Source of the DNA: Gemmatimonadota bacterium
GTDB lineage: Bacteria > Gemmatimonadota > Gemmatimonadetes > Gemmatimonadales > Gemmatimonadaceae
Direction of reading: 5' to 3'
Length of the DNA: 64,000 bases
Assembly (NCBI GenBank): GCA_016871855.1
Contig: VHBQ01000003.1
Span: 28,484-92,483 of the forward strand
Shown here: in pieces, positions 1 through 64,000 of the stretch
Numbering within the stretch: the stretch's first letter is position 1
Layout: every line of letters starts with the position of its first letter
The notes under the pieces: generated by a model
What the model saw: only the letters and a program-made list of their open reading frames with translations
Databases searched by the model: none
Told to the model about the DNA's origin: nothing
Translations under genes and position numbers: made by a program

Positions 1-1214
1 AGCACGACACCGCGCGCGGTGGCGAGCGACCGCGCGTTGATGAGGTTGAGGCGCTCATGCTCCACCACACCCTCGAGCATGCCCGCGGCGGCGGCGGCGA
101 GCAGGGCGCCCGCGCTCGCCGTCAGGTCGTCGCCGGTCTTGAGCGTCAGGGCGTCGATGGCCGTCGCCCCACGCGCGGCGAGCAGCGCCCTGGCCACGGT
201 CGCCGCCCGCTGCGTCAGCAAGAGGGCCGGGCCGAGCGTGGCTGCGTCCTCGCCGGTCAGCGCGCCGTTCAGCGAGCGCGAGAGGTCGCCGTCGAGGAGC
301 GCGTCGCGCACCGCCGCGCACGCGTCCACCGCCACGTTGCGCTGGGCCTCGGCGGAGGACGCGCCGATATGGGGAAGCAGCACGACATTGGCATAGCGAC
401 GGAAGGGATGGTCGCCCGTGAGCGGCTCCTGCAGGTACACGTCGAGCACGGCCCCGGCGACGTGCCCGCGGTCGATGGCCGCGCGCAGCGCGTCGTCGTC
501 CACGATGCCGCCGCGCGCCATGTTCACCACCACGGCCCCGGGGCGCAGGCGCGCGAGCGCGGTGGCGCCGATCATCCCCGTCGTCTCCTCGGTGAGCGGG
601 ACGTGCACCGTGAGCAGCTGCGCGGCGTCGAGCAGCGCGTCCAGCGAGGCGGCGCGCCGCACGCGCAGTGCAGCGAAGCGCTCGTCGCCGACGTACGGGT
701 CGTATGCGTGCACGTCCATGCCGAAGGCGTGCGCGCGATGGGCCACCTCGCCGCCGATACGGCCGAGGCCGACGATGCCGAGCGTCTTGCCCTTGAGCTC
801 GGTGCCGAGCAGGTCGGCGCGCTCCCATCGTCCCTCGTGCATCGAGGAGTCGGCGCGGGTCAGGTGCCGGAGCAGCGACAGGACGCCGCCGAAGAACAGC
901 TCGGCCACCGCGACGGTGTTCCCCGCGGGAGCGTTGATGACCGCGATGCCGAGTTCGGTCGCGACATCCATGGCGATGTTGTCCACGCCGACGCCGGCGC
1001 GCCCCACGACCTTAAGCCGCGACGCGCGGCGCAGCAGCTCGGCGGTGACCTTGCTGGCGCTGCGACCCACCATTGCATCGTACGCGCCGATGCGCTCCAG
1101 CAGCAGGGACGCGGGGAGCGTGGGCTGCTCGTCCACCTCGAACGTCGGCACCGCACGCAGCAGCGCGACGCCCTCGGGGTCGATGTCGTCGGTGACCAGA
1201 ATCTTCAGGGGCAC
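1..1214 (-). CDS. serA: D-3-phosphoglycerate dehydrogenase, C-terminus cut by window edge
   Basis: It oxidises 3-phosphoglycerate to 3-phosphohydroxypyruvate with NAD+, the first step of serine synthesis. About 404 codons are visible. The NAD-binding loop GLGRIGGE lies at residues 149-156, and the catalytic triad of the D-2-hydroxyacid dehydrogenase family is present as Arg234 (NMARGG), Glu263 (LQEP) and His282 (LPHIGAS). The reading then enters the ASB domain (NARSLATARGV) and runs off the left edge, so the expected C-terminal ACT domain is not seen. The start is a GTG giving VPLKILVTDD; another in-frame GTG lies 12 bases upstream (1226). It diverges from the acetyltransferase gene to its right. 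Confidence 0.93.
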   Translation of the reverse strand, partial: MPLKILVTDDIDPEGVALLRAVPTFEVDEQPTLPASLLLERIGAYDAMVGRSASKVTAELLRRASRLKVVGRAGVGVDNIAMDVATELGIAVINAPAGNTVAVAELFFGGVLSLLRHLTRADSSMHEGRWERADLLGTELKGKTLGIVGLGRIGGEVAHRAHAFGMDVHAYDPYVGDERFAALRVRRAASLDALLDAAQLLTVHVPLTEETTGMIGATALARLRPGAVVVNMARGGIVDDDALRAAIDRGHVAGAVLDVYLQEPLTGDHPFRRYANVVLLPHIGASSAEAQRNVAVDACAAVRDALLDGDLSRSLNGALTGEDAATLGPALLLTQRAATVARALLAARGATAIDALTLKTGDDLTASAGALLAAAAAGMLEGVVEHERLNLINARSLATARGVV

Positions 1215-1315
1215 GGGAACGGGCACGGTGGAGGGCGAGGGAACGGGAGCGGTCTCGACCCGCGTAATTTGCCCGCGCGGTTGCATTGCCGCGACTCCCA
1301 CGAGAGGATTCCCGC

Positions 1316-1846
1316 ATGGCAACGCTCCCGGAAGGCTGTGCTCTGCGTCGCGCCACCGCGACGGACTACGCGGCGTACGCCGCGCTCTGCCGCGCGACCT
1401 TCGTCAGCACCTTTGCGCCGTTTCACGACGAGGCCGAGATGGCGCGCCACCTCGCGGCGGCGTTCCCGGACGAGCGTCTGCGCGCCGAGTTGACTGCCGA
1501 GGACGAAGTGGTGCTCGTGGTCTCCGCAGGCGAGGCGCTGGTGGCGTATGCGCGCCTGACGCGCAATTCTTCGCCGTCGTGCGTGATCGGGTCACGCCCA
1601 ATGGAGATCGCGCGGTTCTACGTCGCATCCGCGTGGCACGGCCGCGGCGTGGCCGCGCCGCTCATGGCGGCGGTGGTCGACGAGGCGCGTGGCGCCAACT
1701 GCGATGTGGCGTGGCTCGGCGTTTGGGAACACAATTCACGGGCGCTGGGGTTCTACCTGCGTCAGGGCTTCGTCACCGTGGGTCGCCAGGTGTATCCGTT
1801 CGACGGTCAGCCGGAAAACGATCTTGTCATGGCGCTCGCGCTGTAG
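1316..1846 (+). CDS. GNAT family N-acetyltransferase
   Basis: A 176-residue cytoplasmic acetyltransferase of the GNAT fold that should move an acetyl group from acetyl-CoA to an amine; the substrate cannot be told. The acetyl-CoA loop is seen as WHGRGVA after the beta-strand IARFYVA, and the C-terminal motif B is NSRALGFYLRQGF. The ATG at 1316 is preferred over an upstream TTG because GAGAGGA stands at a good ribosome-binding distance before it. It is followed after 49 bases by a secreted DUF2911 gene on the same strand. Confidence 0.88.
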   Translation: MATLPEGCALRRATATDYAAYAALCRATFVSTFAPFHDEAEMARHLAAAFPDERLRAELTAEDEVVLVVSAGEALVAYARLTRNSSPSCVIGSRPMEIARFYVASAWHGRGVAAPLMAAVVDEARGANCDVAWLGVWEHNSRALGFYLRQGFVTVGRQVYPFDGQPENDLVMALAL

Positions 1847-1895
1847 CGGGCGCCACATCCTTCCCCCCAATCGTGCCACCAGCCAGGAGTCGTCC

Positions 1896-2459
1896 ATGTC
1901 CCGTCGTGCCCTTCTCGCCCTTGCCCTGCTCACCCCCTCCGTCGTGTCGGCTCAGGCGCCGCTGAAGGCTGCCCTGAGCGGTCGGGCGACCGCCGAGGCG
2001 ACGCTTAACCCGCCCCGCGTCCAGGGTCAGCCCGCGCCGAAGCCGTTCTCGATCAAGATCGACTACGGCCAGCCACACGCCCGCGGCCGCGAGGTGCCCA
2101 CCGAGCTGTCGAAGCCCGGCACCGTGTGGCGCACCGGCGCGAACACCTCCACCACGCTGACGACCGACGTGGATCTCGACATCGGCGGGAAGTCGGTGCC
2201 GAAGGGTGCCTACTCGCTCTTCTCCATTCGCACGGACAACGGCTACGAGCTGATCATCAACTCCAACACCGGGCAGTGGGGGACGCAGTATGACGCCAGC
2301 AAGGACTTCGTCCGCGTGCCGCTGACCGCACGGACCTTGGCTGAGACCCGCGAATCGCTGCAGATCGCGCTGGTCGCCGCTGCGGACCAAGCGCCAAAGG
2401 GGATGCTGACCATCACCTGGGGCAAGCTGGAACTCTCCACAAGCTGGGCAGCGAAGTAA
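1896..2459 (+). CDS. Secreted DUF2911 domain protein
   Basis: A 187-residue protein with a clear Sec signal peptide (SRRALLALALLTPSVVSAQA) followed by a single DUF2911 domain, recognised by PGTVWRTGANTSTTL, VPKGAYSLFSI and IINSNTGQWGTQY. The family is common in Bacteroidota and Gemmatimonadota and has no established function; it is predicted to be periplasmic or exported. The start ATG follows CCAGGAG. The gene ends just before a strong hairpin terminator, so it is probably transcribed apart from tal. Confidence 0.88.
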   Translation: MSRRALLALALLTPSVVSAQAPLKAALSGRATAEATLNPPRVQGQPAPKPFSIKIDYGQPHARGREVPTELSKPGTVWRTGANTSTTLTTDVDLDIGGKSVPKGAYSLFSIRTDNGYELIINSNTGQWGTQYDASKDFVRVPLTARTLAETRESLQIALVAAADQAPKGMLTITWGKLELSTSWAAK

Positions 2460-2465
2460 GTTTGA

Positions 2466-2496
2466 GGGGGCGGCCGATGGCCGCCCCCTTTCTCTT
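2466..2496 (+). terminator. Rho-independent terminator after the DUF2911 gene
   Basis: A perfect 10-bp stem, GGGGGCGGCC paired with GGCCGCCCCC, closes a GAT loop and is followed by TTTCTCTT. This is the best canonical intrinsic terminator in the window and separates the DUF2911 gene from tal. Confidence 0.85.
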
Positions 2497-2517
2497 GTCC
2501 ACCCCTCCGCCTTCCCA

Positions 2518-3660
2518 ATGCCCGCCCCACGCCTTCAGGCCCTGCACGACGCCGGACAGTCGCTCTGGCTGGACTACATTGACCGCCCGATGCTCCACAA
2601 TGGGGAGCTGGATCGTCGCATCGGCGACGATGTGCTCACCGGGATGACCTCCAACCCGGCGATCTTCGAGAAGGCGCTCGCGCAGGGGACGGCGTACGAC
2701 GCGCAGGTGGCCTCGCTCACCGGCGAGTTCACGGCCTGGCAGCTCTTTGAGACGCTCGCGGCGACCGACGTTCGCGATGCGTGCGATCGCTTCCGCAAGG
2801 TCTTCGACCGCACGGGCGGCGTGGACGGATACGTGTCGCTCGAGGTCTCGCCGAACGTCGCGAACGACGCCGAGGGGACCGTGCGCGAGGCGCGGCACCT
2901 GTGGAAGCTGGTGGATCGGCCGAACGTGATGATCAAGGTGCCAGGCACCAGCGCGGGCTGCGCCGCCCTGCGGCAACTCATCGCCGACGGCATCAACGTG
3001 AACGTGACGCTGCTTTTCGCCGTCGAGGCGTACGCGGCCGTTGTCGAGGCGTATCTCGAGGGACTCGAGGCCCGGGCGGCTGCCGGCGCGCCCCTCGGCG
3101 CCGCGGCCAGCGTGGCGTCGTTCTTTGTGAGTCGCGTGGACACGGAGATCGACAAGCGCCTGGATGCCCGCGTGGCGGCAGGGACGCTCGACGCCGCCGC
3201 GGCGAACGGGCTCAAGGGCAAAGCGGCCGTGGCCAACGCGAAGCTGGCGTACCGGCTCTTCACCGAGCGCTTCAGTGGCGCACGCTGGGCGGCGCTCGAG
3301 GCGCGCGGCGCGCGCGTGCAGCGTCCGCTTTGGGCGAGCACATCCACCAAGAACCCCGCGTACCGCGATGTCATCTACGTCGAGGAACTGGTCGGCCCGC
3401 AGACGGTGAACACGCTGCCGCCGGCGACGCTTGAGGCCTTCCGCGACCACGGCGAGACGCGGCGCACCATCGACGTCGGCATCGCGGAAGCGGAGCGCGC
3501 CCTCGCCGCCGTGGAGACGGCGGGCATCTCCGTGCACGCGGTGACCAACCAACTGCTCGCCGAAGGGCTGGCTGCCTTCCAGAAGTCGTTCGACACGCTG
3601 CTGGCGGGGCTCGAGGCCAAGGCGGCGACGCTTGGCCGCGCCGTCGCGGCGTCGCGCTGA
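2518..3660 (+). CDS. tal: Transaldolase
   Basis: It transfers a dihydroxyacetone unit between sugar phosphates in the non-oxidative pentose phosphate pathway. The 380-residue length and the N-terminal SLWLDYIDR and TGMTSNPAIFEKA motifs place it in the long transaldolase type that some bacteria carry fused to glucose-6-phosphate isomerase. The Schiff-base lysine is Lys140 in MIKVPGTSAG. The region SRVDTEIDKR and the end motif HAVTNQLLAEGLAAF also fit. The ATG at 2518 begins 22 bases after the terminator T-tract. It heads a sugar-phosphate operon with pyk, a PhnP-like hydrolase and pgi. Confidence 0.95.
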   Translation: MPAPRLQALHDAGQSLWLDYIDRPMLHNGELDRRIGDDVLTGMTSNPAIFEKALAQGTAYDAQVASLTGEFTAWQLFETLAATDVRDACDRFRKVFDRTGGVDGYVSLEVSPNVANDAEGTVREARHLWKLVDRPNVMIKVPGTSAGCAALRQLIADGINVNVTLLFAVEAYAAVVEAYLEGLEARAAAGAPLGAAASVASFFVSRVDTEIDKRLDARVAAGTLDAAAANGLKGKAAVANAKLAYRLFTERFSGARWAALEARGARVQRPLWASTSTKNPAYRDVIYVEELVGPQTVNTLPPATLEAFRDHGETRRTIDVGIAEAERALAAVETAGISVHAVTNQLLAEGLAAFQKSFDTLLAGLEAKAATLGRAVAASR

Positions 3661-3670
3661 GGGAACGGCA

Positions 3671-5077
3671 ATGCCCATCGGACGCAAGCGCACCAAGGTC
3701 GTCTGCACCATCGGTCCGGCCTCCACCGATCCCGCCGTGCTGCGGTCGCTGATGGACGCCGGACTCAACGTCGCGCGCATCAACTTCTCGCACGGCACGC
3801 ACGAACAGCATGCCGCGCGCATCGCGGACATCCGGCGCATCGCGCAGGAGCTGAACAAGCCGGTCGCCATCCTTGGCGACCTGCAGGGGCCGCGCATCCG
3901 TGTCGGCAAGCTGGAGCAGCCGCTCACGCTCACCGAGGGGAGCGAAGTCACGCTGGTCCACGAGAGCGTCGCGGGGGCGTCGCACATCCCCGTGACCTAC
4001 GACGGCCTCGCGCGCGACGTGCGTTCAGGCGCGCGCATCCTGCTCGATGACGGCCTGCTTGCGCTCGACGTGCTCGCCGTAGAGGGCGAGTTCGTGCGGT
4101 GCGTCGTCGTCTACGGCGGCCTGCTCAAGTCGAACAAGGGGATGAACCTCCCCGGGGTGCAGGTCTCCGCGCCAACGCTCACCGACAAGGATCGCGCAGA
4201 CATTGCCTTCGCTGTCGAGCACGAGCTTGACTACCTCGCGCTCTCGTTCGTCCGCCAGCCGTCCGACCTCGCCACGCTGCGCGCGCTGGTGCCCAAGGGG
4301 ATGCTCCTCGTCGCCAAGATCGAGAAGGACTCCGCGCTCGCGGACATCGAGGAGATCCTGAAGGCGTCGGACGCGGTGATGGTGGCGCGCGGCGACCTCG
4401 GCGTGGAGCTTCCGTTCGAGCAGGTGCCGATCGCGCAGAAGCGCATCATCGCGCTCGCCAACCGCTTCGGCCGCCCGGTGATCACCGCGACGCAGATGCT
4501 CGAGTCTATGATCACCAACCCGCGCCCCACACGCGCCGAGGCGAGCGACGTGGCCAACGCCATCTTCGACGGCACTGACGCGGTGATGCTGTCGGCCGAG
4601 ACGGCCACCGGGGCGCATCCGCCGCTCGCCGTCGACGCCATGGTGCGCATCGCGCAGGAGGCCGAGCGGCATCCCGTGCCGCGCGGTGTGGGCGCAGACC
4701 GCGTGGAGCCCGGACAGGCAAGCGTGGAAGAGACCATCGCCGGTGCCACGGTCACGGCGGTCCGCATGGTCGGTGCCGCGGCTGTGGTGGTCTTCACGAA
4801 GTCCGGTTTCGCCGCGCGCATCGTGGCGTCGCGGCGCCCCGGCGTCCCCATCCTCGCGTTCACCGACCAGCCGCGCACCTATCGCCAGCTCGCGCTCGTC
4901 TGGGGCGTCACGCCCGTGCTCATGCCGCACTCCAAGACCTATGAACAGATGGCGTGGGCGGCGCGCGGCGTCGTGCTCGAGCAAGGCGTCGCGAAGTCGG
5001 GCGATCGCTTGGTGATCACGTCCGGGCTCCCGGACGTGCCCGGCACCACCAACACGCTGAAGGTGGAGACGGTGTGA
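3671..5077 (+). CDS. pyk: Pyruvate kinase
   Basis: It converts phosphoenolpyruvate and ADP to pyruvate and ATP, the last step of glycolysis. The 468-residue protein has the family landmarks in order: CTIGPAS, NVARINFSHG, GDLQGPRIRVG, the catalytic lysine in LLVAKIEKDSA, the metal-binding segment MVARGDLGVELP, TATQMLESM, and NAIFDGTDAVMLSAETA, then the C-terminal allosteric domain. The ATG at 3671 is preceded by GAGGGAACGG. The gene follows tal by 10 bases and overlaps the next start codon by four bases (GTGA), which suggests translational coupling. Confidence 0.97.
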   Translation: MPIGRKRTKVVCTIGPASTDPAVLRSLMDAGLNVARINFSHGTHEQHAARIADIRRIAQELNKPVAILGDLQGPRIRVGKLEQPLTLTEGSEVTLVHESVAGASHIPVTYDGLARDVRSGARILLDDGLLALDVLAVEGEFVRCVVVYGGLLKSNKGMNLPGVQVSAPTLTDKDRADIAFAVEHELDYLALSFVRQPSDLATLRALVPKGMLLVAKIEKDSALADIEEILKASDAVMVARGDLGVELPFEQVPIAQKRIIALANRFGRPVITATQMLESMITNPRPTRAEASDVANAIFDGTDAVMLSAETATGAHPPLAVDAMVRIAQEAERHPVPRGVGADRVEPGQASVEETIAGATVTAVRMVGAAAVVVFTKSGFAARIVASRRPGVPILAFTDQPRTYRQLALVWGVTPVLMPHSKTYEQMAWAARGVVLEQGVAKSGDRLVITSGLPDVPGTTNTLKVETV

Positions 5078-5847
5078 AGCTCACGTTCCTCGGCACCGGC
5101 ACGAGCTTCGGCGTCCCTGTCGTGGGGTGCCACTGCGCCGTGTGCCGCTCCACCGATCCGCGCGACAAGCGAACGCGCGTCGGCGCGGTGGTGGAGGTGG
5201 GACACACGCGTTTATTGCTGGATACGCCGCCCGAGCTGCGCCTGCAACTCATCGCCGCCGGCATCGACGACGTGGACGCCGTGCTGTTCACGCACGACCA
5301 CGCGGACCACACCAATGGCCTCGACGACATCCGCGCCATCTCGGTGCGCCGCGAGGGGGCGCTCCCGGTCTACGGTCCCGCCGAGACGCTGAAGGCGCTG
5401 CGCCACAAGTTCCCGTACATCTTCGACGACGCCATCCGCCCCCAGCCGGGGACGCACAAGCCCGAAGGCACAGCGATGGCGCTGGAGCCGGGTGTGACGG
5501 TGCGCATCGGCGACGCCGATGTCACGCCCATCGAGGTTCCGCACGGTCGCTGGCGCGTCTTCGGCTACCGCATCGGCGCGCTGGCCTACGTCACCGACGC
5601 GAAGAGCATTCCCGACGCCGCGTTCGCGCTGATGGCGGGGGCGGATGTGTTCGTCATCAACGCCCTGTTCCGCACGCCGCATCCCACGCACCTGAGTCTG
5701 GGCGAGGCCATCGCGGCGGCACGGCGCGTCGGGGCGCGGCAGACCTGGCTGACGCACCTGACGCACGACAACGCGCACGCCGCGCTTGCGGCCGAGCTTC
5801 CTCCCGACATCCAGCCGGCCTATGACGGGCTGGTGGTGGAGTGCTGA
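5074..5847 (+). CDS. MBL-fold metallo-hydrolase, PhnP-like
   Basis: A 257-residue metallo-beta-lactamase-fold hydrolase, probably a phosphodiesterase. The metal motif is LFTHDHADHTNG, and the N-terminus carries VVGCHCAVCRS, the cysteine cluster that binds a structural zinc in PhnP-type cyclic phosphodiesterases. Further ligands are seen in EVPHGRW and WLTHLTHDN. The GTG start at 5074 overlaps the pyk stop, and its stop overlaps the pgi start by one base (TGATG). Its place between two glycolytic genes suggests a housekeeping or metabolite-repair phosphodiesterase, but the substrate is unknown. Confidence 0.9.
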   Translation: MKLTFLGTGTSFGVPVVGCHCAVCRSTDPRDKRTRVGAVVEVGHTRLLLDTPPELRLQLIAAGIDDVDAVLFTHDHADHTNGLDDIRAISVRREGALPVYGPAETLKALRHKFPYIFDDAIRPQPGTHKPEGTAMALEPGVTVRIGDADVTPIEVPHGRWRVFGYRIGALAYVTDAKSIPDAAFALMAGADVFVINALFRTPHPTHLSLGEAIAAARRVGARQTWLTHLTHDNAHAALAAELPPDIQPAYDGLVVEC

Positions 5848-7238
5848 TGTCCTTCTCGCTCGATGTGACCTCGATGACGGAGCCGGTGGTGCCGGCCGGT
5901 GTGCGCGACGACGACTGGCCCGGGCTCGCGGATCGGTTTCGCGAGGCGCACCGCGAAGTCGCGGCGATCGCCGCGACCGGGGTGTACGGGTATCGCGAAC
6001 TCGAGCTTCAGGTGACTGAGCGCGCGCGCGTTCTCGCCTTCGCGCAGTCGGTGCGGGGGCGCTACGACGATGTGGTGGTGCTCGGCATCGGCGGCTCGTC
6101 ACTGGGCGCCATCGCCCTGCGCACCGCGCTGTTGCCGCCGGCGTGGAACGCGCGCAGCGCCGCCGAGCGCGGCGGCCGGCCGCGCCTGCACGTGCTCGAC
6201 AACGTCGATCCGCGCACCATCGCCGGCGTGCTCGGCATGATTGCCCTGCCGCGCACGATCTTCGTCGTGATCTCGAAGTCCGGCGGCACCATCGAGACGC
6301 TGGCGCAGTACCTCGTCGTGCGCGAGCGCGTCGAGCACGCAGGTCTTCCCGCCGCGCAGCACTTCGCCTTCGTCACCGACCCGGCCAGGGGGGCCCTGCG
6401 CGTCATCGCGAAGCGCGACGGCATCCCCGTCTTTGACGTGCCGCCGAACGTCGGCGGCCGGTTCAGCGTGCTGTCGCCCGTCGGGACGCTGCCCGCGGCG
6501 CTCTGCGGCATGGACATCGAGGCGCTCTGCGCCGGCGCCGCCGCGATGCGCGACGCCACGATCGGCGACGCGCTGATGTCGAACGCCGCCGGCCTCTTCG
6601 CGACCCTGCAGTGGCGCGCGCACGCGCAGGCCGGGCAGGGAATGCACGTGCTGATGCCCTACAGCGACGCCCTGCGCGATCTCGCGCCGTGGTTCGTGCA
6701 ACTGTGGGCGGAGTCGCTCGGCAAGGTGGACGCGGATGGCCGGCATGTCGGCCCGACCCCAATCGCGAGCGTCGGTCCCACCGACCAGCACAGCCAGGTC
6801 CAGCTGTTCATGGAAGGCCCGGCGGACAAGACGGTGACCTTCCTGCGCCTCGAGCCGGGCGGCGACAACGTCACGATCCCGCCAATGGAGCCCGGTGAGA
6901 AGGCGCTCGCCTTCCTCGGCGGCCATTCGCTCGGCGAACTGCTCGACGTGGAGTGCCGTGCCACGGCGGGAGCGCTCGCCCGCGCGGGACGGCCCTCAAT
7001 GACCATGACCGTCACTGCCGCCGACGCCTGGCACCTCGGCGGCCTGATGATGTGGCTGATGCAGGCCACCGTCTTCGCGGGGGCGCTGTACCGGGTGAAC
7101 CCGCTCGACCAGCCCGGGGTGGAGCTGGGTAAGCGCTTGGCCAACGGGGAGTTGGGGCATCCGGATATCGCCGGGACCGAGCCTTCCGGCTCCGCGAGCA
7201 GCACGGCGCCCGCGTCGCGCGTCCTGCGCGTCGGCTAG
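5847..7238 (+). CDS. pgi: Glucose-6-phosphate isomerase
   Basis: It interconverts glucose 6-phosphate and fructose 6-phosphate. The 463-residue protein resembles the isomerase half of transaldolase-isomerase fusions: VVVLGIGGSSLGA binds the phosphate, FVVISKSGGTIET is the SIS-domain signature, then GGRFSVLSPVG, PTDQHSQVQLFMEGP and NPLDQPGVELGK. The ATG at 5847 overlaps the stop of the hydrolase gene. A free-standing transaldolase of the matching type lies 2.2 kb upstream in the same operon. Here the two enzymes are separate genes with pyk and a hydrolase between them. Confidence 0.95.
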   Translation: MSFSLDVTSMTEPVVPAGVRDDDWPGLADRFREAHREVAAIAATGVYGYRELELQVTERARVLAFAQSVRGRYDDVVVLGIGGSSLGAIALRTALLPPAWNARSAAERGGRPRLHVLDNVDPRTIAGVLGMIALPRTIFVVISKSGGTIETLAQYLVVRERVEHAGLPAAQHFAFVTDPARGALRVIAKRDGIPVFDVPPNVGGRFSVLSPVGTLPAALCGMDIEALCAGAAAMRDATIGDALMSNAAGLFATLQWRAHAQAGQGMHVLMPYSDALRDLAPWFVQLWAESLGKVDADGRHVGPTPIASVGPTDQHSQVQLFMEGPADKTVTFLRLEPGGDNVTIPPMEPGEKALAFLGGHSLGELLDVECRATAGALARAGRPSMTMTVTAADAWHLGGLMMWLMQATVFAGALYRVNPLDQPGVELGKRLANGELGHPDIAGTEPSGSASSTAPASRVLRVG

Positions 7239-7404
7239 GTTCGCTCCGCTACGCCGCAGCGTCGCAACTCGGGGCCTTTCGTGGGCTAACGCAGCCGTGC
7301 GCGCAAGTGCCACAAAGCGTTGCCCTAGATGGCGTTTCGCGCCAAATTCATCAGGTTGGCGCCCCCCAACCACCGGCGCGTGGTTCGCGCCTTCCACAAA
7401 CAAG

Positions 7405-7410
7405 TATTTC
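7405..7410 (+). promoter_or_regulatory. Possible -10 element close to the aldolase start
   Basis: TATTTC lies only four bases before the ATG at 7415, and no Shine-Dalgarno is visible. The 175-base gap after pgi is otherwise without a gene and holds short inverted repeats (GGTTGG/CCAACC and GCGCG/CGCGC). If this hexamer is a true -10, the transcript would be nearly leaderless. No convincing -35 is seen. Confidence 0.25.
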
Positions 7411-7414
7411 CGAC

Positions 7415-8836
7415 ATGTCGAATACGCTGGACACCCTGCATCGAATCCTCGGGCCGGCCGCCGCGATTGAAGACCATCGCGTGGTGGTGAAGGACGCCGC
7501 CGCCCTCGCCTCGCCGCGCATGGACGAACTCGTGCGGCTTGCCGTCTTCGGCAGCGCCGACGAGAAGGACTGGGCCCGCTGGGTCATCCACGAACTGGGC
7601 CAGGCCGTCGGCGTGCGCTCGGCCTCCATTCACGACCTGTACATGGCGCGTGGCCGCGGCGAGATCAGCGGCTTCACCGTGCCGGCGATCAACGTGCGCG
7701 GCGCCTCGTATGACACGGCGCGCGCCATTTTCCGCACGGCGCTCAAGCAGAACGCCGGTGCGTTCCTCCTCGAGATTGCCCGCAGCGAGATCGCGTACAC
7801 CGACCAGCGTCCGTCGGAATACGTCACGGTGATGATCGCCGCCGCGCTCCGCGAAGGATATCGCGCCCCGGTCTTCATTCAGGGCGACCACTTCCAGGTG
7901 AACGCCAAGAAGTTCGCCGTCGATCCGGTTGCCGAGGTCGCCGCCGTCAAGGCGCTGGCCACCGAGGCGATTGCCGCCGGCTTCTACAACATCGACCTCG
8001 ACACCTCCACGCTCGTGGACCTGTCGAAGCCGACGCTGGCCGAGCAGCAGCGGCTGAACTACGAAATCGGCGTGGAGCTCACCAAGCACGTGCGCGGGCT
8101 CGAGCCCAAGGGCGTGACGATCTCGCTGGGTGGTGAGATCGGCGAGGTGGGGACGGCCAACTCGACCGTCGAGGAACTGCGCGCGTTCATGGATGGCTAC
8201 AACGCGACGCTGAAGAAGGAAGCGCCGGCGATGGTCGGGCTGTCGAAGATCTCGGTGCAGTCGGGGACGTCGCACGGCGGCGTGGTGCTCGCCGACGGCT
8301 CGATCGCTGACGTGAAGCTCGATTTCAAGACGCTCGAGGACCTGGGGAAGGCCGCGCGCGCCGAGTACGGGCTGTCGGGGGCGGTGCAGCACGGCGCCTC
8401 GACGCTCCCGGACAGCCTGTTCAACAACTTCCCGAAGGCGGAGACGGCGGAGATTCACCTCGCCACCGGCTTCCAGACGATGCTGTACGACCTGATGCCC
8501 GACGCGCTGCGCGCCGAGATGTACGAGTGGCTGCGCGTGAACGCGAAGGACGAGCGGAAGCCGAGCGACACGGACGAACAGTTCTTCTACAAGGCGCGCA
8601 AGAAGGCGCTGGGGCCGTTCAAGGCCAAGCTCTGGGCGCTGCCCGAGGCGGCCAAGGCCGCGCTGGCGCGCGCGTACGACGCGAAGTTCGAGTTCCTGTT
8701 CACCCAGCTGGCGGTCGGTGGCACCTTGCCGCACGTCCAGCGGTATACCAAGGCACCGGAACAGCGCCGGCCCGCGCCGTCGCACGCCGGTCCAGCGGTC
8801 GAGGCGGCCCCCGACGACGCCGAGGCCGGCGAGTAG
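7415..8836 (+). CDS. Class II fructose-bisphosphate aldolase-like enzyme (long form)
   Basis: A 473-residue protein of the zinc-dependent class II aldolase superfamily, much longer than standard FbaA (about 305-360). Family features are FTVPAINVRGASYDTA, the likely zinc histidine in QGDHFQVN, GFYNIDLDTSTL, GGEIGEVGTANSTVEE, VQSGTSHGG and the phosphate-loop AVQHGASTLPD. The extra length is an N-terminal helical segment of about 90 residues and a C-terminal extension rich in Pro and Ala. Its place next to pgi, pyk and tal supports a role as the aldolase of glycolysis and gluconeogenesis, but a related ketose-bisphosphate substrate cannot be excluded. Confidence 0.8.
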   Translation: MSNTLDTLHRILGPAAAIEDHRVVVKDAAALASPRMDELVRLAVFGSADEKDWARWVIHELGQAVGVRSASIHDLYMARGRGEISGFTVPAINVRGASYDTARAIFRTALKQNAGAFLLEIARSEIAYTDQRPSEYVTVMIAAALREGYRAPVFIQGDHFQVNAKKFAVDPVAEVAAVKALATEAIAAGFYNIDLDTSTLVDLSKPTLAEQQRLNYEIGVELTKHVRGLEPKGVTISLGGEIGEVGTANSTVEELRAFMDGYNATLKKEAPAMVGLSKISVQSGTSHGGVVLADGSIADVKLDFKTLEDLGKAARAEYGLSGAVQHGASTLPDSLFNNFPKAETAEIHLATGFQTMLYDLMPDALRAEMYEWLRVNAKDERKPSDTDEQFFYKARKKALGPFKAKLWALPEAAKAALARAYDAKFEFLFTQLAVGGTLPHVQRYTKAPEQRRPAPSHAGPAVEAAPDDAEAGE

Positions 8837-8847
8837 TGCCACAGTGC

Positions 8848-8873
8848 GGCGAGCCCGCGGGGGCGGGCTCGCC
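8848..8873 (+). terminator. Hairpin between aldolase and lipoprotein genes
   Basis: A perfect 11-bp stem GGCGAGCCCGC/GCGGGCTCGCC with a GGGG loop lies between the two genes. It lacks a T-tract and is followed within 20 bases by the start of the next gene, so it may end transcription weakly or stabilise the 3' end of the aldolase mRNA. Confidence 0.5.
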
Positions 8874-8892
8874 GACCACCAACGGAGAGACC

Positions 8893-9789
8893 ATGCGCAA
8901 GACAGTCCTGATGGCCTTCGCCGCCGTGCTCGCCCTCTCGGCGTGCGTGACGAAGGACAAGTACGAGAAGGAGCTGGAGCAGGTGAAGATGCTGAGCGCG
9001 GAGAAGGACTCCCTGCTCAAGGACGTGATGGCGACGACGCAGTTCATCGCCGACGTGAACACCGAGATCGCCAAGGTGCGCGACGCGAAGGCGGGCAAGC
9101 CCGTCGTCGGCGCCGCCGGCGAGCTTCCCAGCGCGTCGCCGGCCGAGCAGCGCGCCCAGATGGTCGAGAAGGTCAAGGCGCTGGCCGAGCGCGTGAACGA
9201 GGCCGAGTCGCGCCTGGCGGCGAGCCGTCAGCGCGTGGCCGCGCTGACGGGCGACGCCACGACGCTCAAGGCCCAGCTGGCCCAGTACGACTCGACGATC
9301 ACCGCCTTCAAGTCCATCGTCGAAAACCAGAAGGCCGAAATCGCCTCGCTGACCGCGCAGGTGGCCACGCTGACCGGCGAGAACGTGACGCTCAAGGGCG
9401 AGAAGGCCCAGCTCACGACGGAGAAGGAGACGCTCACGCAGGAGAAGGCGGCGCTCACGACCGAGCGCAACACCGTCTACTACGTGATCGGCACCAAGGA
9501 TGAGCTCCGCAAGAAGGGGATCATCGTGAAGAAGGGCGGCATCCTCGGCATCGCCGCCACGGATATCCCGGCGACGACGCTCAACCCGGCCGACTTCACG
9601 GCGGTCGACAAGACGAAGACCTCGTCGATCGAGCTGCCCAAGGCCGACAAGAGCTACCGCATCGTGTCGCGGCAGGACCTCACCGCCACGGCCCAGCCGG
9701 CCAAGGGCGGCTACAAGGGGACGATCGCGATCACGAACGCCGAGCAGTTCTGGGCGGCGTCGAAGTTCCTGATCGTCGTCCAGGACTGA
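8893..9789 (+). CDS. Coiled-coil lipoprotein
   Basis: A 298-residue exported protein with a lipobox ending at Cys18 (VLALSAC). Residues 20 to about 195 are strongly helical with heptad spacing; the segment around LKGEKAQLTTEKETLTQEKA repeats a seven-residue pattern rich in Lys, Glu, Leu and Thr. A compact C-terminal domain follows (YYVIGTKDELRKKGIIVKKGG). This layout of lipid anchor, rod and small globular domain fits a periplasmic spacer anchored to a membrane. The family has no known function. The start follows CGGAGAG. Confidence 0.85.
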   Translation: MRKTVLMAFAAVLALSACVTKDKYEKELEQVKMLSAEKDSLLKDVMATTQFIADVNTEIAKVRDAKAGKPVVGAAGELPSASPAEQRAQMVEKVKALAERVNEAESRLAASRQRVAALTGDATTLKAQLAQYDSTITAFKSIVENQKAEIASLTAQVATLTGENVTLKGEKAQLTTEKETLTQEKAALTTERNTVYYVIGTKDELRKKGIIVKKGGILGIAATDIPATTLNPADFTAVDKTKTSSIELPKADKSYRIVSRQDLTATAQPAKGGYKGTIAITNAEQFWAASKFLIVVQD

Positions 9790-9808
9790 TGCCGAGCGTG
9801 TTCTGCGG

Positions 9809-10720
9809 ATGAGCGCGTCGCCGCCATGGGGGGCGGCGCGCCTCCGCGACACCGTGTGGGACTACGCCCGCCGTGTCTGGAAGAAGGGGGGCGAAGATGA
9901 CCTGTTCTTTCTCGCCGGCGGGGTGGCGTACAACATCCTCCTCGCCGGCGTGCCGTTCTTCCTGCTCCTGATCGCCGGCATCGGCTACGTGCTGAACAAG
10001 CCCGAGGCGGACAGCACGCGCGACGTGGTGGAGTTCCTCGGTCGCCTCCTGCCGGTGGGCAACGGCGACGGCACCTCGTTCCTCGACCCCATCCTGCGCG
10101 ACGTCGTGCGCACCCGCGGGCAGGTGGGCCTGCTCTCCGCGGCGGCCTTCGTCTGGTTCTCCACCCGGCTCTTTGGGACGCTGCGCAGCGTGCTTCAGCG
10201 CGTCTTCAACTTGGGGCAAGGGCGCGGCATCGTCGTCGGAAAGGTCTACGACATCGGGTACACGCTCGTGTCGTCGGCGCTGCTGGTGGCCTATCTCGTC
10301 CTCTCCGCGTACCTCGCCATCATGGGTGAGCGCGGCACGGCCGTCCTGCGCGAGATCGGCGTGGACGCCGCAACGTTGAGCGGGCTCGAGTACTTCCTCG
10401 GCCGCCTGCTCGCCTTCGGCGTGGTGGTCACGATCTTCTACAGCGTGTACAAGTTCATTCCGGCCGGGCACGTGCCATGGCGTCAGGCGTTCGTCGCGGC
10501 GATGACGACGGGTGTGCTCTTCGAGGCGGCGCGCAACGTCTTCGTCATCGTCGTGCAGCAGTTCGACCCGGCGTCGCTGTACACCGGGACGCTCGGGGCG
10601 CTCGTCATTGTCGTGTTCTGGGCGTACTACTCGGCGCTCTTGTTCGTGATCGGCGGCGAAGTGGCGCACGTCTACGGCGTCCGACGGCGCTGGCGCCGCC
10701 ACGAGGCGATGGAGGGATAG
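9809..10720 (+). CDS. YihY/virulence factor BrkB family membrane protein
   Basis: A 303-residue inner-membrane protein with about six hydrophobic segments, including [41 protein letters not shown] and [20 protein letters not shown]. The conserved family features [10 protein letters not shown], the [11 protein letters not shown] loop and the GGEVAHVY end are present. BrkB/YihY proteins are annotated as possible transporters but have no agreed function. The last base of its stop codon is the first base of the threonine aldolase start (TAGTG). Confidence 0.88.
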
Positions 10721-11739
10721 TGATCGACCTGCGCAGTGACACCGTGACCAAGCCCACCGCGGCAATGCGCCGCGCGATGGCCGAGGCCGAAGTGGGCGAC
10801 GACGTGCTTGATGGGGACCCCACGGTCCTCGCCTTGCAGGAGCGGGTGGCCGCGCTGCTCGGCAAGGAGCGCGCGCTCTTCGTGCCCACCGGGACGATGG
10901 GCAACGCCTGTGGCCTCTGGGTGCACGGGCGCCACGGCACTGAGGCGTACGCGCACCACGACTCGCACATCGTGAACTGGGAAATCGCCGGCCTCTCCGG
11001 GCTGCGCGGCCTGCAGCCGCGGATGGTGCAGGGGGCGCCGGTGATGACGCTCGACACGCTGAAGGCCGCGGTGCGCGCGCCGAGCAAGCACGCGCCGACG
11101 GCCAGCGTGGTCTGCGTGGAGAACACGCACAACGGGGCCGGTGGAATGGTGACGCCACTCGCCGAGCTGCGCGCCATCACCGAGTTCGCGCGCGGCACGC
11201 TCCAGCTGCCCGTGCACCTGGACGGGGCGCGCCTCTGGAACGCGCACGTCGCCACCGGAACGCCGCTCGCTGATTTCGCCGCCTGCGCCGACACCGTGAT
11301 GGTGTCGTTCTCCAAGGGACTTGGCGCGCCGCTCGGCGGGTGCGTGGCCGGCTCGACGGCGCACATCGCCGAGGCGTTCATGGCCCGCAAGCGCCTTGGC
11401 GGCGGGATGCGGCAGAGCGGCATCGTCGCCGCCGCGGCGTTGCACGGCCTTGAGCACCATCTCGGCCGCCTGCACGAGGATCACGCCAACGCCAAGCGGC
11501 TGGCGACGATCATCGCCGACGGCGTGTCCGACGCGCAGGTGGTGCCGCCGGACACGAACATCGTGATGATCGATTTGCCGGCGCGGCTCGACGCCGACAC
11601 GGTGACGGCCCGGGCGAAGGCGCTGGGGGTGCTGATCTCGGCGTGGAACGCGCGGCGCATCCGTGTGGTGACGCATCTCGATGCGAGCCCGGAGCAGGTG
11701 GAGCAGGCGGCGCGCATGATGGTGAAGGCCCTCGCCTAG
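10720..11739 (+). CDS. ltaE: Low-specificity L-threonine aldolase
   Basis: A PLP enzyme of 339 residues that splits L-threonine or L-allo-threonine to glycine and acetaldehyde. It opens with [12 protein letters not shown], the signature of the family, and carries [19 protein letters not shown] and the PLP lysine Lys199 in [13 protein letters not shown]. The GTG at 10720 overlaps the stop of the BrkB gene by one base and sits after GGAGGG, so translation is probably coupled. It is a cytoplasmic enzyme feeding glycine metabolism. Confidence 0.94.
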
Positions 11740-11845
11740 GAAGGGAGGCGGGCACGGGGGGGAACAGGAACGGGTGGCGGTATGCGGCGCTCGCTGGATG
11801 GGGCGCCGCGCACTACTTTGGGGCCAGCCCTCACCGGACCCGCCC

Positions 11846-12991
11846 ATGCCTGTCTCCCGCCGCCACTTCGTGTCCGCCCTCGGCCTGGGGGGCGCCGGCT
11901 TGCTGGCGCCGCCCGCGCTTGGCGGACGCGGCCTCGAAGCGCGCCTCGAATCGTGGATCGCGGCGACGCCAAGCCCGCTGCAGAAGACCGGGCTGATTCG
12001 CCTCGACAGCAACGAGAACCCCAACGGCCCGGGCGCGAAGGCGTTCGAGGCAATCCGGGCGATGTTCGGCGAGGCCAATCGCTATCCCGATGCGCCAGAG
12101 GGTCCGCTGATTGCGGCCATCGCCAAGGAGCACGGCGTCGCCGAGGAGAACGTCGTCCTGGGTTGCGGGTCGGGCGAGATCCTGCGGCTCTGCGTGGAGG
12201 CGTTCGTCAGCACGGCCCAGCACCTCGTGACGGCGTCGCCGACGTTCGAGCTGCCGGGCAACTTCGCCCGCACGATGGGGCGTCCCGTGGTCTCCGTGCC
12301 CGTGGACGACAAGCTGCGTCTCGACCTTGGGGCGATGGCGAGCAAGGCCGGCGGGGCGGGGCTGCTGTTCTTCTGCAACCCGAACAACCCCACGGCGACG
12401 GTGCACGGGGACGCCGCGGTGCGCGAGTTCATCGCGCGCGTGCGGCGCGACTCGCCGGCGACGTTCATCCTCGTGGACGAGGCGTACCACGAGTACGTGG
12501 ATGACGCGTCGTACAAGTCGGCCGTTCCACTGGCCCTCGCCGATCCCAACGTGATCGTGTCGCGCACCTTCTCCAAGGTGTTCGGCATGGCCGGGCTGCG
12601 CGTCGGCTACGCCATCGCCCACCGCGACACGGCCAATCGCATGCAGCGGTGGCGGCTGGGGTCGGGCGTGAACGTGCTGGCGCTTGGCGCCGCCACGGCG
12701 ATGGTGAGCGACCGGGAGCACGTGGCGCTCGAGCAGCGCCGCAACCGCGAGACCAAGGCCTTCACGCGCGCCTTCTTCGAGAAGGCGGGCTACGAGGTGG
12801 GGCCCAGCGAGACCAACTTCCTGATGATCAACCTGCGCCGCGACATGCGTCCCGTGCGGGAGGCGTGCGGCAAGGAGGGGATCGCCGTCGGACGGCCGTT
12901 CCCGCCGCTCACCAACTGGCTGCGCGTGTCCATCGGGACGATGGACGAGATGCAGCGGGCGACGGAAGTGTTTCGCAAGGTGCTTGGATAG
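11846..12991 (+). CDS. Tat-targeted aminotransferase of the HisC family
   Basis: A 381-residue fold-type I aminotransferase. The HisC-like core is intact: LDSNENPNGP, GCGSGEILRLC, FFCNPNNPTA, LVDEAYHEYV, the PLP lysine Lys244 in SRTFSKVFGMAGLRVGYA, and the substrate arginine in NWLRVSIG. Unusually the N-terminus reads VSRRHFVSALGLGGAGLLA, a twin-arginine signal peptide, implying export of a folded, cofactor-loaded enzyme. No other histidine genes are nearby. It may be a periplasmic amino-acid or histidinol-phosphate-like aminotransferase rather than true HisC. TACTTT at 11814 could be a -10. Confidence 0.87.
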   Translation: MPVSRRHFVSALGLGGAGLLAPPALGGRGLEARLESWIAATPSPLQKTGLIRLDSNENPNGPGAKAFEAIRAMFGEANRYPDAPEGPLIAAIAKEHGVAEENVVLGCGSGEILRLCVEAFVSTAQHLVTASPTFELPGNFARTMGRPVVSVPVDDKLRLDLGAMASKAGGAGLLFFCNPNNPTATVHGDAAVREFIARVRRDSPATFILVDEAYHEYVDDASYKSAVPLALADPNVIVSRTFSKVFGMAGLRVGYAIAHRDTANRMQRWRLGSGVNVLALGAATAMVSDREHVALEQRRNRETKAFTRAFFEKAGYEVGPSETNFLMINLRRDMRPVREACGKEGIAVGRPFPPLTNWLRVSIGTMDEMQRATEVFRKVLG

Positions 12992-13007
12992 GCGCGTGAA
13001 GCGCGCC
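12991..13007 (+). terminator. Small GC hairpin after the aminotransferase gene
   Basis: GGCGCG/CGCGCC closes a five-base loop directly after the stop codon. There is no T-tract, so terminator activity is uncertain. Confidence 0.3.
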
Positions 13008-13016
13008 GGACCGTTG

Positions 13017-13028
13017 GCGCACGTGCGC
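13017..13028. promoter_or_regulatory. 12-bp perfect palindrome upstream of the kinase gene
   Basis: GCGCACGTGCGC is fully self-complementary and lies 36 bases before the kinase ATG. It could be a site for a dimeric regulator, but GC-rich palindromes also occur by chance in this genome. Confidence 0.25.
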
Positions 13029-13064
13029 TGAGAAACCCGCGGGCCCCCGACGCGTAGAGCCAGT

Positions 13065-14855
13065 ATGCTCTCCCCCGAATTTGTCCGTCTCCAGCGCGCC
13101 GTCGCCGGCCGCTATAGTCTCGTCGAGGAACTCGGACGCGGCGGGATGGGCGTGGTCTTTGCCGCGCGCGACGTGGCGCTCGACCGGCCGGTCGCCATCA
13201 AGCTGCTGCCGCCCGCGATGGGCGACAGCGAGGACTTCCGGCGTCGCTTCCTGCGCGAGGCGCAAACCGCGGCGTCGCTGTCCCATCCGAACGTCGTTCC
13301 GATCCACGCCGTCGAGGAGCGCGACGGGCTGGTCTTCTTCGTCATGACGCTCGTGGATGGCGAATCGCTTGGCGAGCGCATTCGCCGCCAGGGACCGTTG
13401 CCGGCACGCGACGGGCTGCGGATGGTGCAAGAGGTCGCGTGGGCGCTCGCGCACGCGCACGCGCGCGGCATCGTGCACCGTGATGTGAAGCCGGACAACA
13501 TCCTGTTGGAGCGTGATGGCGATCGGGCGCTGGTCACCGATTTTGGCATCGCGCATGCCGTGGGGCGCCACACGCCAATCGATGGCGTGACACTCGGAAC
13601 GCCAGCGTACATGAGTCCGGAACAAGGCCGCGGCGAGGAACCGGATGCCCGGTCCGATCTCTACGCGCTCGGCGTCACGGCTTGGATGACCTTCACGGGT
13701 CATGGGCCGTTTCCCGGACCGACCGCCACCGCGTACCTGATGCAGCACGCGTCGGCTCCCGTTCCACGTCTTGCGGACGCGGCGCCAAGGCTGCCGAAGC
13801 GGGTCGCGGAGGCGATTGACCGCTGCCTCGCCAAGGAGCCCGCCGGCAGGTGGCCGAGCGCCGAGGCGCTCGCGCAGGCACTGTCGGAGCAGCGGGAGCG
13901 CCTGCCGGTTGTGGCGGCCCCCTTGCGCGCGTTCCTCCGCGATTGGGATCGCGTTGGCGCAGAGTTCGCCACGGTGGGAACCGGCGCCTTGGTGAGTCTC
14001 ATCCTCAGCGCGGCGCTCAGTGTCGTGGCGTGGTTGTACACCGGGTGGGATTCTTTCTCCATCAGCATCCTGCGCGACATCTACCTGTGGGCGGCGGGAC
14101 TCATGGGCGGACTGGCCGTCGAGCGCCTCGTGCGGTTGGGCCAGCCCGCGCGGACACTGTTGCGCGCCGGATACGGCGCGGAGAGTCTCTCGGTCGCGGT
14201 GGAACGCGAGCGAGCGGAGGAAAAGCCGGCCGCCGACGCGGGCGTTGACCGAACGGCGGCGGTAACCGGCACCGTGGCGACCGCAGTGGGTGCCGCGGCG
14301 GTCTACGGCTTGATTGAGACTTCCAGTGACGCGTTGATGATCACACTGGCCGCGCTGTCGGTGGTCGCTCCGACGCTGGCGGTGCGCTCGTGGTGGAAGG
14401 TCCTGATGCGTCGCAGCGCCGACGGACTCTGGAACCGCTTGGCGGCGGGTTGGCTGGGACGCTCGCTTCTCCGCGTCGCCGCCGTCGGGCTCGAGCCGGT
14501 GAGCCGCGCCCGGGTCGAGGACGGGGAACCCACGGTCGTGGCCCTGGGCGCCCGCGCGCGCGGGGCCTACGCGGCACTCCCTGCGGCGCAACGCGAGCTC
14601 TTCAAGGACGTGCCGATGCTGCTCGACCGCCTCGAGTCGGAAGCGATGGCCCTGCGCGCCGACTCGGCGTCGCAGCGGGCCGACGCGCGGTTCGTCGAGG
14701 CGACGTCGGCGATGGAGCTCCTTCGGCTCGAACTCATGAAACTCGGAACGGAACCGACCGCCCCCGGCGAGTTGACCGACGCCATCGAACGGGTGCGGGA
14801 GATCGGGCGGCACGTGGATGCGATGGCGGAGGTGCGCGACCTGTCAGACGATTGA
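13065..14855 (+). CDS. Membrane Ser/Thr protein kinase (copy 1)
   Basis: A 596-residue Hanks-type kinase. The kinase domain spans about residues 17-275: glycine loop GRGGMGVV, Lys46 in VAIKLL, catalytic Asp140 in HRDVKPDN, TDFGIAHA and APE-like TPAYMSPEQ. The rest holds predicted membrane segments near 310-330, 340-357 and 400-445, then a helical tail beginning YAALPAAQRELFKDVP. The kinase domain is therefore cytoplasmic and tethered. The same architecture and tail recur in the gene at 28145. Substrates are unknown. The gene stands alone before the SRP RNA. Confidence 0.92.
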   Translation: MLSPEFVRLQRAVAGRYSLVEELGRGGMGVVFAARDVALDRPVAIKLLPPAMGDSEDFRRRFLREAQTAASLSHPNVVPIHAVEERDGLVFFVMTLVDGESLGERIRRQGPLPARDGLRMVQEVAWALAHAHARGIVHRDVKPDNILLERDGDRALVTDFGIAHAVGRHTPIDGVTLGTPAYMSPEQGRGEEPDARSDLYALGVTAWMTFTGHGPFPGPTATAYLMQHASAPVPRLADAAPRLPKRVAEAIDRCLAKEPAGRWPSAEALAQALSEQRERLPVVAAPLRAFLRDWDRVGAEFATVGTGALVSLILSAALSVVAWLYTGWDSFSISILRDIYLWAAGLMGGLAVERLVRLGQPARTLLRAGYGAESLSVAVERERAEEKPAADAGVDRTAAVTGTVATAVGAAAVYGLIETSSDALMITLAALSVVAPTLAVRSWWKVLMRRSADGLWNRLAAGWLGRSLLRVAAVGLEPVSRARVEDGEPTVVALGARARGAYAALPAAQRELFKDVPMLLDRLESEAMALRADSASQRADARFVEATSAMELLRLELMKLGTEPTAPGELTDAIERVREIGRHVDAMAEVRDLSDD

Positions 14856-14892
14856 GACGACGGATCCGGGGGAACCCAAGCCCCAGCCGCGG

Positions 14893-14922
14893 TTGTGCCA
14901 CGGTGTCTCCGCCGGGTACATT
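14893..14922 (+). promoter_or_regulatory. Probable sigma-70-type promoter of the SRP RNA
   Basis: TTGTGC (14893-14898) and TACATT (14917-14922) are separated by 18 bases and end five bases before the predicted 5' end of the SRP RNA. The spacing and the match to a known type of start point make this the most credible promoter in the window. Confidence 0.6.
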
Positions 14923-14926
14923 GCAT

Positions 14927-15027
14927 GTGCTTCAGGCCCCGATGGTCGCGGGCCCGCCAACTCCGCCAGGGCCGAAAGGCAGCAACGGTACGTGGTGTCC
15001 CACTTCGCATCGTCAGGCCTGAAGCAC
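14927..15027 (+). ncRNA. ffs: Signal recognition particle RNA, small bacterial type
   Basis: A 101-base RNA that binds Ffh and directs ribosomes making membrane proteins to the translocon. The conserved domain IV is clear: CCGCCAGGGCC, a GAAA tetraloop, then GGCAGCAACGG, which forms the symmetric and asymmetric internal loops bound by Ffh. The ends pair perfectly over 12 bases (GTGCTTCAGGCC with GGCCTGAAGCAC), which fixes the limits. It lies directly upstream of dnaX, as in many bacteria. It has no domain for an Alu-like extension, so it is the short 4.5S form. Confidence 0.93.
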
Positions 15028-15028
15028 T

Positions 15029-15064
15029 CTCGCGGGGGCAGCCGGAATCGGCGGCCCCCGCGAG
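15029..15064 (+). terminator. Hairpin terminator of the SRP RNA
   Basis: A perfect 11-bp stem CTCGCGGGGGC/GCCCCCGCGAG begins two bases after the SRP RNA and encloses a 14-base loop that has its own GCCG/CGGC pairing. A T-run is absent. Its position argues that it ends or protects the RNA. Confidence 0.65.
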
Positions 15065-15138
15065 TCATTGACGGTCCGGCCGGACCGGTGCCCGCTGGAA
15101 GCCGGGGCTCCGCCGGAGACCGGCGCATCCCGTCTTCT

Positions 15139-15168
15139 CCACCGTCTACCGTCCACCGTCCACCGTCT
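15139..15168. repeat. CCGTCCA heptamer array upstream of dnaX
   Basis: About four copies of a 7-bp unit read (ACCGTCT)(ACCGTCC)(ACCGTCC)(ACCGTCT), 13 bases before the dnaX start. This is one of ten arrays of the same unit in the window. Confidence 0.85.
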
Positions 15169-15181
15169 GCAGTTTTCACCC

Positions 15182-16918
15182 ATGTCCCTCGCCCTCGCCC
15201 GCAAGTACCGCCCCAAGTCGTTCGCGGCGGTTGCCGTGCAGTCGCACGTGGCGGGCACGCTCAAGGGGGCCATCGCCCGCGGGCGCGTGGCGCACGGCTA
15301 TCTGCTCTGCGGCCCGCGGGGCACCGGGAAGACGACGCTCGCCCGCGTGCTCGCGATGGCGCTCAACTGCGAGCGCAAGCGGGAAGACGGCGAGCCGTGC
15401 GGCGAGTGCCCGTCGTGCACGCGCATCTGGAGCGGCAGCGCCTCACTGGACGTGGTGGAGATTGACGCCGCGTCAAACCGCGGCGTGGACGACGCCCGCG
15501 ATCTTCGCGAACGCGCGCAGTACGCCCCGTCGGGTGAGGACCGGTACAAGGTCTACATCGTGGACGAGGCGCACATGCTCACACGCGAGGCGTGGAATGC
15601 GCTCCTGAAGGTGCTCGAGGAGCCGCCGCCGCGCGTGGTCTTCGTCTTCGCCACCACCGAGCCGCAGAAGATCGCCCAGGCGGCCGCGCCGGTGCTCAGC
15701 CGCCTCCAGCGCTTCGACCTCAAGCGCATCGGTCCCGCCGACGTGCGCGAGCGGCTCGCCGCCGTGCTCGCCGAGGAGGGCGTGGCCGCGGAGCCCGACG
15801 CGCTGGCCATGCTGGCCCGCGCCGCCGACGGCTCAATGCGCGACGCGCTCTCGCTGACCGACCAGGCGCTGGCCTGGGGCGACGGCACGCTGACCCCGCA
15901 GCGTGTGCGCGACGCGCTGGGGCTCGTGCCGGAGGACGAGACGCTCGCCCTGTTCGACCTGGTGCTCGACCGCCGGGCCGGTGACGTGTTCGCGGCCGTG
16001 GGGCGTCTCGCCGACCACGGCGTCGATTTCAACGTGCTCCTCGCCGACTTCAGCGACCTCCTGCGCGCGCAGCTCGCGATGGCCCTCGGCGGCGCGACGC
16101 CGGAGATCAGCGACCGGCTTCGTCAGGAGCTCCAGCATCGCGCGCCGCGCGCGCACGCCGCCGATCTAGTGCGCATGCTGACGATGCTCGTTGAGCTGGA
16201 GCCGCATTTCCGGCGTTCGACGCAGCAGCAGCTGCTGTTCGAGACGCTGCTTGTGCGTTTCGCCCTGCTCGACCGCACGGTCGATCTTGAGGCGGTGCTC
16301 AAGGGCGTGCTGGCAGATCCGGGCGGCGCTTCTCGCGGTGGAGGCGGAGCTTCATCGGCTGGCTCGCCGTCATCGCGCGGGGCCGTGCGCGAGGAGCCAT
16401 CGCGACCGGCGTCAGGGCGAGAGCCCCCGCCGCGTTTGCGCGACAGCGCGCCGGCTACGCCGCCGGCCGCCGCGCCGCGCGCCGCTGCTGAACCCCGCGC
16501 CGTCGCGGCGCCCGCCGATCTCGCCGCGCCCGCGCCCGTGATTGCCGTCGAGATCAATCGGCTCGCCGAGTTCTGGGATGACGTGGTCGATACGGTGCGC
16601 CGGAGCGGACGCGGGACGCTGGCCTCCATTCTCGATCACGCGACACCGCAGGCCGTTTCCGGCGCCGGCGTCGTCACCATCGCGGTGGACACCGACGTGC
16701 ACGCCGACGTGCTGACGCAGGGGGCCGAGCACGTGCTCGCCGCGCTGCGCGCACGCTTCACCGGCGTGACGCGCGTCGCGGTACAAGCGCAGCAGGCTGC
16801 GCCGCGCGAGCGGCTGACTGAGGAGAATGTGCTTGCCCGTCGCGTTGAGCAGCTGCGCAAGCGCGATCCTGTGCTCGACGCCGCCATTGACGCCCTCGAT
16901 CTCCGACTGCTTCCCTAA
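15182..16918 (+). CDS. dnaX: DNA polymerase III subunits gamma and tau
   Basis: It is the clamp-loader ATPase of the replisome, 578 residues. The AAA+ core has the Walker A GPRGTGKTT (Lys50), a zinc module with Cys63, Cys73, Cys76 and Cys79, the Walker B IVDEAHML, and the sensor FATTEPQK. An arginine-finger region SRLQRFDLKRI follows. A Pro/Ala-rich linker at about 415-475 leads to a C-terminal tau-like domain of about 100 residues. The ATG gives MSLALARKYRPKSF, the usual family start. It begins the dnaX-ybaB-recR block. Whether a shorter gamma form is made is not evident. Confidence 0.96.
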   Translation: MSLALARKYRPKSFAAVAVQSHVAGTLKGAIARGRVAHGYLLCGPRGTGKTTLARVLAMALNCERKREDGEPCGECPSCTRIWSGSASLDVVEIDAASNRGVDDARDLRERAQYAPSGEDRYKVYIVDEAHMLTREAWNALLKVLEEPPPRVVFVFATTEPQKIAQAAAPVLSRLQRFDLKRIGPADVRERLAAVLAEEGVAAEPDALAMLARAADGSMRDALSLTDQALAWGDGTLTPQRVRDALGLVPEDETLALFDLVLDRRAGDVFAAVGRLADHGVDFNVLLADFSDLLRAQLAMALGGATPEISDRLRQELQHRAPRAHAADLVRMLTMLVELEPHFRRSTQQQLLFETLLVRFALLDRTVDLEAVLKGVLADPGGASRGGGGASSAGSPSSRGAVREEPSRPASGREPPPRLRDSAPATPPAAAPRAAAEPRAVAAPADLAAPAPVIAVEINRLAEFWDDVVDTVRRSGRGTLASILDHATPQAVSGAGVVTIAVDTDVHADVLTQGAEHVLAALRARFTGVTRVAVQAQQAAPRERLTEENVLARRVEQLRKRDPVLDAAIDALDLRLLP

Positions 16919-16924
16919 CGATCC

Positions 16925-17239
16925 ATGGACCTGAAGAACCTGATGGCCCAGGCCCAGCAGATGCAGCAGCGGGCCCAGCAGGTGGAGGCCGCGCTGCTCA
17001 GGCTCTCCGTTACCGGCTCCGCTGGCGGCGGCATGGTCACCGTCGAAGCCGACGGCAAGGGCAACGTCAAGAAGGTGCGCCTCGATCCCACGGTCGTGAA
17101 TCCCGCGGACGTGGAGATGCTCGAGGACCTCATCACCGTGGCAACCGCGGACGCGCAGAAGAAGGCGGCGGAGGCGGCGCAGACGGAGATGCGCGCACTG
17201 ATGGGCGGCCTCAACCTGCCGTTCTCGCTTCCGTTCTGA
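16925..17239 (+). CDS. ybaB: YbaB/EbfC family nucleoid-associated protein
   Basis: A 104-residue DNA-binding protein. The N-terminus MDLKNLMAQAQQMQQRAQ and the core GGGMVTVEADGKGNVKKV are typical of the family, which forms dimers that bind DNA non-specifically or with weak preference. It lies six bases after dnaX and one base before recR, the standard gene order, which ties it to replication and repair functions. Confidence 0.95.
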   Translation: MDLKNLMAQAQQMQQRAQQVEAALLRLSVTGSAGGGMVTVEADGKGNVKKVRLDPTVVNPADVEMLEDLITVATADAQKKAAEAAQTEMRALMGGLNLPFSLPF

Positions 17240-17240
17240 C

Positions 17241-17828
17241 GTGTCGGCCATCGACGATCTCGTCGCCGAACTTTCTCGCCTGCCGACCATCGGGCGGAAG
17301 TCCGCGCTTCGCCTGACGTATCACCTGCTCAAGCAGCCGGCCGAGCAGTCGCGCCGTCTGGCCGAGGCGCTGGTGACGCTGGCCGAGAAGGTCCATCCCT
17401 GTGCCCGGTGCTTCAACCTCACCGAGGCGGATCTCTGCGCCATCTGCGCCGACCCGCGGCGTGACGCGGGACTGATCTGCGTGGTCGAGGAGGCGTCGGA
17501 TATCGGCGCGATCGAGCGTTCGGGCGAGTACCGGGGCACATACCATGTGCTCGGCGGGCGCCTGGCGCCCATTGACGGCATCGGGCCCGACGACTTGGCC
17601 ATCGCTCCGCTGGTCGAACGTGTGGGCGCGGGCGGCGTGCGGGAGGTCATCCTGGCCACCAACGCGAAGCTCGAGGGCGAGGCGACGGCCCTGTACCTCC
17701 AGCAACAGCTCGCGCCGACCGGGGTGGCGATGAGCCGGATTGCCCGCGGGCTGCCGGTGGGCGGGGATCTGGAGTACGCGGACGGGGTGACGATCGCGCA
17801 GGCGATAACGGCGAGACGGCAGCTTTAG
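17241..17828 (+). CDS. recR: Recombination mediator RecR
   Basis: A 195-residue protein that with RecO and RecF loads RecA at gaps in DNA. The helix-hairpin region LPTIGRKSALRL is followed by a C4 zinc finger (Cys54, Cys57, Cys66, Cys69) and a Toprim domain with LICVVEEASDIGAIE and the GGRLAPIDGIGP loop. The start is a GTG one base after the ybaB stop, which suggests coupling. Confidence 0.96.
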   Translation: MSAIDDLVAELSRLPTIGRKSALRLTYHLLKQPAEQSRRLAEALVTLAEKVHPCARCFNLTEADLCAICADPRRDAGLICVVEEASDIGAIERSGEYRGTYHVLGGRLAPIDGIGPDDLAIAPLVERVGAGGVREVILATNAKLEGEATALYLQQQLAPTGVAMSRIARGLPVGGDLEYADGVTIAQAITARRQL

Positions 17829-17829
17829 C

Positions 17830-17951
17830 GGAACGGGGAGGAGGTAGCGGCCACGGGACGAGGGCTGGGAGCCGGAACGGGGGACGAGTCGACTCTTCCC
17901 CCGTTCCAACCCTCGTCCCCCGTCCCGTCGCCTCTACCCCCTCCTCGTTCC
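17830..17951. repeat. 122-bp imperfect palindrome between recR and the roadblock gene
   Basis: The two 62-base arms meet without a spacer at GAGTCGACTC and agree at roughly 50 of 62 positions when one is reverse-complemented. The arms begin and end GGAACG/CGTTCC and contain ACGGGACG blocks. It fills most of the 198-base gap between recR and the next gene. It could form a very large hairpin or cruciform, and may work as a bidirectional terminator, though both neighbours are on the + strand. Confidence 0.8.
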
Positions 17952-18026
17952 ACCACAATTGCCGGCATCCCCCTGTCCTCCCCCCCGTCTGTTAGCCATC
18001 TTTTAGGCTTACTCCAGCCCTCCGCC

Positions 18027-18515
18027 ATGCCTGTTGGTGCCGCCAGCTGGTCATTCACAGAAGATGACTTCGGGGCGATCACGACGACGCTCCACAAGTT
18101 CCTCGCGGACAGCAATGCCCGGTGCGCCCTGCTTGTGGACCGCACGGGGCAGTTGGTCGCGACGGTCGGCGAGCAGCCGAACTTCGACCCGACGGCGTTT
18201 GCCACGCTCACGGCGGCGGATTTCAGCGCCAACGACCAGTTGGCCCGGCTCATCGGCGAAACCGACTTCAACTCGCTCTTCCATCAAGGGGAGAAGGAGT
18301 CGATGTACCTGGCGGACGTGGCTCGGCGGGTCATTCTGGTGACACTGTTCGACAATCGCACGACGCTTGGCCTCGTGCGACTCAAGATGAAGGACACCGT
18401 GGGTGAACTGACGCGACTTTTTGAGGCGGTCTTCTCGCGCGGTGCCAGCGGAGCCGCCCAGCAACCAGGGCTTCTCGCCGGCGCGGACGACGAGATCGAC
18501 CAGCTGTTCAGCTAG
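18027..18515 (+). CDS. Roadblock/LC7 domain protein (MglB-like)
   Basis: A 162-residue cytoplasmic protein. The central part (ALLVDRTGQLVATVGE, then YLADVARRVILVTLFD and LGLVRLKMKD) has the roadblock fold used by MglB-type GTPase-activating proteins. The gene lies 12 bases before a gene for an MglA-like GTPase, so the two probably form a regulator-switch pair. The last 25 residues are an acidic tail. In myxobacteria and Thermus such pairs set polarity; the role here is inferred only. Confidence 0.88.
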   Translation: MPVGAASWSFTEDDFGAITTTLHKFLADSNARCALLVDRTGQLVATVGEQPNFDPTAFATLTAADFSANDQLARLIGETDFNSLFHQGEKESMYLADVARRVILVTLFDNRTTLGLVRLKMKDTVGELTRLFEAVFSRGASGAAQQPGLLAGADDEIDQLFS

Positions 18516-18527
18516 GAGAGAACGGTC

Positions 18528-19205
18528 ATGTCGATGATCAACTACGCCTCGCGCGAGATCAACTGCAAAATCGTCTATTACGGCCCGGGACTTGGCGGAA
18601 AGACGTCGAATCTCGAGCATGTCTACGGCAAGGTGAAGCCCGATACTCGCGGCAAGCTGATCTCGCTTGCCACGGAGACCGAGCGCACCCTGTTCTTTGA
18701 CTTCCTCCCGGTGGACCTCGGCACGATCCGCGGTTTCAAGACGCGCTTCCACCTGTACACCGTGCCGGGCCAGGTCTACTACAACGCCTCGCGCAAGCTG
18801 ATCCTCAAGGGCGTCGACGGCATTGTCTTCGTCGCCGACTCGCAGCTTGAGCGCATGGAGGCGAACCAGGAGGCCATGCAGAACCTGTACGACAACATGG
18901 CCGAGTATGGGTACGACCTGACGAAGATGCCGTTCGTCGTCCAGTACAACAAACGCGACCTTCCCAACGCCGCGCCGCTCGCCGACCTGCAGGCGTCCAT
19001 CAATCCCGGCTGGGAAGTCGCTGACCCGGCCAGGCAGCGAGTGACGCCCGATCCGTTCCATCCGAACGAGAACCTGATCGAGCAGCTGCCCACCGGCGAA
19101 TGGGTCGAGCGTGCCACGTACTTCGAGGCGGTGGCCGTCACCGGCGACGGCGTCTTCGACACGCTCAAGGCCGTCTCCAAGCTCGTCCTCAAGGCGCTCG
19201 CCTGA
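18528..19205 (+). CDS. MglA-like Ras-family GTPase
   Basis: A 225-residue small GTPase. The P-loop is GPGLGGKTS at residues 19-27, the switch region includes LVDLG-type sequence ([21 protein letters not shown]), where TVPGQ replaces the usual DTPGQ, and the base-recognition motif is QYNKRDLP. These match MglA proteins of motile bacteria. It follows a roadblock gene, its likely GAP. GAGAGAACG precedes the ATG. No motility genes are in the window, so the process controlled is unknown. Confidence 0.93.
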
Positions 19206-19221
19206 GCGCCAGCGCGGGGCT

Positions 19222-19893
19222 GTGAACCTCCCGAACTGGATCACCGTCGGCCGCATCGCGCTGACGCCACTGGTCGCGTGGCTGCCGTTCGTGCACTCGG
19301 CCACACTGCGCGGGCTGGCCTTCGTGCTCTTCCTCGTGGTCGCGATCTCCGACCACTACGACGGCAAACTGGCGCGCTCGCGCGGCGAGATCACCGACCT
19401 CGGCCGGCTGCTGGATCCGCTCGCCGACAAGATCTTCCTGCTGGCGACGTTCATCCCGATGTACCTGCTGCAGGCCCCGAGCGGCGAGTGGCTCGTGCGC
19501 CTCCTGCCCAAGGCGGCCGAGGTCTCCAGCTATCCGTTCGTCACCTGGGCGGGTGTGACGGTCCCCTTCCCGTGGTGGGTGCTGTTCATCGTGCTCGGGC
19601 GCGAGGCGGCGATGACCTGGTTCCGCCAGGCCGCGAACGCCAGGGGTGTGGTGATCGCGGCCATCGGGCCGGGCAAGGCCAAGGCGACGTTCCAGTTCAT
19701 CTGGGTGGGTGCGGCCTACTTCTGGTTTGGGCTGAGCACGTGGCTGCTCGAGCACGGCTTCACGGATCGGGCGTGGGATCAGGTGGCGCTCTTTGTCGGG
19801 TCGGTGGGAGCGATCTCGATGGCCATCGCTGTTGTGCTGACGGTGTGGAGTTTTGTGGTCTATGTGAGGCGGTATTGGAGTGTGCTCAGGTAG
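19222..19893 (+). CDS. pgsA: CDP-diacylglycerol-glycerol-3-phosphate 3-phosphatidyltransferase
   Basis: An integral membrane enzyme of 223 residues that makes phosphatidylglycerol phosphate. The CDP-alcohol phosphotransferase motif D-G-x2-A-R-x8-G-x3-D-x3-D is complete as DGKLARSRGEITDLGRLLDP and the following LAD. The start NLPNWITVGRIALTP is characteristic. At least four further hydrophobic segments follow. The GTG start at 19222 comes 16 bases after the GTPase gene. Confidence 0.94.
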   Translation: MNLPNWITVGRIALTPLVAWLPFVHSATLRGLAFVLFLVVAISDHYDGKLARSRGEITDLGRLLDPLADKIFLLATFIPMYLLQAPSGEWLVRLLPKAAEVSSYPFVTWAGVTVPFPWWVLFIVLGREAAMTWFRQAANARGVVIAAIGPGKAKATFQFIWVGAAYFWFGLSTWLLEHGFTDRAWDQVALFVGSVGAISMAIAVVLTVWSFVVYVRRYWSVLR

Positions 19894-19919
19894 ACGGTGG
19901 ACGGTGGACGGTGGACGGG
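19892..19919. repeat. Heptamer array forming the leader of cinA
   Basis: Four copies of the unit (GACGGTG, GACGGTG, GACGGTG, GACGGG-) sit between pgsA and cinA, and the array ends on the base before the cinA ATG. The purine-rich strand is the mRNA sense, so GGACGGG may serve as the ribosome-binding site. Confidence 0.88.
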
Positions 19920-21182
19920 ATGATGCACATTGAACTCGTGACAATCGGCGATGAGCTGCTGCTCGGGTTCACCATCGACACCAACGGCGCGTGGCTCGCG
20001 CGCGAACTGGCCCAGCACGGCATCACTATCGCGCGGCGCACGTCGGTGGGGGACGGCGCGGGCGAGATCGCGGACGGCGTGCGCGGCGCGCTGGAGCGCA
20101 CCGGCGCGGTGATCACGACCGGCGGCTTGGGTCCGACCAGCGACGACCTGACGAAGCCCGCCATCGCCCAGTTGTTCGGACGCGCGATGCGCGAGGATCC
20201 CGACGTCGTGGAATCGCTCCACCAGCGGTGGAAGTCGCTGGGGCGCACCGGGGAGATTCCGAGGAGCAACCTGCAGCAGGCGCAGATTCCCGAGGGGGCC
20301 GGCATCCTCGCCAACAATCACGGCACGGCGCCGGGCATCTGGCTGGAGGACGACCGCGGACGGTGGGTCGCGATGCTGCCGGGCGTACCGCGCGAGATGC
20401 GCGGGATGTTCACCGAAGCGCTGCTGCCGCGCATCCTCGCGCGACGGGTCGGGGAGCCGACGGTGGTGCGTTCGCACACCATTCGGACGACTGGCATCGC
20501 CGAGTCCGCGCTCTCCGATCGCATTCGCAACGTCGCGGGGCTCGACCTCGAGGGGCTCGCGCTGGCTTACCTGCCGGGCTGGGAAGGGGTAGACCTGCGC
20601 CTCACATCGCGCGGCACGTCGGACGAGGACGCGGTGACGCGGCTGGCGCGCGTGGCCGACCGTCTGCGTCCGGCCGCCGGCGCGTACGCGTACGGCGACG
20701 GCAACACCGACCTTGCCGCCGCAGTGCTCGCCGCGCTGCGCGGCGCAGGCAAGCGCATTGCCGTCGCGGAGAGCTGCACGGGTGGAATGCTCGGCGCGCG
20801 CCTGACCGCCATCCCGGGGTCGAGTGACGTGCTGCTCGGCGGCATCATCGCGTACCACAACGACGTGAAGGTGGCCGCCCTCGGGGTGCGACCGGAGACG
20901 CTTGCGGCGCATGGCGCCGTGAGCGAGGAGACGGCGCGCGAGATGGCCGCCGGGGCGCGGCGGGCCCTGGGCGCCGAGGTCGGCGTGTCCATCACCGGGA
21001 TCGCCGGCCCCGATGGCGGCACGCCGGAGAAGCCCGTGGGGACGGTCTGCATTGCCGCCGACGTGGACGGGGTCGTGAAGAGCTTCCGCGCCATTATGAT
21101 CGGCGACCGGCAGGAAGTGCGGCAGCGCAGCGCCCAGTCGGCGCTGAGTCTCGTGCGACGGGTGCTGAACGGCACGGCGTAG
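19920..21182 (+). CDS. cinA: CinA family protein, nicotinamide-nucleotide amidohydrolase
   Basis: A 420-residue two-domain protein. The N-terminal MoaB/MogA-like domain (ELVTIGDELLLGFTIDTN, TTGGLGPTSDD, LPGVPREM) is an ADP-ribose pyrophosphatase-type unit. The C-terminal domain (VAESCTGGMLGARLT, GGIIAYHNDVK, ITGIAGPDGGTPEKPVG) is the PncC amidohydrolase that deamidates NMN in pyridine nucleotide salvage. Two ATG codons are in tandem (19920 and 19923). The gene is preceded directly by the heptamer array, leaving no unique leader sequence. Confidence 0.94.
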   Translation: MMHIELVTIGDELLLGFTIDTNGAWLARELAQHGITIARRTSVGDGAGEIADGVRGALERTGAVITTGGLGPTSDDLTKPAIAQLFGRAMREDPDVVESLHQRWKSLGRTGEIPRSNLQQAQIPEGAGILANNHGTAPGIWLEDDRGRWVAMLPGVPREMRGMFTEALLPRILARRVGEPTVVRSHTIRTTGIAESALSDRIRNVAGLDLEGLALAYLPGWEGVDLRLTSRGTSDEDAVTRLARVADRLRPAAGAYAYGDGNTDLAAAVLAALRGAGKRIAVAESCTGGMLGARLTAIPGSSDVLLGGIIAYHNDVKVAALGVRPETLAAHGAVSEETAREMAAGARRALGAEVGVSITGIAGPDGGTPEKPVGTVCIAADVDGVVKSFRAIMIGDRQEVRQRSAQSALSLVRRVLNGTA

Positions 21183-21293
21183 GGCGAAACGACCGGCCGG
21201 CCTGCGCCGTAGGGCCACGTACCCGCCTTTTCGACAGTAAAACTCTGGAACGCTGGTTGCACGACAGGTCGGCAACCCGTGAAATTGACTCCC

Positions 21294-21887
21294 ATGACCG
21301 ACCCCACCAGCACCTCAGACGTCGAGCGAGAGCTTCCGGTCCCCGATTCCAACGCGGAAGCGGCGGCCGAAGCGGTCGAGGACGCGCCTTCGGCGACGAA
21401 CGGCGACTTGCCCATCGACGAGGCGACGGCCGCGCTGCAGCGGGCCGAGCGGCTGCTCGCCGAGCAGAAGGACAAGTACGTTCGGCTGTTCGCGGAGTTC
21501 GAGAACTTCCGGCGGCGCAGCGCGCGCGAGCGGTTGGAGGCGGAGCAGCGCGGTATGGGGACGCTCATCACCGATCTCCTCGACTCGCTCGACGACCTCG
21601 GTCGCGTGGCGCACTTCGACCCGTCGACCACGCCGGCGCAGGCCATCGCCGAGGGCATCCTGCTGGTCGAGAAGAAGGTGCTGAAGTCGCTCGCCGGGCA
21701 CGGGCTCACCGTCGTGAACCCGGTGGGGGAGCGGTTCGATCCCGCCGTGCACGAGGCGCTGACCGCGGTCCCCGCGGCAGCCGCGGAAGAAGATGAGACG
21801 GTCGCGCAGGTCTATCAGGTCGGCTACACCCTCAACGGCCAGTTGCTGCGCCCCGCGCGCGTGGTCGTGAAGCAGTGGAACGGCTGA
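21294..21887 (+). CDS. grpE: Nucleotide exchange factor GrpE
   Basis: A 197-residue co-chaperone that releases ADP from DnaK. The N-terminal 45 residues are acidic and disordered, then a long helix (ALQRAERLLAEQKDKYVRL, FENFRRRSARER) and the beta-domain with VGERFDPAVHEAL and GYTLNGQLLRPARVVV. An in-frame GTG lies 15 bases upstream (21279); the ATG is chosen because it starts the usual acidic tail. No CIRCE operator is present and dnaK is not adjacent. Confidence 0.95.
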   Translation: MTDPTSTSDVERELPVPDSNAEAAAEAVEDAPSATNGDLPIDEATAALQRAERLLAEQKDKYVRLFAEFENFRRRSARERLEAEQRGMGTLITDLLDSLDDLGRVAHFDPSTTPAQAIAEGILLVEKKVLKSLAGHGLTVVNPVGERFDPAVHEALTAVPAAAAEEDETVAQVYQVGYTLNGQLLRPARVVVKQWNG

Positions 21888-21894
21888 GCCGCTG

Positions 21895-23040
21895 ATGGCG
21901 CACAGCAAGGACTTCTACGCCACGCTCGGCGTCTCCGAAAAGGCGACGGCCGACGAGATCAAGAAGGCGTACCGCCGTCTGGCCAAGCAGCATCACCCCG
22001 ATGCGAACAAGGGGGACGCTCGGTCGGCGGAGCGCTTCAAGGAGATCTCCGAGGCGTACAACGTCCTGGGCGACGCGAAGAAGCGCCAGCAGTATGACGA
22101 GATGCGGCGCCTCGGCGCGTTCGGCGATTTCGTGCGCCGTCCGGGCGGCGGGGCAACCGGTGGATTCCGCGGCGCCGGTGCGCGTCCTGGGGCGCGGCCC
22201 GGCGCGGGCACGCCGCCGAAGTTCGAGGACTTCGATGTCGGCGGCTTCGGCGGACTGGGCGACCTGTTCAGCTCGATGTTTGGCGGCGGATCGCAGCAGC
22301 GCAAGGCGACGGAGCCGGAGAAGGGGCAGAGCATCGAGACGACGCTCGAGATTCCGTTCCGCGTGGCCGCGGCCGGCGGCAAGGTGCCGGTCGAACTGGA
22401 GGTCAACGAGGAGTGCTCCGCCTGCAGCGGGAGTGGCGCGGCGAAGGGCGCAAAGGTCTCCTCGTGTCCGGAATGCGGCGGTCGCGGATCGATCTCGTTC
22501 GGGCAGGGCGGCTTCGCCGTGAACCGCCCGTGCCCGATGTGCATCGGTAAAGGGACGGTGGCGAGCGAGAAGTGCGCCACGTGCGCGGGGCAGGGGGAGA
22601 AGCGTGATCGCAAGAAGGTGGTGATCACGGTGCCGCCCGGCACGGACAGCGATGCGAAGATCCGGCTGAAGGGACAGGGAGGGCGCGGCGTTCGCGGCGG
22701 GCCCGCCGGCGACCTCGTGATCACGTTCAAGGTGCTGCCCGACAAGGACTACCAGCGCGACGGACTCGACGTGATCGTCCACAAGGCGGTGAACATCGCC
22801 GAGGCAACGCTCGGGTCGAAGGTCAGCGTGATGACGCTCGACGAGAAGCGGGTGACGATTGCCATTCCGCCGGGCACACCGTCGTGCAAGCGGTTCCGCG
22901 TGCGCGGGCAAGGGATCGAGAAGGACGGCAAACGCGGCGACCTGCTGGTCGAAGTGCGCGTGAACCCGCCCACGGAACTCAGTCACGTGGCTCGGCGGGC
23001 GTTCGAGGAGTTTGCGGAACGAGCGGGGTTGAAATACTAG
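21895..23040 (+). CDS. dnaJ: Chaperone DnaJ
   Basis: A 381-residue Hsp40 that stimulates DnaK ATPase. The J domain has HPD at residues 34-36, a Gly-rich linker follows, and the zinc domain has four CxxC pairs (CSAC, CPEC, CPMC, CATC), although the glycines around them vary from the CxxCxGxG consensus. The C-terminal substrate-binding domain has VTVPPG-like VITVPPGTDSDAKIR and LLVEVRVNPP. It starts seven bases after grpE, making a grpE-dnaJ operon without dnaK. Confidence 0.95.
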   Translation: MAHSKDFYATLGVSEKATADEIKKAYRRLAKQHHPDANKGDARSAERFKEISEAYNVLGDAKKRQQYDEMRRLGAFGDFVRRPGGGATGGFRGAGARPGARPGAGTPPKFEDFDVGGFGGLGDLFSSMFGGGSQQRKATEPEKGQSIETTLEIPFRVAAAGGKVPVELEVNEECSACSGSGAAKGAKVSSCPECGGRGSISFGQGGFAVNRPCPMCIGKGTVASEKCATCAGQGEKRDRKKVVITVPPGTDSDAKIRLKGQGGRGVRGGPAGDLVITFKVLPDKDYQRDGLDVIVHKAVNIAEATLGSKVSVMTLDEKRVTIAIPPGTPSCKRFRVRGQGIEKDGKRGDLLVEVRVNPPTELSHVARRAFEEFAERAGLKY

Positions 23041-23078
23041 CTCGCGCGGCTTCGTTCGCGTTTGCTTCGGGAGGCGTC

Positions 23079-23381
23079 GTGCAGCGTGCGCCAGGACTGG
23101 TGGAGCACCTCTTCAACTTGGCGTTCTTCCTCGGGATGAACGCCTTGCTGCTCGGCGCCGCGTGGCGCCGGGGGCGCCGGGCGCGCGGGCTGTTTCGCTG
23201 GCTCTACTATGTCCCGGTCGCGCCCCTCGTCATGATGGTGGCGTCGCTGTCCTGGCAGTGGCTGTTCGACGTCACTGCGGCGAATCTCTGGCCGTTGGGC
23301 ATGATGCTGCTGGCCGTGCCGTGCTGGCTGGCCCGGCTGTTGGTCCAGTGGTTTGAGCGACGGAGTGCGGCGCGCGAGTGA
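23079..23381 (+). CDS. Small membrane protein of unknown function
   Basis: A 100-residue protein with three hydrophobic stretches: FNLAFFLGMNALLLGAAW, WLYYVPVAPLVMMVASLSW and LWPLGMMLLAVPCWLARLLV. I do not recognise the family. The GTG start at 23079 follows GGGAGGC at a good distance. It lies 38 bases after dnaJ on the same strand and ends three bases before the convergent mnmA stop, with no room for a terminator. Codon usage looks normal for the region. Confidence 0.6.
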   Translation: MQRAPGLVEHLFNLAFFLGMNALLLGAAWRRGRRARGLFRWLYYVPVAPLVMMVASLSWQWLFDVTAANLWPLGMMLLAVPCWLARLLVQWFERRSAARE

Positions 23382-23384
23382 CGC

Positions 23385-24452
23385 TCAGTCGATGAAGCCG
23401 CCGCCGAGCACCCGCGGCCCGTCGTAGAGCACCGCGCTCTGCCCCGGTGAGATCGCCGAGACCGGGGTCTCGAACGCCACGCGCACCGCACGCGCCGTGA
23501 CCGCCTCAACCTTGGCATTCGCCAGCGGCGCGCGGTGCCGCACCCGCACCTGCACGGTGTCGCCGACCCTCGGGGGCGTGTCTACGAGCCAGTTCACTTC
23601 GCTCGCGGACAACTGGCTGCCGAGCAGCGCGTCGCGCGGCCCGACGACCACCTCGCGCGTTTCGGGACGCAGCGCGACGACGTAGAGGGGATCGGCCGAA
23701 CCGCCGGGGAGACCGCGCCGCTGGCCGATGGTGTAGCGCGCGAAACCGTCGTGCTCGCCAACCACGTCTCCGTTGGCGGTGACGATGTTGCCGCGCGAGA
23801 GTGACGGCGCTTCTTCGCCCAGCTCACGACGCAGGATCTGCACGTAGTCGCCGTCGGGGACAAAGCAGATCTCCTGGCTCTCCGGCTTGTCGGCGACACG
23901 CGGCAACCGCAGCTCTCGGGCGAGCGCGCGGGTCTCGTCCTTGGTCATCTCACCGACGGGGAGGAGCAGCCGCTTCACCACGTCGCGGCGAATACCCCAG
24001 AGGAAGTAGGTCTGGTCCTTGTTGTCGTCGGCGCCTCGGTGCAACTCGCCGCCGAGGGCGCGGGCGTAATGCCCCGTCGCCACGAACGCGGCGCCTATGC
24101 CGTCGGCCTTGGCGACGAGATCGCTGAACTTCGTGAAGGTGTTGCAGCGCACACAGGGAATCGGCGTGCGTCCGCGCGCGTACTCGGCCACGAAGTCGGC
24201 GATGACGTCGCGCCCGAAGTGGTCCACCATGTTCAGCACGTAGTGCGGGATGCCGAGTTGCTCGGCGACGCGTCGCGCGTCGCTCGTGGCGTCGAGCGAA
24301 CAGCACGGGCGGTCGGGAAGCGCGGCGCCGTCCTCGAACAGCTTCATCGTCACGCCAACGACGTCATACCCCTGGCGCACGAGCAGGGCCGCGGCGACGG
24401 AGCTATCCACCCCGCCCGACATGGCGACTAGGACACGCGGTTTCGCCGTCAT
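23385..24452 (-). CDS. mnmA: tRNA-specific 2-thiouridylase MnmA
   Basis: It places sulfur at position 2 of the wobble uridine in tRNA for Lys, Glu and Gln. The 355-residue protein has the PP-loop SGGVDSS (residues 12-18) and the two catalytic cysteines, Cys103 in CVRCNTF and Cys196 in ESQEICFV. TGHYAR, KDQTYFLWG and YTIGQRRGL are also conserved. The ATG at 24452 gives MTAKPRVLV; it is preceded on the mRNA by the heptamer array. The cysteine desulfurase gene lies just upstream on the same strand, a fitting sulfur donor. Confidence 0.96.
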   Translation of the reverse strand: MTAKPRVLVAMSGGVDSSVAAALLVRQGYDVVGVTMKLFEDGAALPDRPCCSLDATSDARRVAEQLGIPHYVLNMVDHFGRDVIADFVAEYARGRTPIPCVRCNTFTKFSDLVAKADGIGAAFVATGHYARALGGELHRGADDNKDQTYFLWGIRRDVVKRLLLPVGEMTKDETRALARELRLPRVADKPESQEICFVPDGDYVQILRRELGEEAPSLSRGNIVTANGDVVGEHDGFARYTIGQRRGLPGGSADPLYVVALRPETREVVVGPRDALLGSQLSASEVNWLVDTPPRVGDTVQVRVRHRAPLANAKVEAVTARAVRVAFETPVSAISPGQSAVLYDGPRVLGGGFID

Positions 24453-24455
24453 CCG

Positions 24456-24482
24456 GCGTCCACCGTCCACCGCCCACCGTCA
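24456..24482. repeat. Heptamer array between the desulfurase and mnmA
   Basis: Three to four units (CGTCCAC, CGTCCAC, CGCCCAC, CGTCACT) fill the 42-base gap and end three bases before the mnmA start. In the mRNA sense the unit reads GGTGGAC, the same orientation relative to the gene as for cinA. Confidence 0.82.
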
Positions 24483-24494
24483 CTCGCTGTCACG

Positions 24495-25658
24495 CTAGAA
24501 CTTCCCCGCCATCGCCCTCGCCCCCCTCACCACGTCCGGAAAGAGCGCGATCACGCGGTCGATCTGTTCTGCCGCTGTCAGCTTGCCGACGCTGAAGCGC
24601 ACCGCCGAGGCGCCGACGTCGGCGGGCAGGCCCATCGCGGTGAGGACATGCGACGGCGTGACGCTCCCGCTCTGGCAGGCGGAGCCGCTCGAGGCCGCCA
24701 CGCCCTTGAGGTCGAGCGACATCAGCAGGGATTCGCTATCTGTCCCGGGGACCGAGCAGTGCAGGATGTGCGGCACGCGCGGCGCGACGTGGCCATGCAC
24801 GACGAGATCGGGCTGGGCCGCGCGCAGGCCCGCCTCGAGTCGGTCGCGCAAGGAACGAAGGCGTGCCACCTCGACATCACGCTCGCTGAGCGCGAGTTCC
24901 ATTGCGGTGGCGAGCGCGACGGCCATTGGCGTGTTCTCGGTGCCCGGTCGGCGGCCGCGATCCTGCGAGCCGCCGAAGAAGAGCGGGGCGAGCGCTGTCC
25001 CGCGGCGCACGTAGACCGCGCCGATGCTCTTCGGCGCGCCGAACTTGTGGCCGCTGACGGAGAGGAAGTCGCAAGGGAGCGATCGCACGTCCACGTCCAG
25101 CTTGCCGAACGCCTGCACGGCGTCGGTGTGGAAGATCGCTCCCGCCGCCTTGGCCATCTCGGCAAGTTCGGCCACGGGCTGGATGACGCCTGTCTCGTTG
25201 TTGACCCACATCACGCTGACCAGCGCGACGTCTTGGCGAATGTGCGCGCGCGCTGCGTCGAGATTGACGAGTCCGGTTGGGTCGATGGCGAGGAGGCGTT
25301 CGTCGCCGCCCTCGCGAGCCGCCTGGTGCACTGCCTCGAGCACGGCCTTGTGCTCAATGGGTGTGCTGACGATGCCGGGACGCCCGTTCCCCTGTTGCAC
25401 ACGCCAGCCGCCGAGGACGGCGAGGTTGTCGGCCTCGGTGCCGCCGGAGGTCAGGCAGATCTCGTCGGGCTGGGCGCCGAGGCAAGCAGCGATCCGCTCC
25501 CGCGCGGCGTCGGTAGCCGCGCGCGCCTCGCGCCCCCACCGGTGCGCGCTCGACGCGTTGCCGAACTTCGCATCGAAGTACGGCAGCATCGCCTCAAGGA
25601 CCTCGGGACGCACCGGCGTGGTGGCGGCGTGGTCGAGGTAGATAGGGGGAGCGGGCAT
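24495..25658 (-). CDS. Cysteine desulfurase (IscS/NifS family)
   Basis: A PLP enzyme of 387 residues that takes sulfur from cysteine as a persulfide. It shows YLDHAATTPVRPEV, the aspartate loop HTDAVQAFGK, the PLP lysine Lys205 in SGHKFGAPKS and the persulfide Cys328 in SGSACQSGS. The loop around the cysteine is of the IscS-like (group I) kind. It is followed by mnmA on the same strand, so it probably supplies sulfur for tRNA thiolation, and maybe for Fe-S clusters. A TATAAT lies five bases before the ATG. Confidence 0.95.
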   Translation of the reverse strand: MPAPPIYLDHAATTPVRPEVLEAMLPYFDAKFGNASSAHRWGREARAATDAARERIAACLGAQPDEICLTSGGTEADNLAVLGGWRVQQGNGRPGIVSTPIEHKAVLEAVHQAAREGGDERLLAIDPTGLVNLDAARAHIRQDVALVSVMWVNNETGVIQPVAELAEMAKAAGAIFHTDAVQAFGKLDVDVRSLPCDFLSVSGHKFGAPKSIGAVYVRRGTALAPLFFGGSQDRGRRPGTENTPMAVALATAMELALSERDVEVARLRSLRDRLEAGLRAAQPDLVVHGHVAPRVPHILHCSVPGTDSESLLMSLDLKGVAASSGSACQSGSVTPSHVLTAMGLPADVGASAVRFSVGKLTAAEQIDRVIALFPDVVRGARAMAGKF

Positions 25659-25663
25659 CCCGA

Positions 25664-25669
25664 ATTATA
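25664..25669 (-). promoter_or_regulatory. Consensus -10 hexamer directly before the desulfurase start
   Basis: TATAAT on the - strand ends five bases before the ATG at 25658. Transcription from it would start at or next to the start codon, giving a leaderless mRNA; no Shine-Dalgarno is present in those five bases. No good -35 is seen. Confidence 0.5.
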
Positions 25670-25727
25670 GCGCGGCGGGTGACGCGATCCGCTGCTGGGA
25701 GGGCGTGTGAGAGATCTCTGGCTTGCG

Positions 25728-26189
25728 CTACGGTGCCCGCGACAGCGGCATCTCGACGGCGAGCGCCTCCTCACCGTCCGGCGTGATGTTGAACATCCGC
25801 AGGACGCAGGTGCCGTCGGCGACCGCCTCGAGCGCGAGTCGCCACCCCCAGTCTGGGCCGGGCGGCGCGGCGTAGGAGCCGCGCACTGAGGTGCTGTCCC
25901 CCGTTGACGTGCCGACGCAGTGCATCAGCTGGCGGGCGTAGTGCCATGAGTCCGTCCACGCCGCGGTCACCGCGTCGGTGGCGGCGTCGCCGACGAGCAG
26001 CAGGAGGCCTGACTGCGGGGCATCGCCGTCCGCCCACGCGTAACGCACGCAAAGCGCCTGTCCCTCCGCCTCGGCCGTGATGTGTGCGCGGGCGCTCGAA
26101 CGGCGCGCCTCGGCGCCGGGATGGAGCCAGAGCGCGCTTTCGCCAACCCAGTGGCCGGCGAGGGAGAGCAACTTCTCGGGAGTTGGCAT
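25728..26189 (-). CDS. DUF1579-like small protein
   Basis: A 153-residue soluble protein with no signal peptide. The pattern of beta-strands around LAGHWVGESALWL, TDAVTAAWTDSWHYARQL and GWRLALEAV resembles DUF1579, a lipocalin-like family of unknown function. The start codon lies two bases after the stop of the nitroreductase gene, so the two form an operon. Function is not inferred. Confidence 0.75.
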   Translation of the reverse strand: MPTPEKLLSLAGHWVGESALWLHPGAEARRSSARAHITAEAEGQALCVRYAWADGDAPQSGLLLLVGDAATDAVTAAWTDSWHYARQLMHCVGTSTGDSTSVRGSYAAPPGPDWGWRLALEAVADGTCVLRMFNITPDGEEALAVEMPLSRAP

Positions 26190-26191
26190 GG

Positions 26192-26869
26192 TCACTTGAA
26201 GGTGGCGATGGACGAGAGCGGCTTGCGGGTGAGGTCGGGCACGCGGGCATCCGGCGCTGGGTATCCCGCGACAATGAGCATCACGGGTCGCTCGTTCTTC
26301 GGGCGGCCGAGCACCTGACTCAAGAAACCCATCGGGTTGGGGGTGTGCGTGAGCGTCGCCAGGCCGGCGTGATGCAGCGCGGCGATCAGGAATCCGCACG
26401 CGATGCCTACGGACTCCTGCACATAGTAGTGCGTGTGCCGCGCGCCATCGGCGTCCACGCCGTAGCGCGCGGCGAAGACCGCGATCAGGTACGGCGCCGT
26501 CTCGAGATAGGGCTTGTGCTCATCCGTGCCGAGCGGCGCGAGCGCACTGAGCCATTCCTCGGGCGCGGTCGCGTAGAACTCAGTCTCCGCGTCCTCGGCG
26601 GCGCCGCGGATCCTCCGCTTGAGTTCAGGGTCGCTGATGGCCACGAAGTGCCACGGTTGCTGATGCGCGCCGCTGGGCGCTGAACCCGCGGCCAGCAGGC
26701 ACTGCTCAATGACTTCCTGCGCCACCGGACGGTCGCTGAACTGGCGGACGGTCCGCCGTCGCTGCAATTCCGCATTGAAGTCGCGCGCGCGGCGGAGCAT
26801 CTCGTCAGCGGGATACTCGCGATACGACGTGAGGGGAACGGATGCTTCGGGGGTAGACGCGTCGGACAT
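26192..26869 (-). CDS. Nitroreductase-family flavoprotein, iodotyrosine-deiodinase-like
   Basis: A 225-residue FMN protein. The FMN-binding start is [13 protein letters not shown], followed by [15 protein letters not shown], which is close to the matching segment of iodotyrosine deiodinase. The three residues that hold the substrate zwitterion in that enzyme (Glu, Tyr, Lys) are found with near-identical spacing as Glu95, Tyr99 and Lys119. This suggests reductive dehalogenation or binding of a halotyrosine, but general nitroreductase activity is possible. There is no N-terminal membrane anchor, unlike the animal enzyme. Confidence 0.85.
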
Positions 26870-26959
26870 AGGGCGAGGGAGAAGAGGAAAGGGAAGGTGC
26901 ACGGCGAGGCGAAGCGGGGCAACTGGGTCGCCGGGCTGGAGCGCGGTGTGAGGGCGCCG

Positions 26960-26965
26960 TACATT
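26960..26965 (+). promoter_or_regulatory. Possible -10 element
   Basis: TACATT, in the context GTACATTGC, lies ten bases before the ATG at 26976. The same nine bases form the -10 region of the SRP RNA promoter (14916-14924). No clear -35 is seen. Transcription would give a very short leader. Confidence 0.35.
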
Positions 26966-26975
26966 GCGGTGCACG

Positions 26976-27680
26976 ATGAGCGAACGCCGATTCAACGACG
27001 AGGAAGTGGCGGAGATCTTCCGTCGAGCGGCCGAGGTGCCACAGTCCGCTGCGGACGCGCTCTCGCCCTCCTCGGGCCTGACGCTCGCCGAAGTGCAGGA
27101 CATTGGGCGGCAGGTCGGCCTTGCCCCCGACGCGCTGGCCGACGCGGCGCGCTCGCTTGAGCGACAGGAGCCGCGGTTTCGCGCCAAGCTGCTCGGGCTC
27201 ACCGTCGGCGTCGGGCGCACGGTGCCGCTGGGACGGCGCGTTTCGGACGAAGAGTGGGAACGGCTCGTGGTGCTCCTGCGCGAGACCTTCGACGCGCGCG
27301 GGCGCCATCGCGTGGACGGCTCGCTGCGCGAATGGACCAACGGCAACCTGCAGATTCTCATCGAACCGACCGCGGAGGGCGACCGCCTGCGCATGCGCAC
27401 GGTCAACGCGGCGGCACGGGCCATGCTCTCGACCGGGGTCCTGATGCTCAGCGCCAGCGCGGCCCTTGCGGCGGTTGCGCTTGTCGCTGGACCAGAGCGC
27501 GCGAGCGGACTGCTGGAGCCGCTGCTTCCGCTCGTGGGCGGCGGTACGGCTATGCTCGCGTTCGGCGCGCGCCGCGTCTACGGCTGGGCACGCACGCGGC
27601 TGGCGCAGATGGATGACATCGCGCGGCGCGTGACGTCCGGCGGCGAGGCGAGCGACGCTACGCCTCCCCCATCACCTTGA
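26976..27680 (+). CDS. Two-TM protein of unknown function
   Basis: A 234-residue protein. The N-terminal 60 residues ([17 protein letters not shown], then [15 protein letters not shown]) are helical and look like a short regulatory or adaptor motif; a soluble middle part follows, then two membrane segments around residues 150-172 and 180-205 and a short Pro-rich tail. I do not recognise a named family. The last 23 bases overlap the 3' end of the convergent yjbQ gene. Confidence 0.7.
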
Positions 27681-28080
27681 TGATCACACGCTTCTTCCGC
27701 TGGCCGTCCCACTCGCCGTAGAAGACGCGCTGCCAGGGGCCGAGGTCGAGGCGCCCGGCGGTGATCGGGACGATCACCTCGTGTCCGATGGTCAGCGACC
27801 GCAGGTGGGCCGCGGCGTTCTCTTCGCCGGTGTCGTTGTGGCGGTAGCGCGGCGGGTCCCACGGCGCGATGGTGTGCTCGAGCCAGTGCAGGATATCGTG
27901 CCAGAGCCCCGACTCGTGATCGTTGACGAACACTGACGCGGAGATGTGCATCGCGGAGACGAGCACGAATCCCTCGCGAATGCCGCTCTGCTGCACCTGC
28001 TCGGCGACCTCGTCGGTGATGTCGATGATCTCCTGCGCGCGCTTGGTGTGGAACCAGAGGTAGTGGGTGTGGGTGGTCAT
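27658..28080 (-). CDS. yjbQ: YjbQ family (UPF0047) protein
   Basis: A 140-residue protein of the YjbQ family, which has weak thiamine-phosphate synthase activity in some members. Conserved pieces are GFVLVSAMHISASVFVNDHE, HRHNDTGE-like YRHNDTGEENAAAHLRS, and LGPWQRVFYGEWDGQR. The histidines in these pieces form the presumed metal site. The ATG at 28080 gives MTTHTHYLWF, preferred to in-frame upstream starts. It overlaps the convergent gene by 23 bases. Confidence 0.9.
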   Translation of the reverse strand: MTTHTHYLWFHTKRAQEIIDITDEVAEQVQQSGIREGFVLVSAMHISASVFVNDHESGLWHDILHWLEHTIAPWDPPRYRHNDTGEENAAAHLRSLTIGHEVIVPITAGRLDLGPWQRVFYGEWDGQRKKRVIIKVMGEA

Positions 28081-28144
28081 AGGCCTAACCTGCGCGATAC
28101 CCGCTGGCTGGTCAATTCGCGCCCATGGTGTGAGAATACCTCGC

Positions 28145-30004
28145 ATGCCGCCCACCTCGCGCGTCGATCCGCTGTTCGTCGAGTTTCAGCTGGCCGTGGC
28201 TGGGCGCTACTCGCTGGACCGCGAGTTGGGGCGCGGCGGCATGGGCATTGTCTACCTCGCGCGCGACGTGCAACTGGATCGGCACGTCGCCATCAAGGTG
28301 CTGCCGCCGGAGCGCGGCCTCGACGGGGACGTTCGCGATCGGTTCCTGCGCGAGGCGCGCCTCGCCGCCAAGCTGTCGCACCCGAATATCGTGCCGATCC
28401 ACGCCGTGGACGAAGCGGCGCAGTTTGTCTTCTACGTGATGGCGTATGTGGACGGCGAGACCCTCGCCGAGCGCGTGCGGACCCGCGGCCCGATGGCCGC
28501 CGCCGAAGCCACGAAGGTCCTGCGGGAGGTCGCGTGGGCGCTGGGGCACGCCCACGCCCAGGGCGTCGTCCACCGCGACGTGAAGCCCGAGAACATCCTG
28601 CTCGAGCGCGGCACGGGGCGGGCGTTGGTCACCGATTTCGGCATCGCGGCCGCCGCCGGCACGGAGGACGCGGGGGCGGTGGCGGGAACGCCGGAGTACA
28701 TGAGCCCTGAGCAGGCACTGGGCCACGCGGCGGATGCCCGCTCCGACATCTACGAACTCGGCGCGACCGCCTTCTTTGTGTGCACGGGCCGTCCGCCATT
28801 CACGGGCGCCGGCGCGGTGGACGTGCTGGCCAAGCAGGTGGCCGCCCCCACGCCTGCCCTCACGGTTCCGGGGACGAGCATCCCGCGCGGGCTGGCGCAC
28901 CTCATTGAGAAGTGCCTGGTGAAGGAGCCGGCCGGACGGCCACAGAGCGCGCTCGCGCTGGCCGAGCAGCTTGGCGCGGTGGTCGAGGAGCGGCGAGAGA
29001 TTCCGGCGGCACTGCGCGCGTTCGTGAAGCGCGACGGGCGCATACTCAGCACGGCGGGCGTCCTCGTGGTCGGGTACATCGGCCTGACGGCGCTCGTCGC
29101 GATCGGGATGACTGCCGGCCTCTGGGCCGTCGCGCTGGTCGGAGCGGGGGTACTCATCGCGCCGCTGGTTGCTATGGTGTCGGCCGCGCGCAAGCTGTTA
29201 CGGCGCGGCTTCGAGTTGCCCGACCTCCGGCTGGCGTTCGATCACGAGATCCAGCAGCTACGCGAGGAGTTCCACGCCGCGGGGCTACAGGAGCGACTCG
29301 GCCTTGAGGCGGCGGCGACGGGTGTGGCGCTGGTGAGCGGCGCGTTGGCAATCACACTGAATGTGCTCCAGGTCTTCTTCGACTCCGGCCGCATGGCGAT
29401 GCTCGGCACGCCGCTGCTGATGTTCGGCGTGGTTGGCGGCCTGGTCGTGCGTTCGATGCTCCGCAATCGTCGCCCGTACGCTGCGGTGCAGGGTTGGGCC
29501 AAGGTGTGGCTCGGGCGGCTCGGCCGCGCGGTGTTTGCCGTTGCGCGCCGGTTGGGCGGCCGACCCCAAAACGGCGCGGCGACCACGCACCGCGCTACGG
29601 AGCTTGCCATCGGACTTGCCGCCAACGAGCTCTTCTCCTCGCTGCCGCGCGACACGCGCAAGCGCCTCGGCGACGTGCCGGGAATCGTCGACTCGCTGCA
29701 GCGCGATGCGGAGACGCTCCGCGGACACCACCAGCGGTTGCAGGACGCCTTGGCCGACGCGGGCGAGTCCGCGACCGGCGACGAGTACGCCACGGTGCGG
29801 CGCATGCGCGATGAGCTCCGCGACCGCCACCGTGAGGTCGTCTCGACGCTTGAGCGGATGCGGCTCGACCTCCTGCGCCTGCACGCCGGCGCGGTATCGG
29901 TGGACGGCGTGACCACGCAGGTGGGGCTCGCCGGCGACGTGGCGCAGGAAGTGCGCCGATTGCTCGAGGCGCGCGGCGAGCTTGAGCGGTTCCTCGCGCG
30001 TTAG
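28145..30004 (+). CDS. Membrane Ser/Thr protein kinase (copy 2)
   Basis: A 619-residue paralogue of the kinase at 13065. The kinase domain has GRGGMGIV, Lys51 in VAIKVL, Asp145 in HRDVKPEN, TDFGIAAA and TPEYMSPEQA. After it come membrane segments near residues 300-345 and 400-450, and a helical tail that opens ELFSSLPRDTRKRLGDVP, like ELFKDVP in copy 1. Both begin with a segment F-V-x-x-Q-x-A-V-A-G-R-Y-S-L. It is followed after 12 bases by a FAD oxidoreductase gene. Substrates are unknown. Confidence 0.92.
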   Translation: MPPTSRVDPLFVEFQLAVAGRYSLDRELGRGGMGIVYLARDVQLDRHVAIKVLPPERGLDGDVRDRFLREARLAAKLSHPNIVPIHAVDEAAQFVFYVMAYVDGETLAERVRTRGPMAAAEATKVLREVAWALGHAHAQGVVHRDVKPENILLERGTGRALVTDFGIAAAAGTEDAGAVAGTPEYMSPEQALGHAADARSDIYELGATAFFVCTGRPPFTGAGAVDVLAKQVAAPTPALTVPGTSIPRGLAHLIEKCLVKEPAGRPQSALALAEQLGAVVEERREIPAALRAFVKRDGRILSTAGVLVVGYIGLTALVAIGMTAGLWAVALVGAGVLIAPLVAMVSAARKLLRRGFELPDLRLAFDHEIQQLREEFHAAGLQERLGLEAAATGVALVSGALAITLNVLQVFFDSGRMAMLGTPLLMFGVVGGLVVRSMLRNRRPYAAVQGWAKVWLGRLGRAVFAVARRLGGRPQNGAATTHRATELAIGLAANELFSSLPRDTRKRLGDVPGIVDSLQRDAETLRGHHQRLQDALADAGESATGDEYATVRRMRDELRDRHREVVSTLERMRLDLLRLHAGAVSVDGVTTQVGLAGDVAQEVRRLLEARGELERFLAR

Positions 30005-30016
30005 AGGTCGCGGAGC

Positions 30017-31714
30017 TTGGGAAACCGCCGTGACCTCCTGCGCCGCGCGGCGGCGGCCACGCCGTTGCTGCTGGGCGCGTGCCGCCTCCCGAGGGGCGTC
30101 GCCCTCGGTCGCGAGTCGGCGCAACGCGGCGGACGTGAACGGAGCGCCGACCTCGTCATCATCGGCGGTGGCCTGGGCGGCTGTGCCGCCGCGCTCGCCG
30201 CTGCCCGCCGCGGCCGTCGCGTGGTCCTCACTGAGGAGAGCTCGTGGATCGGCGGACAGATCACCGCGCAGGCGGTGCCGCCGGACGAGAATCGCTGGAT
30301 TGAGACCATCGGTGGCACGCGCAGCTACCTCGCGCTCCGTGAGGGGATCCGTGCCTCGTATCGCGCGCGACGGCCACTGACGGAGCGCGCGCGGGCGAAC
30401 GCGCGGCTGAACCCCGGCAACGGCTGGGTGTCGCGCCTCTGCTGCGAACCGCGCGTCGCACTCGCGGTGCTGCACGAAATGCTCGCGCCGTTCGTCGCGA
30501 ACGGGCAGGTGTCCCTTCTGCTGCGGCACCGCGCTGTGCGCGCCGAGGTGGATGGTGACCGGGTGCGGGCGGTCCACGTGCGCGATGCGGACTCCGGCGA
30601 AGAGGTGACGCTGCAGGCGCCCTTCTTCCTTGACGCCACCGAGCTGGGCGACCTGTTTCCGCTCACCGGCACCGAGTACGTCACGGGCGCGGAGTCGCAG
30701 GCGCAAACCGGGGAGCCCCACGCCAAGGCGGTCGCGGAGCCGGACAACGTGCAGGGGTTCACCGCCTGCTTCGCCGTGGAGTACCTGCCCGGCGAGGACC
30801 ACGTCATCGCGCGCCCCGCGGAGTACGCGTCGTGGCGCAACGTGATGATGACCGCCGCCGATGGCACGCGGCACCGGCTGGTCAGCTTCGACGACGCCGA
30901 CTCGAAGCGCCTCGGGTTCGACCCGGTGAAGCGCACGGGGCTGTGGACCTACCGCCGCATCCTCGACCGCGACCTGTTCACGCCGGGCACCTATCCTGGC
31001 GACATCTCGATCATCAACTGGGCGCAGAACGACTATTCGTTCGGGTCGCTGCTCGACGTATCGGCGGCGGATGCGGCGCGGCACGTCGCGCGCGCCAAGG
31101 CGCTCAGCCTCGCGCTGCTCCACTGGTTGCAGACGGAAGCGCCACGCCCGGACGGCGGCGCTGGCTGGCCCGGCCTGCGCCTCCGACCAGACATCGTCGG
31201 CACCGCGGACGGTCTCGCCATGTACCCCTACATCCGCGAGAGCCGCCGTCTGCTCGCCGAGTTCACGGTGCTCGAGCAGCACGTCACCGAGGAGGCGCGC
31301 CTGCGCGAGACGGGGCTGGGCCGCGACGAGGTGACGGCGGCGCCGTTCGCCGACAGCGTGGGCATCGGGCACTACAGCATGGACCTGCACGTGACCACGC
31401 GCGGCGATCGCGGGCGGTACGGCGCCACGCTGCCGTTCCAGATCCCCCTGGGATCGCTCATCCCCAGGCGCGTTGAGAACCTGCTCCCCGCGTGCAAGAA
31501 CCTCGGCGTCACTCACTTGACCAACGGGTGCTATCGCCTGCATCCCATCGAATGGAACGTCGGGGAGAGTGCTGGCGCGCTCGCCGCGTTCTGCGTCGCG
31601 CGCCGGGCGCGACCTCGCGTCGTGCGGCAAGACGCGGCGCTGCTCGCGGAGTTCCAGCGCGAACTGCGCGACGACGGGGTGCCTCTCTCGTGGCCGCGGC
31701 CCTTGCCCGCCTGA
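30017..31714 (+). CDS. Exported FAD-dependent oxidoreductase
   Basis: A 565-residue flavoprotein of the FAD_oxidored type. The FAD-binding motif is VIIGGGLGGCAAALAAARRG at about residues 47-66, followed by WIGGQITAQAVPPDEN; the C-terminal FAD contact is LGVTHLTNGCYRLHPIEW. The TTG start gives NRRDLLRRAAAATPLLLGAC, a twin-arginine-like signal ending in a lipobox, so it may be a Tat-exported lipoprotein. It probably shares a transcript with the kinase upstream. The substrate is unknown. A GAGG lies nine bases before the TTG. Confidence 0.85.
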   Translation: MGNRRDLLRRAAAATPLLLGACRLPRGVALGRESAQRGGRERSADLVIIGGGLGGCAAALAAARRGRRVVLTEESSWIGGQITAQAVPPDENRWIETIGGTRSYLALREGIRASYRARRPLTERARANARLNPGNGWVSRLCCEPRVALAVLHEMLAPFVANGQVSLLLRHRAVRAEVDGDRVRAVHVRDADSGEEVTLQAPFFLDATELGDLFPLTGTEYVTGAESQAQTGEPHAKAVAEPDNVQGFTACFAVEYLPGEDHVIARPAEYASWRNVMMTAADGTRHRLVSFDDADSKRLGFDPVKRTGLWTYRRILDRDLFTPGTYPGDISIINWAQNDYSFGSLLDVSAADAARHVARAKALSLALLHWLQTEAPRPDGGAGWPGLRLRPDIVGTADGLAMYPYIRESRRLLAEFTVLEQHVTEEARLRETGLGRDEVTAAPFADSVGIGHYSMDLHVTTRGDRGRYGATLPFQIPLGSLIPRRVENLLPACKNLGVTHLTNGCYRLHPIEWNVGESAGALAAFCVARRARPRVVRQDAALLAEFQRELRDDGVPLSWPRPLPA

Positions 31715-31721
31715 CACGCGA

Positions 31722-31748
31722 CAGCGCCCGGTTCATCACCGGGCGCTG
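31722..31748. terminator. Hairpin between convergent genes
   Basis: A perfect 10-bp stem CAGCGCCCGG/CCGGGCGCTG with a 7-base loop lies between the FAD oxidoreductase stop and the convergent gene stop at 31771. It can serve both strands. No long T-tract is present. Confidence 0.65.
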
Positions 31749-31770
31749 CGAACGGCGACGGGCGGCGAGG

Positions 31771-32310
31771 CTACTTCTTCAACGCCCCAATCACGGAGTC
31801 CACCGCGGCGAGATACGCGCTCACCAGCGGGCGGCGGGCCGTGAACATGATCTCGGCGCCGCTGTTGGTGAAGAACTTCACCTCGACGTTCTCCGTCGCC
31901 TTCCGCAGCGCGTCGTCAGGGACGCGCGCGCCGACCGTCGACGTCGGGGCGCAACGGTTGTTGAGGCAGTTCTGGTCGTCGCGCTGGCTGCTCACGGGGA
32001 GGGGACGGTTCAGTCCCTGCGCCTTCGCGACGTCGGTGATCGCGGGATAGCCGCTGGTCACCCAGAGCCGATGATACCGGTCCGGCGAGCCGTTGCGCTT
32101 GACGAAGGTCCGCAGGCCAAACTGCGGCTCCGTCGCGTTCCACGCGACGATCTCGACGATGGAGGCCTTCTCGAAGTCGCGGATCTGGATGACGGCGCCG
32201 CCCTGCGGCGGCTCGTGGCCCGCGCTCGAACGCGCGGCGGCCGTGACGACGCCCGCCGCGGCGATCACCGCGAGCGCGCGGAGCACAATACGGGAGGTGG
32301 AACGAGTCAT
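31771..32310 (-). CDS. Secreted protein of unknown function
   Basis: A 179-residue protein with a Sec signal peptide (IVLRALAVIAAAGVVTAAARS) and a mature part of about 150 residues with two cysteines in the short loop NCLNNRC, likely a disulfide. I do not recognise a family. The start is two bases after the stop of the cyclase gene, so they are probably co-transcribed. An in-frame GTG lies six bases upstream. Confidence 0.7.
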   Translation of the reverse strand: MTRSTSRIVLRALAVIAAAGVVTAAARSSAGHEPPQGGAVIQIRDFEKASIVEIVAWNATEPQFGLRTFVKRNGSPDRYHRLWVTSGYPAITDVAKAQGLNRPLPVSSQRDDQNCLNNRCAPTSTVGARVPDDALRKATENVEVKFFTNSGAEIMFTARRPLVSAYLAAVDSVIGALKK

Positions 32311-32312
32311 GA

Positions 32313-32960
32313 TCACTGGTCCGTGGAAAGGTGACGCAGCACCGCCCGCACCGGGGCGGCATCAAGCCCGCCGAGCTTCATCGGGGCGGCCATCAGATGG
32401 TACCCCCCGGCGGCGGGAATGGAAAGGTTCAGGTTCTCCAGGTTGAACGCGCCCCCATCGAAGAGGGCGTGATGCACCGCCAGCGCTTTCGACTCCTTCA
32501 GGTCCACGCTGGGGCAGTCCACGCCCAGCAGTCGCAGCCCTTCGGCGACGAGCGAGGCGGCGCACGCGGCGCTGAGCGCCGGCCACGACGCCGGAAACGC
32601 GCCGCTGGCAATGGAGCGACCGGTCTTGAGTAGCAGGCGCTGGGGCGACTCGGTCAGCCCGGCGCGCCGCAAATCGTCGCGAGTCAGCTCGCCCTCGGCG
32701 CTCGAGACGTCCAGCACCACCGCCGGTCCGATGAAGGCATCCAACGGCAGCGCATCGCTCGCCGCCGCGCCGTCGCGCACGTGCAGCGGCGCGTCGGCGT
32801 GCGTCCCCACGTGCGGGCTCGTGTGGATGGCTGAGAGATTCACGCTTTCGCCGTCGCTGATGCGCCACGTCCACCCGCACGAGAACGGCGTGTCCCCCGG
32901 CCACTCGGGAGTGCCCGGCGCCACCGTCACGGAGATGTCGATGAATGCCTGCGGCTTCAC
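32313..32960 (-). CDS. Cyclase family protein, kynurenine formamidase (KynB)-like
   Basis: A 215-residue metal-dependent hydrolase. The metal motif is complete: His50, His54, Asp56 and His60 in HVGTHADAPLH, with the catalytic His and Glu region near VDLKESKALAVHHALFDGG. KynB opens N-formylkynurenine to kynurenine and formate in tryptophan breakdown; other members are isatin hydrolases or cyclases. No kyn genes are nearby. The GTG start at 32960 stands directly after an AACAACAGA repeat array with no Shine-Dalgarno. Confidence 0.88.
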   Translation of the reverse strand: MKPQAFIDISVTVAPGTPEWPGDTPFSCGWTWRISDGESVNLSAIHTSPHVGTHADAPLHVRDGAAASDALPLDAFIGPAVVLDVSSAEGELTRDDLRRAGLTESPQRLLLKTGRSIASGAFPASWPALSAACAASLVAEGLRLLGVDCPSVDLKESKALAVHHALFDGGAFNLENLNLSIPAAGGYHLMAAPMKLGGLDAAPVRAVLRHLSTDQ

Positions 32961-33036
32961 GTCTGTTGTTTCTCTGTTGTTTCTGTTGTTTCTGTCGTTT
33001 CTGTTGTTTCTCTGTTGTCTCTCTGTTGTTTCTCTG
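32961..33036 (-). repeat. AACAACAGA(GA) tandem array before the cyclase gene
   Basis: Read on the - strand, seven units of 9 bases (AACAACAGA) or 11 bases (AACAACAGAGA), with two variants, run up to the base before the GTG at 32960. The array fills the whole gap between the BshB1-like gene stop and the cyclase start. Its A-rich composition contrasts with the GC-rich surroundings. Confidence 0.88.
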
Positions 33037-33038
33037 CG

Positions 33039-33758
33039 CTAGAAGCTCTCAGCTTCCAGCGCCATCACATCGTCCACGCGCATCGTTTCCTGCGTCCAGA
33101 ACGGCTCGCCGTACCGCACGCGGATGAGCGAGCCGTAGTGCGCCGACTGGTGCCGGATGATGTCGGCCAGCGGTTCTCCGTTGGGATACACCTCACCGGC
33201 CTGGATCACGCCCTCGAACTGCGACGCGTAGCAGGCGACCGCGCGGAGCTTCGTCTCAAAGTCGGCGGAAATGTCCACCACGAACGTCGGCTTCACGTGG
33301 TCTTCGCGATACGCGATCGCGTGCAGGAGCTTGCGCGGGCGGTGCGGCTCGCTCTCCGGGTCGGTCTTCCGGACGCCGGCGAGGAAACAGCCGTCGCGGA
33401 TCATCTGCGCCGCGATCCGATGGTCCGGGTGCCGTCCCTTGGGCGCGGGGGCGATGACCACCTGCGGGCGCAGGCGTCGAATCACCTTGGCAATCAGCAC
33501 GCGGTTGGCGGGGGTGTTCTCCAGTCCCGAGTCGGGGAGGCCAAGGTTCTCGCGATGCGCGAGGCCGAGCACCTGCGCCGCCTGCGCCGCCTCGGCGGCC
33601 CGGAGCTCCACCGACCCCCGCGTCCCCATCTCACCGCGCGTCAGGTCCACGATGGCGGTGCGCCGTCCCTCGCGCGCAACCTTGGCCAGCGTGCCGCCGC
33701 AGAGCAGCTCGGCGTCGTCGGGATGCGGGGCGAAGGCGAGGAGATGTATGTCGGGCAT
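33039..33758 (-). CDS. bshB1: PIG-L family deacetylase, BshB1-like
   Basis: A 239-residue zinc deacetylase. The motif AFAPHPDDAE at residues 8-17 supplies the metal and catalytic residues, and the second histidine motif is GRHPDHR. The pattern GEMGTRGSVELR and LENTPANR matches the bacillithiol-synthesis deacetylase BshB1, which removes acetyl from GlcNAc-malate. BshA and BshC are not in the window, so the pathway assignment rests on similarity alone. The ATG gives MPDIHLLAF. Confidence 0.87.
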   Translation of the reverse strand: MPDIHLLAFAPHPDDAELLCGGTLAKVAREGRRTAIVDLTRGEMGTRGSVELRAAEAAQAAQVLGLAHRENLGLPDSGLENTPANRVLIAKVIRRLRPQVVIAPAPKGRHPDHRIAAQMIRDGCFLAGVRKTDPESEPHRPRKLLHAIAYREDHVKPTFVVDISADFETKLRAVACYASQFEGVIQAGEVYPNGEPLADIIRHQSAHYGSLIRVRYGEPFWTQETMRVDDVMALEAESF

Positions 33759-33782
33759 GGATCTGAGATGGGCGGAGTGACG

Positions 33783-33810
33783 GCGGACGGTGGACGGTGG
33801 ACGGTGGATG
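33783..33810. repeat. Heptamer array upstream of the BshB1-like gene
   Basis: Four units of GGACGGT lie 24 bases from the BshB1-like gene start. Together with the array at 33871 it forms an inverted pair separated by about 60 bases that contain the AT-rich stretch GATTGTAATAAGCTACAGTT. Confidence 0.87.
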
Positions 33811-33870
33811 TGGCAAGCGGCACCGGTCCCGTGATTGTAATAAGCTACAGTTGCAAGCCAGACCGCGTCA

Positions 33871-33909
33871 TCCACCGTCTACCGTCCACCGTCCACCGTC
33901 GACCGTCTA
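33871..33909. repeat. Heptamer array upstream of ridA
   Basis: Five units (ACCGTCT, ACCGTCC, ACCGTCC, ACCGTCG, ACCGTCT) end 12 bases before the ridA ATG. The orientation is opposite to the array at 33783. Confidence 0.88.
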
Positions 33910-33921
33910 TCCTCACCCCAC

Positions 33922-34317
33922 ATGCTTGCCATCACCACCCCCTCCGCCCCCCTCCCCGCCGGCCACTACTCCCAGGCCATCGTGCACGACGGCTGCGTTT
34001 ACGTCGCCGGTCAGCTTCCCATCGTCCCCGGTCAGAAGGAGCACCGCGTCGGGACCATCGAGGAGCAGACCGCGCAGGTCTTCGCCAACGTCCGGGCCGT
34101 GCTTCAGGCCGCCGGCAGCGACCTGAACCGGATGCTACAGGTGACGGTCTACATCTCCGATATGGAGCTGTGGGGACGGTTCAATGCGGCGTACATCGCG
34201 CTGATGGGTGACCACAAGCCGGCGCGCGCCGTGGTGCCGGTCAACGCGCTGCACTACGGCTATCAGGTGGAGGTGCAGGTGATCGCGGCGCTCAACGAGG
34301 CGAGCGGGGGCGCGTGA
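33922..34317 (+). CDS. ridA: RidA family enamine/imine deaminase
   Basis: A 131-residue trimeric enzyme that hydrolyses reactive enamines such as 2-aminoacrylate from PLP enzymes. It has APLPAGHYSQAI, VYVAGQLPI, the conserved arginine in KPARAVVPV and the Glu near VEVQVIAAL. It is divergently placed from the BshB1-like gene. PLP enzymes are numerous in this window, but no direct partner is adjacent. Confidence 0.94.
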   Translation: MLAITTPSAPLPAGHYSQAIVHDGCVYVAGQLPIVPGQKEHRVGTIEEQTAQVFANVRAVLQAAGSDLNRMLQVTVYISDMELWGRFNAAYIALMGDHKPARAVVPVNALHYGYQVEVQVIAALNEASGGA

Positions 34318-34434
34318 GCGGGGAGCTCGCGATGACGTCGAAGGCCCGCTTCGAGATGTGGCTCACGATGCGCTTTCCGTCGCTCGCGGAACGGAGGGCG
34401 GTGAAGCGGGGACGCCAATCCACAGTGCAGGGAA

Positions 34435-34459
34435 CAGGGAGCAGAGTGGGGTGCAGGGG
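34435..34459. repeat. 25-base dispersed repeat, copy 1
   Basis: CAGGGAGCAGAGTG followed by GGGTGCAGGGG recurs at 42517-42541 with one mismatch (24 of 25 bases). Both copies are intergenic. Confidence 0.8.
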
Positions 34460-34475
34460 AGGGGGGAAAAGGAAA

Positions 34476-34502
34476 GCGGGCCACGGAGGATCCGTGGCCC
34501 GC
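34476..34502 (-). terminator. Terminator of the Spy-like gene
   Basis: A perfect 11-bp stem GCGGGCCACGG/CCGTGGCCCGC with loop AGGAT. Read on the - strand it is followed by TTTCCTTTTCC, a T-rich tract, so it mainly ends the Spy-like gene; it may also stop ridA transcripts. Confidence 0.78.
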
Positions 34503-34523
34503 TCTGCGTTGACGCACAGCTGG

Positions 34524-34904
34524 CTAGCGCGGTGGGCGCTGGCCGGGGCGGGGCATGTTCTCGAGGTTCTTCGTGAACTGCTCCTGCTGCTCGGGAGTCA
34601 GCACGGCCTTGATGGCGTCGTTCCGCTTGGTCGTGACGGCCATCATCTTGGCGCGCATTTCGTCGGTCGGCGGGCCGCCGGCAGCCTGCGCTTCCTGGCG
34701 CATCTTCATGCTCTCCTCACGGGCCGCTGCGACGATCGAATCCACCTTTGCCTTCTGCGCATCGGTGAGCGTGATGCCCTGCATCATCATCTCCATCGCC
34801 CGCTGGGCGCCGCCCTGCCCACCGCCCGGCGGTCCGCCCTGCGCCATTGTCGTGGATGCCGTCAGCACGATCGCGGCAGCGGCCAGAAACCGAATCAGCT
34901 TCAT
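34524..34904 (-). CDS. Spy/CpxP-like periplasmic protein
   Basis: A 126-residue exported protein. A signal peptide (IRFLAAAAIVLTASTTMAQG) is followed by a Gly/Pro linker and a helical domain with two LTxxQ motifs, LTDAQKAKV and LTPEQQEQF, the mark of the Spy/CpxP family. Such proteins are periplasmic chaperones or stress sensors. The first helix is rich in Met, and the mature protein in Gln and Met, as in metal-responsive members. No two-component genes are adjacent. Confidence 0.85.
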   Translation of the reverse strand: MKLIRFLAAAAIVLTASTTMAQGGPPGGGQGGAQRAMEMMMQGITLTDAQKAKVDSIVAAAREESMKMRQEAQAAGGPPTDEMRAKMMAVTTKRNDAIKAVLTPEQQEQFTKNLENMPRPGQRPPR

Positions 34905-35104
34905 CCTTCCTCCGAATGGTGTGCTCCCGGCGCCGATCGCCGGGGGGTCGCCCAACAGTACGCGCGGCGGGCCGCGGGCGTTAGGCGTCCCCTGCGGCGG
35001 GGCGAAACCGGGGTCCGATTCCGGTGGTAATATTCACGAGGAGCCGCCGCGGTGAACCGCCGGGCGGCCGTTGCAGCGTCCCACTCACTTCTGCCCACGA
35101 CCAC

Positions 35105-36778
35105 ATGCGTTTGCTCGCCACGGCCGCCGCGGCCCTCGCCCTCTCTGTCAGCGCCGCCTCCGCCCAGCATCTGCCGATCAAACGCCAGGCCAAGCCCACG
35201 CAGCCGGCCATCACCGCCGAGGATTTGATGTCGCGGCTGTACGCCTACGCCGACGACTCGCTCGCCGGCCGAGCCACCGGCACCGTGCAGCACGACAAGG
35301 CGACGGAGATCATCGCCGCATGGGCTCGGCAGGCCGGTCTCAAGCCGATGGGGGACAGCGGCACGTATTTCCAGGCGGTTCCGCTCGTTCGCCGGGCCTG
35401 GGTGACGTCGCCCGTGGCCGCGGGGGGCAGGACGTTCGAGTACCTGAAGGACTACGGGGTCTTCGCCCAGTGGGGAACCAAGCCGTTCGACAGCGCCGAC
35501 GTGGTGTTCGGCGGGCTCATCGGCGACACGGCGGTCAAGCTCACCGCCGAGCAGACCCGCGGCCGCGTTGTCGTCTTCGGGTACACCCCCGAGATGGCGT
35601 CCAAGGGCGTGCAGATTCAGCTCACGGCCGCGCTGACCAAGCCGGTCGGCAGCGCGGCGGCGGTGCTGCTGCCCATGTTGGACGACGCGCCCTCGGGGCT
35701 CCGCGGGTACTTCATGCAGCCGGAGACGGTGACGCCGCCAACGAGCGGTCCCACCATGGTCATGCCGCCGGTCATCGTGGCGTCGAAGGCCATGGCCGAA
35801 GCGCTGGTCGGTAGCCCGCTCGTGTCGGCCAAGTGGGGTACGATGACCGGCCGCTACACCGGCAAGGTCGAGCTTCGGGACACACCGACCAGTGGTCGCA
35901 ACGTCGTGGCGGTGCTCGACGGCGCCGACCCGGTGCTGCGGCACCAATACGTGGCCATCGGGGCACACAGCGACCACGTGGGCACCTCCGTCGGCGCGGT
36001 GGACCACGACTCGTTGCGCGCGTTCAACCTGCAGGTCGAACGCCTGAAAGCGACGCTGGCTCCCGGCAAGGAGCCCACGCCGGCGCAGCTCGCGGCGATT
36101 CGCGTGAACGTGGATTCGCTCCGCGTCATCCGCCGTCCGCGCGCCGACTCAATCTCCAACGGCGCGGATGATGACGGATCGGGCACCGTGGCCGTGATGG
36201 AAGTGGCCGAAGCATTGGCGGGCGCGAAAGTGAAGCCGCGCCGTTCGGTGCTCTTCGTCTGGCACATGGGCGAGGAGGTCGGCCTTGTCGGCTCGAACTG
36301 GTTCACCAAGCATCCCACGGTGGACCGCGATTCCATCGTCGCGCAACTCAACCTCGATATGGTCGGCCGTGGATCAGCGGGCGATCTGCCGGGCGGCGGG
36401 CCGACGTACCTGCAGCTCGTCGGCACTCGCCGTCTGTCCACGGAACTCGGTGACCTGATCGAGACGGTGAACAAGATGCGGCAGTCGCCGTTCAGCTTCG
36501 ACTACACCTTCGACGCGCCCGGGCATCCGGAGAACATCTACTGCCGCTCGGACCACTGGAGCTACGCGCGCTACGGCATTCCGGTGGCGTTCTTCACCAC
36601 CGGGTTGCACGCCGACTACCACCAGGTGACCGACGAGTCGCAGTACATCGACTATCCGCACATGGCGTCGGTGACGCAGCTCGTGCACGACGTGGCGCTC
36701 GCCGTGGCCAACGCCGACAAGCGCCCCGTGGTGGACAAGCCCAAGCCGTCATCCCCCAACGCCGCCTGTCGCCAATAG
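35105..36778 (+). CDS. Exported M28 family zinc metallopeptidase
   Basis: A 557-residue aminopeptidase-type enzyme. A Sec signal peptide (ending ASAQ near residue 21) is followed by a helical N-terminal part, a PA domain inserted before the catalytic core, and the two-zinc site: GAHSDHVG, NGADDDGSG, the catalytic pair in WHMGEEVGLVGS, LNLDMVGR and the last histidine in HADYHQVTDE. It likely trims peptides in the periplasm or outside the cell. TAATAT lies about 75 bases upstream and may be a -10. The small lipoprotein downstream may be co-transcribed. Confidence 0.92.
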   Translation: MRLLATAAAALALSVSAASAQHLPIKRQAKPTQPAITAEDLMSRLYAYADDSLAGRATGTVQHDKATEIIAAWARQAGLKPMGDSGTYFQAVPLVRRAWVTSPVAAGGRTFEYLKDYGVFAQWGTKPFDSADVVFGGLIGDTAVKLTAEQTRGRVVVFGYTPEMASKGVQIQLTAALTKPVGSAAAVLLPMLDDAPSGLRGYFMQPETVTPPTSGPTMVMPPVIVASKAMAEALVGSPLVSAKWGTMTGRYTGKVELRDTPTSGRNVVAVLDGADPVLRHQYVAIGAHSDHVGTSVGAVDHDSLRAFNLQVERLKATLAPGKEPTPAQLAAIRVNVDSLRVIRRPRADSISNGADDDGSGTVAVMEVAEALAGAKVKPRRSVLFVWHMGEEVGLVGSNWFTKHPTVDRDSIVAQLNLDMVGRGSAGDLPGGGPTYLQLVGTRRLSTELGDLIETVNKMRQSPFSFDYTFDAPGHPENIYCRSDHWSYARYGIPVAFFTTGLHADYHQVTDESQYIDYPHMASVTQLVHDVALAVANADKRPVVDKPKPSSPNAACRQ

Positions 36779-36794
36779 CCTGGCAATACAGGTC

Positions 36795-36828
36795 AACCGT
36801 CCACCGTCCACCGTCCACCGTCCACCAT
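36795..36828. repeat. Heptamer array upstream of the small lipoprotein gene
   Basis: Nearly five perfect units of ACCGTCC, ending in ACCATCT, lie nine bases before the ATG at 36838. This is the most regular array in the window. Confidence 0.9.
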
Positions 36829-36837
36829 CTGCACTTA

Positions 36838-37227
36838 ATGCGTCTCCTCATCCTCGCCCTCGCCCTCGCCGCCTGCGGCGCCCAAGGCACCGAGCCCGCA
36901 CTCGGTGAGAGCATCGAACTTCGCATCGGAGCGGCGGTCACCATCCCGGGTGACTCCGTGCGGGTGCGTTTCACGGACGTCACGTCGGATTCCCGTTGTC
37001 CGTCCAATGTCCAGTGCGTGTGGGCTGGCGAGGCGGTCACGGTCTTCACCATCGGCGCCACCGAGCAGGTGACGCTGACCCTTGGCGCCGACGCGAAGAA
37101 GGCCACCGTCATCGCGCGTGGACGCCAGATAACGCTCGTGGCGCTGAAGCCGTACCCCATTTCCACGGCGACGACCGCCAAGAGCGACTACATCGCGACG
37201 ATTCGCATCACGAGTGCTGCGGACTAG
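36838..37227 (+). CDS. Small lipoprotein with a Cys-x6-Cys loop
   Basis: A 129-residue protein. LILALALAACG is a lipobox with Cys13, so it is predicted to be a membrane-anchored lipoprotein. The mature part is beta-rich and has the motif DSRCPSNVQCVWAGEA, a pattern seen in many small uncharacterised lipoproteins, with a probable disulfide. It follows the M28 peptidase gene by 59 bases. The heptamer array stands where a ribosome-binding site would be expected. Confidence 0.75.
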   Translation: MRLLILALALAACGAQGTEPALGESIELRIGAAVTIPGDSVRVRFTDVTSDSRCPSNVQCVWAGEAVTVFTIGATEQVTLTLGADAKKATVIARGRQITLVALKPYPISTATTAKSDYIATIRITSAAD

Positions 37228-37237
37228 CTAGTCCTGT

Positions 37238-37411
37238 AACGGCAACTTCTACCACGAAGTACGAAGGGCACGAAGGGGCACGAAGGGGCACGAAGAAACC
37301 CTGGGGTAACGACAGCGCGCCACGCAATGTTCCGCGTGGCGCGCCGTCGTTCCCCCAAGTCGTCCTTCGTGAACCTTCGTGCCCTTCGCACTTCGTGGTA
37401 TCAGTTGCCGT
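37238..37411. repeat. 174-bp imperfect palindrome with CACGAAGGGG units
   Basis: The arms begin ACGGCAACT and end AGTTGCCGT, each carries CCACGAAGT and two or three CACGAAGG units of 10 bases, and the centre pairs GCGCGCCACGC with GCGTGGCGCGC around an 8-base loop. It fills the gap between the convergent lipoprotein and permease genes, so it may act as a bidirectional terminator. It is far longer than a normal one. Confidence 0.82.
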
Positions 37412-37416
37412 TGCCG

Positions 37417-38676
37417 CTACTCGTACCTCAACGCCTCGATCGGATCGAGCCGCGCCGCGCGGCGGGCGGGGAGCACGCCGAAGATGAGCCCGATCCCCAC
37501 CGACACCGCGACCGCGATGAGGGTGAGCCCCCACGGCGGCGAGGCCTGGATGTTCAGCAGCCGCGTGACCGCGCTTCCCGCGACGAGGCCGAGGACGATG
37601 CCGACCACGCCGCCCATCCCGGTGAGCGTGGCTGCCTCGATGAGGAACTGGGTCTGGATGTCGCCGCGTGTGGCGCCGAGCGCCTTGCGCACGCCAATCT
37701 CGCGGGTCCGGTCGGTCACCGAGACCATCATGATGGCCATCACGCCGATCCCGCCGACGAGGAGTGCCACCGACGCGAGCACGATCATCACCACAAAGAA
37801 GACGCCGGTGATGCTGTTGAACGTGTCGAGAATCTGGTCCTGCGTGATGAAGTCGAACGTGTCGCCGTCCGCCGGACGCAGCTTCCGCCGCTCCCGCAGC
37901 TCGACGCGCGCGGCGCCCTGCGCGTCGGCTACCGAGATGCCCGGCCGCGGCTTCACGCAGATGAACAGCATGTTCGTCTTGTCCACGTTGTACGCGTGGA
38001 TGGCGAACCGATACGGCACCACCGCCCCCGTCTCGGCGCCCGGCGGCGTGAAGATGTTGGCCGGCGGCTCGTACAAGCCGATCACCTCCACCGGCTTGCC
38101 GCCGATCAGCAACGTCTTGCCCAGCGGATCGAGCCGGCCGAAAAGCCGGCGCGCGTGCGACTCGAGAATCACCGCTACGGGTGTGCCGGCGCGCTCCTCC
38201 GCCGGCGTGAACCACCGTCCGGCGAGCAGCTGACCACCCTGCACCATCGAGAAGCCGGCGTCGGCGCCGTACACCGACGTCACCTGCGTTCGCTGGCCCT
38301 GGTAATCCAGCCGCCCCATCACCTGCGCCCAGATCGCCGCGTATTGGATCTGCGGCAGCCGATCGATGGCCTGCGCCTCGGCCTCGGTGAGGTCGGGGCG
38401 GATGCGCACCCACTTGGGGAGCGCTTCCGGGTTCAGCGGCTGCTGGCTGAACACCTTCATCACGTAGAAGGTGGTCGGCCCGGCGACCTCAAGGGTGTGC
38501 AGGATCTGCTCGCGCACCCCCCGCACGATGCTCGCCATCGTCATCACCGTGGCCACGCCAATGACCACTCCCAGCATCGTCAATCCGGAGCGCAGCTTGT
38601 TGGCGCGCAGGTTGTCGAACGCGATCTGCACGTTCTCGTCGAACGTGGTGTGGCGGAGGAGGCGGTCGAGGAACAT
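37417..38676 (-). CDS. MacB/FtsX-type ABC permease A1
   Basis: A 419-residue permease without a fused ATPase. The N-terminal amphipathic helix and first membrane segment (NLRANKLRSGLTMLGVVIG) are followed by a large periplasmic domain (about 60-280) and three C-terminal membrane segments. The coupling region TDRTREIGVRKALGATRGDI and the end DPIEALRYE mark the type called A here. Its periplasmic domain lacks the Cys pair seen in A2 and A3. It is the last gene of the cluster and pairs with B1 just upstream. Confidence 0.9.
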   Translation of the reverse strand: MFLDRLLRHTTFDENVQIAFDNLRANKLRSGLTMLGVVIGVATVMTMASIVRGVREQILHTLEVAGPTTFYVMKVFSQQPLNPEALPKWVRIRPDLTEAEAQAIDRLPQIQYAAIWAQVMGRLDYQGQRTQVTSVYGADAGFSMVQGGQLLAGRWFTPAEERAGTPVAVILESHARRLFGRLDPLGKTLLIGGKPVEVIGLYEPPANIFTPPGAETGAVVPYRFAIHAYNVDKTNMLFICVKPRPGISVADAQGAARVELRERRKLRPADGDTFDFITQDQILDTFNSITGVFFVVMIVLASVALLVGGIGVMAIMMVSVTDRTREIGVRKALGATRGDIQTQFLIEAATLTGMGGVVGIVLGLVAGSAVTRLLNIQASPPWGLTLIAVAVSVGIGLIFGVLPARRAARLDPIEALRYE

Positions 38677-38679
38677 GCG

Positions 38680-39930
<1,251 letters not shown>

Positions 39931-39933
39931 CGG

Positions 39934-41124
39934 CTACTCCCGCACCGCCCGGCGGACGGCGACGAAGCTGGCGGCGAGCAGCACCGCGCCCGTCCAGTAC
40001 GGCGCCGTGTACGCTACGTGATCGAAAACGGCGCCGGCGTACGCCGGGCCGAGGATCGCCGTCAGGCTCGTGATCGCGCCATTGGCGCCGAAGAACATCC
40101 CTTGCTCTTCAGCGGATCCGGCGCTCGAGACAAGGCTCTGAATGGTGGGCGTGGCCAGCCCCGAGCCGAACGCCAGCACGCAGATGGCGGGGGAGAGCAT
40201 CCACCCCGCGGGGACAGCGGCCACCGATGCCATCCCGACCACCATGATGGCCAGTCCGGTCAGCAGCAGTTGCCGGTCCGAATAGCGCGTGGTCAGGCGG
40301 CGGATCAGAAACCCCTGCACGAAGGTCGCCGTGGCGCCGAGCACCGAGAAGACGACGGCATTCTGCGCCGGCGAGTACTTGAACCGGTCAAGGGTGTAGA
40401 CGGCGAAGTTGGTCTGCAGCCCCATCATCGCGAAGCGCGTGAGGAAGATGCTCGCGAACAGGGCCTTCAGGCGCGGCGTCTGCAGGGCCCGCGCCAGCAG
40501 GCCAAAGGGGTTGAAGTCGCCCAGGTGCACCGGATGCGGGCGGCGCCGCTCGGGCGCGAGCGACTCCGGGAGCACGAACCAGCCGAAGACCGCCGTAGTC
40601 AGCGCCACGCCCCCGGCCACCCACGCCGGGGCGTTCAGGCTGATCTTTGCCAGCGCGCCGCCGACGGACGGGCCCACAATGAAGCCGATGCCGAAGGCCG
40701 CTCCAACGAGGCCGAAGTTCTTGGCCCGGTCCTCGGGCCCGGAGACGTCCGCGATGTACGCCTGCGCCGCCGTCAGGCTGCCGCCGGTGAAGCCGGCGAC
40801 GATGCGCGACACGAAGAACATCCAGAGCGCGCCGCCGACGCCGAAGAGCGCATAGCCCAGCGCGGCGCCAAACATGCTGATGACGAGCACGGGACGCCGC
40901 CCGTGGCGGTCGGAGACGGCGCCGAGGAGCGGCGACGCGAAGAACTGCGCGACGGAGAACGCCACCGACAGCATGCCGATGGTCAGCGCGTCGGCGCTGT
41001 ACGGGCGCACGATATAGGGGACGACCGGCATCATCACCCCCGCCCCCATCACGTCCAAGAGGATCGTGATGAAGATGAACGTCAGCGCGCGTCGGCTGGT
41101 CGGGGGAGCGGCGGGGGTGCCCAT
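39934..41124 (-). CDS. MFS transporter, TetA-like
   Basis: A 396-residue exporter with about 12 membrane segments. The N-terminal ALTFIFITILLDVMGAG and the loop GAVSDRHGRRPVLVISM (motif A) fit the TetA/DHA1 drug-export group. It probably uses the proton gradient to pump a small molecule. It is set between permease pairs 1 and 2, three bases before B1, so it is part of the same transcript. The substrate is unknown. Confidence 0.9.
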   Translation of the reverse strand: MGTPAAPPTSRRALTFIFITILLDVMGAGVMMPVVPYIVRPYSADALTIGMLSVAFSVAQFFASPLLGAVSDRHGRRPVLVISMFGAALGYALFGVGGALWMFFVSRIVAGFTGGSLTAAQAYIADVSGPEDRAKNFGLVGAAFGIGFIVGPSVGGALAKISLNAPAWVAGGVALTTAVFGWFVLPESLAPERRRPHPVHLGDFNPFGLLARALQTPRLKALFASIFLTRFAMMGLQTNFAVYTLDRFKYSPAQNAVVFSVLGATATFVQGFLIRRLTTRYSDRQLLLTGLAIMVVGMASVAAVPAGWMLSPAICVLAFGSGLATPTIQSLVSSAGSAEEQGMFFGANGAITSLTAILGPAYAGAVFDHVAYTAPYWTGAVLLAASFVAVRRAVRE

Positions 41125-41196
41125 CCTTACAAACTATCGAGGGGCGTACCGAACGACACTGGTTCACGGTCGGCCCGGTGGCTCCCCGGTTCGATC

Positions 41197-41227
41197 AACC
41201 GTCCACCGTCGACTGTCCACCGTCTAC
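41197..41227. repeat. Heptamer array at the end of permease A2
   Basis: Four imperfect units (ACCGTCC, ACCGTCG, ACTGTCC, ACCGTCT) lie in the gap between A2 and the MFS gene and reach the A2 stop codon at 41224. Confidence 0.78.
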
Positions 41228-42489
41228 TCGTACCTCAGCGCCTCCACCGGATCCAGCTTCGCCGCCCGCATCGCCGGGAGCATCCCAAACCCGATGCCCG
41301 TGAGAATCGCCACCACGAGCGCCGCGACGACGCTGGCGAACGGCACCTCGGCGGGAATGGACGGGAAGTTCGCCTTGATGACCGCGGCCACCGCGGCGCC
41401 GATAACGAGGCCGAAGCCCGCCCCCAGGCTCGTCAGCGTGGACGCCTCCACCAGGAACTGCCACAGGATCGTCCCACGCGTCGCGCCGAGTGCCTTGCGC
41501 ACGCCAATCTCCCGCGTGCGCTCCGTCACCGAGATCATCATGATGGCCACCACGCCGACGCCGCCGACCAGGAGTCCCACGGCCGACAGCGCCAGACCCA
41601 CGACGAAGATCGCGCCGAACAGCTGGTTGAACACCTCGAGCATCCGCTCCATGCCGACGAGGTGGAAGTTGTTCGGCTGCGTGGGGTGCAGGCCGCGGCG
41701 CGCGCGCATCGTGGCGGTGACGGCGTCCATCGCCTCCTCGCGCGTCACCTCGGGACGTGGGCGCACCATGATCAGCATGCTGCGCCAGACCGGCATGCGC
41801 CGCCACGCCGTCATCATCGGCACCACGGCGCGCGGGCGGTCCGGGCCGCGTCCGTCCATGGCCTTCAGGAAGCCGGCCTTCGTCTGGTACACGCCGATCA
41901 CGGTCATCTGCAGCGGGCCCACCATGATCTGCTTCCCGATGGGGTCGCTGTCGCCGAAGAGCTGGCTCTTCAGCGAGTCGTTGATCACGATGACCGGCGC
42001 AGCCGCGTCGTGCTCGGATTCCGAGAACGACCGTCCCGGCGACACATCGGCGATGTCGGTCTTGATCCAGTCGGCGCTCTGCGCGTCGAAGCCGACGTTC
42101 CGCACCGTCCGGTTGCGGTACGTCATGTCGCCTTGGCCGAACATCCACGCCATCGCGGTCCCGACTTCGGGGAGGCGGCGCAACGCCTCCCAGTCTGCGA
42201 TCGTGATGCGGGGGTTGCGGCGGTCGGGGCAGTTCTCGTCGGTGCCGTCGCAGCCGCTCATGCCCACGCCGCGGCGGCGAACCTGGAACGTGTTGGCGCC
42301 GAACTCCTCGAGGTCCGACTGGAAGCTCTGGCGGACGCCGTGGATGGTCGCCCCCATCGCCACCACCACGAACACGCCGACCGCCACGCCGGAGATGGTC
42401 AGCGTGGCGCGCACCTTGTTCGCGCGGATCGCGTCAAAGGCGATCCCGACGCCCTCGAACGACATCTTGACCTGGTCCCAGAGCCGCAT
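41224..42489 (-). CDS. MacB/FtsX-type ABC permease A2
   Basis: A 421-residue type A permease. It has AIRANKVRATLTISGVAVG at the first membrane segment, the coupling segment TERTREIGVRKALGATRGTI and the end DPVEALRYE. The periplasmic domain contains GMSGCDGTDENC, a short loop with two cysteines that probably pair. A 99-base gap with a heptamer array separates it from the MFS gene. It pairs with B2. Confidence 0.9.
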   Translation of the reverse strand: MRLWDQVKMSFEGVGIAFDAIRANKVRATLTISGVAVGVFVVVAMGATIHGVRQSFQSDLEEFGANTFQVRRRGVGMSGCDGTDENCPDRRNPRITIADWEALRRLPEVGTAMAWMFGQGDMTYRNRTVRNVGFDAQSADWIKTDIADVSPGRSFSESEHDAAAPVIVINDSLKSQLFGDSDPIGKQIMVGPLQMTVIGVYQTKAGFLKAMDGRGPDRPRAVVPMMTAWRRMPVWRSMLIMVRPRPEVTREEAMDAVTATMRARRGLHPTQPNNFHLVGMERMLEVFNQLFGAIFVVGLALSAVGLLVGGVGVVAIMMISVTERTREIGVRKALGATRGTILWQFLVEASTLTSLGAGFGLVIGAAVAAVIKANFPSIPAEVPFASVVAALVVAILTGIGFGMLPAMRAAKLDPVEALRYE

Positions 42490-42516
42490 GTTAGTCCGAC
42501 CTCGCGGTGCAGTGAT

Positions 42517-42541
42517 CAGGGAGCAGAGTGTGGTGCAGGGG
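42517..42541. repeat. 25-base dispersed repeat, copy 2
   Basis: CAGGGAGCAGAGTG followed by TGGTGCAGGGG; the first copy is at 34435-34459. It lies in the short gap between permeases A2 and B2. Confidence 0.8.
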
Positions 42542-42550
42542 CATCGGGGG

Positions 42551-43789
42551 TCACTCCTGCCTCAGGGCGGCGATGGGGTCGAGCCGGGCGGCGCGGCTTG
42601 CCGGATAGACGCCGGCGACGATGCCGACGCCCGCCCCCAACCCGAGCGCCGCGAAGACCGACCAGAGCGCCACCGCCGCGGGCAGCGGCGTCGTCGCCTG
42701 CACAAGCTCGGCGAGTCCAATCCCGCCGCCGATGCCGATGGCCGCGCCGATCACCGAGAGCGTCGCCGCCTCGATGAGGAACTGCGAGAGGATGTTGCCG
42801 CGCGTCGCGCCGAGCGCCTTCCGGATGCCGATCTCGCGCGTCCGCTCGGCGACCGCCACGAGCATGATGTTCATGATCACCAGCGCGCCGACGATGAGGC
42901 CGATGGCCGGCAGCGCCGTGCCGAAGACGACCATCTTGGACTTCAGCCCGCGGAAGAACTCCATCGCCGAGTCCTGCGTCTCAAGCGCGAAGTTGTCGGC
43001 CTTGCCCGGCGGCAGGTGGCGCACGCTGCGCATCGCTTCGCGCGCCGCTTCGATCCCTTCCGCCACCAGCTCCAGCGACGGGGCCTGAATGAGCAGCGTC
43101 TCGGGATCGCCCCGCGGCCGCAGTGCGCGATAGAGCGGGGTGGTCCACGGCGCGACGGCCAGCCGGTCCATCGAGAAGCCGAAAACGGTGCCCTGCTCCT
43201 CGATGAGGCCGATGATCTCGTACGGGGTCCCCGCCACGCGCAGCTCGCGTCCGATCGGGTCGAGTCCGGGGAAGAAGTGCGCCGCGACCTCGGTGCCGAT
43301 CACCAGGACGCGGGCGCTGGCCTGCACCTCTTGCTGGGTGAAGGCGCGCCCCGACGTGATGCCGAACTTCTTGATGAGGAAGTAGTCCGCTTCGGTGGCA
43401 ACGGCCTGCACCTGGCGCGGGCGCCCCTGCCCGCCGATGGCATAGAGGAAGTTCTCGTTGACAACGGCGGCGCGCGCGCCCGGCGGAATCGTCCCGCGCA
43501 CCAGTTCCACCTCGGCTTCGGTCAGCCGCGGGCGGCGCATGTACTCCCGCCACTGGTCCTCGCTCTCATTCGGCGTGAACTCCGGGCGACGGCGCAGGTT
43601 GTACGTGTTCACGCCGATGATCTTGCCGGCGAAGTCGTTCTCCACGTACTGGGACATCCCCTCGACGATGGAGATGACGGCGATGAGGAACATCACGCCA
43701 ATCATCACGCCCAGAAGCGTGAAGAAACTCTTCAGCTTCTGGACCCGAATCGTGTCGAGGGCCAGGCGGACGGCTTCGAGGAGAGGCAC
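42551..43789 (-). CDS. MacB/FtsX-type ABC permease B2
   Basis: A 412-residue type B permease with VQKLKSFFTLLGVMIGVMF, AERTREIGIRKALGATRGNI and the end DPIAALRQE. Its sequence is close to B3 (45213), especially KIIGVN and the first membrane segment. A single ATPase upstream in the cluster is its only plausible energy source. It pairs with A2. Confidence 0.9.
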   Translation of the reverse strand: MPLLEAVRLALDTIRVQKLKSFFTLLGVMIGVMFLIAVISIVEGMSQYVENDFAGKIIGVNTYNLRRRPEFTPNESEDQWREYMRRPRLTEAEVELVRGTIPPGARAAVVNENFLYAIGGQGRPRQVQAVATEADYFLIKKFGITSGRAFTQQEVQASARVLVIGTEVAAHFFPGLDPIGRELRVAGTPYEIIGLIEEQGTVFGFSMDRLAVAPWTTPLYRALRPRGDPETLLIQAPSLELVAEGIEAAREAMRSVRHLPPGKADNFALETQDSAMEFFRGLKSKMVVFGTALPAIGLIVGALVIMNIMLVAVAERTREIGIRKALGATRGNILSQFLIEAATLSVIGAAIGIGGGIGLAELVQATTPLPAAVALWSVFAALGLGAGVGIVAGVYPASRAARLDPIAALRQE

Positions 43790-43826
43790 GGGGACCTTAC
43801 GGGGGGAGATCGGTGGGGGTTTCGGA

Positions 43827-43853
43827 GTGACGGTGGACGGTGGACAGTGGACG
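43827..43853. repeat. Heptamer array between permeases A3 and B2, left
   Basis: Three to four units (GACGGTG, GACGGTG, GACAGTG, GAC) on the + strand. With the array at 43899 it forms an inverted pair that flanks about 45 bases. Confidence 0.82.
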
Positions 43854-43885
43854 ATCGATCTCAGGAAGGGTCCGCCGCAAATGCG

Positions 43886-43899
43886 TCAGGCGCGCCTGA
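43886..43899. promoter_or_regulatory. 14-bp perfect palindrome between two heptamer arrays
   Basis: TCAGGCGCGCCTGA is fully self-complementary and sits between inverted arrays upstream of B2. It could be an operator or the tip of a larger hairpin. Confidence 0.35.
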
Positions 43900-43935
43900 T
43901 CCACCGTCCACCGTCCGCCGTCCACCGTCACTGTC
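43899..43935. repeat. Heptamer array between permeases A3 and B2, right
   Basis: Four to five units (ACCGTCC, ACCGTCC, GCCGTCC, ACCGTCA) in the orientation opposite to the array at 43827. It lies just past the A3 stop. Confidence 0.85.
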
Positions 43936-43949
43936 CCCACGCCAATCCC

Positions 43950-45206
43950 TCACTCGTATCTCAGCGCATCCACCGGATCGAGCCGCGCCGCGCGAGCCGC
44001 CGGGAGCATCCCGAACAGCACGCCGGTCACCGCGCTCGCGCCCAGCGCGGCCACCACGGCCAGCGGCGGCACCGAGGCGGCAATGGGGCTGTACTCGCGC
44101 ACGATCACCGCCACGCCCCAGCCAATGAACAGCCCGACGGCGCCGCCAATGCCGGTGAGCGTCACGGCCTCGATCAGGAACTGCAGCAGGATGTTCGCCC
44201 GCGTCGCCCCCAGCGCCTTCCGCACGCCGATCTCGCGGGTCCGCTCGGTGACCGAGATCATCATGATGGCCACCACACCCACGCCGCCCACGATCAGCCC
44301 CACCGCCGACAACGCGATCATCACCAGGAAGAACATCCCGAAGATCTTGTTGTAGGTGTCCATGATCTTGTCTTGCGTGATGATCGCGAAGTTCGACTCG
44401 CGGCCCGGACGCAGCCCCCGCATCCCGCGCAGGGTAGCGGTTACGTCGTCGACCAGCTCGTCGGGGCGGTAGCCGACCCGCGGTTTCACGGCGAGCCCCA
44501 TGTCGCGGATCTGCACGTTCAAGTGGCGGCCAAGCGATTGAATGGGCATCACGACCTTCGCGCGGTCGCCGCCGCCGGAGAGAAACGAAGCGTTGTCGCG
44601 GTACACGCCGATCACCGTGAACGGCGTGCCGTTCACCATGATCTCCTTGCCGATCGGATCGCTGTCGCCGAAGAGACGATCGCGGGTGACGGTCGTGAGC
44701 ACCACGACGCGAGCCGCGCTCCGGGCCTCCTGGTCGGTGAACGCGCGCCCGTCCATCATCTCCGGCGCGCCGAGCTCGGACCAATTCCCCGTGTAGGACT
44801 CGATGGATGCCGAGGGCAGGTACCGGTCGCGGTAACGCACCGACCCGCCCCAGAACATCGCGGCGCCCACGGTCGCCGCCCCGTCGAGTCGTTGCAGCGC
44901 CTCCATCTCGGCGAACCGGATGGGTGGGTTGGACAGCCACTTGCAGGTGTCCCCCGTGCCGTCGCACGCCTCGAACGTGATCGGGTAGCGCTGGACGTAG
45001 AACGTGGTCGGCCCCGTGGACTCGAGGTCCTTCGCGACGCTGAGGTTGATGCCGTGCACGGCGGCCGAGATGACCACCACGACGAAAACGCCGACCGCGA
45101 TGCCCAGGATGGTCAGGCCGGCCCGAACGCGATTGGCCTTCAGTGCGTCGAGGGCGATTCGCATCCCCTCGAGGATCTGTGAGGCGCGCGCAGCGATCCA
45201 AGTCAT
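43950..45206 (-). CDS. MacB/FtsX-type ABC permease A3
   Basis: A 418-residue type A permease: ALKANRVRAGLTILGIAVG at the first membrane segment, TERTREIGVRKALGATRANI and the end DPVDALRYE. The periplasmic domain carries FEACDGTGDTCKW, a cysteine loop matching that of A2. It starts six bases after the B3 stop, so A3 and B3 are tightly linked. Confidence 0.9.
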   Translation of the reverse strand: MTWIAARASQILEGMRIALDALKANRVRAGLTILGIAVGVFVVVVISAAVHGINLSVAKDLESTGPTTFYVQRYPITFEACDGTGDTCKWLSNPPIRFAEMEALQRLDGAATVGAAMFWGGSVRYRDRYLPSASIESYTGNWSELGAPEMMDGRAFTDQEARSAARVVVLTTVTRDRLFGDSDPIGKEIMVNGTPFTVIGVYRDNASFLSGGGDRAKVVMPIQSLGRHLNVQIRDMGLAVKPRVGYRPDELVDDVTATLRGMRGLRPGRESNFAIITQDKIMDTYNKIFGMFFLVMIALSAVGLIVGGVGVVAIMMISVTERTREIGVRKALGATRANILLQFLIEAVTLTGIGGAVGLFIGWGVAVIVREYSPIAASVPPLAVVAALGASAVTGVLFGMLPAARAARLDPVDALRYE

Positions 45207-45212
45207 GGGCGG

Positions 45213-46460
45213 CTACTCCTGGCGCAGGGCTGCAATGGGGTCGAGCAGGGAGGCGCGGCTGGCCGGATAGACGCCGCTGATGATCCCCACGCCCGCGCCA
45301 AGGCCGACGCCGACCACCACCGACCAAGGCGCGACGCTGGCCGGGAGCGGGGTCAGCGCGGCGATGACCTCGGCCATCCCCACGCCCAGCGCGATCCCGA
45401 CGGCGGCGCCGACGGTGCTGAGCGTGGCCGATTCGACCAGGAACTGGCTCAGGATGTCCACGCGGCGCGCGCCCAGCGCCTTCCGGATGCCGATTTCGCG
45501 GGTGCGCTCGGCCACCGCCACCAGCATGATGTTCATGATCACGATCGCGCCGACGACCAGCCCGATGGCGGGCAACGCGATGCCGGCCAGCACGAGGTAG
45601 CGCTTGAGCTTGTTCCAGAATTCGAGCGCGCTCTCAGACGTCTGCAGCGAGAAGTTGTCCGGCTGGCCGGGGCGGAGCTTGTGCCTTGTGCGCATCACCT
45701 GCCGCACGCGCTCCTGCGCCTCGGTCATCTGCGACGCCGAGGGCACCTGCACGATGATCGCGTCGACGATGGTCGGCACGCGGTTGAGGAGGCGATGGAC
45801 CGGCGCCTGCCACGGGGCAAAGACCTGGTTGTCGAAGGAGAGGCCGAACGCGCTTCCCTGTGTTTCGAGCACGCCGACGACGGTGTAGGGGAGGCCGCCC
45901 ATGCGCAGCTCGCGGCCGATCGGGTTCAGCCCCGGGAAGAGGCGCTTCTCGATGTCCGGGCCGATGATGACCACCGGCGTCCCCATCTCCAGTTCCTGCG
46001 GGGTGAACTCGCGCCCCTCGGCAACGACGAACTTCCGGATGGCGAAGAAGTCGCCTTCGATGGCGCTGATCTGGGCGTTGCGCGGTCCGCCGGAATAGCG
46101 CGAGGAGACGGGGAGGTTGTTGTCGCTGACCACCGCCCAGCGCGTGTCGGCGGGGAGCGCCTCGACCACCGGGGCCACGTCATCGTGGTACAGGCGCGGC
46201 CGGCGACGGTACGACTCCCAGACCGAAGGATCCACGTCGCCCATGTTGATGTTCGGGCGGTGGCGCAGCTCGAACGAATTCACTCCGATCAACTTGCCGA
46301 TCAGATCCTGCTCCATGTACCGCCCCATCCCCTCGACAATGGAGACCACGGCGATAAGGAACATGACGCCGATGCAGACGCCGAGAAGCGTGAAGAAGCT
46401 CTTGAGCTTCTGGGCGCGAATGGTGTTCAGCGCGAGGCGGATGGACTCGAAGAAAAGCAT
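45213..46460 (-). CDS. MacB/FtsX-type ABC permease B3
   Basis: A 415-residue type B permease and the first permease of the cluster. It has AQKLKSFFTLLGVCIGVMF, AERTREIGIRKALGARRVDI and the end DPIAALRQE. The ATG at 46460 gives MLFFESIRLALNTI, in line with the start of B2; a longer in-frame reading to 46613 would run through a repeat and is rejected. A 211-base gap with a hairpin separates it from the ATPase gene. Confidence 0.9.
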   Translation of the reverse strand: MLFFESIRLALNTIRAQKLKSFFTLLGVCIGVMFLIAVVSIVEGMGRYMEQDLIGKLIGVNSFELRHRPNINMGDVDPSVWESYRRRPRLYHDDVAPVVEALPADTRWAVVSDNNLPVSSRYSGGPRNAQISAIEGDFFAIRKFVVAEGREFTPQELEMGTPVVIIGPDIEKRLFPGLNPIGRELRMGGLPYTVVGVLETQGSAFGLSFDNQVFAPWQAPVHRLLNRVPTIVDAIIVQVPSASQMTEAQERVRQVMRTRHKLRPGQPDNFSLQTSESALEFWNKLKRYLVLAGIALPAIGLVVGAIVIMNIMLVAVAERTREIGIRKALGARRVDILSQFLVESATLSTVGAAVGIALGVGMAEVIAALTPLPASVAPWSVVVGVGLGAGVGIISGVYPASRASLLDPIAALRQE

Positions 46461-46500
46461 ACAGTCCTTACGGTAGGCGCCGGGGGGGAGTTTCTGGGGC

Positions 46501-46674
46501 GATCGAGGACTTGGACCGAGGATTTCGATAGAGGACCACGACCAAGGAACGGGATTGGCGATTGGTGCGGCCCGGGCAAGCAAAGCGGCCCCGTCGGGGG
46601 GCCGCTCTGCCATCGAAAGTCGGAATCCGAAGTCGACGTCCTCGATCGGAATCCGGGCTCCACGTCCTCAATCA
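46501..46674. repeat. Imperfect inverted repeat between ATPase and permease B3
   Basis: GATCGAGGAC-like blocks at the left (46501-46543) are repeated in reverse complement at the right, where two copies of a GGATTCCGA-GAGGACGT block end in the ATPase stop codon. About 33 of the outer 43 positions agree. A GC hairpin lies near the middle. It fills most of the gap. Confidence 0.65.
46585..46605 (-). terminator. Hairpin after the ATPase gene
   Basis: GCGGCCCC pairs with GGGGCCGC around a short loop, with one extra G. Read on the - strand it is followed by TTTGCTT. It may partly end transcription after tolC-macA-ATPase so that the permeases are expressed less. Confidence 0.55.
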
Positions 46675-47490
46675 GCCCTTCTTCGCCTCGATGATATGCG
46701 AGTTGTCGTTGACAAACCGCTCGCGGCGCGTGTCGCTCGAGACCTGGCCGTCGTGCAGCGCCACGACGCGACGGGCGTGCGCGGCGATGTCGGCCTCGTG
46801 CGTCACCATGATGACCGTCTGCCCCTGCTCGGCGAGCTCCTCGAACACCTTCATGATCTCGGACGACGTCGTCGAGTCGAGGTTGCCGGTGGGTTCGTCG
46901 GCGAGGAGGATGGACGGGTTGTTCACCAGCGCCCGCGCGATGGCCACGCGCTGGCGCTGGCCGCCGGACAGCTCATTCGGCTTGTGGTGCATGCGGCTGG
47001 TCAGCTGCACGCGCTCAAGCGCGTACGCCGCCGTCTCGCGGCGCTGCTTGGCCGACATGCCGGCGTACACGAGCGGCAGTTCGACGTTGTGCAGCGCCGT
47101 CGCGCGCGGCAGGAGGTTGAACGTCTGGAAGACGAAGCCGATCTCCTTGTTCCGGATGCGCGCCAGTTCGTCGTCCTTCATGGACGAGACCAGCGTGCCG
47201 TTCAGCCAGTACTCGCCGTCGGTGGGCGTGTCGAGGCAGCCGACGATGTTCATCAGCGTCGACTTGCCGGAGCCTGACGGGCCCATGATGGCCACGTACT
47301 CGTTGCGCCGGATGGCGACGTCCACGCCGCGCAGGGCGCGGACGATTTCGCCGCCCATATCGTACTCGCGCTTGATGCCGCGCGTCACGATGACCCAGTC
47401 GCGGCTGGGGGTCACCCCGGCCTGCGAGGTGACCGCCTGACGTTCCGCCGTGGTGCTGAGCGGCGCTTCTGCGTGCGTGGTGTCGCTCAC
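46672..47490 (-). CDS. ABC transporter ATPase, MacB/LolD type
   Basis: A 272-residue nucleotide-binding subunit. Walker A is GPSGSGKST at residues 70-78, the Q-loop [11 protein letters not shown], signature [15 protein letters not shown] and Walker [14 protein letters not shown] are all intact, with the switch histidine in MVTHEAD. It has an N-terminal extension of about 35 residues. It is the only ABC ATPase in a cluster of six permeases. It overlaps the adaptor gene by four bases. Confidence 0.95.
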
Positions 47491-48761
47491 GACTTCTTCT
47501 CCCCGGGCTTCTGCTCCGACTGCTTGGCTTCGCGCACGATGGTGCCGTCCTTGAGTTCGCGGATGGCCTGGTAAGTGCCCCCCACGATGCGCTCCCCGTC
47601 CTTCACGCCGGAGAGGACCTCGAAGTACTTCTCGCCGGCGATCCCTACCTTAACGGGCCGGAAGGTCACTTTGTTGGTCCCGTCCACCACGAAGACTCCT
47701 TCCACGTCCTTCTTGCCAACCTGCTTCACCGGCGCCTTGGCGTTCGGGACGGAGTCGGTGCTCTTGAGCTCCTCGTTCTCCCGGACCGTCAGCGCGATGA
47801 TCGGGATCGCCATCACCTGCGTGCGGGTGTCGGTGATGACCTTCGCGGTCGCCGAGAAGTCCTGGCGGGTGTCGGTGGGCGGATTGATGAGGCGGATCTT
47901 CACCTCGTAGTCGATGGCCTGATCGCCGGTCGCGGTCGTCGCGCCGCGCACGGAGCTCTGCGAGATCTCGGCCACCCGCCCGATGAAGGTCGTGTCCGGG
48001 AACGCGTCGATCTGCACCACGGCCGAGTCCCCCAGCGAGATGCGCGACACGTCGGTCTCGTCCACCTTCACCTTGGTCTCCAGCACGCTCATGTCGGCGA
48101 TGGTCATCAGCGTCGCCGCGTCCTTGTTGAACGTCCCCTGCACGGCCGTTTCGCCGTTCTCGACGTTGAGCCGCGTGACGCGCCCCGACATCGGGGCATA
48201 GATGTTCGTGCGCGAGAGCTGCCACCGCGCGTCCTTGAGCGAGGCCTCGGCCTGCTTCACCGATTCCTGCGCGGCCTCGAAGAGGGCCTGATTGACTTCG
48301 ACGGTGGTGCGCAGCTGCTCCAGCTGTTCGTCGGAGATGAGCGTCGGGTTGGTCTTCTTGATCTCCGCGGAGCGCTCGTACGTCCGGGTGTTCTGGGTCA
48401 GGTTGGCCCGCGCCTGCGCGAGCCCCGCGCGCGCGTTGGCCAGCGCCGCCTCAGCGCGCTGCACCTGGCTCTCGAACTGCTGCGGGTCGATCTGCAGCAG
48501 CAGCTGCCCCTTGGTCACCATATCGCCCATCTTGACGTTCAGGGCGACGATCTTGCCGGTGATGTCGGCGGACAGGTCCACCTTGGTGCGCGGCGTAACC
48601 TGCCCGCTGGCCGTGACCGAGGCCACGAGATCGCGCTTCTGCACGGCCTCGATGCGGACTTCGGTGCCCTTCTTCTTGGCCTTCTGCATCTGCAGGAAGC
48701 CGAGGCCGCCTACGGCGACGACGCCGACGCCGATGAGAATCCACTTGGTACGCTTGGTCAT
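47487..48761 (-). CDS. MacA-like periplasmic adaptor (HlyD/RND family)
   Basis: A 424-residue membrane-fusion protein. An N-terminal anchor ([17 protein letters not shown]) is followed by a lipoyl half ([20 protein letters not shown]), a long helical hairpin (about 95-180), the second lipoyl half ([18 protein letters not shown]), and beta-barrel and membrane-proximal domains. It should link the permeases to the TolC-like channel. It starts 12 bases after the TolC-like gene. Confidence 0.93.
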
Positions 48762-48773
48762 GGTCTGTCTCTC

Positions 48774-50240
48774 TTAGCGGAGGGGACGGCCCACCGCGTT
48801 CTCGAGCGCGGCCCAGGCACGGTGATAGTCGTAGATGGCGGCGATCCGGTCGGTGGAGGCGCGCTCGTAGTCATTGCGGGCCTGCACCAGCTCGACGAAC
48901 GAGCTGACACCCACGCGGTAGCGCGCCTGCGCCAGCGTGAGGGCTTCCTGCGCGGCCGCCGCGTTCTGCTCCTGCAGGCCGACCGTGCGATAGGCCGCCT
49001 GCAGCGAAGTCCAGGTGGCCGTCACGTCGGCGGCGAGCTGGAGCTCCTGCCGCCGCACGTCGTAGCGCGCGTTGTCACGCGCGATCTGCGCTTCCTGCAG
49101 TCGCTGCTCGCGCCCGAACTTGTCGAACAGCGGGAGCGAGACGGTCAGCGCCAAGTTGTACGGGCTCGATGTGAAGTCGAACGGGAACGTCTTGTTGGCG
49201 TCGCGCACTGCCTGCGCCGCCGCCGGGGTCCAGGTCATCGCGTTGCACTTGGCGCCGATCGAGCTCAGCCCGGCGCCACGCCGAAGGGAATCGGTGGTGA
49301 AGCAGCTCGCCTGGCTCGACAGCATCTGGCCCTGCGCCTGCGCCACCAGGAAGTCGGCGTTCTTGTACTGCGTGGTGTAGCCGCCGAGCTGCGCGCCCAG
49401 CGACACCGTCGGCGTGTACGCGCCCCGCGCCGACTGCACGAGGTGCGCGGCCGCCGTCTGGCGCGACTGGAAGCCCTGCAGCGTGGGGTTGCTCTTGCGC
49501 GCGATGTCGAGCAGCTGGTTCAGCTCAAACGACGGCGACGTGACGGTGGTCAGCGGCACGAGTTCAACCGGGCCGGGGCGCGCCACGCCCAACTGCTGGA
49601 ACAGCTTGAGCTGGTCCACCTCGGCGGTGTTGCGCGCGCGGAGCGCGATCACCTGCTGCTGGCCGATGGCCACTTCGGCGCGCTTCACGTCGAGTGAGGT
49701 GCCCGACCCGACCTCCACCCGCGCCTTGGCGAGATCGAGATCCAGCCGCACCTTGGTCAGGAGCGAGTCCTGCAGCGCCGCGTTGGCCTGGCTCTGCAGC
49801 GCGGAGAGGAACTGCGTCACGACCCCGGCGCGGAGCCCGACTTCGGCGGCGGCGACATCGGCCTCTGCCGCGTCCACGTTGGCGCGGGCGCGCCGCAGCT
49901 CCGTGACGGTGGAGGCCGACATCCGCGCGTTGAAGTTGAGTCCCCAGTTGCTCGAGATGATGTCCGAGGTCGCACCGAAGGCCACGCCGCCGAAGAACTC
50001 CTGCTTGCCCTGGCGATAGCCCGTCCCGAAGGACGCGTCAGCCCCCGGCATGAAGGCACCGTACGCCGAGCGGAGTGCCAGCGTCGCGCGCGTTCGGCCG
50101 CTCAGCTGCTGCTGGTAGACCGGGTTGTTCTTCTTGGCGATGCCGATGGCGTCGTCGAGGGTCAGCGTCGCGGGCGCCGCCTGCGCGGCGGCCGAGGCGG
50201 CGACTCCGGAGACGACCAGGGCGGTCAGTAGATTTCGCAT
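48774..50240 (-). CDS. TolC family outer membrane channel
   Basis: A 488-residue protein with a signal peptide (RNLLTALVVSGVAASAAAQA) and two repeated halves of outer-membrane efflux type, including LTLDDAIGIAKKNNP at the start of the first and ALTLAQARYRVGVSSFVELVQ in the second. A loop in the second half holds two cysteines (SQASCF and GAKCNA). It is the first gene of the cluster and completes a tripartite exporter with the adaptor and the permeases. The ATG at 50240 is preferred to an in-frame start at 50255. Confidence 0.92.
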   Translation of the reverse strand: MRNLLTALVVSGVAASAAAQAAPATLTLDDAIGIAKKNNPVYQQQLSGRTRATLALRSAYGAFMPGADASFGTGYRQGKQEFFGGVAFGATSDIISSNWGLNFNARMSASTVTELRRARANVDAAEADVAAAEVGLRAGVVTQFLSALQSQANAALQDSLLTKVRLDLDLAKARVEVGSGTSLDVKRAEVAIGQQQVIALRARNTAEVDQLKLFQQLGVARPGPVELVPLTTVTSPSFELNQLLDIARKSNPTLQGFQSRQTAAAHLVQSARGAYTPTVSLGAQLGGYTTQYKNADFLVAQAQGQMLSSQASCFTTDSLRRGAGLSSIGAKCNAMTWTPAAAQAVRDANKTFPFDFTSSPYNLALTVSLPLFDKFGREQRLQEAQIARDNARYDVRRQELQLAADVTATWTSLQAAYRTVGLQEQNAAAAQEALTLAQARYRVGVSSFVELVQARNDYERASTDRIAAIYDYHRAWAALENAVGRPLR

Positions 50241-50271
50241 GTCCGAGGCATCCAATCGTTAGGTCCGAGGC
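50241..50271. promoter_or_regulatory. Direct repeats before the tolC-like gene, possible operator
   Basis: GTCCGAGGC occurs at 50241-50249 and again at 50263-50271, 22 bases apart, about two helical turns. The first copy touches the start codon and the second touches the candidate -10. A regulator bound here could block transcription of the export cluster. Confidence 0.4.
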
Positions 50272-50302
50272 TTCGTACGGCGCCCCGGGCAGTAAGTTTC
50301 AA
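50272..50302 (-). promoter_or_regulatory. Possible promoter of the export cluster
   Basis: On the - strand TTGAAA (50302-50297) and TACGAA (50277-50272) are separated by 19 bases, a little more than the usual 17. It is placed well to drive tolC and the downstream genes. Medium to low certainty. Confidence 0.35.
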
Positions 50303-50373
50303 TCCGACACGAGTGATCATCGGCCCGCTTAGGCGCCTGCGGTGTGGCAGCCGGCACGGCGGCCCGTCGAGGC

Positions 50374-51069
50374 CTACCGCGCGACCGTCCGCGGCGCCTC
50401 ATCCCGGACCGCGACGAGGGCGTCCGATACCATCGCGACCTTCAGAACCCGTCCCTCGCGATCCACCCAGACTTGCCGCTCCGTCCCACTCGCATCCTCG
50501 CGGACGGCATACCGGCGCGCTTCGATTGCCACCAGGGCGATCGAGACGCGATCCTCGCCCAGGTCCTCCACGGTAAGGCCCACCACCAGCCCGCGGCTTG
50601 GCACCACCGCCATCACCCGACCTGGGCCTCGGGCGACCACGAACTGGAGAGGGTGCAGCACGCCGTCATCGACGATCAACGCGTCCGGTGGGAGCATCAG
50701 TTCCCGTGCCGACTCGCCGACCTGCCGGCGGGCCCGCGCGCTGTAGCGACGGCCGGTGATCTCCGCGCGGTAGCTCTCGCCGGCCCGGCCATCGTCCGTG
50801 AAGCTGGACTGGAACCGCACGGGCCGGCCGAGCGAATCCGCGTTGAGATCCACGGTGGTCCGGCGCGCGCCAGCGACGACCACGCCGCGCGTCAGCGTCT
50901 CGTAGGCGCCCGGCGTCGTCGGCACGTGGCGAATGGAGAAGTCCTCACGGCCGACCCGGGTGCCCGCGCGGGTGATCGTGAAGCTTCCCTCGTCGACGAC
51001 GGTGACCTGCGCGGGTACCGCGGGGGCCCAGAGGACGAGAAGGGAGAGCGAAAGGAGGGTGTGGCGCAT
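50374..51069 (-). CDS. Secreted protein of unknown function
   Basis: A 231-residue protein with a Sec signal peptide (TLLSLSLLVLWAPAVPAQ). The mature part is beta-rich with repeated patterns such as GSFTITRAGTRVGREDFSI and RVSIALVAIEARRYAV, and ends in VWVDREGRVLKVAM, reminiscent of DUF6134- or DUF3108-like lipid-binding beta sheets, but no family is certain. It is 133 bases upstream of the tolC-like gene on the same strand, and divergent from the histidine kinase gene. Confidence 0.72.
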   Translation of the reverse strand: MRHTLLSLSLLVLWAPAVPAQVTVVDEGSFTITRAGTRVGREDFSIRHVPTTPGAYETLTRGVVVAGARRTTVDLNADSLGRPVRFQSSFTDDGRAGESYRAEITGRRYSARARRQVGESARELMLPPDALIVDDGVLHPLQFVVARGPGRVMAVVPSRGLVVGLTVEDLGEDRVSIALVAIEARRYAVREDASGTERQVWVDREGRVLKVAMVSDALVAVRDEAPRTVAR

Positions 51070-51134
51070 GAGAGACCATTAATGATAGGCCCTCAGCGCA
51101 TACCCTGCACGTCCCGCGGTGTGCCGCGTCGTCG

Positions 51135-51152
51135 CCACAGCGCCCGCTGTGG
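51135..51152. promoter_or_regulatory. 8-bp inverted repeat before the histidine kinase gene
   Basis: CCACAGCG and CGCTGTGG are separated by two bases, in the 99-base gap between divergent genes. It is close to the candidate -10 TATTTT and may be an operator. Confidence 0.35.
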
Positions 51153-51154
51153 GG

Positions 51155-51160
51155 TATTTT
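51155..51160 (+). promoter_or_regulatory. Possible -10 of the histidine kinase gene
   Basis: TATTTT lies eight bases before the GTG at 51169. No Shine-Dalgarno stands between them, so the transcript may be leaderless. No clear -35 is present. Confidence 0.3.
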
Positions 51161-51168
51161 CTCCGCGA

Positions 51169-54100
51169 GTGACAATCCTCGACCCGTCGCCGCCCACGGT
51201 TCGCCGAACCGGGCCCGTCCTGCCCCCGTCGGCGTGGATGCCGTCGGCGGCCGCCATTGTCCTGACGGCGGCCGCGTGGATTCGCACGCAGCAGCCGCTC
51301 TGGCTCTGGCTGTGTGCGTTCGCTTCGCTCGTGGCCATCGCCGCGCTGGGACGTCGCCGCCGCACGGGGCGCGAGACGGTCTTCCTGGCCCTCGCCGTCC
51401 TCTTCATCGCCGACGGCACCTGGACGCGCGCGGAGCGGGTGCGGCGCGAATCGGACTGGCCCACGTGGAGCCGGCAGGCGGCGGCGCGCGGCACGGAGGC
51501 GTTCGCCCGCCGCATCGAGACGACGGCGGCCGACCTGCTGGACGCGGTGCAGCGCGCGGCGTCCGACGGTGTCTCGGGGGCGGAGGCGTGGGATGCGATG
51601 GAACGCGTGGTGCGGTCGCATCCCGAACGGGCGATCCTGCGGAGTCGCGCCGGACAGCCGGAGGTGTGGGCGGGCCGACTGCACGTCCCCGTGGACTCGC
51701 TTCCGGCCACGCACGGCGTGATGGCCACGCCCTTCTATCTGGCGCTCTACGTTGCCGCGACGCGAGGGGAGGTGACGGTCGCGGCCACCGCGGTGCTGCA
51801 CGCCGAGCCTCCGGCGGATGAACTGGTGCCGGCGCTCGACGCACGCGCGTCGCGTCCGGCCGGGATCGCCGGCTTTTCGTTCGCACCGGCCGACGCGCCC
51901 GGTGATTCCCTGCGGCGCGTCGTCGTGAACGGCGATGCGGTCCTCGCGGTGCGAGCGGTCGTCGCCCCGCCTGAGGTGGTGGCGCTGGAGGCGCTGGAGC
52001 GGTCGCGCTGGCGCGGTGGCGTGGCGCTCGCCGCGCTGGCGCTGCTCTTCATTGCGACGGCGTGGCGTCGTGAGCATCACCTGCGCACGCGGCTGGTCGC
52101 GCTGCTCACAGTGACCGCGTCCGTGGCGGTGCTGCCGCTCGGGTCGTTCTCGAACCTCTCGCGCTGGTTTGACGCGGGCCTCTACTTCACACCGACGCTG
52201 GGCCCGCTGAGTGCCAACGTCGCGGCACTGATCACGGTCAGCGCGCTCACGCTAATGGCGCTCTTCGCCGTGCTGCGCCACCGCCCGGGGAGCCAGGCCC
52301 GGTGGGTGTGGGGCGCCGTCCTCGTGGTCGTCGCGTCCGTCACGCCGTTCCTGCTTCGCGACCTGGCGCGCGGCATCCGACTGCCGCTTGACGGCACGCC
52401 GGCATCGCTGTGGCTGGCGTGGGAGGTTTCGATCTTCCTCGCGGCGTTTGCCGTGCTGCTGCTGGGAGTGACCGCGGGGCAGGCGGTGGTGGGCGCGCGG
52501 CGGGGCCTGCCCGGCTGGCCGGCGCCGTTGCTGGCCGGGCTCTCCGCGCTCATGGCGCCGATGCTGCTCGAGGCGCCGGGGCGGCTCCCCGGGTGGTATC
52601 CGGTGCTCTGGATCGCCGCCATCGCGGCGCTCGCGACGGCGCGCCGCGCCCGGCGCGCGCTGCTGCGCACCGCGTTCGTGGCGGCCTGTGGCGCCGTGAC
52701 CCTCGTCTGGTCGGCGTCGGTTCGGCAGCGCGTCCAACTCGCGCAGGCTGACGTGGTCGGGCTGGGCGCCGTGGATCCGGATGCCGCGTCGCTTCTCCAG
52801 CGGTTGGCGTCAGAGCTCGCGCTCGCGGCCGCGCCGACGAACCGCACGGCGCTGCTCGGCCGCTATGCAGCGAGTGAACTGGGGGCCGCCGGGTTCCCGG
52901 CGGAACTGACCGCGTGGGACTCGCTGGGACGGCCCGTGGCCGACCTGCGCGTCGCGATGGCGCCGGGAACGACCGAGGGACTCGCCGATTTCGCCGCCGA
53001 GGCGCGCCGGCTGGCTCGGCCCGTGCTGCGCGAGACCATCCCGGCTCCGCTCGCCCAACTGGTGCTGGCGGTGCCGCATCGCGGCGGCGATGTCACCACG
53101 GTCGTGGTCTCGCCGCGCACGAGACTGGTTCCAGCGGATCCGTTCATCGCGCTCGTGGGTCTCGGCCAGTCGCCCAACGCCGAGCCGCCGTACAGCCTGC
53201 AAGTGGGCGACGCGCGTGAGGTCTCGGCGCGTGCGGCGCGCTGGTCACGTCGCGCGAATGAGTTGCATGGCGACTGGGTGGTCCCCGTGGGCGACGCCGG
53301 GGCCGCGCGTGTGCACGCCCGCGTGGACTTGCGCGGACTCGAGGCGCTGGTACCGCGTGGCGCGCTGCTCGTGATGCTGAATGTGCTGCTCGTCTCGCTG
53401 CTGTGGGGCCTGCTCTTCGCCGCCGAGGGCACCGGCGTTCGCTGGCTGCGGGTGCAGGTGCGCGGCTGGCCGCGCAGCTACCGGTTGCGACTCTCGCTGG
53501 CCCTGTTTGCGTTCTTCGTGCTTCCTGCGGGAGGATTTGCGGCGTGGAGCTACCGCCGCCTGCAGGCGGATGATCGGCAGAGTCGCGACCTCCTCGTGCG
53601 CGAGACCCTGCGCGGCGTAGCGACCTCGTCCGACAGCGTGCAGTTGAGCGAGGCGGCCGCGCGCTTCGACACGCCGCTGCTGCTCTTCGCGGACGGGCTC
53701 CTCATCGGGACCAGCGATCCGCTGATCGATGCGCTCGCGCCTGTGGGCCGGCTCCTTCCCCCGGCTGTGGTGCGCGCGCTCGGCGACAACGATGAACTGC
53801 TCGCCGGAATGGACGAACGCGTCGGGCGCGGCCGTGTGCGGTTCGGCTACCTGACCATCGAGCCAGGTGGCGCGCGGCTCGTGCTCTCGGCGCCGGCGCG
53901 GAGCGACGAGCGGGCGCTCGACCGCCGCCGTCGCGACGTCGCCGTGCTGGTGCTGGTCGTCACGGCGCTGGGCGCGCTCGCCGCGTTCTGGCTCAGCGGC
54001 ATCGCCGCGCGCACGTTTGCGCGCCCCATCGACACCCTGCGGCGCGGTGCGCTTGCCGTGGCGGGGGGCGCGCGCGAACCGTTGCCTGGCGGTCAGCCGC

Positions 54101-55179
54101 CGGTGGAGTTCGAACCGGTCTTCGATGCCTTCCGCCGGATGGCCGCCGACTTGGGGGCGAGCCGTGATGCGCTGGAAGCGGCCGAGCGTCGGCTCGCGGC
54201 GGTGCTGCGCGATGTGGCGAGTGGCGTGGTGGCCGTTGATGCGGAGGGACGCATCACGCTCATCAACCCGCGGGCGGTGGCGCTGCTCCCCGACGGCTCG
54301 CTTCCCGGCGCCACGGCGGATGCGGTGCTCGACGCCCCGCTCGTCGAGCGGCTGCAGCGGTTCCTTGCCGGCGCGGCGGACCAGGAGGAGTTCGACATCG
54401 AGCGCCCAGGCGGCGTGCAACTGCACGTGCGGCTGACGCGGCTCGTGCGCGGCGCGCGCGGCGCCGTGATCACGCTCGATGACCTGAGCGAACTCGCGCG
54501 CGCTCAGCGCGTGCTGGCCTGGGGCGAGATGGCGCGGCAGGTGGCCCACGAGATCAAGAACCCGCTCACACCGATGCGCCTCGGCATGCAGCATCTCAGT
54601 CGTGCCCGGCGTGATCCGCGCGTGGATTTCGATGACGTGCTCGACGAAAACGTCGCGCGCATGCTTGCCGAGATCGACCGGCTGGATGAGATCGCCCGCG
54701 CCTTCAGCCGCTACGGCATGATCCCCGCCGAGCAGGCGCCGCCCGAGCCGGTGGATGTCGCGGCCGTGGTCGCCGACGTGGTGCGGCTGGAGCAGATCGG
54801 CGCCGGTGACGTCGAGTGGCAGCTCAGCGGCGGCGGCTCCGCGCTGATGGCGATGGCGCGCGAGACTGAACTGCGCGAGGTGCTGCTCAACATCCTCGAG
54901 AACGCGCGGCACTCCGGCGCGCGGCAGGTGCGCATTGCGCTCGGCAAGGGCGAGGGGGCGGTGCGCGTGGTGGTGCATGACGACGGGCACGGCATTCCGC
55001 CCAGCGTGCTGCCGAAGATCTTCGAGCCGCACTTCTCGACGCGCACCAGCGGCAGCGGACTCGGGCTCGCCATCAGCCGTCGCTTGATCGAGGGGTGGGG
55101 CGGCACCATCGAGGTCGCCAGCATCCCGAATCAGGGGACGACCGTCACCGTTCGTCTGGTCGGCCGCGGCGCCGCCTGA
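51169..55179 (+). CDS. Giant NtrY-like sensor histidine kinase
   Basis: A 1336-residue membrane kinase. The N-terminal two thirds hold about ten or more hydrophobic segments and two large extracytoplasmic parts, then a membrane segment (DVAVLVLVVTALGALAAFWL), HAMP, a PAS domain (RLAAVLRDVASGVVAVDAEG), the DHp helix with His1127 in VAHEIKNPLTPMRLGMQ and the ATPase domain (LLNILENARHSG, DDGHGIP, GSGLGLAI). The DHp motif is of the NtrY type, but N-terminus and length differ from NtrY. No response regulator is adjacent. The GTG start is chosen because upstream reading crosses the divergent gene; an ATG at 51238 is possible. Confidence 0.85.
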   Translation: MTILDPSPPTVRRTGPVLPPSAWMPSAAAIVLTAAAWIRTQQPLWLWLCAFASLVAIAALGRRRRTGRETVFLALAVLFIADGTWTRAERVRRESDWPTWSRQAAARGTEAFARRIETTAADLLDAVQRAASDGVSGAEAWDAMERVVRSHPERAILRSRAGQPEVWAGRLHVPVDSLPATHGVMATPFYLALYVAATRGEVTVAATAVLHAEPPADELVPALDARASRPAGIAGFSFAPADAPGDSLRRVVVNGDAVLAVRAVVAPPEVVALEALERSRWRGGVALAALALLFIATAWRREHHLRTRLVALLTVTASVAVLPLGSFSNLSRWFDAGLYFTPTLGPLSANVAALITVSALTLMALFAVLRHRPGSQARWVWGAVLVVVASVTPFLLRDLARGIRLPLDGTPASLWLAWEVSIFLAAFAVLLLGVTAGQAVVGARRGLPGWPAPLLAGLSALMAPMLLEAPGRLPGWYPVLWIAAIAALATARRARRALLRTAFVAACGAVTLVWSASVRQRVQLAQADVVGLGAVDPDAASLLQRLASELALAAAPTNRTALLGRYAASELGAAGFPAELTAWDSLGRPVADLRVAMAPGTTEGLADFAAEARRLARPVLRETIPAPLAQLVLAVPHRGGDVTTVVVSPRTRLVPADPFIALVGLGQSPNAEPPYSLQVGDAREVSARAARWSRRANELHGDWVVPVGDAGAARVHARVDLRGLEALVPRGALLVMLNVLLVSLLWGLLFAAEGTGVRWLRVQVRGWPRSYRLRLSLALFAFFVLPAGGFAAWSYRRLQADDRQSRDLLVRETLRGVATSSDSVQLSEAAARFDTPLLLFADGLLIGTSDPLIDALAPVGRLLPPAVVRALGDNDELLAGMDERVGRGRVRFGYLTIEPGGARLVLSAPARSDERALDRRRRDVAVLVLVVTALGALAAFWLSGIAARTFARPIDTLRRGALAVAGGAREPLPGGQPPVEFEPVFDAFRRMAADLGASRDALEAAERRLAAVLRDVASGVVAVDAEGRITLINPRAVALLPDGSLPGATADAVLDAPLVERLQRFLAGAADQEEFDIERPGGVQLHVRLTRLVRGARGAVITLDDLSELARAQRVLAWGEMARQVAHEIKNPLTPMRLGMQHLSRARRDPRVDFDDVLDENVARMLAEIDRLDEIARAFSRYGMIPAEQAPPEPVDVAAVVADVVRLEQIGAGDVEWQLSGGGSALMAMARETELREVLLNILENARHSGARQVRIALGKGEGAVRVVVHDDGHGIPPSVLPKIFEPHFSTRTSGSGLGLAISRRLIEGWGGTIEVASIPNQGTTVTVRLVGRGAA

Positions 55180-55196
55180 CAGATTTACAGATTCCC

Positions 55197-56957
55197 ATGA
55201 GCCCCGCCGTTCCCATCGCGCCGCATACACGCTCCACCGGCATCCCGCCGCACCTCGACCGGTGGGAGCTTCCTCCCGGCTGGCGGTGGGGCGAGGAGGG
55301 CGTCTATACCGCGCACCGGCACGCCATGCAGTTGGTGGACGCGTTCGGGCGCGCGCTCGCTCTGGTGACGGCGCCGGATCCGGCGCACGAGAAGTGGCTG
55401 TTCGCGGAGGCGCGGCAACTCGCGCATCGCAACCACCCAAACATCCCGACCACGTACCACTTCTGGCGGCGGTACCGCGAGAGCCCGCGCGGGCCGGGAT
55501 ACCTGCGGCGCTGGGTGGCGGGCGAAACGGTTGGCGCGCGCCTGCGCCGCATCGGCACCGAGACGGTGCCGTACATGCTGCGCGTCCTGCGCGCCACGGG
55601 CTCGGCGCTCGCCTATCTGCACGACGCCGGCGCTACGCACGGTGCCGTTTCGCCTGACAACATCTACACCACGCCGGCCGGTCGGCTGTATCTGCTCGGC
55701 TGGCAATGGGCCGTTCCCGCGCAAGACGTTCCGGCCGGGCTGCGCCCGGATCCGGCCTTCGTGCCGCTCCCCAATGAACTCCTGACGGGCGCGTGGCGAC
55801 CGACGCCGGCAAGCGATCAGTGGCAGCTGGGGGCGGTCTGCTTCGCCATTCTCACGGGCGAGTTGCCCCCGCGTGATGAGGTGCCGCCGGTTCGCGTTGT
55901 GCGGCCGGAAGTGCCGGCCAGCGTCGCCGAGTTGGTGGATCGCGCCCTTGCCCCGTCGCCGGACGATCGGTTTTTCAATCTGTCCGGCCTGCTGCGCCAG
56001 ATCGAGCGCATCTCCGGCACCGGCACGCCGCTGCTCGTCGGCGTTGACCAGAGCTCAGGCGAATACCGGGCCGTCTCGGAGGAGGACCGCCTGCGCTGGG
56101 CGACGGGCGACGACTACGAAGTGCTCGCGTCGCTCGGCACGGGGCAGTTCGGTTCGGTCTGGCGCGTGCGCGACCTCTCGCTCGAGCGCGAGGTGGCGCT
56201 GAAGATGCTCCACCCGAACATCGCGCGGAACGAGGACGCCGTGGCGCGCTTCCGCCGCGAGGCGCGGCTCGCGGCGCAGCTCAATCATCCGGCAATCGTC
56301 CCGATCTACGCGTGGGACGCCAAGGGCGACGTCTCCTGGTACACGATGGAAGTGCAGGAGGAGGGTTCCGTCGCCGACCTCGTCGCGCGCAACGGCCCGC
56401 GCAGCATCGCCGAGATCGCGCCGCAGGTGGACGCGGTGCTCGACGGGCTTGGGCAGGCGCACACGAACGGGATCATTCACCGCGACATCAAGCCCGAGAA
56501 CATCCTCATCGACCGCTATCGCCGGTGGCGGCTGTCGGACTTCGGCATCGCGAACGCGCTGGGCGACGACCGTGTGGGCGCCTCGGGCACGCCCGCCTTT
56601 GCCGCGCCCGAGCAACTGCTCGGCGAAGCGCAGGGCGTGGCGGCCGATCTCTTCGCGGTGGCCGGGATCGTCGTCTTCGCGCTGACCGGGAAGCTGCCGT
56701 TCGGCGGCGGCGACGCGCGCGCGATTCTCGCGCAGCAGCTCGCCGGCAACGTGGACCTCGAGCAGTTCCCGCCAGAGCTGGCCGACTGGCTGCGCACGGC
56801 GCTGTCGGCCGATCCGGAACAGCGATTCCGCGACGCGGCGTCGATGCAGCGCGAATGGCGCGCGCTCACGCGCGAGCTCGCCCGCCAGGAACGGCATGCG
56901 ACGCGCTGGACGCGCTGGTGGAACGCGACGCGGCGCTTTTTCCTGAAGCCGCGATAG
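55197..56957 (+). CDS. Tandem pseudokinase-Ser/Thr kinase protein
   Basis: A 586-residue protein with two kinase-like domains. The first (about 20-260) has lost the catalytic residues: the Lys position reads LALV, HRD is His148-Gly149-Ala150 (HGAVSPDN) and DFG is LGW. The second (about 300-555) is intact: GTGQFGSV, Lys336 in VALKML, Asp430 in HRDIKPEN, SDFGIANA and TPAFAAPEQ. There is no membrane segment; the C-terminus is Arg/Trp-rich. It starts 17 bases after the histidine kinase stop and probably shares its mRNA. Confidence 0.9.
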   Translation: MSPAVPIAPHTRSTGIPPHLDRWELPPGWRWGEEGVYTAHRHAMQLVDAFGRALALVTAPDPAHEKWLFAEARQLAHRNHPNIPTTYHFWRRYRESPRGPGYLRRWVAGETVGARLRRIGTETVPYMLRVLRATGSALAYLHDAGATHGAVSPDNIYTTPAGRLYLLGWQWAVPAQDVPAGLRPDPAFVPLPNELLTGAWRPTPASDQWQLGAVCFAILTGELPPRDEVPPVRVVRPEVPASVAELVDRALAPSPDDRFFNLSGLLRQIERISGTGTPLLVGVDQSSGEYRAVSEEDRLRWATGDDYEVLASLGTGQFGSVWRVRDLSLEREVALKMLHPNIARNEDAVARFRREARLAAQLNHPAIVPIYAWDAKGDVSWYTMEVQEEGSVADLVARNGPRSIAEIAPQVDAVLDGLGQAHTNGIIHRDIKPENILIDRYRRWRLSDFGIANALGDDRVGASGTPAFAAPEQLLGEAQGVAADLFAVAGIVVFALTGKLPFGGGDARAILAQQLAGNVDLEQFPPELADWLRTALSADPEQRFRDAASMQREWRALTRELARQERHATRWTRWWNATRRFFLKPR

Positions 56958-56975
56958 CGCGCCGCTACGGCGCGC
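56957..56975. terminator. Hairpin at convergent stop codons
   Basis: GCGCGCCG and CGGCGCGC form a perfect 8-bp stem. The loop is CTA, the stop codon of the dehydrogenase gene on the - strand, and the left stem touches the kinase stop. It may end transcription from both sides but has no T-tract. Confidence 0.5.
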
Positions 56976-58335
56976 CGCGCACCGTCTTCACGTTCACGAA
57001 CGAGCGGAGCCCCTCGCGGGCGAGCTCACGCCCGATCCCGCTCGCCTTCACGCCGCCGAACGGAAACCGGGGATCGCTCGCCATCATCGCGTTGATGAAG
57101 ACGGAGCCGGCCTCAATGTCCCGTCCGAAACGCTCGGCCTCCGCGGCGTCGCGCGTCCACACGGCGGCGCCGAGTCCGAAGGGCGTGTCGTTGGCGAGGG
57201 CCAGCGCCTCGTCGGCCGACGCCACGCGGAAGAGCGGCGCCACGGGCCCGAACACCTCCTCGCGCGAGGCGGCAGCGTTGTGCGGCACGTCGGCGAGGAC
57301 CGTGGGCGGATAGAAGTGTCCCGCGCCGGGCGGGACTTCTCCTCCACAGAGCACCCGCGCCCCCGCCGCGACCGACCGGACCACCTGATCGTGCACCTCG
57401 TCGCGGATCGCCGCCGTGGCCAGCGGGCCGACGTCCGTGTCGTCGCGCAACGGGTCGCCGATGCGGAGCGCGCGCATCGCCGCGACGAATCGCTCGGCGA
57501 AGGCGTCGTATACGTCGGTGTGGACGATGAACCGCTTGGCGGCAATGCACGACTGCCCATTGTTGATGCACCGGGCGCGGGCGGCGGTGTCGGCCGCCGC
57601 GACGAAGTCGGCGCTGGGCAGCACGACGAAGGGGTCGCTCCCGCCCAACTCGAGCACGCACGGCTTGATGGCGCGCCCCGCGCGGGCGCCGACATCTCGT
57701 CCTGCCGCTTCCGAACCCGTGAGGGTCACAGCGGCGATGCGCGCGTCGTCAATTAGCGCGCCGGCGCGGGCGCCGCTGATCAGCAGAGTGCCGAAGACGC
57801 CGACGGGCGCGCCCGCCTCGCGGAAGAGCCGTTCGATGGCCAGCGCGCACTGCGGCACGTTGGAGGCGTGCTTGAGCAGGACGACGTTCCCCGCGGCGAC
57901 GGCGGGCGCCGCGGCGCGCATCGCCTGCCAATACGGGAAATTCCACGGCATGATGGCCAGCAGCACGCCGAGTGGCAGGAAATGCACCGCGCCGTCCTCG
58001 CGTCCGTCGCGCACGACGCGCTCCGGCGCCAGCATGGCCGCGGCCTCGTCGGCGTAGTAGCGGCAGGCGAGGGCGCACTTGGCGACCTCCTGCCGCGCCG
58101 CTTCGACCGTCTTCCCCATCTCCAGCGTGGCGAGCCGGGCCAGGCCCTCGCGCTCGGCGTCCAAGCGGTCCGCGACGCGTCGCAGCACCTCGGTGCGCTC
58201 GCGCAGCGGCGTCTCGCGCCACGTCGCGGCGGTGGTCGCGGCCTGAGCGACGCGGAGTTCGCATTCCGACTCGCTATGGTCGGCAATCACGGCGAGCACG
58301 TCGCCGGTGGCGGGATTCACGCTGTGCTGGGGCAT
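56965..58335 (-). CDS. NAD(P)-dependent aldehyde dehydrogenase, succinate-semialdehyde type
   Basis: A 456-residue dehydrogenase. It has LLAIMPWNFPYWQAMR, the general base Glu229 in LELGGSDPF and the catalytic Cys263 in NNGQSCIAAKRF, followed by EEVFGPVAPLF and FPFGGVKASGIGREL. Its short length and the start PQHSVNPATGDVLAVI are typical of succinate-semialdehyde dehydrogenases of the Sad/YneI kind, which make succinate. The ATG at 58335 is used. No aminobutyrate genes are nearby. Confidence 0.9.
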   Translation of the reverse strand: MPQHSVNPATGDVLAVIADHSESECELRVAQAATTAATWRETPLRERTEVLRRVADRLDAEREGLARLATLEMGKTVEAARQEVAKCALACRYYADEAAAMLAPERVVRDGREDGAVHFLPLGVLLAIMPWNFPYWQAMRAAAPAVAAGNVVLLKHASNVPQCALAIERLFREAGAPVGVFGTLLISGARAGALIDDARIAAVTLTGSEAAGRDVGARAGRAIKPCVLELGGSDPFVVLPSADFVAAADTAARARCINNGQSCIAAKRFIVHTDVYDAFAERFVAAMRALRIGDPLRDDTDVGPLATAAIRDEVHDQVVRSVAAGARVLCGGEVPPGAGHFYPPTVLADVPHNAAASREEVFGPVAPLFRVASADEALALANDTPFGLGAAVWTRDAAEAERFGRDIEAGSVFINAMMASDPRFPFGGVKASGIGRELAREGLRSFVNVKTVRGAP

Positions 58336-58440
58336 ATCGCACGATGCATTCCGCGCGACGCCGACGCCAGATCCGCCGTGCGCCCCGCTTGAGCGGCCGC
58401 TGGCGGCGGTTACCTTGCACCATCCTTCGACCGCCCCTTC

Positions 58441-58962
58441 ATGCCGCCTCGTCCTTCCGCCGCCGTCGCACCCTTGAGGATTCGCCGCTCCGCCATCGCC
58501 GGACGCGGGGCGTTCGCCACGCGCGACATCCGGAGGGGGGAGCGGCTCATCGAGTACCTCGGCCAGCGCATCTCGCACGCGATCGCCGACGCGCGATACG
58601 ACGACGCGACGATGACCAACCACCACACGTTTCTCTTTTCCGTGTCGCGGCAGACGGTGATTGACGCGTCGGTGAACGGCAACGATGCCCGGTTCATCAA
58701 TCACTCGTGCGATCCGAACTGCGAAGCGGTGATCACGCGCAGCCGCGTGTTCATCATCGCCATCAAGCCGATCGCGCAGGGCGATGAGCTCTTCTACGAC
58801 TACGCGTACGAGCGCGACGGCTCAGAGACGGCGGAGGACGAGCGGCACTACGCCTGCCGGTGCGGGGCGAAGAAGTGCCGCGGGACGATCCTTGCGCCGA
58901 CGAAACCGAAGAAGCTCAAGCCGCACCATGCGGCGGCGCGGCATACCGACAGGCACGTGTAG
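58441..58962 (+). CDS. SET domain protein lysine methyltransferase
   Basis: A 173-residue protein. The SET core is present: GRGAFATRDIRRGERLIEY, the cofactor motif RFINHSCDPNCE, and DELFYDYAYE, with a post-SET zinc motif YACRCGAKKCRG. Two of the four cysteines of a post-SET zinc site are therefore visible in the loop and one in NHSC. The family methylates lysines with S-adenosylmethionine and is common in eukaryotes; bacterial copies have few known substrates. The gene is divergent from the dehydrogenase gene. Confidence 0.92.
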   Translation: MPPRPSAAVAPLRIRRSAIAGRGAFATRDIRRGERLIEYLGQRISHAIADARYDDATMTNHHTFLFSVSRQTVIDASVNGNDARFINHSCDPNCEAVITRSRVFIIAIKPIAQGDELFYDYAYERDGSETAEDERHYACRCGAKKCRGTILAPTKPKKLKPHHAAARHTDRHV

Positions 58963-58999
58963 GACGGACGGTGGACGGTAGACGGTTGACGGTGGACCG
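58963..58999. repeat. Heptamer array between convergent SET and serine hydrolase genes
   Basis: About five units (GACGGAC, GGTGGAC, GGTAGAC, GGTTGAC, GGTGGAC) fill the space between the SET stop and the hydrolase stop at 59008. In this case it is not near a start codon. Confidence 0.84.
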
Positions 59000-59007
59000 G
59001 CGGCCCT

Positions 59008-60582
59008 CTACTTACGGCGGGTGAACTCCAGGGACGCGGCGTCGTCGAAGCGGACGGCGGCCACGCTTCCCGCGGCATCAAGACGGAAGGCGAAGTAGGT
59101 CCAGCCGTCACGGCCATCGCCGAGTCGCGCGCGGAACGTGTCGTAGTTCCAGTGCTCCAGGCGCCCGGCGCGCTCGGCGGACGGACCGAAGCGCGCGGTC
59201 AGCGAGCCGTCAGCGAACTCGAACTTGAGGTCGCCGTACACTGGGTGATCGTAGGTGCCCGCGTAGGCGGCGAGCGCGAGGCTTGGCGACGTGCCGGCCA
59301 CTCGCTTGGCTTCGCGCTCGGCGCGCGCCTTCTCCGCCTTCGCCTTGCGGTCGCCGTACAGCGTGAGAAACTCCGCGCTCCAGTCGCGGGGCGGGGCGCC
59401 GGTATAGCGGTCAATCACGCGCCACATCAACGCGTGCCGGAACTCGGCGTGGTCGGTGTTGCCGAAGATGTAGACGCCCAGCCGGTCCTCGGGGACGAGC
59501 GCAATGATCGCCGTCCGCCCGTCAATCGAGCCGGTGTGCATCGCGACGAACTTCCCGCGGTAGTCCTGCTGGAACCACCCCAAGCTGTAGGTCATCCAGT
59601 GCGGGCGGGTGAGTTCGGCGGTGGGGTAGAACTGCGCCGCGCTGACGAAGGCCTGCGGCTTGAGGAGTTCGCGATAGTTGGCCTCCGAGACGAGGCGGCG
59701 GCCGCCAACGCGTCCGGAGTCGAGCAGGAAGCGCATCCACTTGGCCACCTCGTCGGCTGACGACCAGGCCGAGCCGGCGGCGGGGACCGGATCCACCGGA
59801 GACTCGTCGATGACGCGCGTCACACCGTCGATCTCGTAGTGCGCCGCCGACACGTTCGCGTCGCCGGCGGCGCGCAGGGCGGCGAGCGTTGGCTGCGAGC
59901 GGGTCATCCCGATCGGATCCATGATGCGTGTCTTCACGAAGCGCTCCCACGGCATTCCGGACGCCGCAGCGACCACTTCGCCGGCCACCTGGTACATCAC
60001 GTTCTGGTAGATGAACCCGTCGCGCATCGAGTAGGCCATCGGCAGCTTGCGCGTGCGCTCGAGGATGTCGCGCGTGGACAGATCGCCGCGCACCCAGAGC
60101 AGGTCGGCGTTGCCGAGTCCGGCGTTGTGCCGCAGGAGGTCGCGCACCGTCACGTGGCGCGTGACGTACGGGTCGGAAAGCTGGAACCACGGCAGGTGCT
60201 TGGTCACCGGATCGTCCCACGCCACCTTGCCGCTGTCCACGAGCATCGCCACGGCGAGCGCGGTCATCGCCTTGGTAGTGGACATCATGCCGAAGAGCGT
60301 CTGTGGGTCCACCAGCGTGGCGTCGCCGAGCTTGCGGACGCCGAAGCCCTTGGCGTAAACGACCGAGTCGTTCTTGATGACGGCGATCGAGAGACCCGGA
60401 ATCTTCCAGTCCTGCAGGCCCTTGGCGATGTAGGCGTCGAGGTCGGCGTCGGGGGCGCGCTTGGACGGCTTCTGCGCGGCGACGGCGGCGGGGAGCAGCA
60501 GCGCGAGGGAGAGCAGGGTGGCCGCGGCGCAGGCGGCGCCGGCGCGCACGACGCGGGCGAGGGAACTCCGGATGGTTTCCAT
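59008..60582 (-). CDS. Exported serine hydrolase, beta-lactamase family
   Basis: A 524-residue protein with a signal peptide (CAAATLLSLALLLPAAVAAQ). It has the class C beta-lactamase/penicillin-binding fold: Ser101-x-x-Lys104 in SMMSTTKAM-like sequence, Tyr192-x-Asn194 in IYQNVMYQ, and HTGSIDG in place of KTG. The last 150 residues are a DUF3471-type domain (YAGTYDHPVYGDLKF). Such proteins are often D-aminopeptidases or esterases rather than beta-lactamases. It diverges from the DUF5916 gene. Confidence 0.9.
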   Translation of the reverse strand: METIRSSLARVVRAGAACAAATLLSLALLLPAAVAAQKPSKRAPDADLDAYIAKGLQDWKIPGLSIAVIKNDSVVYAKGFGVRKLGDATLVDPQTLFGMMSTTKAMTALAVAMLVDSGKVAWDDPVTKHLPWFQLSDPYVTRHVTVRDLLRHNAGLGNADLLWVRGDLSTRDILERTRKLPMAYSMRDGFIYQNVMYQVAGEVVAAASGMPWERFVKTRIMDPIGMTRSQPTLAALRAAGDANVSAAHYEIDGVTRVIDESPVDPVPAAGSAWSSADEVAKWMRFLLDSGRVGGRRLVSEANYRELLKPQAFVSAAQFYPTAELTRPHWMTYSLGWFQQDYRGKFVAMHTGSIDGRTAIIALVPEDRLGVYIFGNTDHAEFRHALMWRVIDRYTGAPPRDWSAEFLTLYGDRKAKAEKARAEREAKRVAGTSPSLALAAYAGTYDHPVYGDLKFEFADGSLTARFGPSAERAGRLEHWNYDTFRARLGDGRDGWTYFAFRLDAAGSVAAVRFDDAASLEFTRRK

Positions 60583-60652
60583 GGGAGCTAACTTATGACA
60601 CCCACGCCCCCTCTGCCTCCGTATTGAGGCGGGTTCCTTCAGGAGAGTTGTG

Positions 60653-63016
60653 ATGTCGTTGCCGATCCTCGCCGCCTTGGTCTCCGCTGTCGCCCTGATC
60701 GCGCCACCTGACGATCCGCCGCGCGTCTATCACGGCCGGCGCGGAGACGTCGCCGTGGCCCCGCCACGGGTGGAGGCCGCGATCACGGTGGACGGCGCGC
60801 TCGATGAGCCGGTCTGGCGGTCGGCCGCGGTGCTCACGGGCTTCTCGCAGTTCGCGCCCAAGGACGGCATTCCCTCCGCCGACAGCACCGAAGTGCTCGT
60901 CTGGTATTCGCCGACGGCGATGCACTTCGGCATCCGCGCCTACGAGCCGCACGGCGAAGTGCGGGCCACGCTGTCCGAGCGCGACAAGATCGGCGCCGAC
61001 GACTACGTGCAACTGCTGCTCGGCACCTTCAACGACGGGCGCCAGGCCACGGTGTTCATGGTCAACCCGCTCGGCGTGCAAGCTGACGGGGTGCTGAAGG
61101 AGAGCGGGCAGATCGCCAACGTGAGCTTCATGGGTTCGGTGCAGTCGCGCGAGAGCGCGGATCTCCGCCCCGACTTCGTTTTTCAATCGAAGGGGCGGGT
61201 GACGCCGTGGGGGTACGAGGTCGAGGTGCGGATCCCGTTCAAGTCGCTGCGCTTCCAGTCGGCGGCGTCGCAGACGTGGGGGCTCAACATCACGCGCCGC
61301 GTGCAGCACTCCGGCTACGAGGACAGCTGGACGCCGGCCCAGCGCGCCAACTCGTCGTTCCTGGCGCAGTCGGGGACGCTCGCGGGACTCACAGGCATGC
61401 GGCGCGGGCTCGTGCTCGACCTGACGCCAGAGGTAACCGACCGCGCCGATGGCGAGCCCGGCAACGACGGCCGGTGGGCCTATCGCACATCGGCGCCGGA
61501 GGTGGGGGCGAACATCCGCTGGGGGATCACCAACAACCTGACCCTCAACTCCGCGGTGAATCCCGACTTCTCCCAGGTGGAGGCCGACGCCGGTCAGTTC
61601 TCGTTCGATCCGCGGCAAGCGCTGTCGTTCCCCGAGAAGCGGCCGTTCTTCCTCGACGGCGTGGAGCAGTTCCTGTCACCGAACGGCCTGGTGTACACGC
61701 GGCGGATGGTGCAGCCGATCGCGGCGGCCAAGATCTCGGGCAAGCTCGGCGCGACGAATATCGGGTTTCTCTCGGCGGTGGACGACCGCGTGGCGAGCAC
61801 AACGCGACGCGACCGCCCCGTGTTCAACATTCTGCGCGTCGTGCGGGACCTGGGCGCGCAGGGGCGGGCGGGGGTGCTGTACACCGACCGCGTGGACGGC
61901 GCGAACAGCAACCGGGTGCTGAGCTTCGACACGCGGCTGGTGCGCGACCGCATCTACACGGCGGCGCTTCAGGTGGCCGGGTCGCGCACCACGCGTGGCG
62001 GGCGCACGTTCAGCGGGCCGCTGTGGGACCTGCGTCTGGCGCGCAACGGGCGCGCCTTCGGTGTCTCCACCCTGCTCAACGGCATAGACCCCGACTTCCG
62101 CACGGAGAGCGGCTTCATTTCGCGTGGCGGCCAGGTGCACGCGCTCATCGCGCCGCGCTACACGTTCTTCATGCCGCAGGGATCGCGCATCGAGAGCCTG
62201 ACGCCGAACCTCGCGATCGACGGACTCTGGTTCTACGACCGGTTCATGAAGCGCGGCGACGCCCGCGACAAGAAGCTCCACTTCAACCTCGACGCCAACC
62301 TGCGCGGCGGGTGGAACGGCACGCTGGCGTTGCTGGTGGAGACGTTCGGCTACGACCCGGCGTACTACGGCTCGCTCTACCGCATCGCCGCGCCGCGCCC
62401 GGGAGGCGGCGTGGACACGCTGCCGTTCACCGGAACGCCGCGCTTGCCCAACCGCGACTACGTGATTCGCGTGGCTTCGCCGCAGTTCCGCTGGTTCTCG
62501 GCGAGCGGGATGTACCTCTGGGGGCAGGACGAGAACTTCTACGAGTGGGCCTCGGCTGACATCATCTACTTCCAACTCGAAGTCGGCCTCAAACCCAGCG
62601 AGCGCTTCCGGGTGAGCGCCTCGTACCAGATGCAGGAGTACGACCGCAAGCACGGCGGCGGCACGGTGGGGCTGCTGCGCAACCCGCGGCTGAAGCTCGA
62701 GTATCAGGCGACGCGGGCGCTCTCCGCACGCCTGATTGGGGAGTACTTCACGGAATCCGTGCTCGATCTGCGCGACGAAGGGCGCACCGGATATCCGCTG
62801 CTGCGGCGCAGCGGCGCCGGCTGGGTGCCGGCCGCGGCCTACCGCGACAACTCCTTCCGCGCCGATTGGCTGGTGATGTACCAACCCCAGCCCGGCACGG
62901 TGTTCTACGTCGGATACGGCGCCCGCATGACTGAGCCCGAGCCGATGAAGTTCCGGGATCTCGTGCGGCGGGACGATGCCTTTTTCGTGAAGGCCAGCTA
63001 CCTGTTCCGGAGGTGA
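60653..63016 (+). CDS. DUF5916 outer membrane protein with CBM9-like domain
   Basis: A 787-residue exported protein. After a signal peptide the N-terminus (VDGALDEPVWRSAAVLTGFSQF, about residues 40-220) resembles the CBM9-like carbohydrate-binding domain, and the rest is a DUF5916 beta-barrel-like region with NPDFSQVEADAGQ and FPEKRPFFLDGVE. The end is a beta-strand finishing in FRR, as in outer-membrane proteins. The family is common in Gemmatimonadota and Bacteroidota; function is not known. The ATG at 60653 follows AGGAGAG. Confidence 0.9.
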   Translation: MSLPILAALVSAVALIAPPDDPPRVYHGRRGDVAVAPPRVEAAITVDGALDEPVWRSAAVLTGFSQFAPKDGIPSADSTEVLVWYSPTAMHFGIRAYEPHGEVRATLSERDKIGADDYVQLLLGTFNDGRQATVFMVNPLGVQADGVLKESGQIANVSFMGSVQSRESADLRPDFVFQSKGRVTPWGYEVEVRIPFKSLRFQSAASQTWGLNITRRVQHSGYEDSWTPAQRANSSFLAQSGTLAGLTGMRRGLVLDLTPEVTDRADGEPGNDGRWAYRTSAPEVGANIRWGITNNLTLNSAVNPDFSQVEADAGQFSFDPRQALSFPEKRPFFLDGVEQFLSPNGLVYTRRMVQPIAAAKISGKLGATNIGFLSAVDDRVASTTRRDRPVFNILRVVRDLGAQGRAGVLYTDRVDGANSNRVLSFDTRLVRDRIYTAALQVAGSRTTRGGRTFSGPLWDLRLARNGRAFGVSTLLNGIDPDFRTESGFISRGGQVHALIAPRYTFFMPQGSRIESLTPNLAIDGLWFYDRFMKRGDARDKKLHFNLDANLRGGWNGTLALLVETFGYDPAYYGSLYRIAAPRPGGGVDTLPFTGTPRLPNRDYVIRVASPQFRWFSASGMYLWGQDENFYEWASADIIYFQLEVGLKPSERFRVSASYQMQEYDRKHGGGTVGLLRNPRLKLEYQATRALSARLIGEYFTESVLDLRDEGRTGYPLLRRSGAGWVPAAAYRDNSFRADWLVMYQPQPGTVFYVGYGARMTEPEPMKFRDLVRRDDAFFVKASYLFRR

Positions 63017-63021
63017 GTGCG

Positions 63022-64000
63022 ATGACGTGGGATGGAAAGTCCCTGCGCCGTGCGGGCTTCCTGCGGCACGCGACTGCGGCCCTGGCGGCGTTGGGAGCAC
63101 TCGCTGCCCTTCCCGAGCCCGTCCAGCCCCAAAGTGCCTCTTCTGCCGTTCGGGCTCCCGCAGTTCGCGCCAGCAAGGCCCCCGCCGTGGACGGGGTTGT
63201 GAAGGACGACGAGTGGAAGGGGGCGCCGGTCCTCGGCGACTTCGTCCAGTTCCAACCCGAGCGCGGCGCCCGATCGAAGCACCGCACCGAAGTGCGGGTG
63301 CTCTACGACTCCACCACGCTCTACGTGGCGGTGCGGGCGTCGGACGCGGAGCCGGTGATCGCACAGCTCACGCGCCGGGACGCGTCACTGGATCAAGACG
63401 ACGCCTTCGCCGTCCTGCTCGACACCTACGGTGATCGCCAGTCGGCCTACTTTTTCGCCGTCAACGCGCTGGGAACGCAGGCGGACCTGCGCATCGTGAA
63501 CGACGGCCGCACGCAGGACGCATCCTGGGATGCGCCGTGGACGGTGCGCGCGCGGCAGACGCCCGAGGGCTGGGAGGCGGAACTTGCCATTCCGTTTTCG
63601 TCCGTGCGGTTTGAGCCGGGGCGCGATCGCACGTGGCGCGTGAATTTCGTGAGGAGTCGGCGGCGCACGTTCGAACTCTCCCACTGGTCCGGGCCCGTGA
63701 ACGAGCCGTATCAGGTCTCCACGGCCGGGGAGCTCCGCGGTCTCAACCTTGCGCGCCCGCCGCGGCGCCTCGAGGGAATCGCGTACGGCCTCTCCCGCTC
63801 CCAGGAAGGCATGGAGCCGTTCTGGGATGCAGGGCTGGACTTGCGGTGGGCGCTCACCCCCGGGATCTCGCTGGTGGGGACGGTGAATCCGGATTTCGCG
63901 ACTATCGAGTCTGATCGGGAGACGGTCAACCTCACTCGATTCGAGCTCAGCCTCCCCGAGAAGCGGCCCTTCTTCCTCGAAGGAGCCGAGCTCTTCCGCC
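63022..64000 (+). CDS. Second DUF5916 protein, C-terminus cut by window edge
   Basis: About 326 codons are seen. An N-terminal hydrophobic segment (TAALAALGALAALPEPV) is followed by a CBM9-like domain (APAVDGVVKDDEWKGAPVL, VLYDSTTLYVAVRASD) and the start of DUF5916 with NPDFATIESDRE and LPEKRPFFLEGAELF. The ATG at 63022 lies eight bases after GGAGG; an in-frame GTG at 63013 overlaps the stop of the previous gene. The two genes are paralogues in one operon. Confidence 0.87.
   Translation, partial: MTWDGKSLRRAGFLRHATAALAALGALAALPEPVQPQSASSAVRAPAVRASKAPAVDGVVKDDEWKGAPVLGDFVQFQPERGARSKHRTEVRVLYDSTTLYVAVRASDAEPVIAQLTRRDASLDQDDAFAVLLDTYGDRQSAYFFAVNALGTQADLRIVNDGRTQDASWDAPWTVRARQTPEGWEAELAIPFSSVRFEPGRDRTWRVNFVRSRRRTFELSHWSGPVNEPYQVSTAGELRGLNLARPPRRLEGIAYGLSRSQEGMEPFWDAGLDLRWALTPGISLVGTVNPDFATIESDRETVNLTRFELSLPEKRPFFLEGAELFR

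Follow-up and report, generated by a model that had tools for sequence, protein, structure and literature searches.

A conserved multi-membrane sensor region without a domain model on an orphan NtrY-related histidine kinase of Gemmatimonadota

Several described sensor kinases and one superfamily of extracytoplasmic domains are the points of reference for the gene considered here. NtrY of S. meliloti is a protein of 771 aa that adjoins ntrX and scores 136 bits for the NtrY_N domain. Polytopic membrane sensors are found in DesK, AgrC and BtsS/LytS, whose described members have 5–7 helices, and the kinase BceS depends on its ABC transporter (PMC8534201). Extracytoplasmic domains of the Cache type are defined by a long N-terminal helix that directly extends the preceding transmembrane (TM) helix and by a last strand that enters the next one (PMC4822843).

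The window, a stretch of 64,000 nucleotides of Gemmatimonadota DNA analysed as a whole, contains an orphan kinase gene whose product has HATPase_c and HisKA as the only full domains above the Pfam cut-off (Table 1). An earlier note on this DNA had described a hydrophobic N-terminal region of about 800 residues, reaching to position 53600, ahead of the HAMP, PAS and DHp parts of an NtrY-type kinase. Such a long region is indeed present 5' of these parts in the same open frame, but it extends further, over about 944 residues to nt ~54000, and the end noted before (aa 811) falls inside domain C and would cut it. The topology and structure prediction proposed there as a check was carried out by hydropathy and by an AlphaFold model of aa 1-1000 (pLDDT 86.2, pTM 0.83) and returned a polytopic sensor with about 14 TM helices; the membrane segments described were therefore found, while the two extracytoplasmic domains became three. 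The order of the elements is TM1-3, domain A, the TM4-11 core, domain B, TM12-13, domain C and TM14. Three lines of evidence agree on this helix count: mean hydropathy across 28 relatives, the helices of the AlphaFold model, and a positive-inside charge pattern in which the cytoplasmic loops, unlike the outer ones, are rich in K/R. In the predicted topology, the N-terminus and the kinase domain are placed inside and A, B and C face out. We regard this architecture as well supported and would be surprised to see it overturned.

Table 1. Features of the kinase gene, its product and the neighbouring genes, with positions in the window.
Feature	Coordinates	Strand	Basis
Four MacB-type permeases	41224..46613	-	two more at 37417-39930, after MFS gene
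ABC ATPase	46672..47490	-	PF00005
MacA/HlyD-type adaptor	47487..48761	-	Pfam, NCBIfam
TolC-type outer membrane protein	48774..50255	-	PF02321
DUF6134 protein, divergent, apparent signal peptide	50374..51069	-	PF19630; linked in most relatives
-10-like element, TATTTT (TATTAT in most genus relatives), 8 nt 5' of GTG	51155..51160	+	same-genus intergenic alignment
Orphan sensor histidine kinase, 1336 aa	51169..55179	+	single open frame
TM1-TM3 (aa 20-90)	51226..51438	+	AlphaFold helices 20-40, 43-60, 67-95; hydropathy
Extracytoplasmic domain A (aa 91-272), alpha/beta, between TM3 and TM4	51439..51984	+	AlphaFold
Eight-helix membrane core TM4-TM11 (aa 273-517), conserved outer loops	51985..52719	+	hydropathy, AlphaFold, charge
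Extracytoplasmic domain B (aa 518-728), putatively of dCache-like fold, between TM11 and TM12	52720..53352	+	AlphaFold, Foldseek
TM12-TM13 (aa 729-794)	53353..53550	+	hydropathy, AlphaFold
Extracytoplasmic domain C (aa 795-914), element order like that of a single Cache domain	53551..53910	+	AlphaFold
TM14 (aa 926-944)	53944..54000	+	hydropathy, AlphaFold
HAMP (aa 946-995)	54004..54153	+	PF00672 E=0.01, below cut-off; aligns with NtrY HAMP region
Cytoplasmic PAS (aa 1007-1108)	54187..54492	+	PF13188/PF08448 E about 0.005, below cut-off
DHp/HisKA, H-box HEIKNPLTP, phospho-acceptor H1127	54520..54699	+	PF00512 1.2e-6
CA/HATPase_c, N-box NILENA, G1 DDGHGI, G2 GSGLGL	54862..55158	+	PF02518 1.8e-24
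Ser/Thr kinase, downstream neighbour conserved in same taxonomic family only	55197..56957	+	PF00069, synteny

The GTG start is backed by an upstream block conserved in the intergenic alignment of eight same-genus relatives, and the -10-like element so close to it suggests that the kinase message is leaderless. A perfect palindrome with 7-bp arms, CACAGCGCCCGCTGTG (CACAGCG and CGCTGTG around CC, 51138-51153), in the divergent promoter region was considered as an operator and rejected, as it is not conserved in the genus. The sensor is kept, essentially as a single copy, in 57 of 60 close relatives with 24–74% identity across the order, which argues that the long region ahead of HAMP is not a product of chance. 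Within the sensor, conservation peaks in TM13 (3.09 bits of mean information) and is low in TM1-3 and domain A (1.9-2.3 bits), the latter being the least conserved domain, although W167 and G169 are invariant. In TM4-11 the outer loops reach 2.56-2.71 bits against 1.90-2.32 for the cytoplasmic loops, from which we infer that the outer face of this core may be a functional surface at which a ligand or partner acts.

When considering what the sensor resembles, no credible Pfam, NCBIfam or PDB sequence match was obtained for aa 1-914 in 28 family members, nor a credible PDB sequence match with profiles of the whole sensor or of A, B and C separately; all NCBIfam and PDB sequence matches of the kinase fall in residues ~914-1330. 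By structure, a Foldseek search of the PDB with the aa 1-1000 model retrieved Mlp24 and PctB, both amino-acid-binding dCache proteins, and KinD with a probability of about 1. For these matches the lowest E value was 2.6e-3, and TM-scores by target were no higher than 0.29-0.49; the query has several domains, and the output gives no query ranges. A second AlphaFold model of domain A and TM4-11 alone (pLDDT 82, pTM 0.60) kept little of this signal (E 0.33 for Mlp24), giving only weak, mixed matches to roadblock, CusS sensor and PAS/Cache folds, none at E<=0.001; by subtraction between the two models, domain B is thus the most likely source of the dCache match. In the AlphaFold model, helix 497-532 extends TM11 into domain B and strand 711-720 leads into TM12; likewise, helix 771-818 runs on from TM13 into domain C, whose strands (838-909, the last being 904-909) are followed by TM14. 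Both domains thus show the helix extension and last strand of the Cache superfamily, and ligand binding by them is predicted, although neither matched a Pfam Cache family model at E<=1 (24 members each). For the eight-helix core, the Foldseek top 50 held no convincing solved match, in a list dominated by soluble folds, so that this absence is weakly supported. GPCR-like matches of the core (PF10324, 0.069; adrenergic receptors, 0.15) were at chance level, and an internal duplication relating A, B and C was set aside since the profile comparison was unconvincing (3% probability for B versus C). The earlier proposal of a new sensory module holds in that aa 1-914 has no credible sequence match. 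No published description of the module was found in the literature. It is weakened by the dCache-type fold seen by structure and by the same element order in C, as part of the module appears to use the commonest known extracytoplasmic sensor fold. A convincing match is lacking only for the arrangement as a whole and for domain A plus the eight-helix core.

In a sample of 200 Gemmatimonadota genomes, 162 carry the sensor, again essentially in single copy. A scan of genome contigs, with conserved peptides of one family as probes, returned 57 loci, all from Gemmatimonadota or from a few records titled just 'bacterium'. No plasmid-borne relatives of the sensor were found. The sensor architecture is real, well conserved and unannotated. 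Some loci deviate from the usual composition. Five of them (L136, L141, L142, L147 and L150) carry the sensor and a kinase lacking HAMP and PAS, with TM14 leading almost directly into the DHp helix; HAMP and PAS therefore appear dispensable for the pairing of sensor and kinase and would not be essential to the signalling path. In another genome (G076), a long kinase stands at the same place with a sensor diverged beyond detection.

Regarding the gene neighbourhood, 34 of the 35 loci read, from several families, have export genes running divergently from the kinase. In families f1 and f2 (20/20 loci), the kinase is divergent from genes for TolC, HlyD and MacB-type permeases, usually accompanied by one for an ABC ATPase; a DUF6134 gene and a creatininase-like one (so called from a sequence motif) often lie in between. 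In families f4-f6, export genes are kept at that place in 14 of 15 loci. In the window, the permease set is unusually large for the single ABC ATPase gene: region 37417-46613 contains six MacB-type permease genes, and an MFS gene (39934-41124) lies among them. The Ser/Thr kinase lies directly 3' of the histidine kinase in f1 only; in the window it starts 17 nt past the histidine kinase stop and has an apparent second N-terminal kinase-like domain. Response regulators were present in 3 of 36 neighbourhoods, at no conserved position, and none was found on the window's contig (92 kb).

As drug-efflux-type export genes adjoin it, the kinase is probably a conserved envelope sensor. The explanation that we prefer, and give an even chance of being right, is that of an orphan kinase related to NtrY, in which an unnamed polytopic region with about 14 helices would act as the sensor and which probably tunes envelope export. 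The sites receiving ligand or envelope cues would be the two Cache-like domains, B and C, and the conserved outside of TM4-11, and the movement would be relayed via TM12-14 to HAMP, PAS and DHp. H1127 would then be autophosphorylated and phosphorylate an NtrC/NtrX-type regulator encoded elsewhere, with an output that may include tuning of the divergent export cassette. Taken by itself, regulation of the cassette by the kinase is hypothesised at somewhat less than even chances, and in f1 the downstream Ser/Thr kinase could be the functional partner instead. More tentatively, the eight-helix core and domain A might form an undescribed receptor, widespread in Gemmatimonadota, which takes an envelope or export ligand at its outer face and feeds, together with B and C, into one kinase; we consider this possible but doubtful.

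The divergent arrangement spans several families at about 30-38% kinase identity and has outlasted most gene order, and the six sampled genomes without the kinase (G004 and families f7 and f8) also have no close TolC homologue, only distant ones. Both observations speak against the kinase being a global envelope or nutrient sensor that stands beside the cassette by vertical inheritance and acts on unrelated genes via a regulator encoded elsewhere. This alternative nevertheless gains from genus g41 (L179, L181 and L182), where the Ser/Thr kinase, the creatininase-like gene and the cassette remain in order and the histidine kinase alone is missing between the first two, which shows that the cassette can do without the kinase. 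It also accommodates the lack of a regulator consistently linked to the kinase, as well as locus L165, in which the kinase is present and no TolC/MacB cassette was detected within 20 kb. We judge it unlikely, though with a real chance of being correct. The long-term linkage to MacB-type permeases and the conserved outer loops of TM4-11 would likewise suit a Bce-like kinase whose eight-helix core contacts the MacB-type transporters in the membrane, so that the transporters themselves, and not a free ligand, are sensed, with the transporter dependence of BceS as a precedent (PMC8534201). This is improbable in our view: three sizeable outside domains are out of keeping with BceS-type kinases, and the kinase has been lost in g41 while the transporters stayed, with L165 suggesting the reverse.

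In the explanation that we prefer, the kinase half supplies the output. The H-box HE[IV]KNPLTP occurs in 88 of the 89 kinase cores of the family, some of them from the same genome; the catalytic core is intact and places the protein in the sensor histidine kinase (HisKA) class. In BLASTP against S. meliloti NtrY, residues 937-1320 align with 29% identity (E=5e-38) and nothing meaningful aligns N-terminal of residue 937. As the earlier note had stated, NtrY is shorter than this kinase. Its label 'NtrY-type' suits the output half, where AQRxxAW..AR..AHEIKNPLTP is common to both proteins, and fails for two other NtrY features: NtrY_N (PF19312) was not found in this genome by a search that was positive in the Caulobacter control, and no ntrX adjoins the kinase. 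Judged from its sequence, the kinase therefore has an NtrY-like output half only. An ordinary nitrogen-regulating NtrY with an enlarged sensor is largely refuted and very improbable, as the identity over HAMP-PAS-DHp-CA is offset by these two absences and by a best NCBIfam score for AtoS, at 182.9 bits against a cut-off of 646. Elsewhere in the genome, an NtrX-like sigma54 regulator (L060 1048-2478, contig C71) is situated beside the in-genome kinase closest to this kinase core (35%) and is a possible cross-partner of the orphan kinase. Another sigma54 activator (L059 811-2478, contig C113) has a receiver-like N-terminus seemingly without the phospho-acceptor aspartate, undetected by Response_reg, and there is no kinase match on its contig.

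A sensor conserved in most sampled members of Gemmatimonadota, a large and mostly uncultured phylum of soil and freshwater, has no domain model and is therefore unnamed in annotation; its natural variants, namely genus g41 without the kinase alone and another group without HAMP and PAS, provide clean comparisons. When compared to NtrY, the TM-HAMP-PAS-DHp-CA half is shared, whereas the sensor is about three times longer here. With the cytoplasmic part, the highest scores in NCBIfam and the PDB are those of kinases of the AtoS/ZraS type (HisKA), but they lie far below the family cut-offs and the sensor is different. The dCache_1 domains of Mlp24, PctB and KinD probably share their fold with a single outside domain, for which B is the best candidate, as well as its helix continuous with the preceding TM, in contrast to which no member matched a Pfam Cache model at E<=1 and the domain lies inside a 14-helix protein, not between two helices. 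DesK, AgrC and BtsS/LytS are polytopic like this sensor with fewer helices, and DesK and AgrC, unlike it, have no outside domains. Finally, as in BceS with BceAB, the kinase gene adjoins an ABC export system, although a sensor domain is absent from BceS, which has two helices, and the protein encoded here has about 14 helices and three extracytoplasmic domains.
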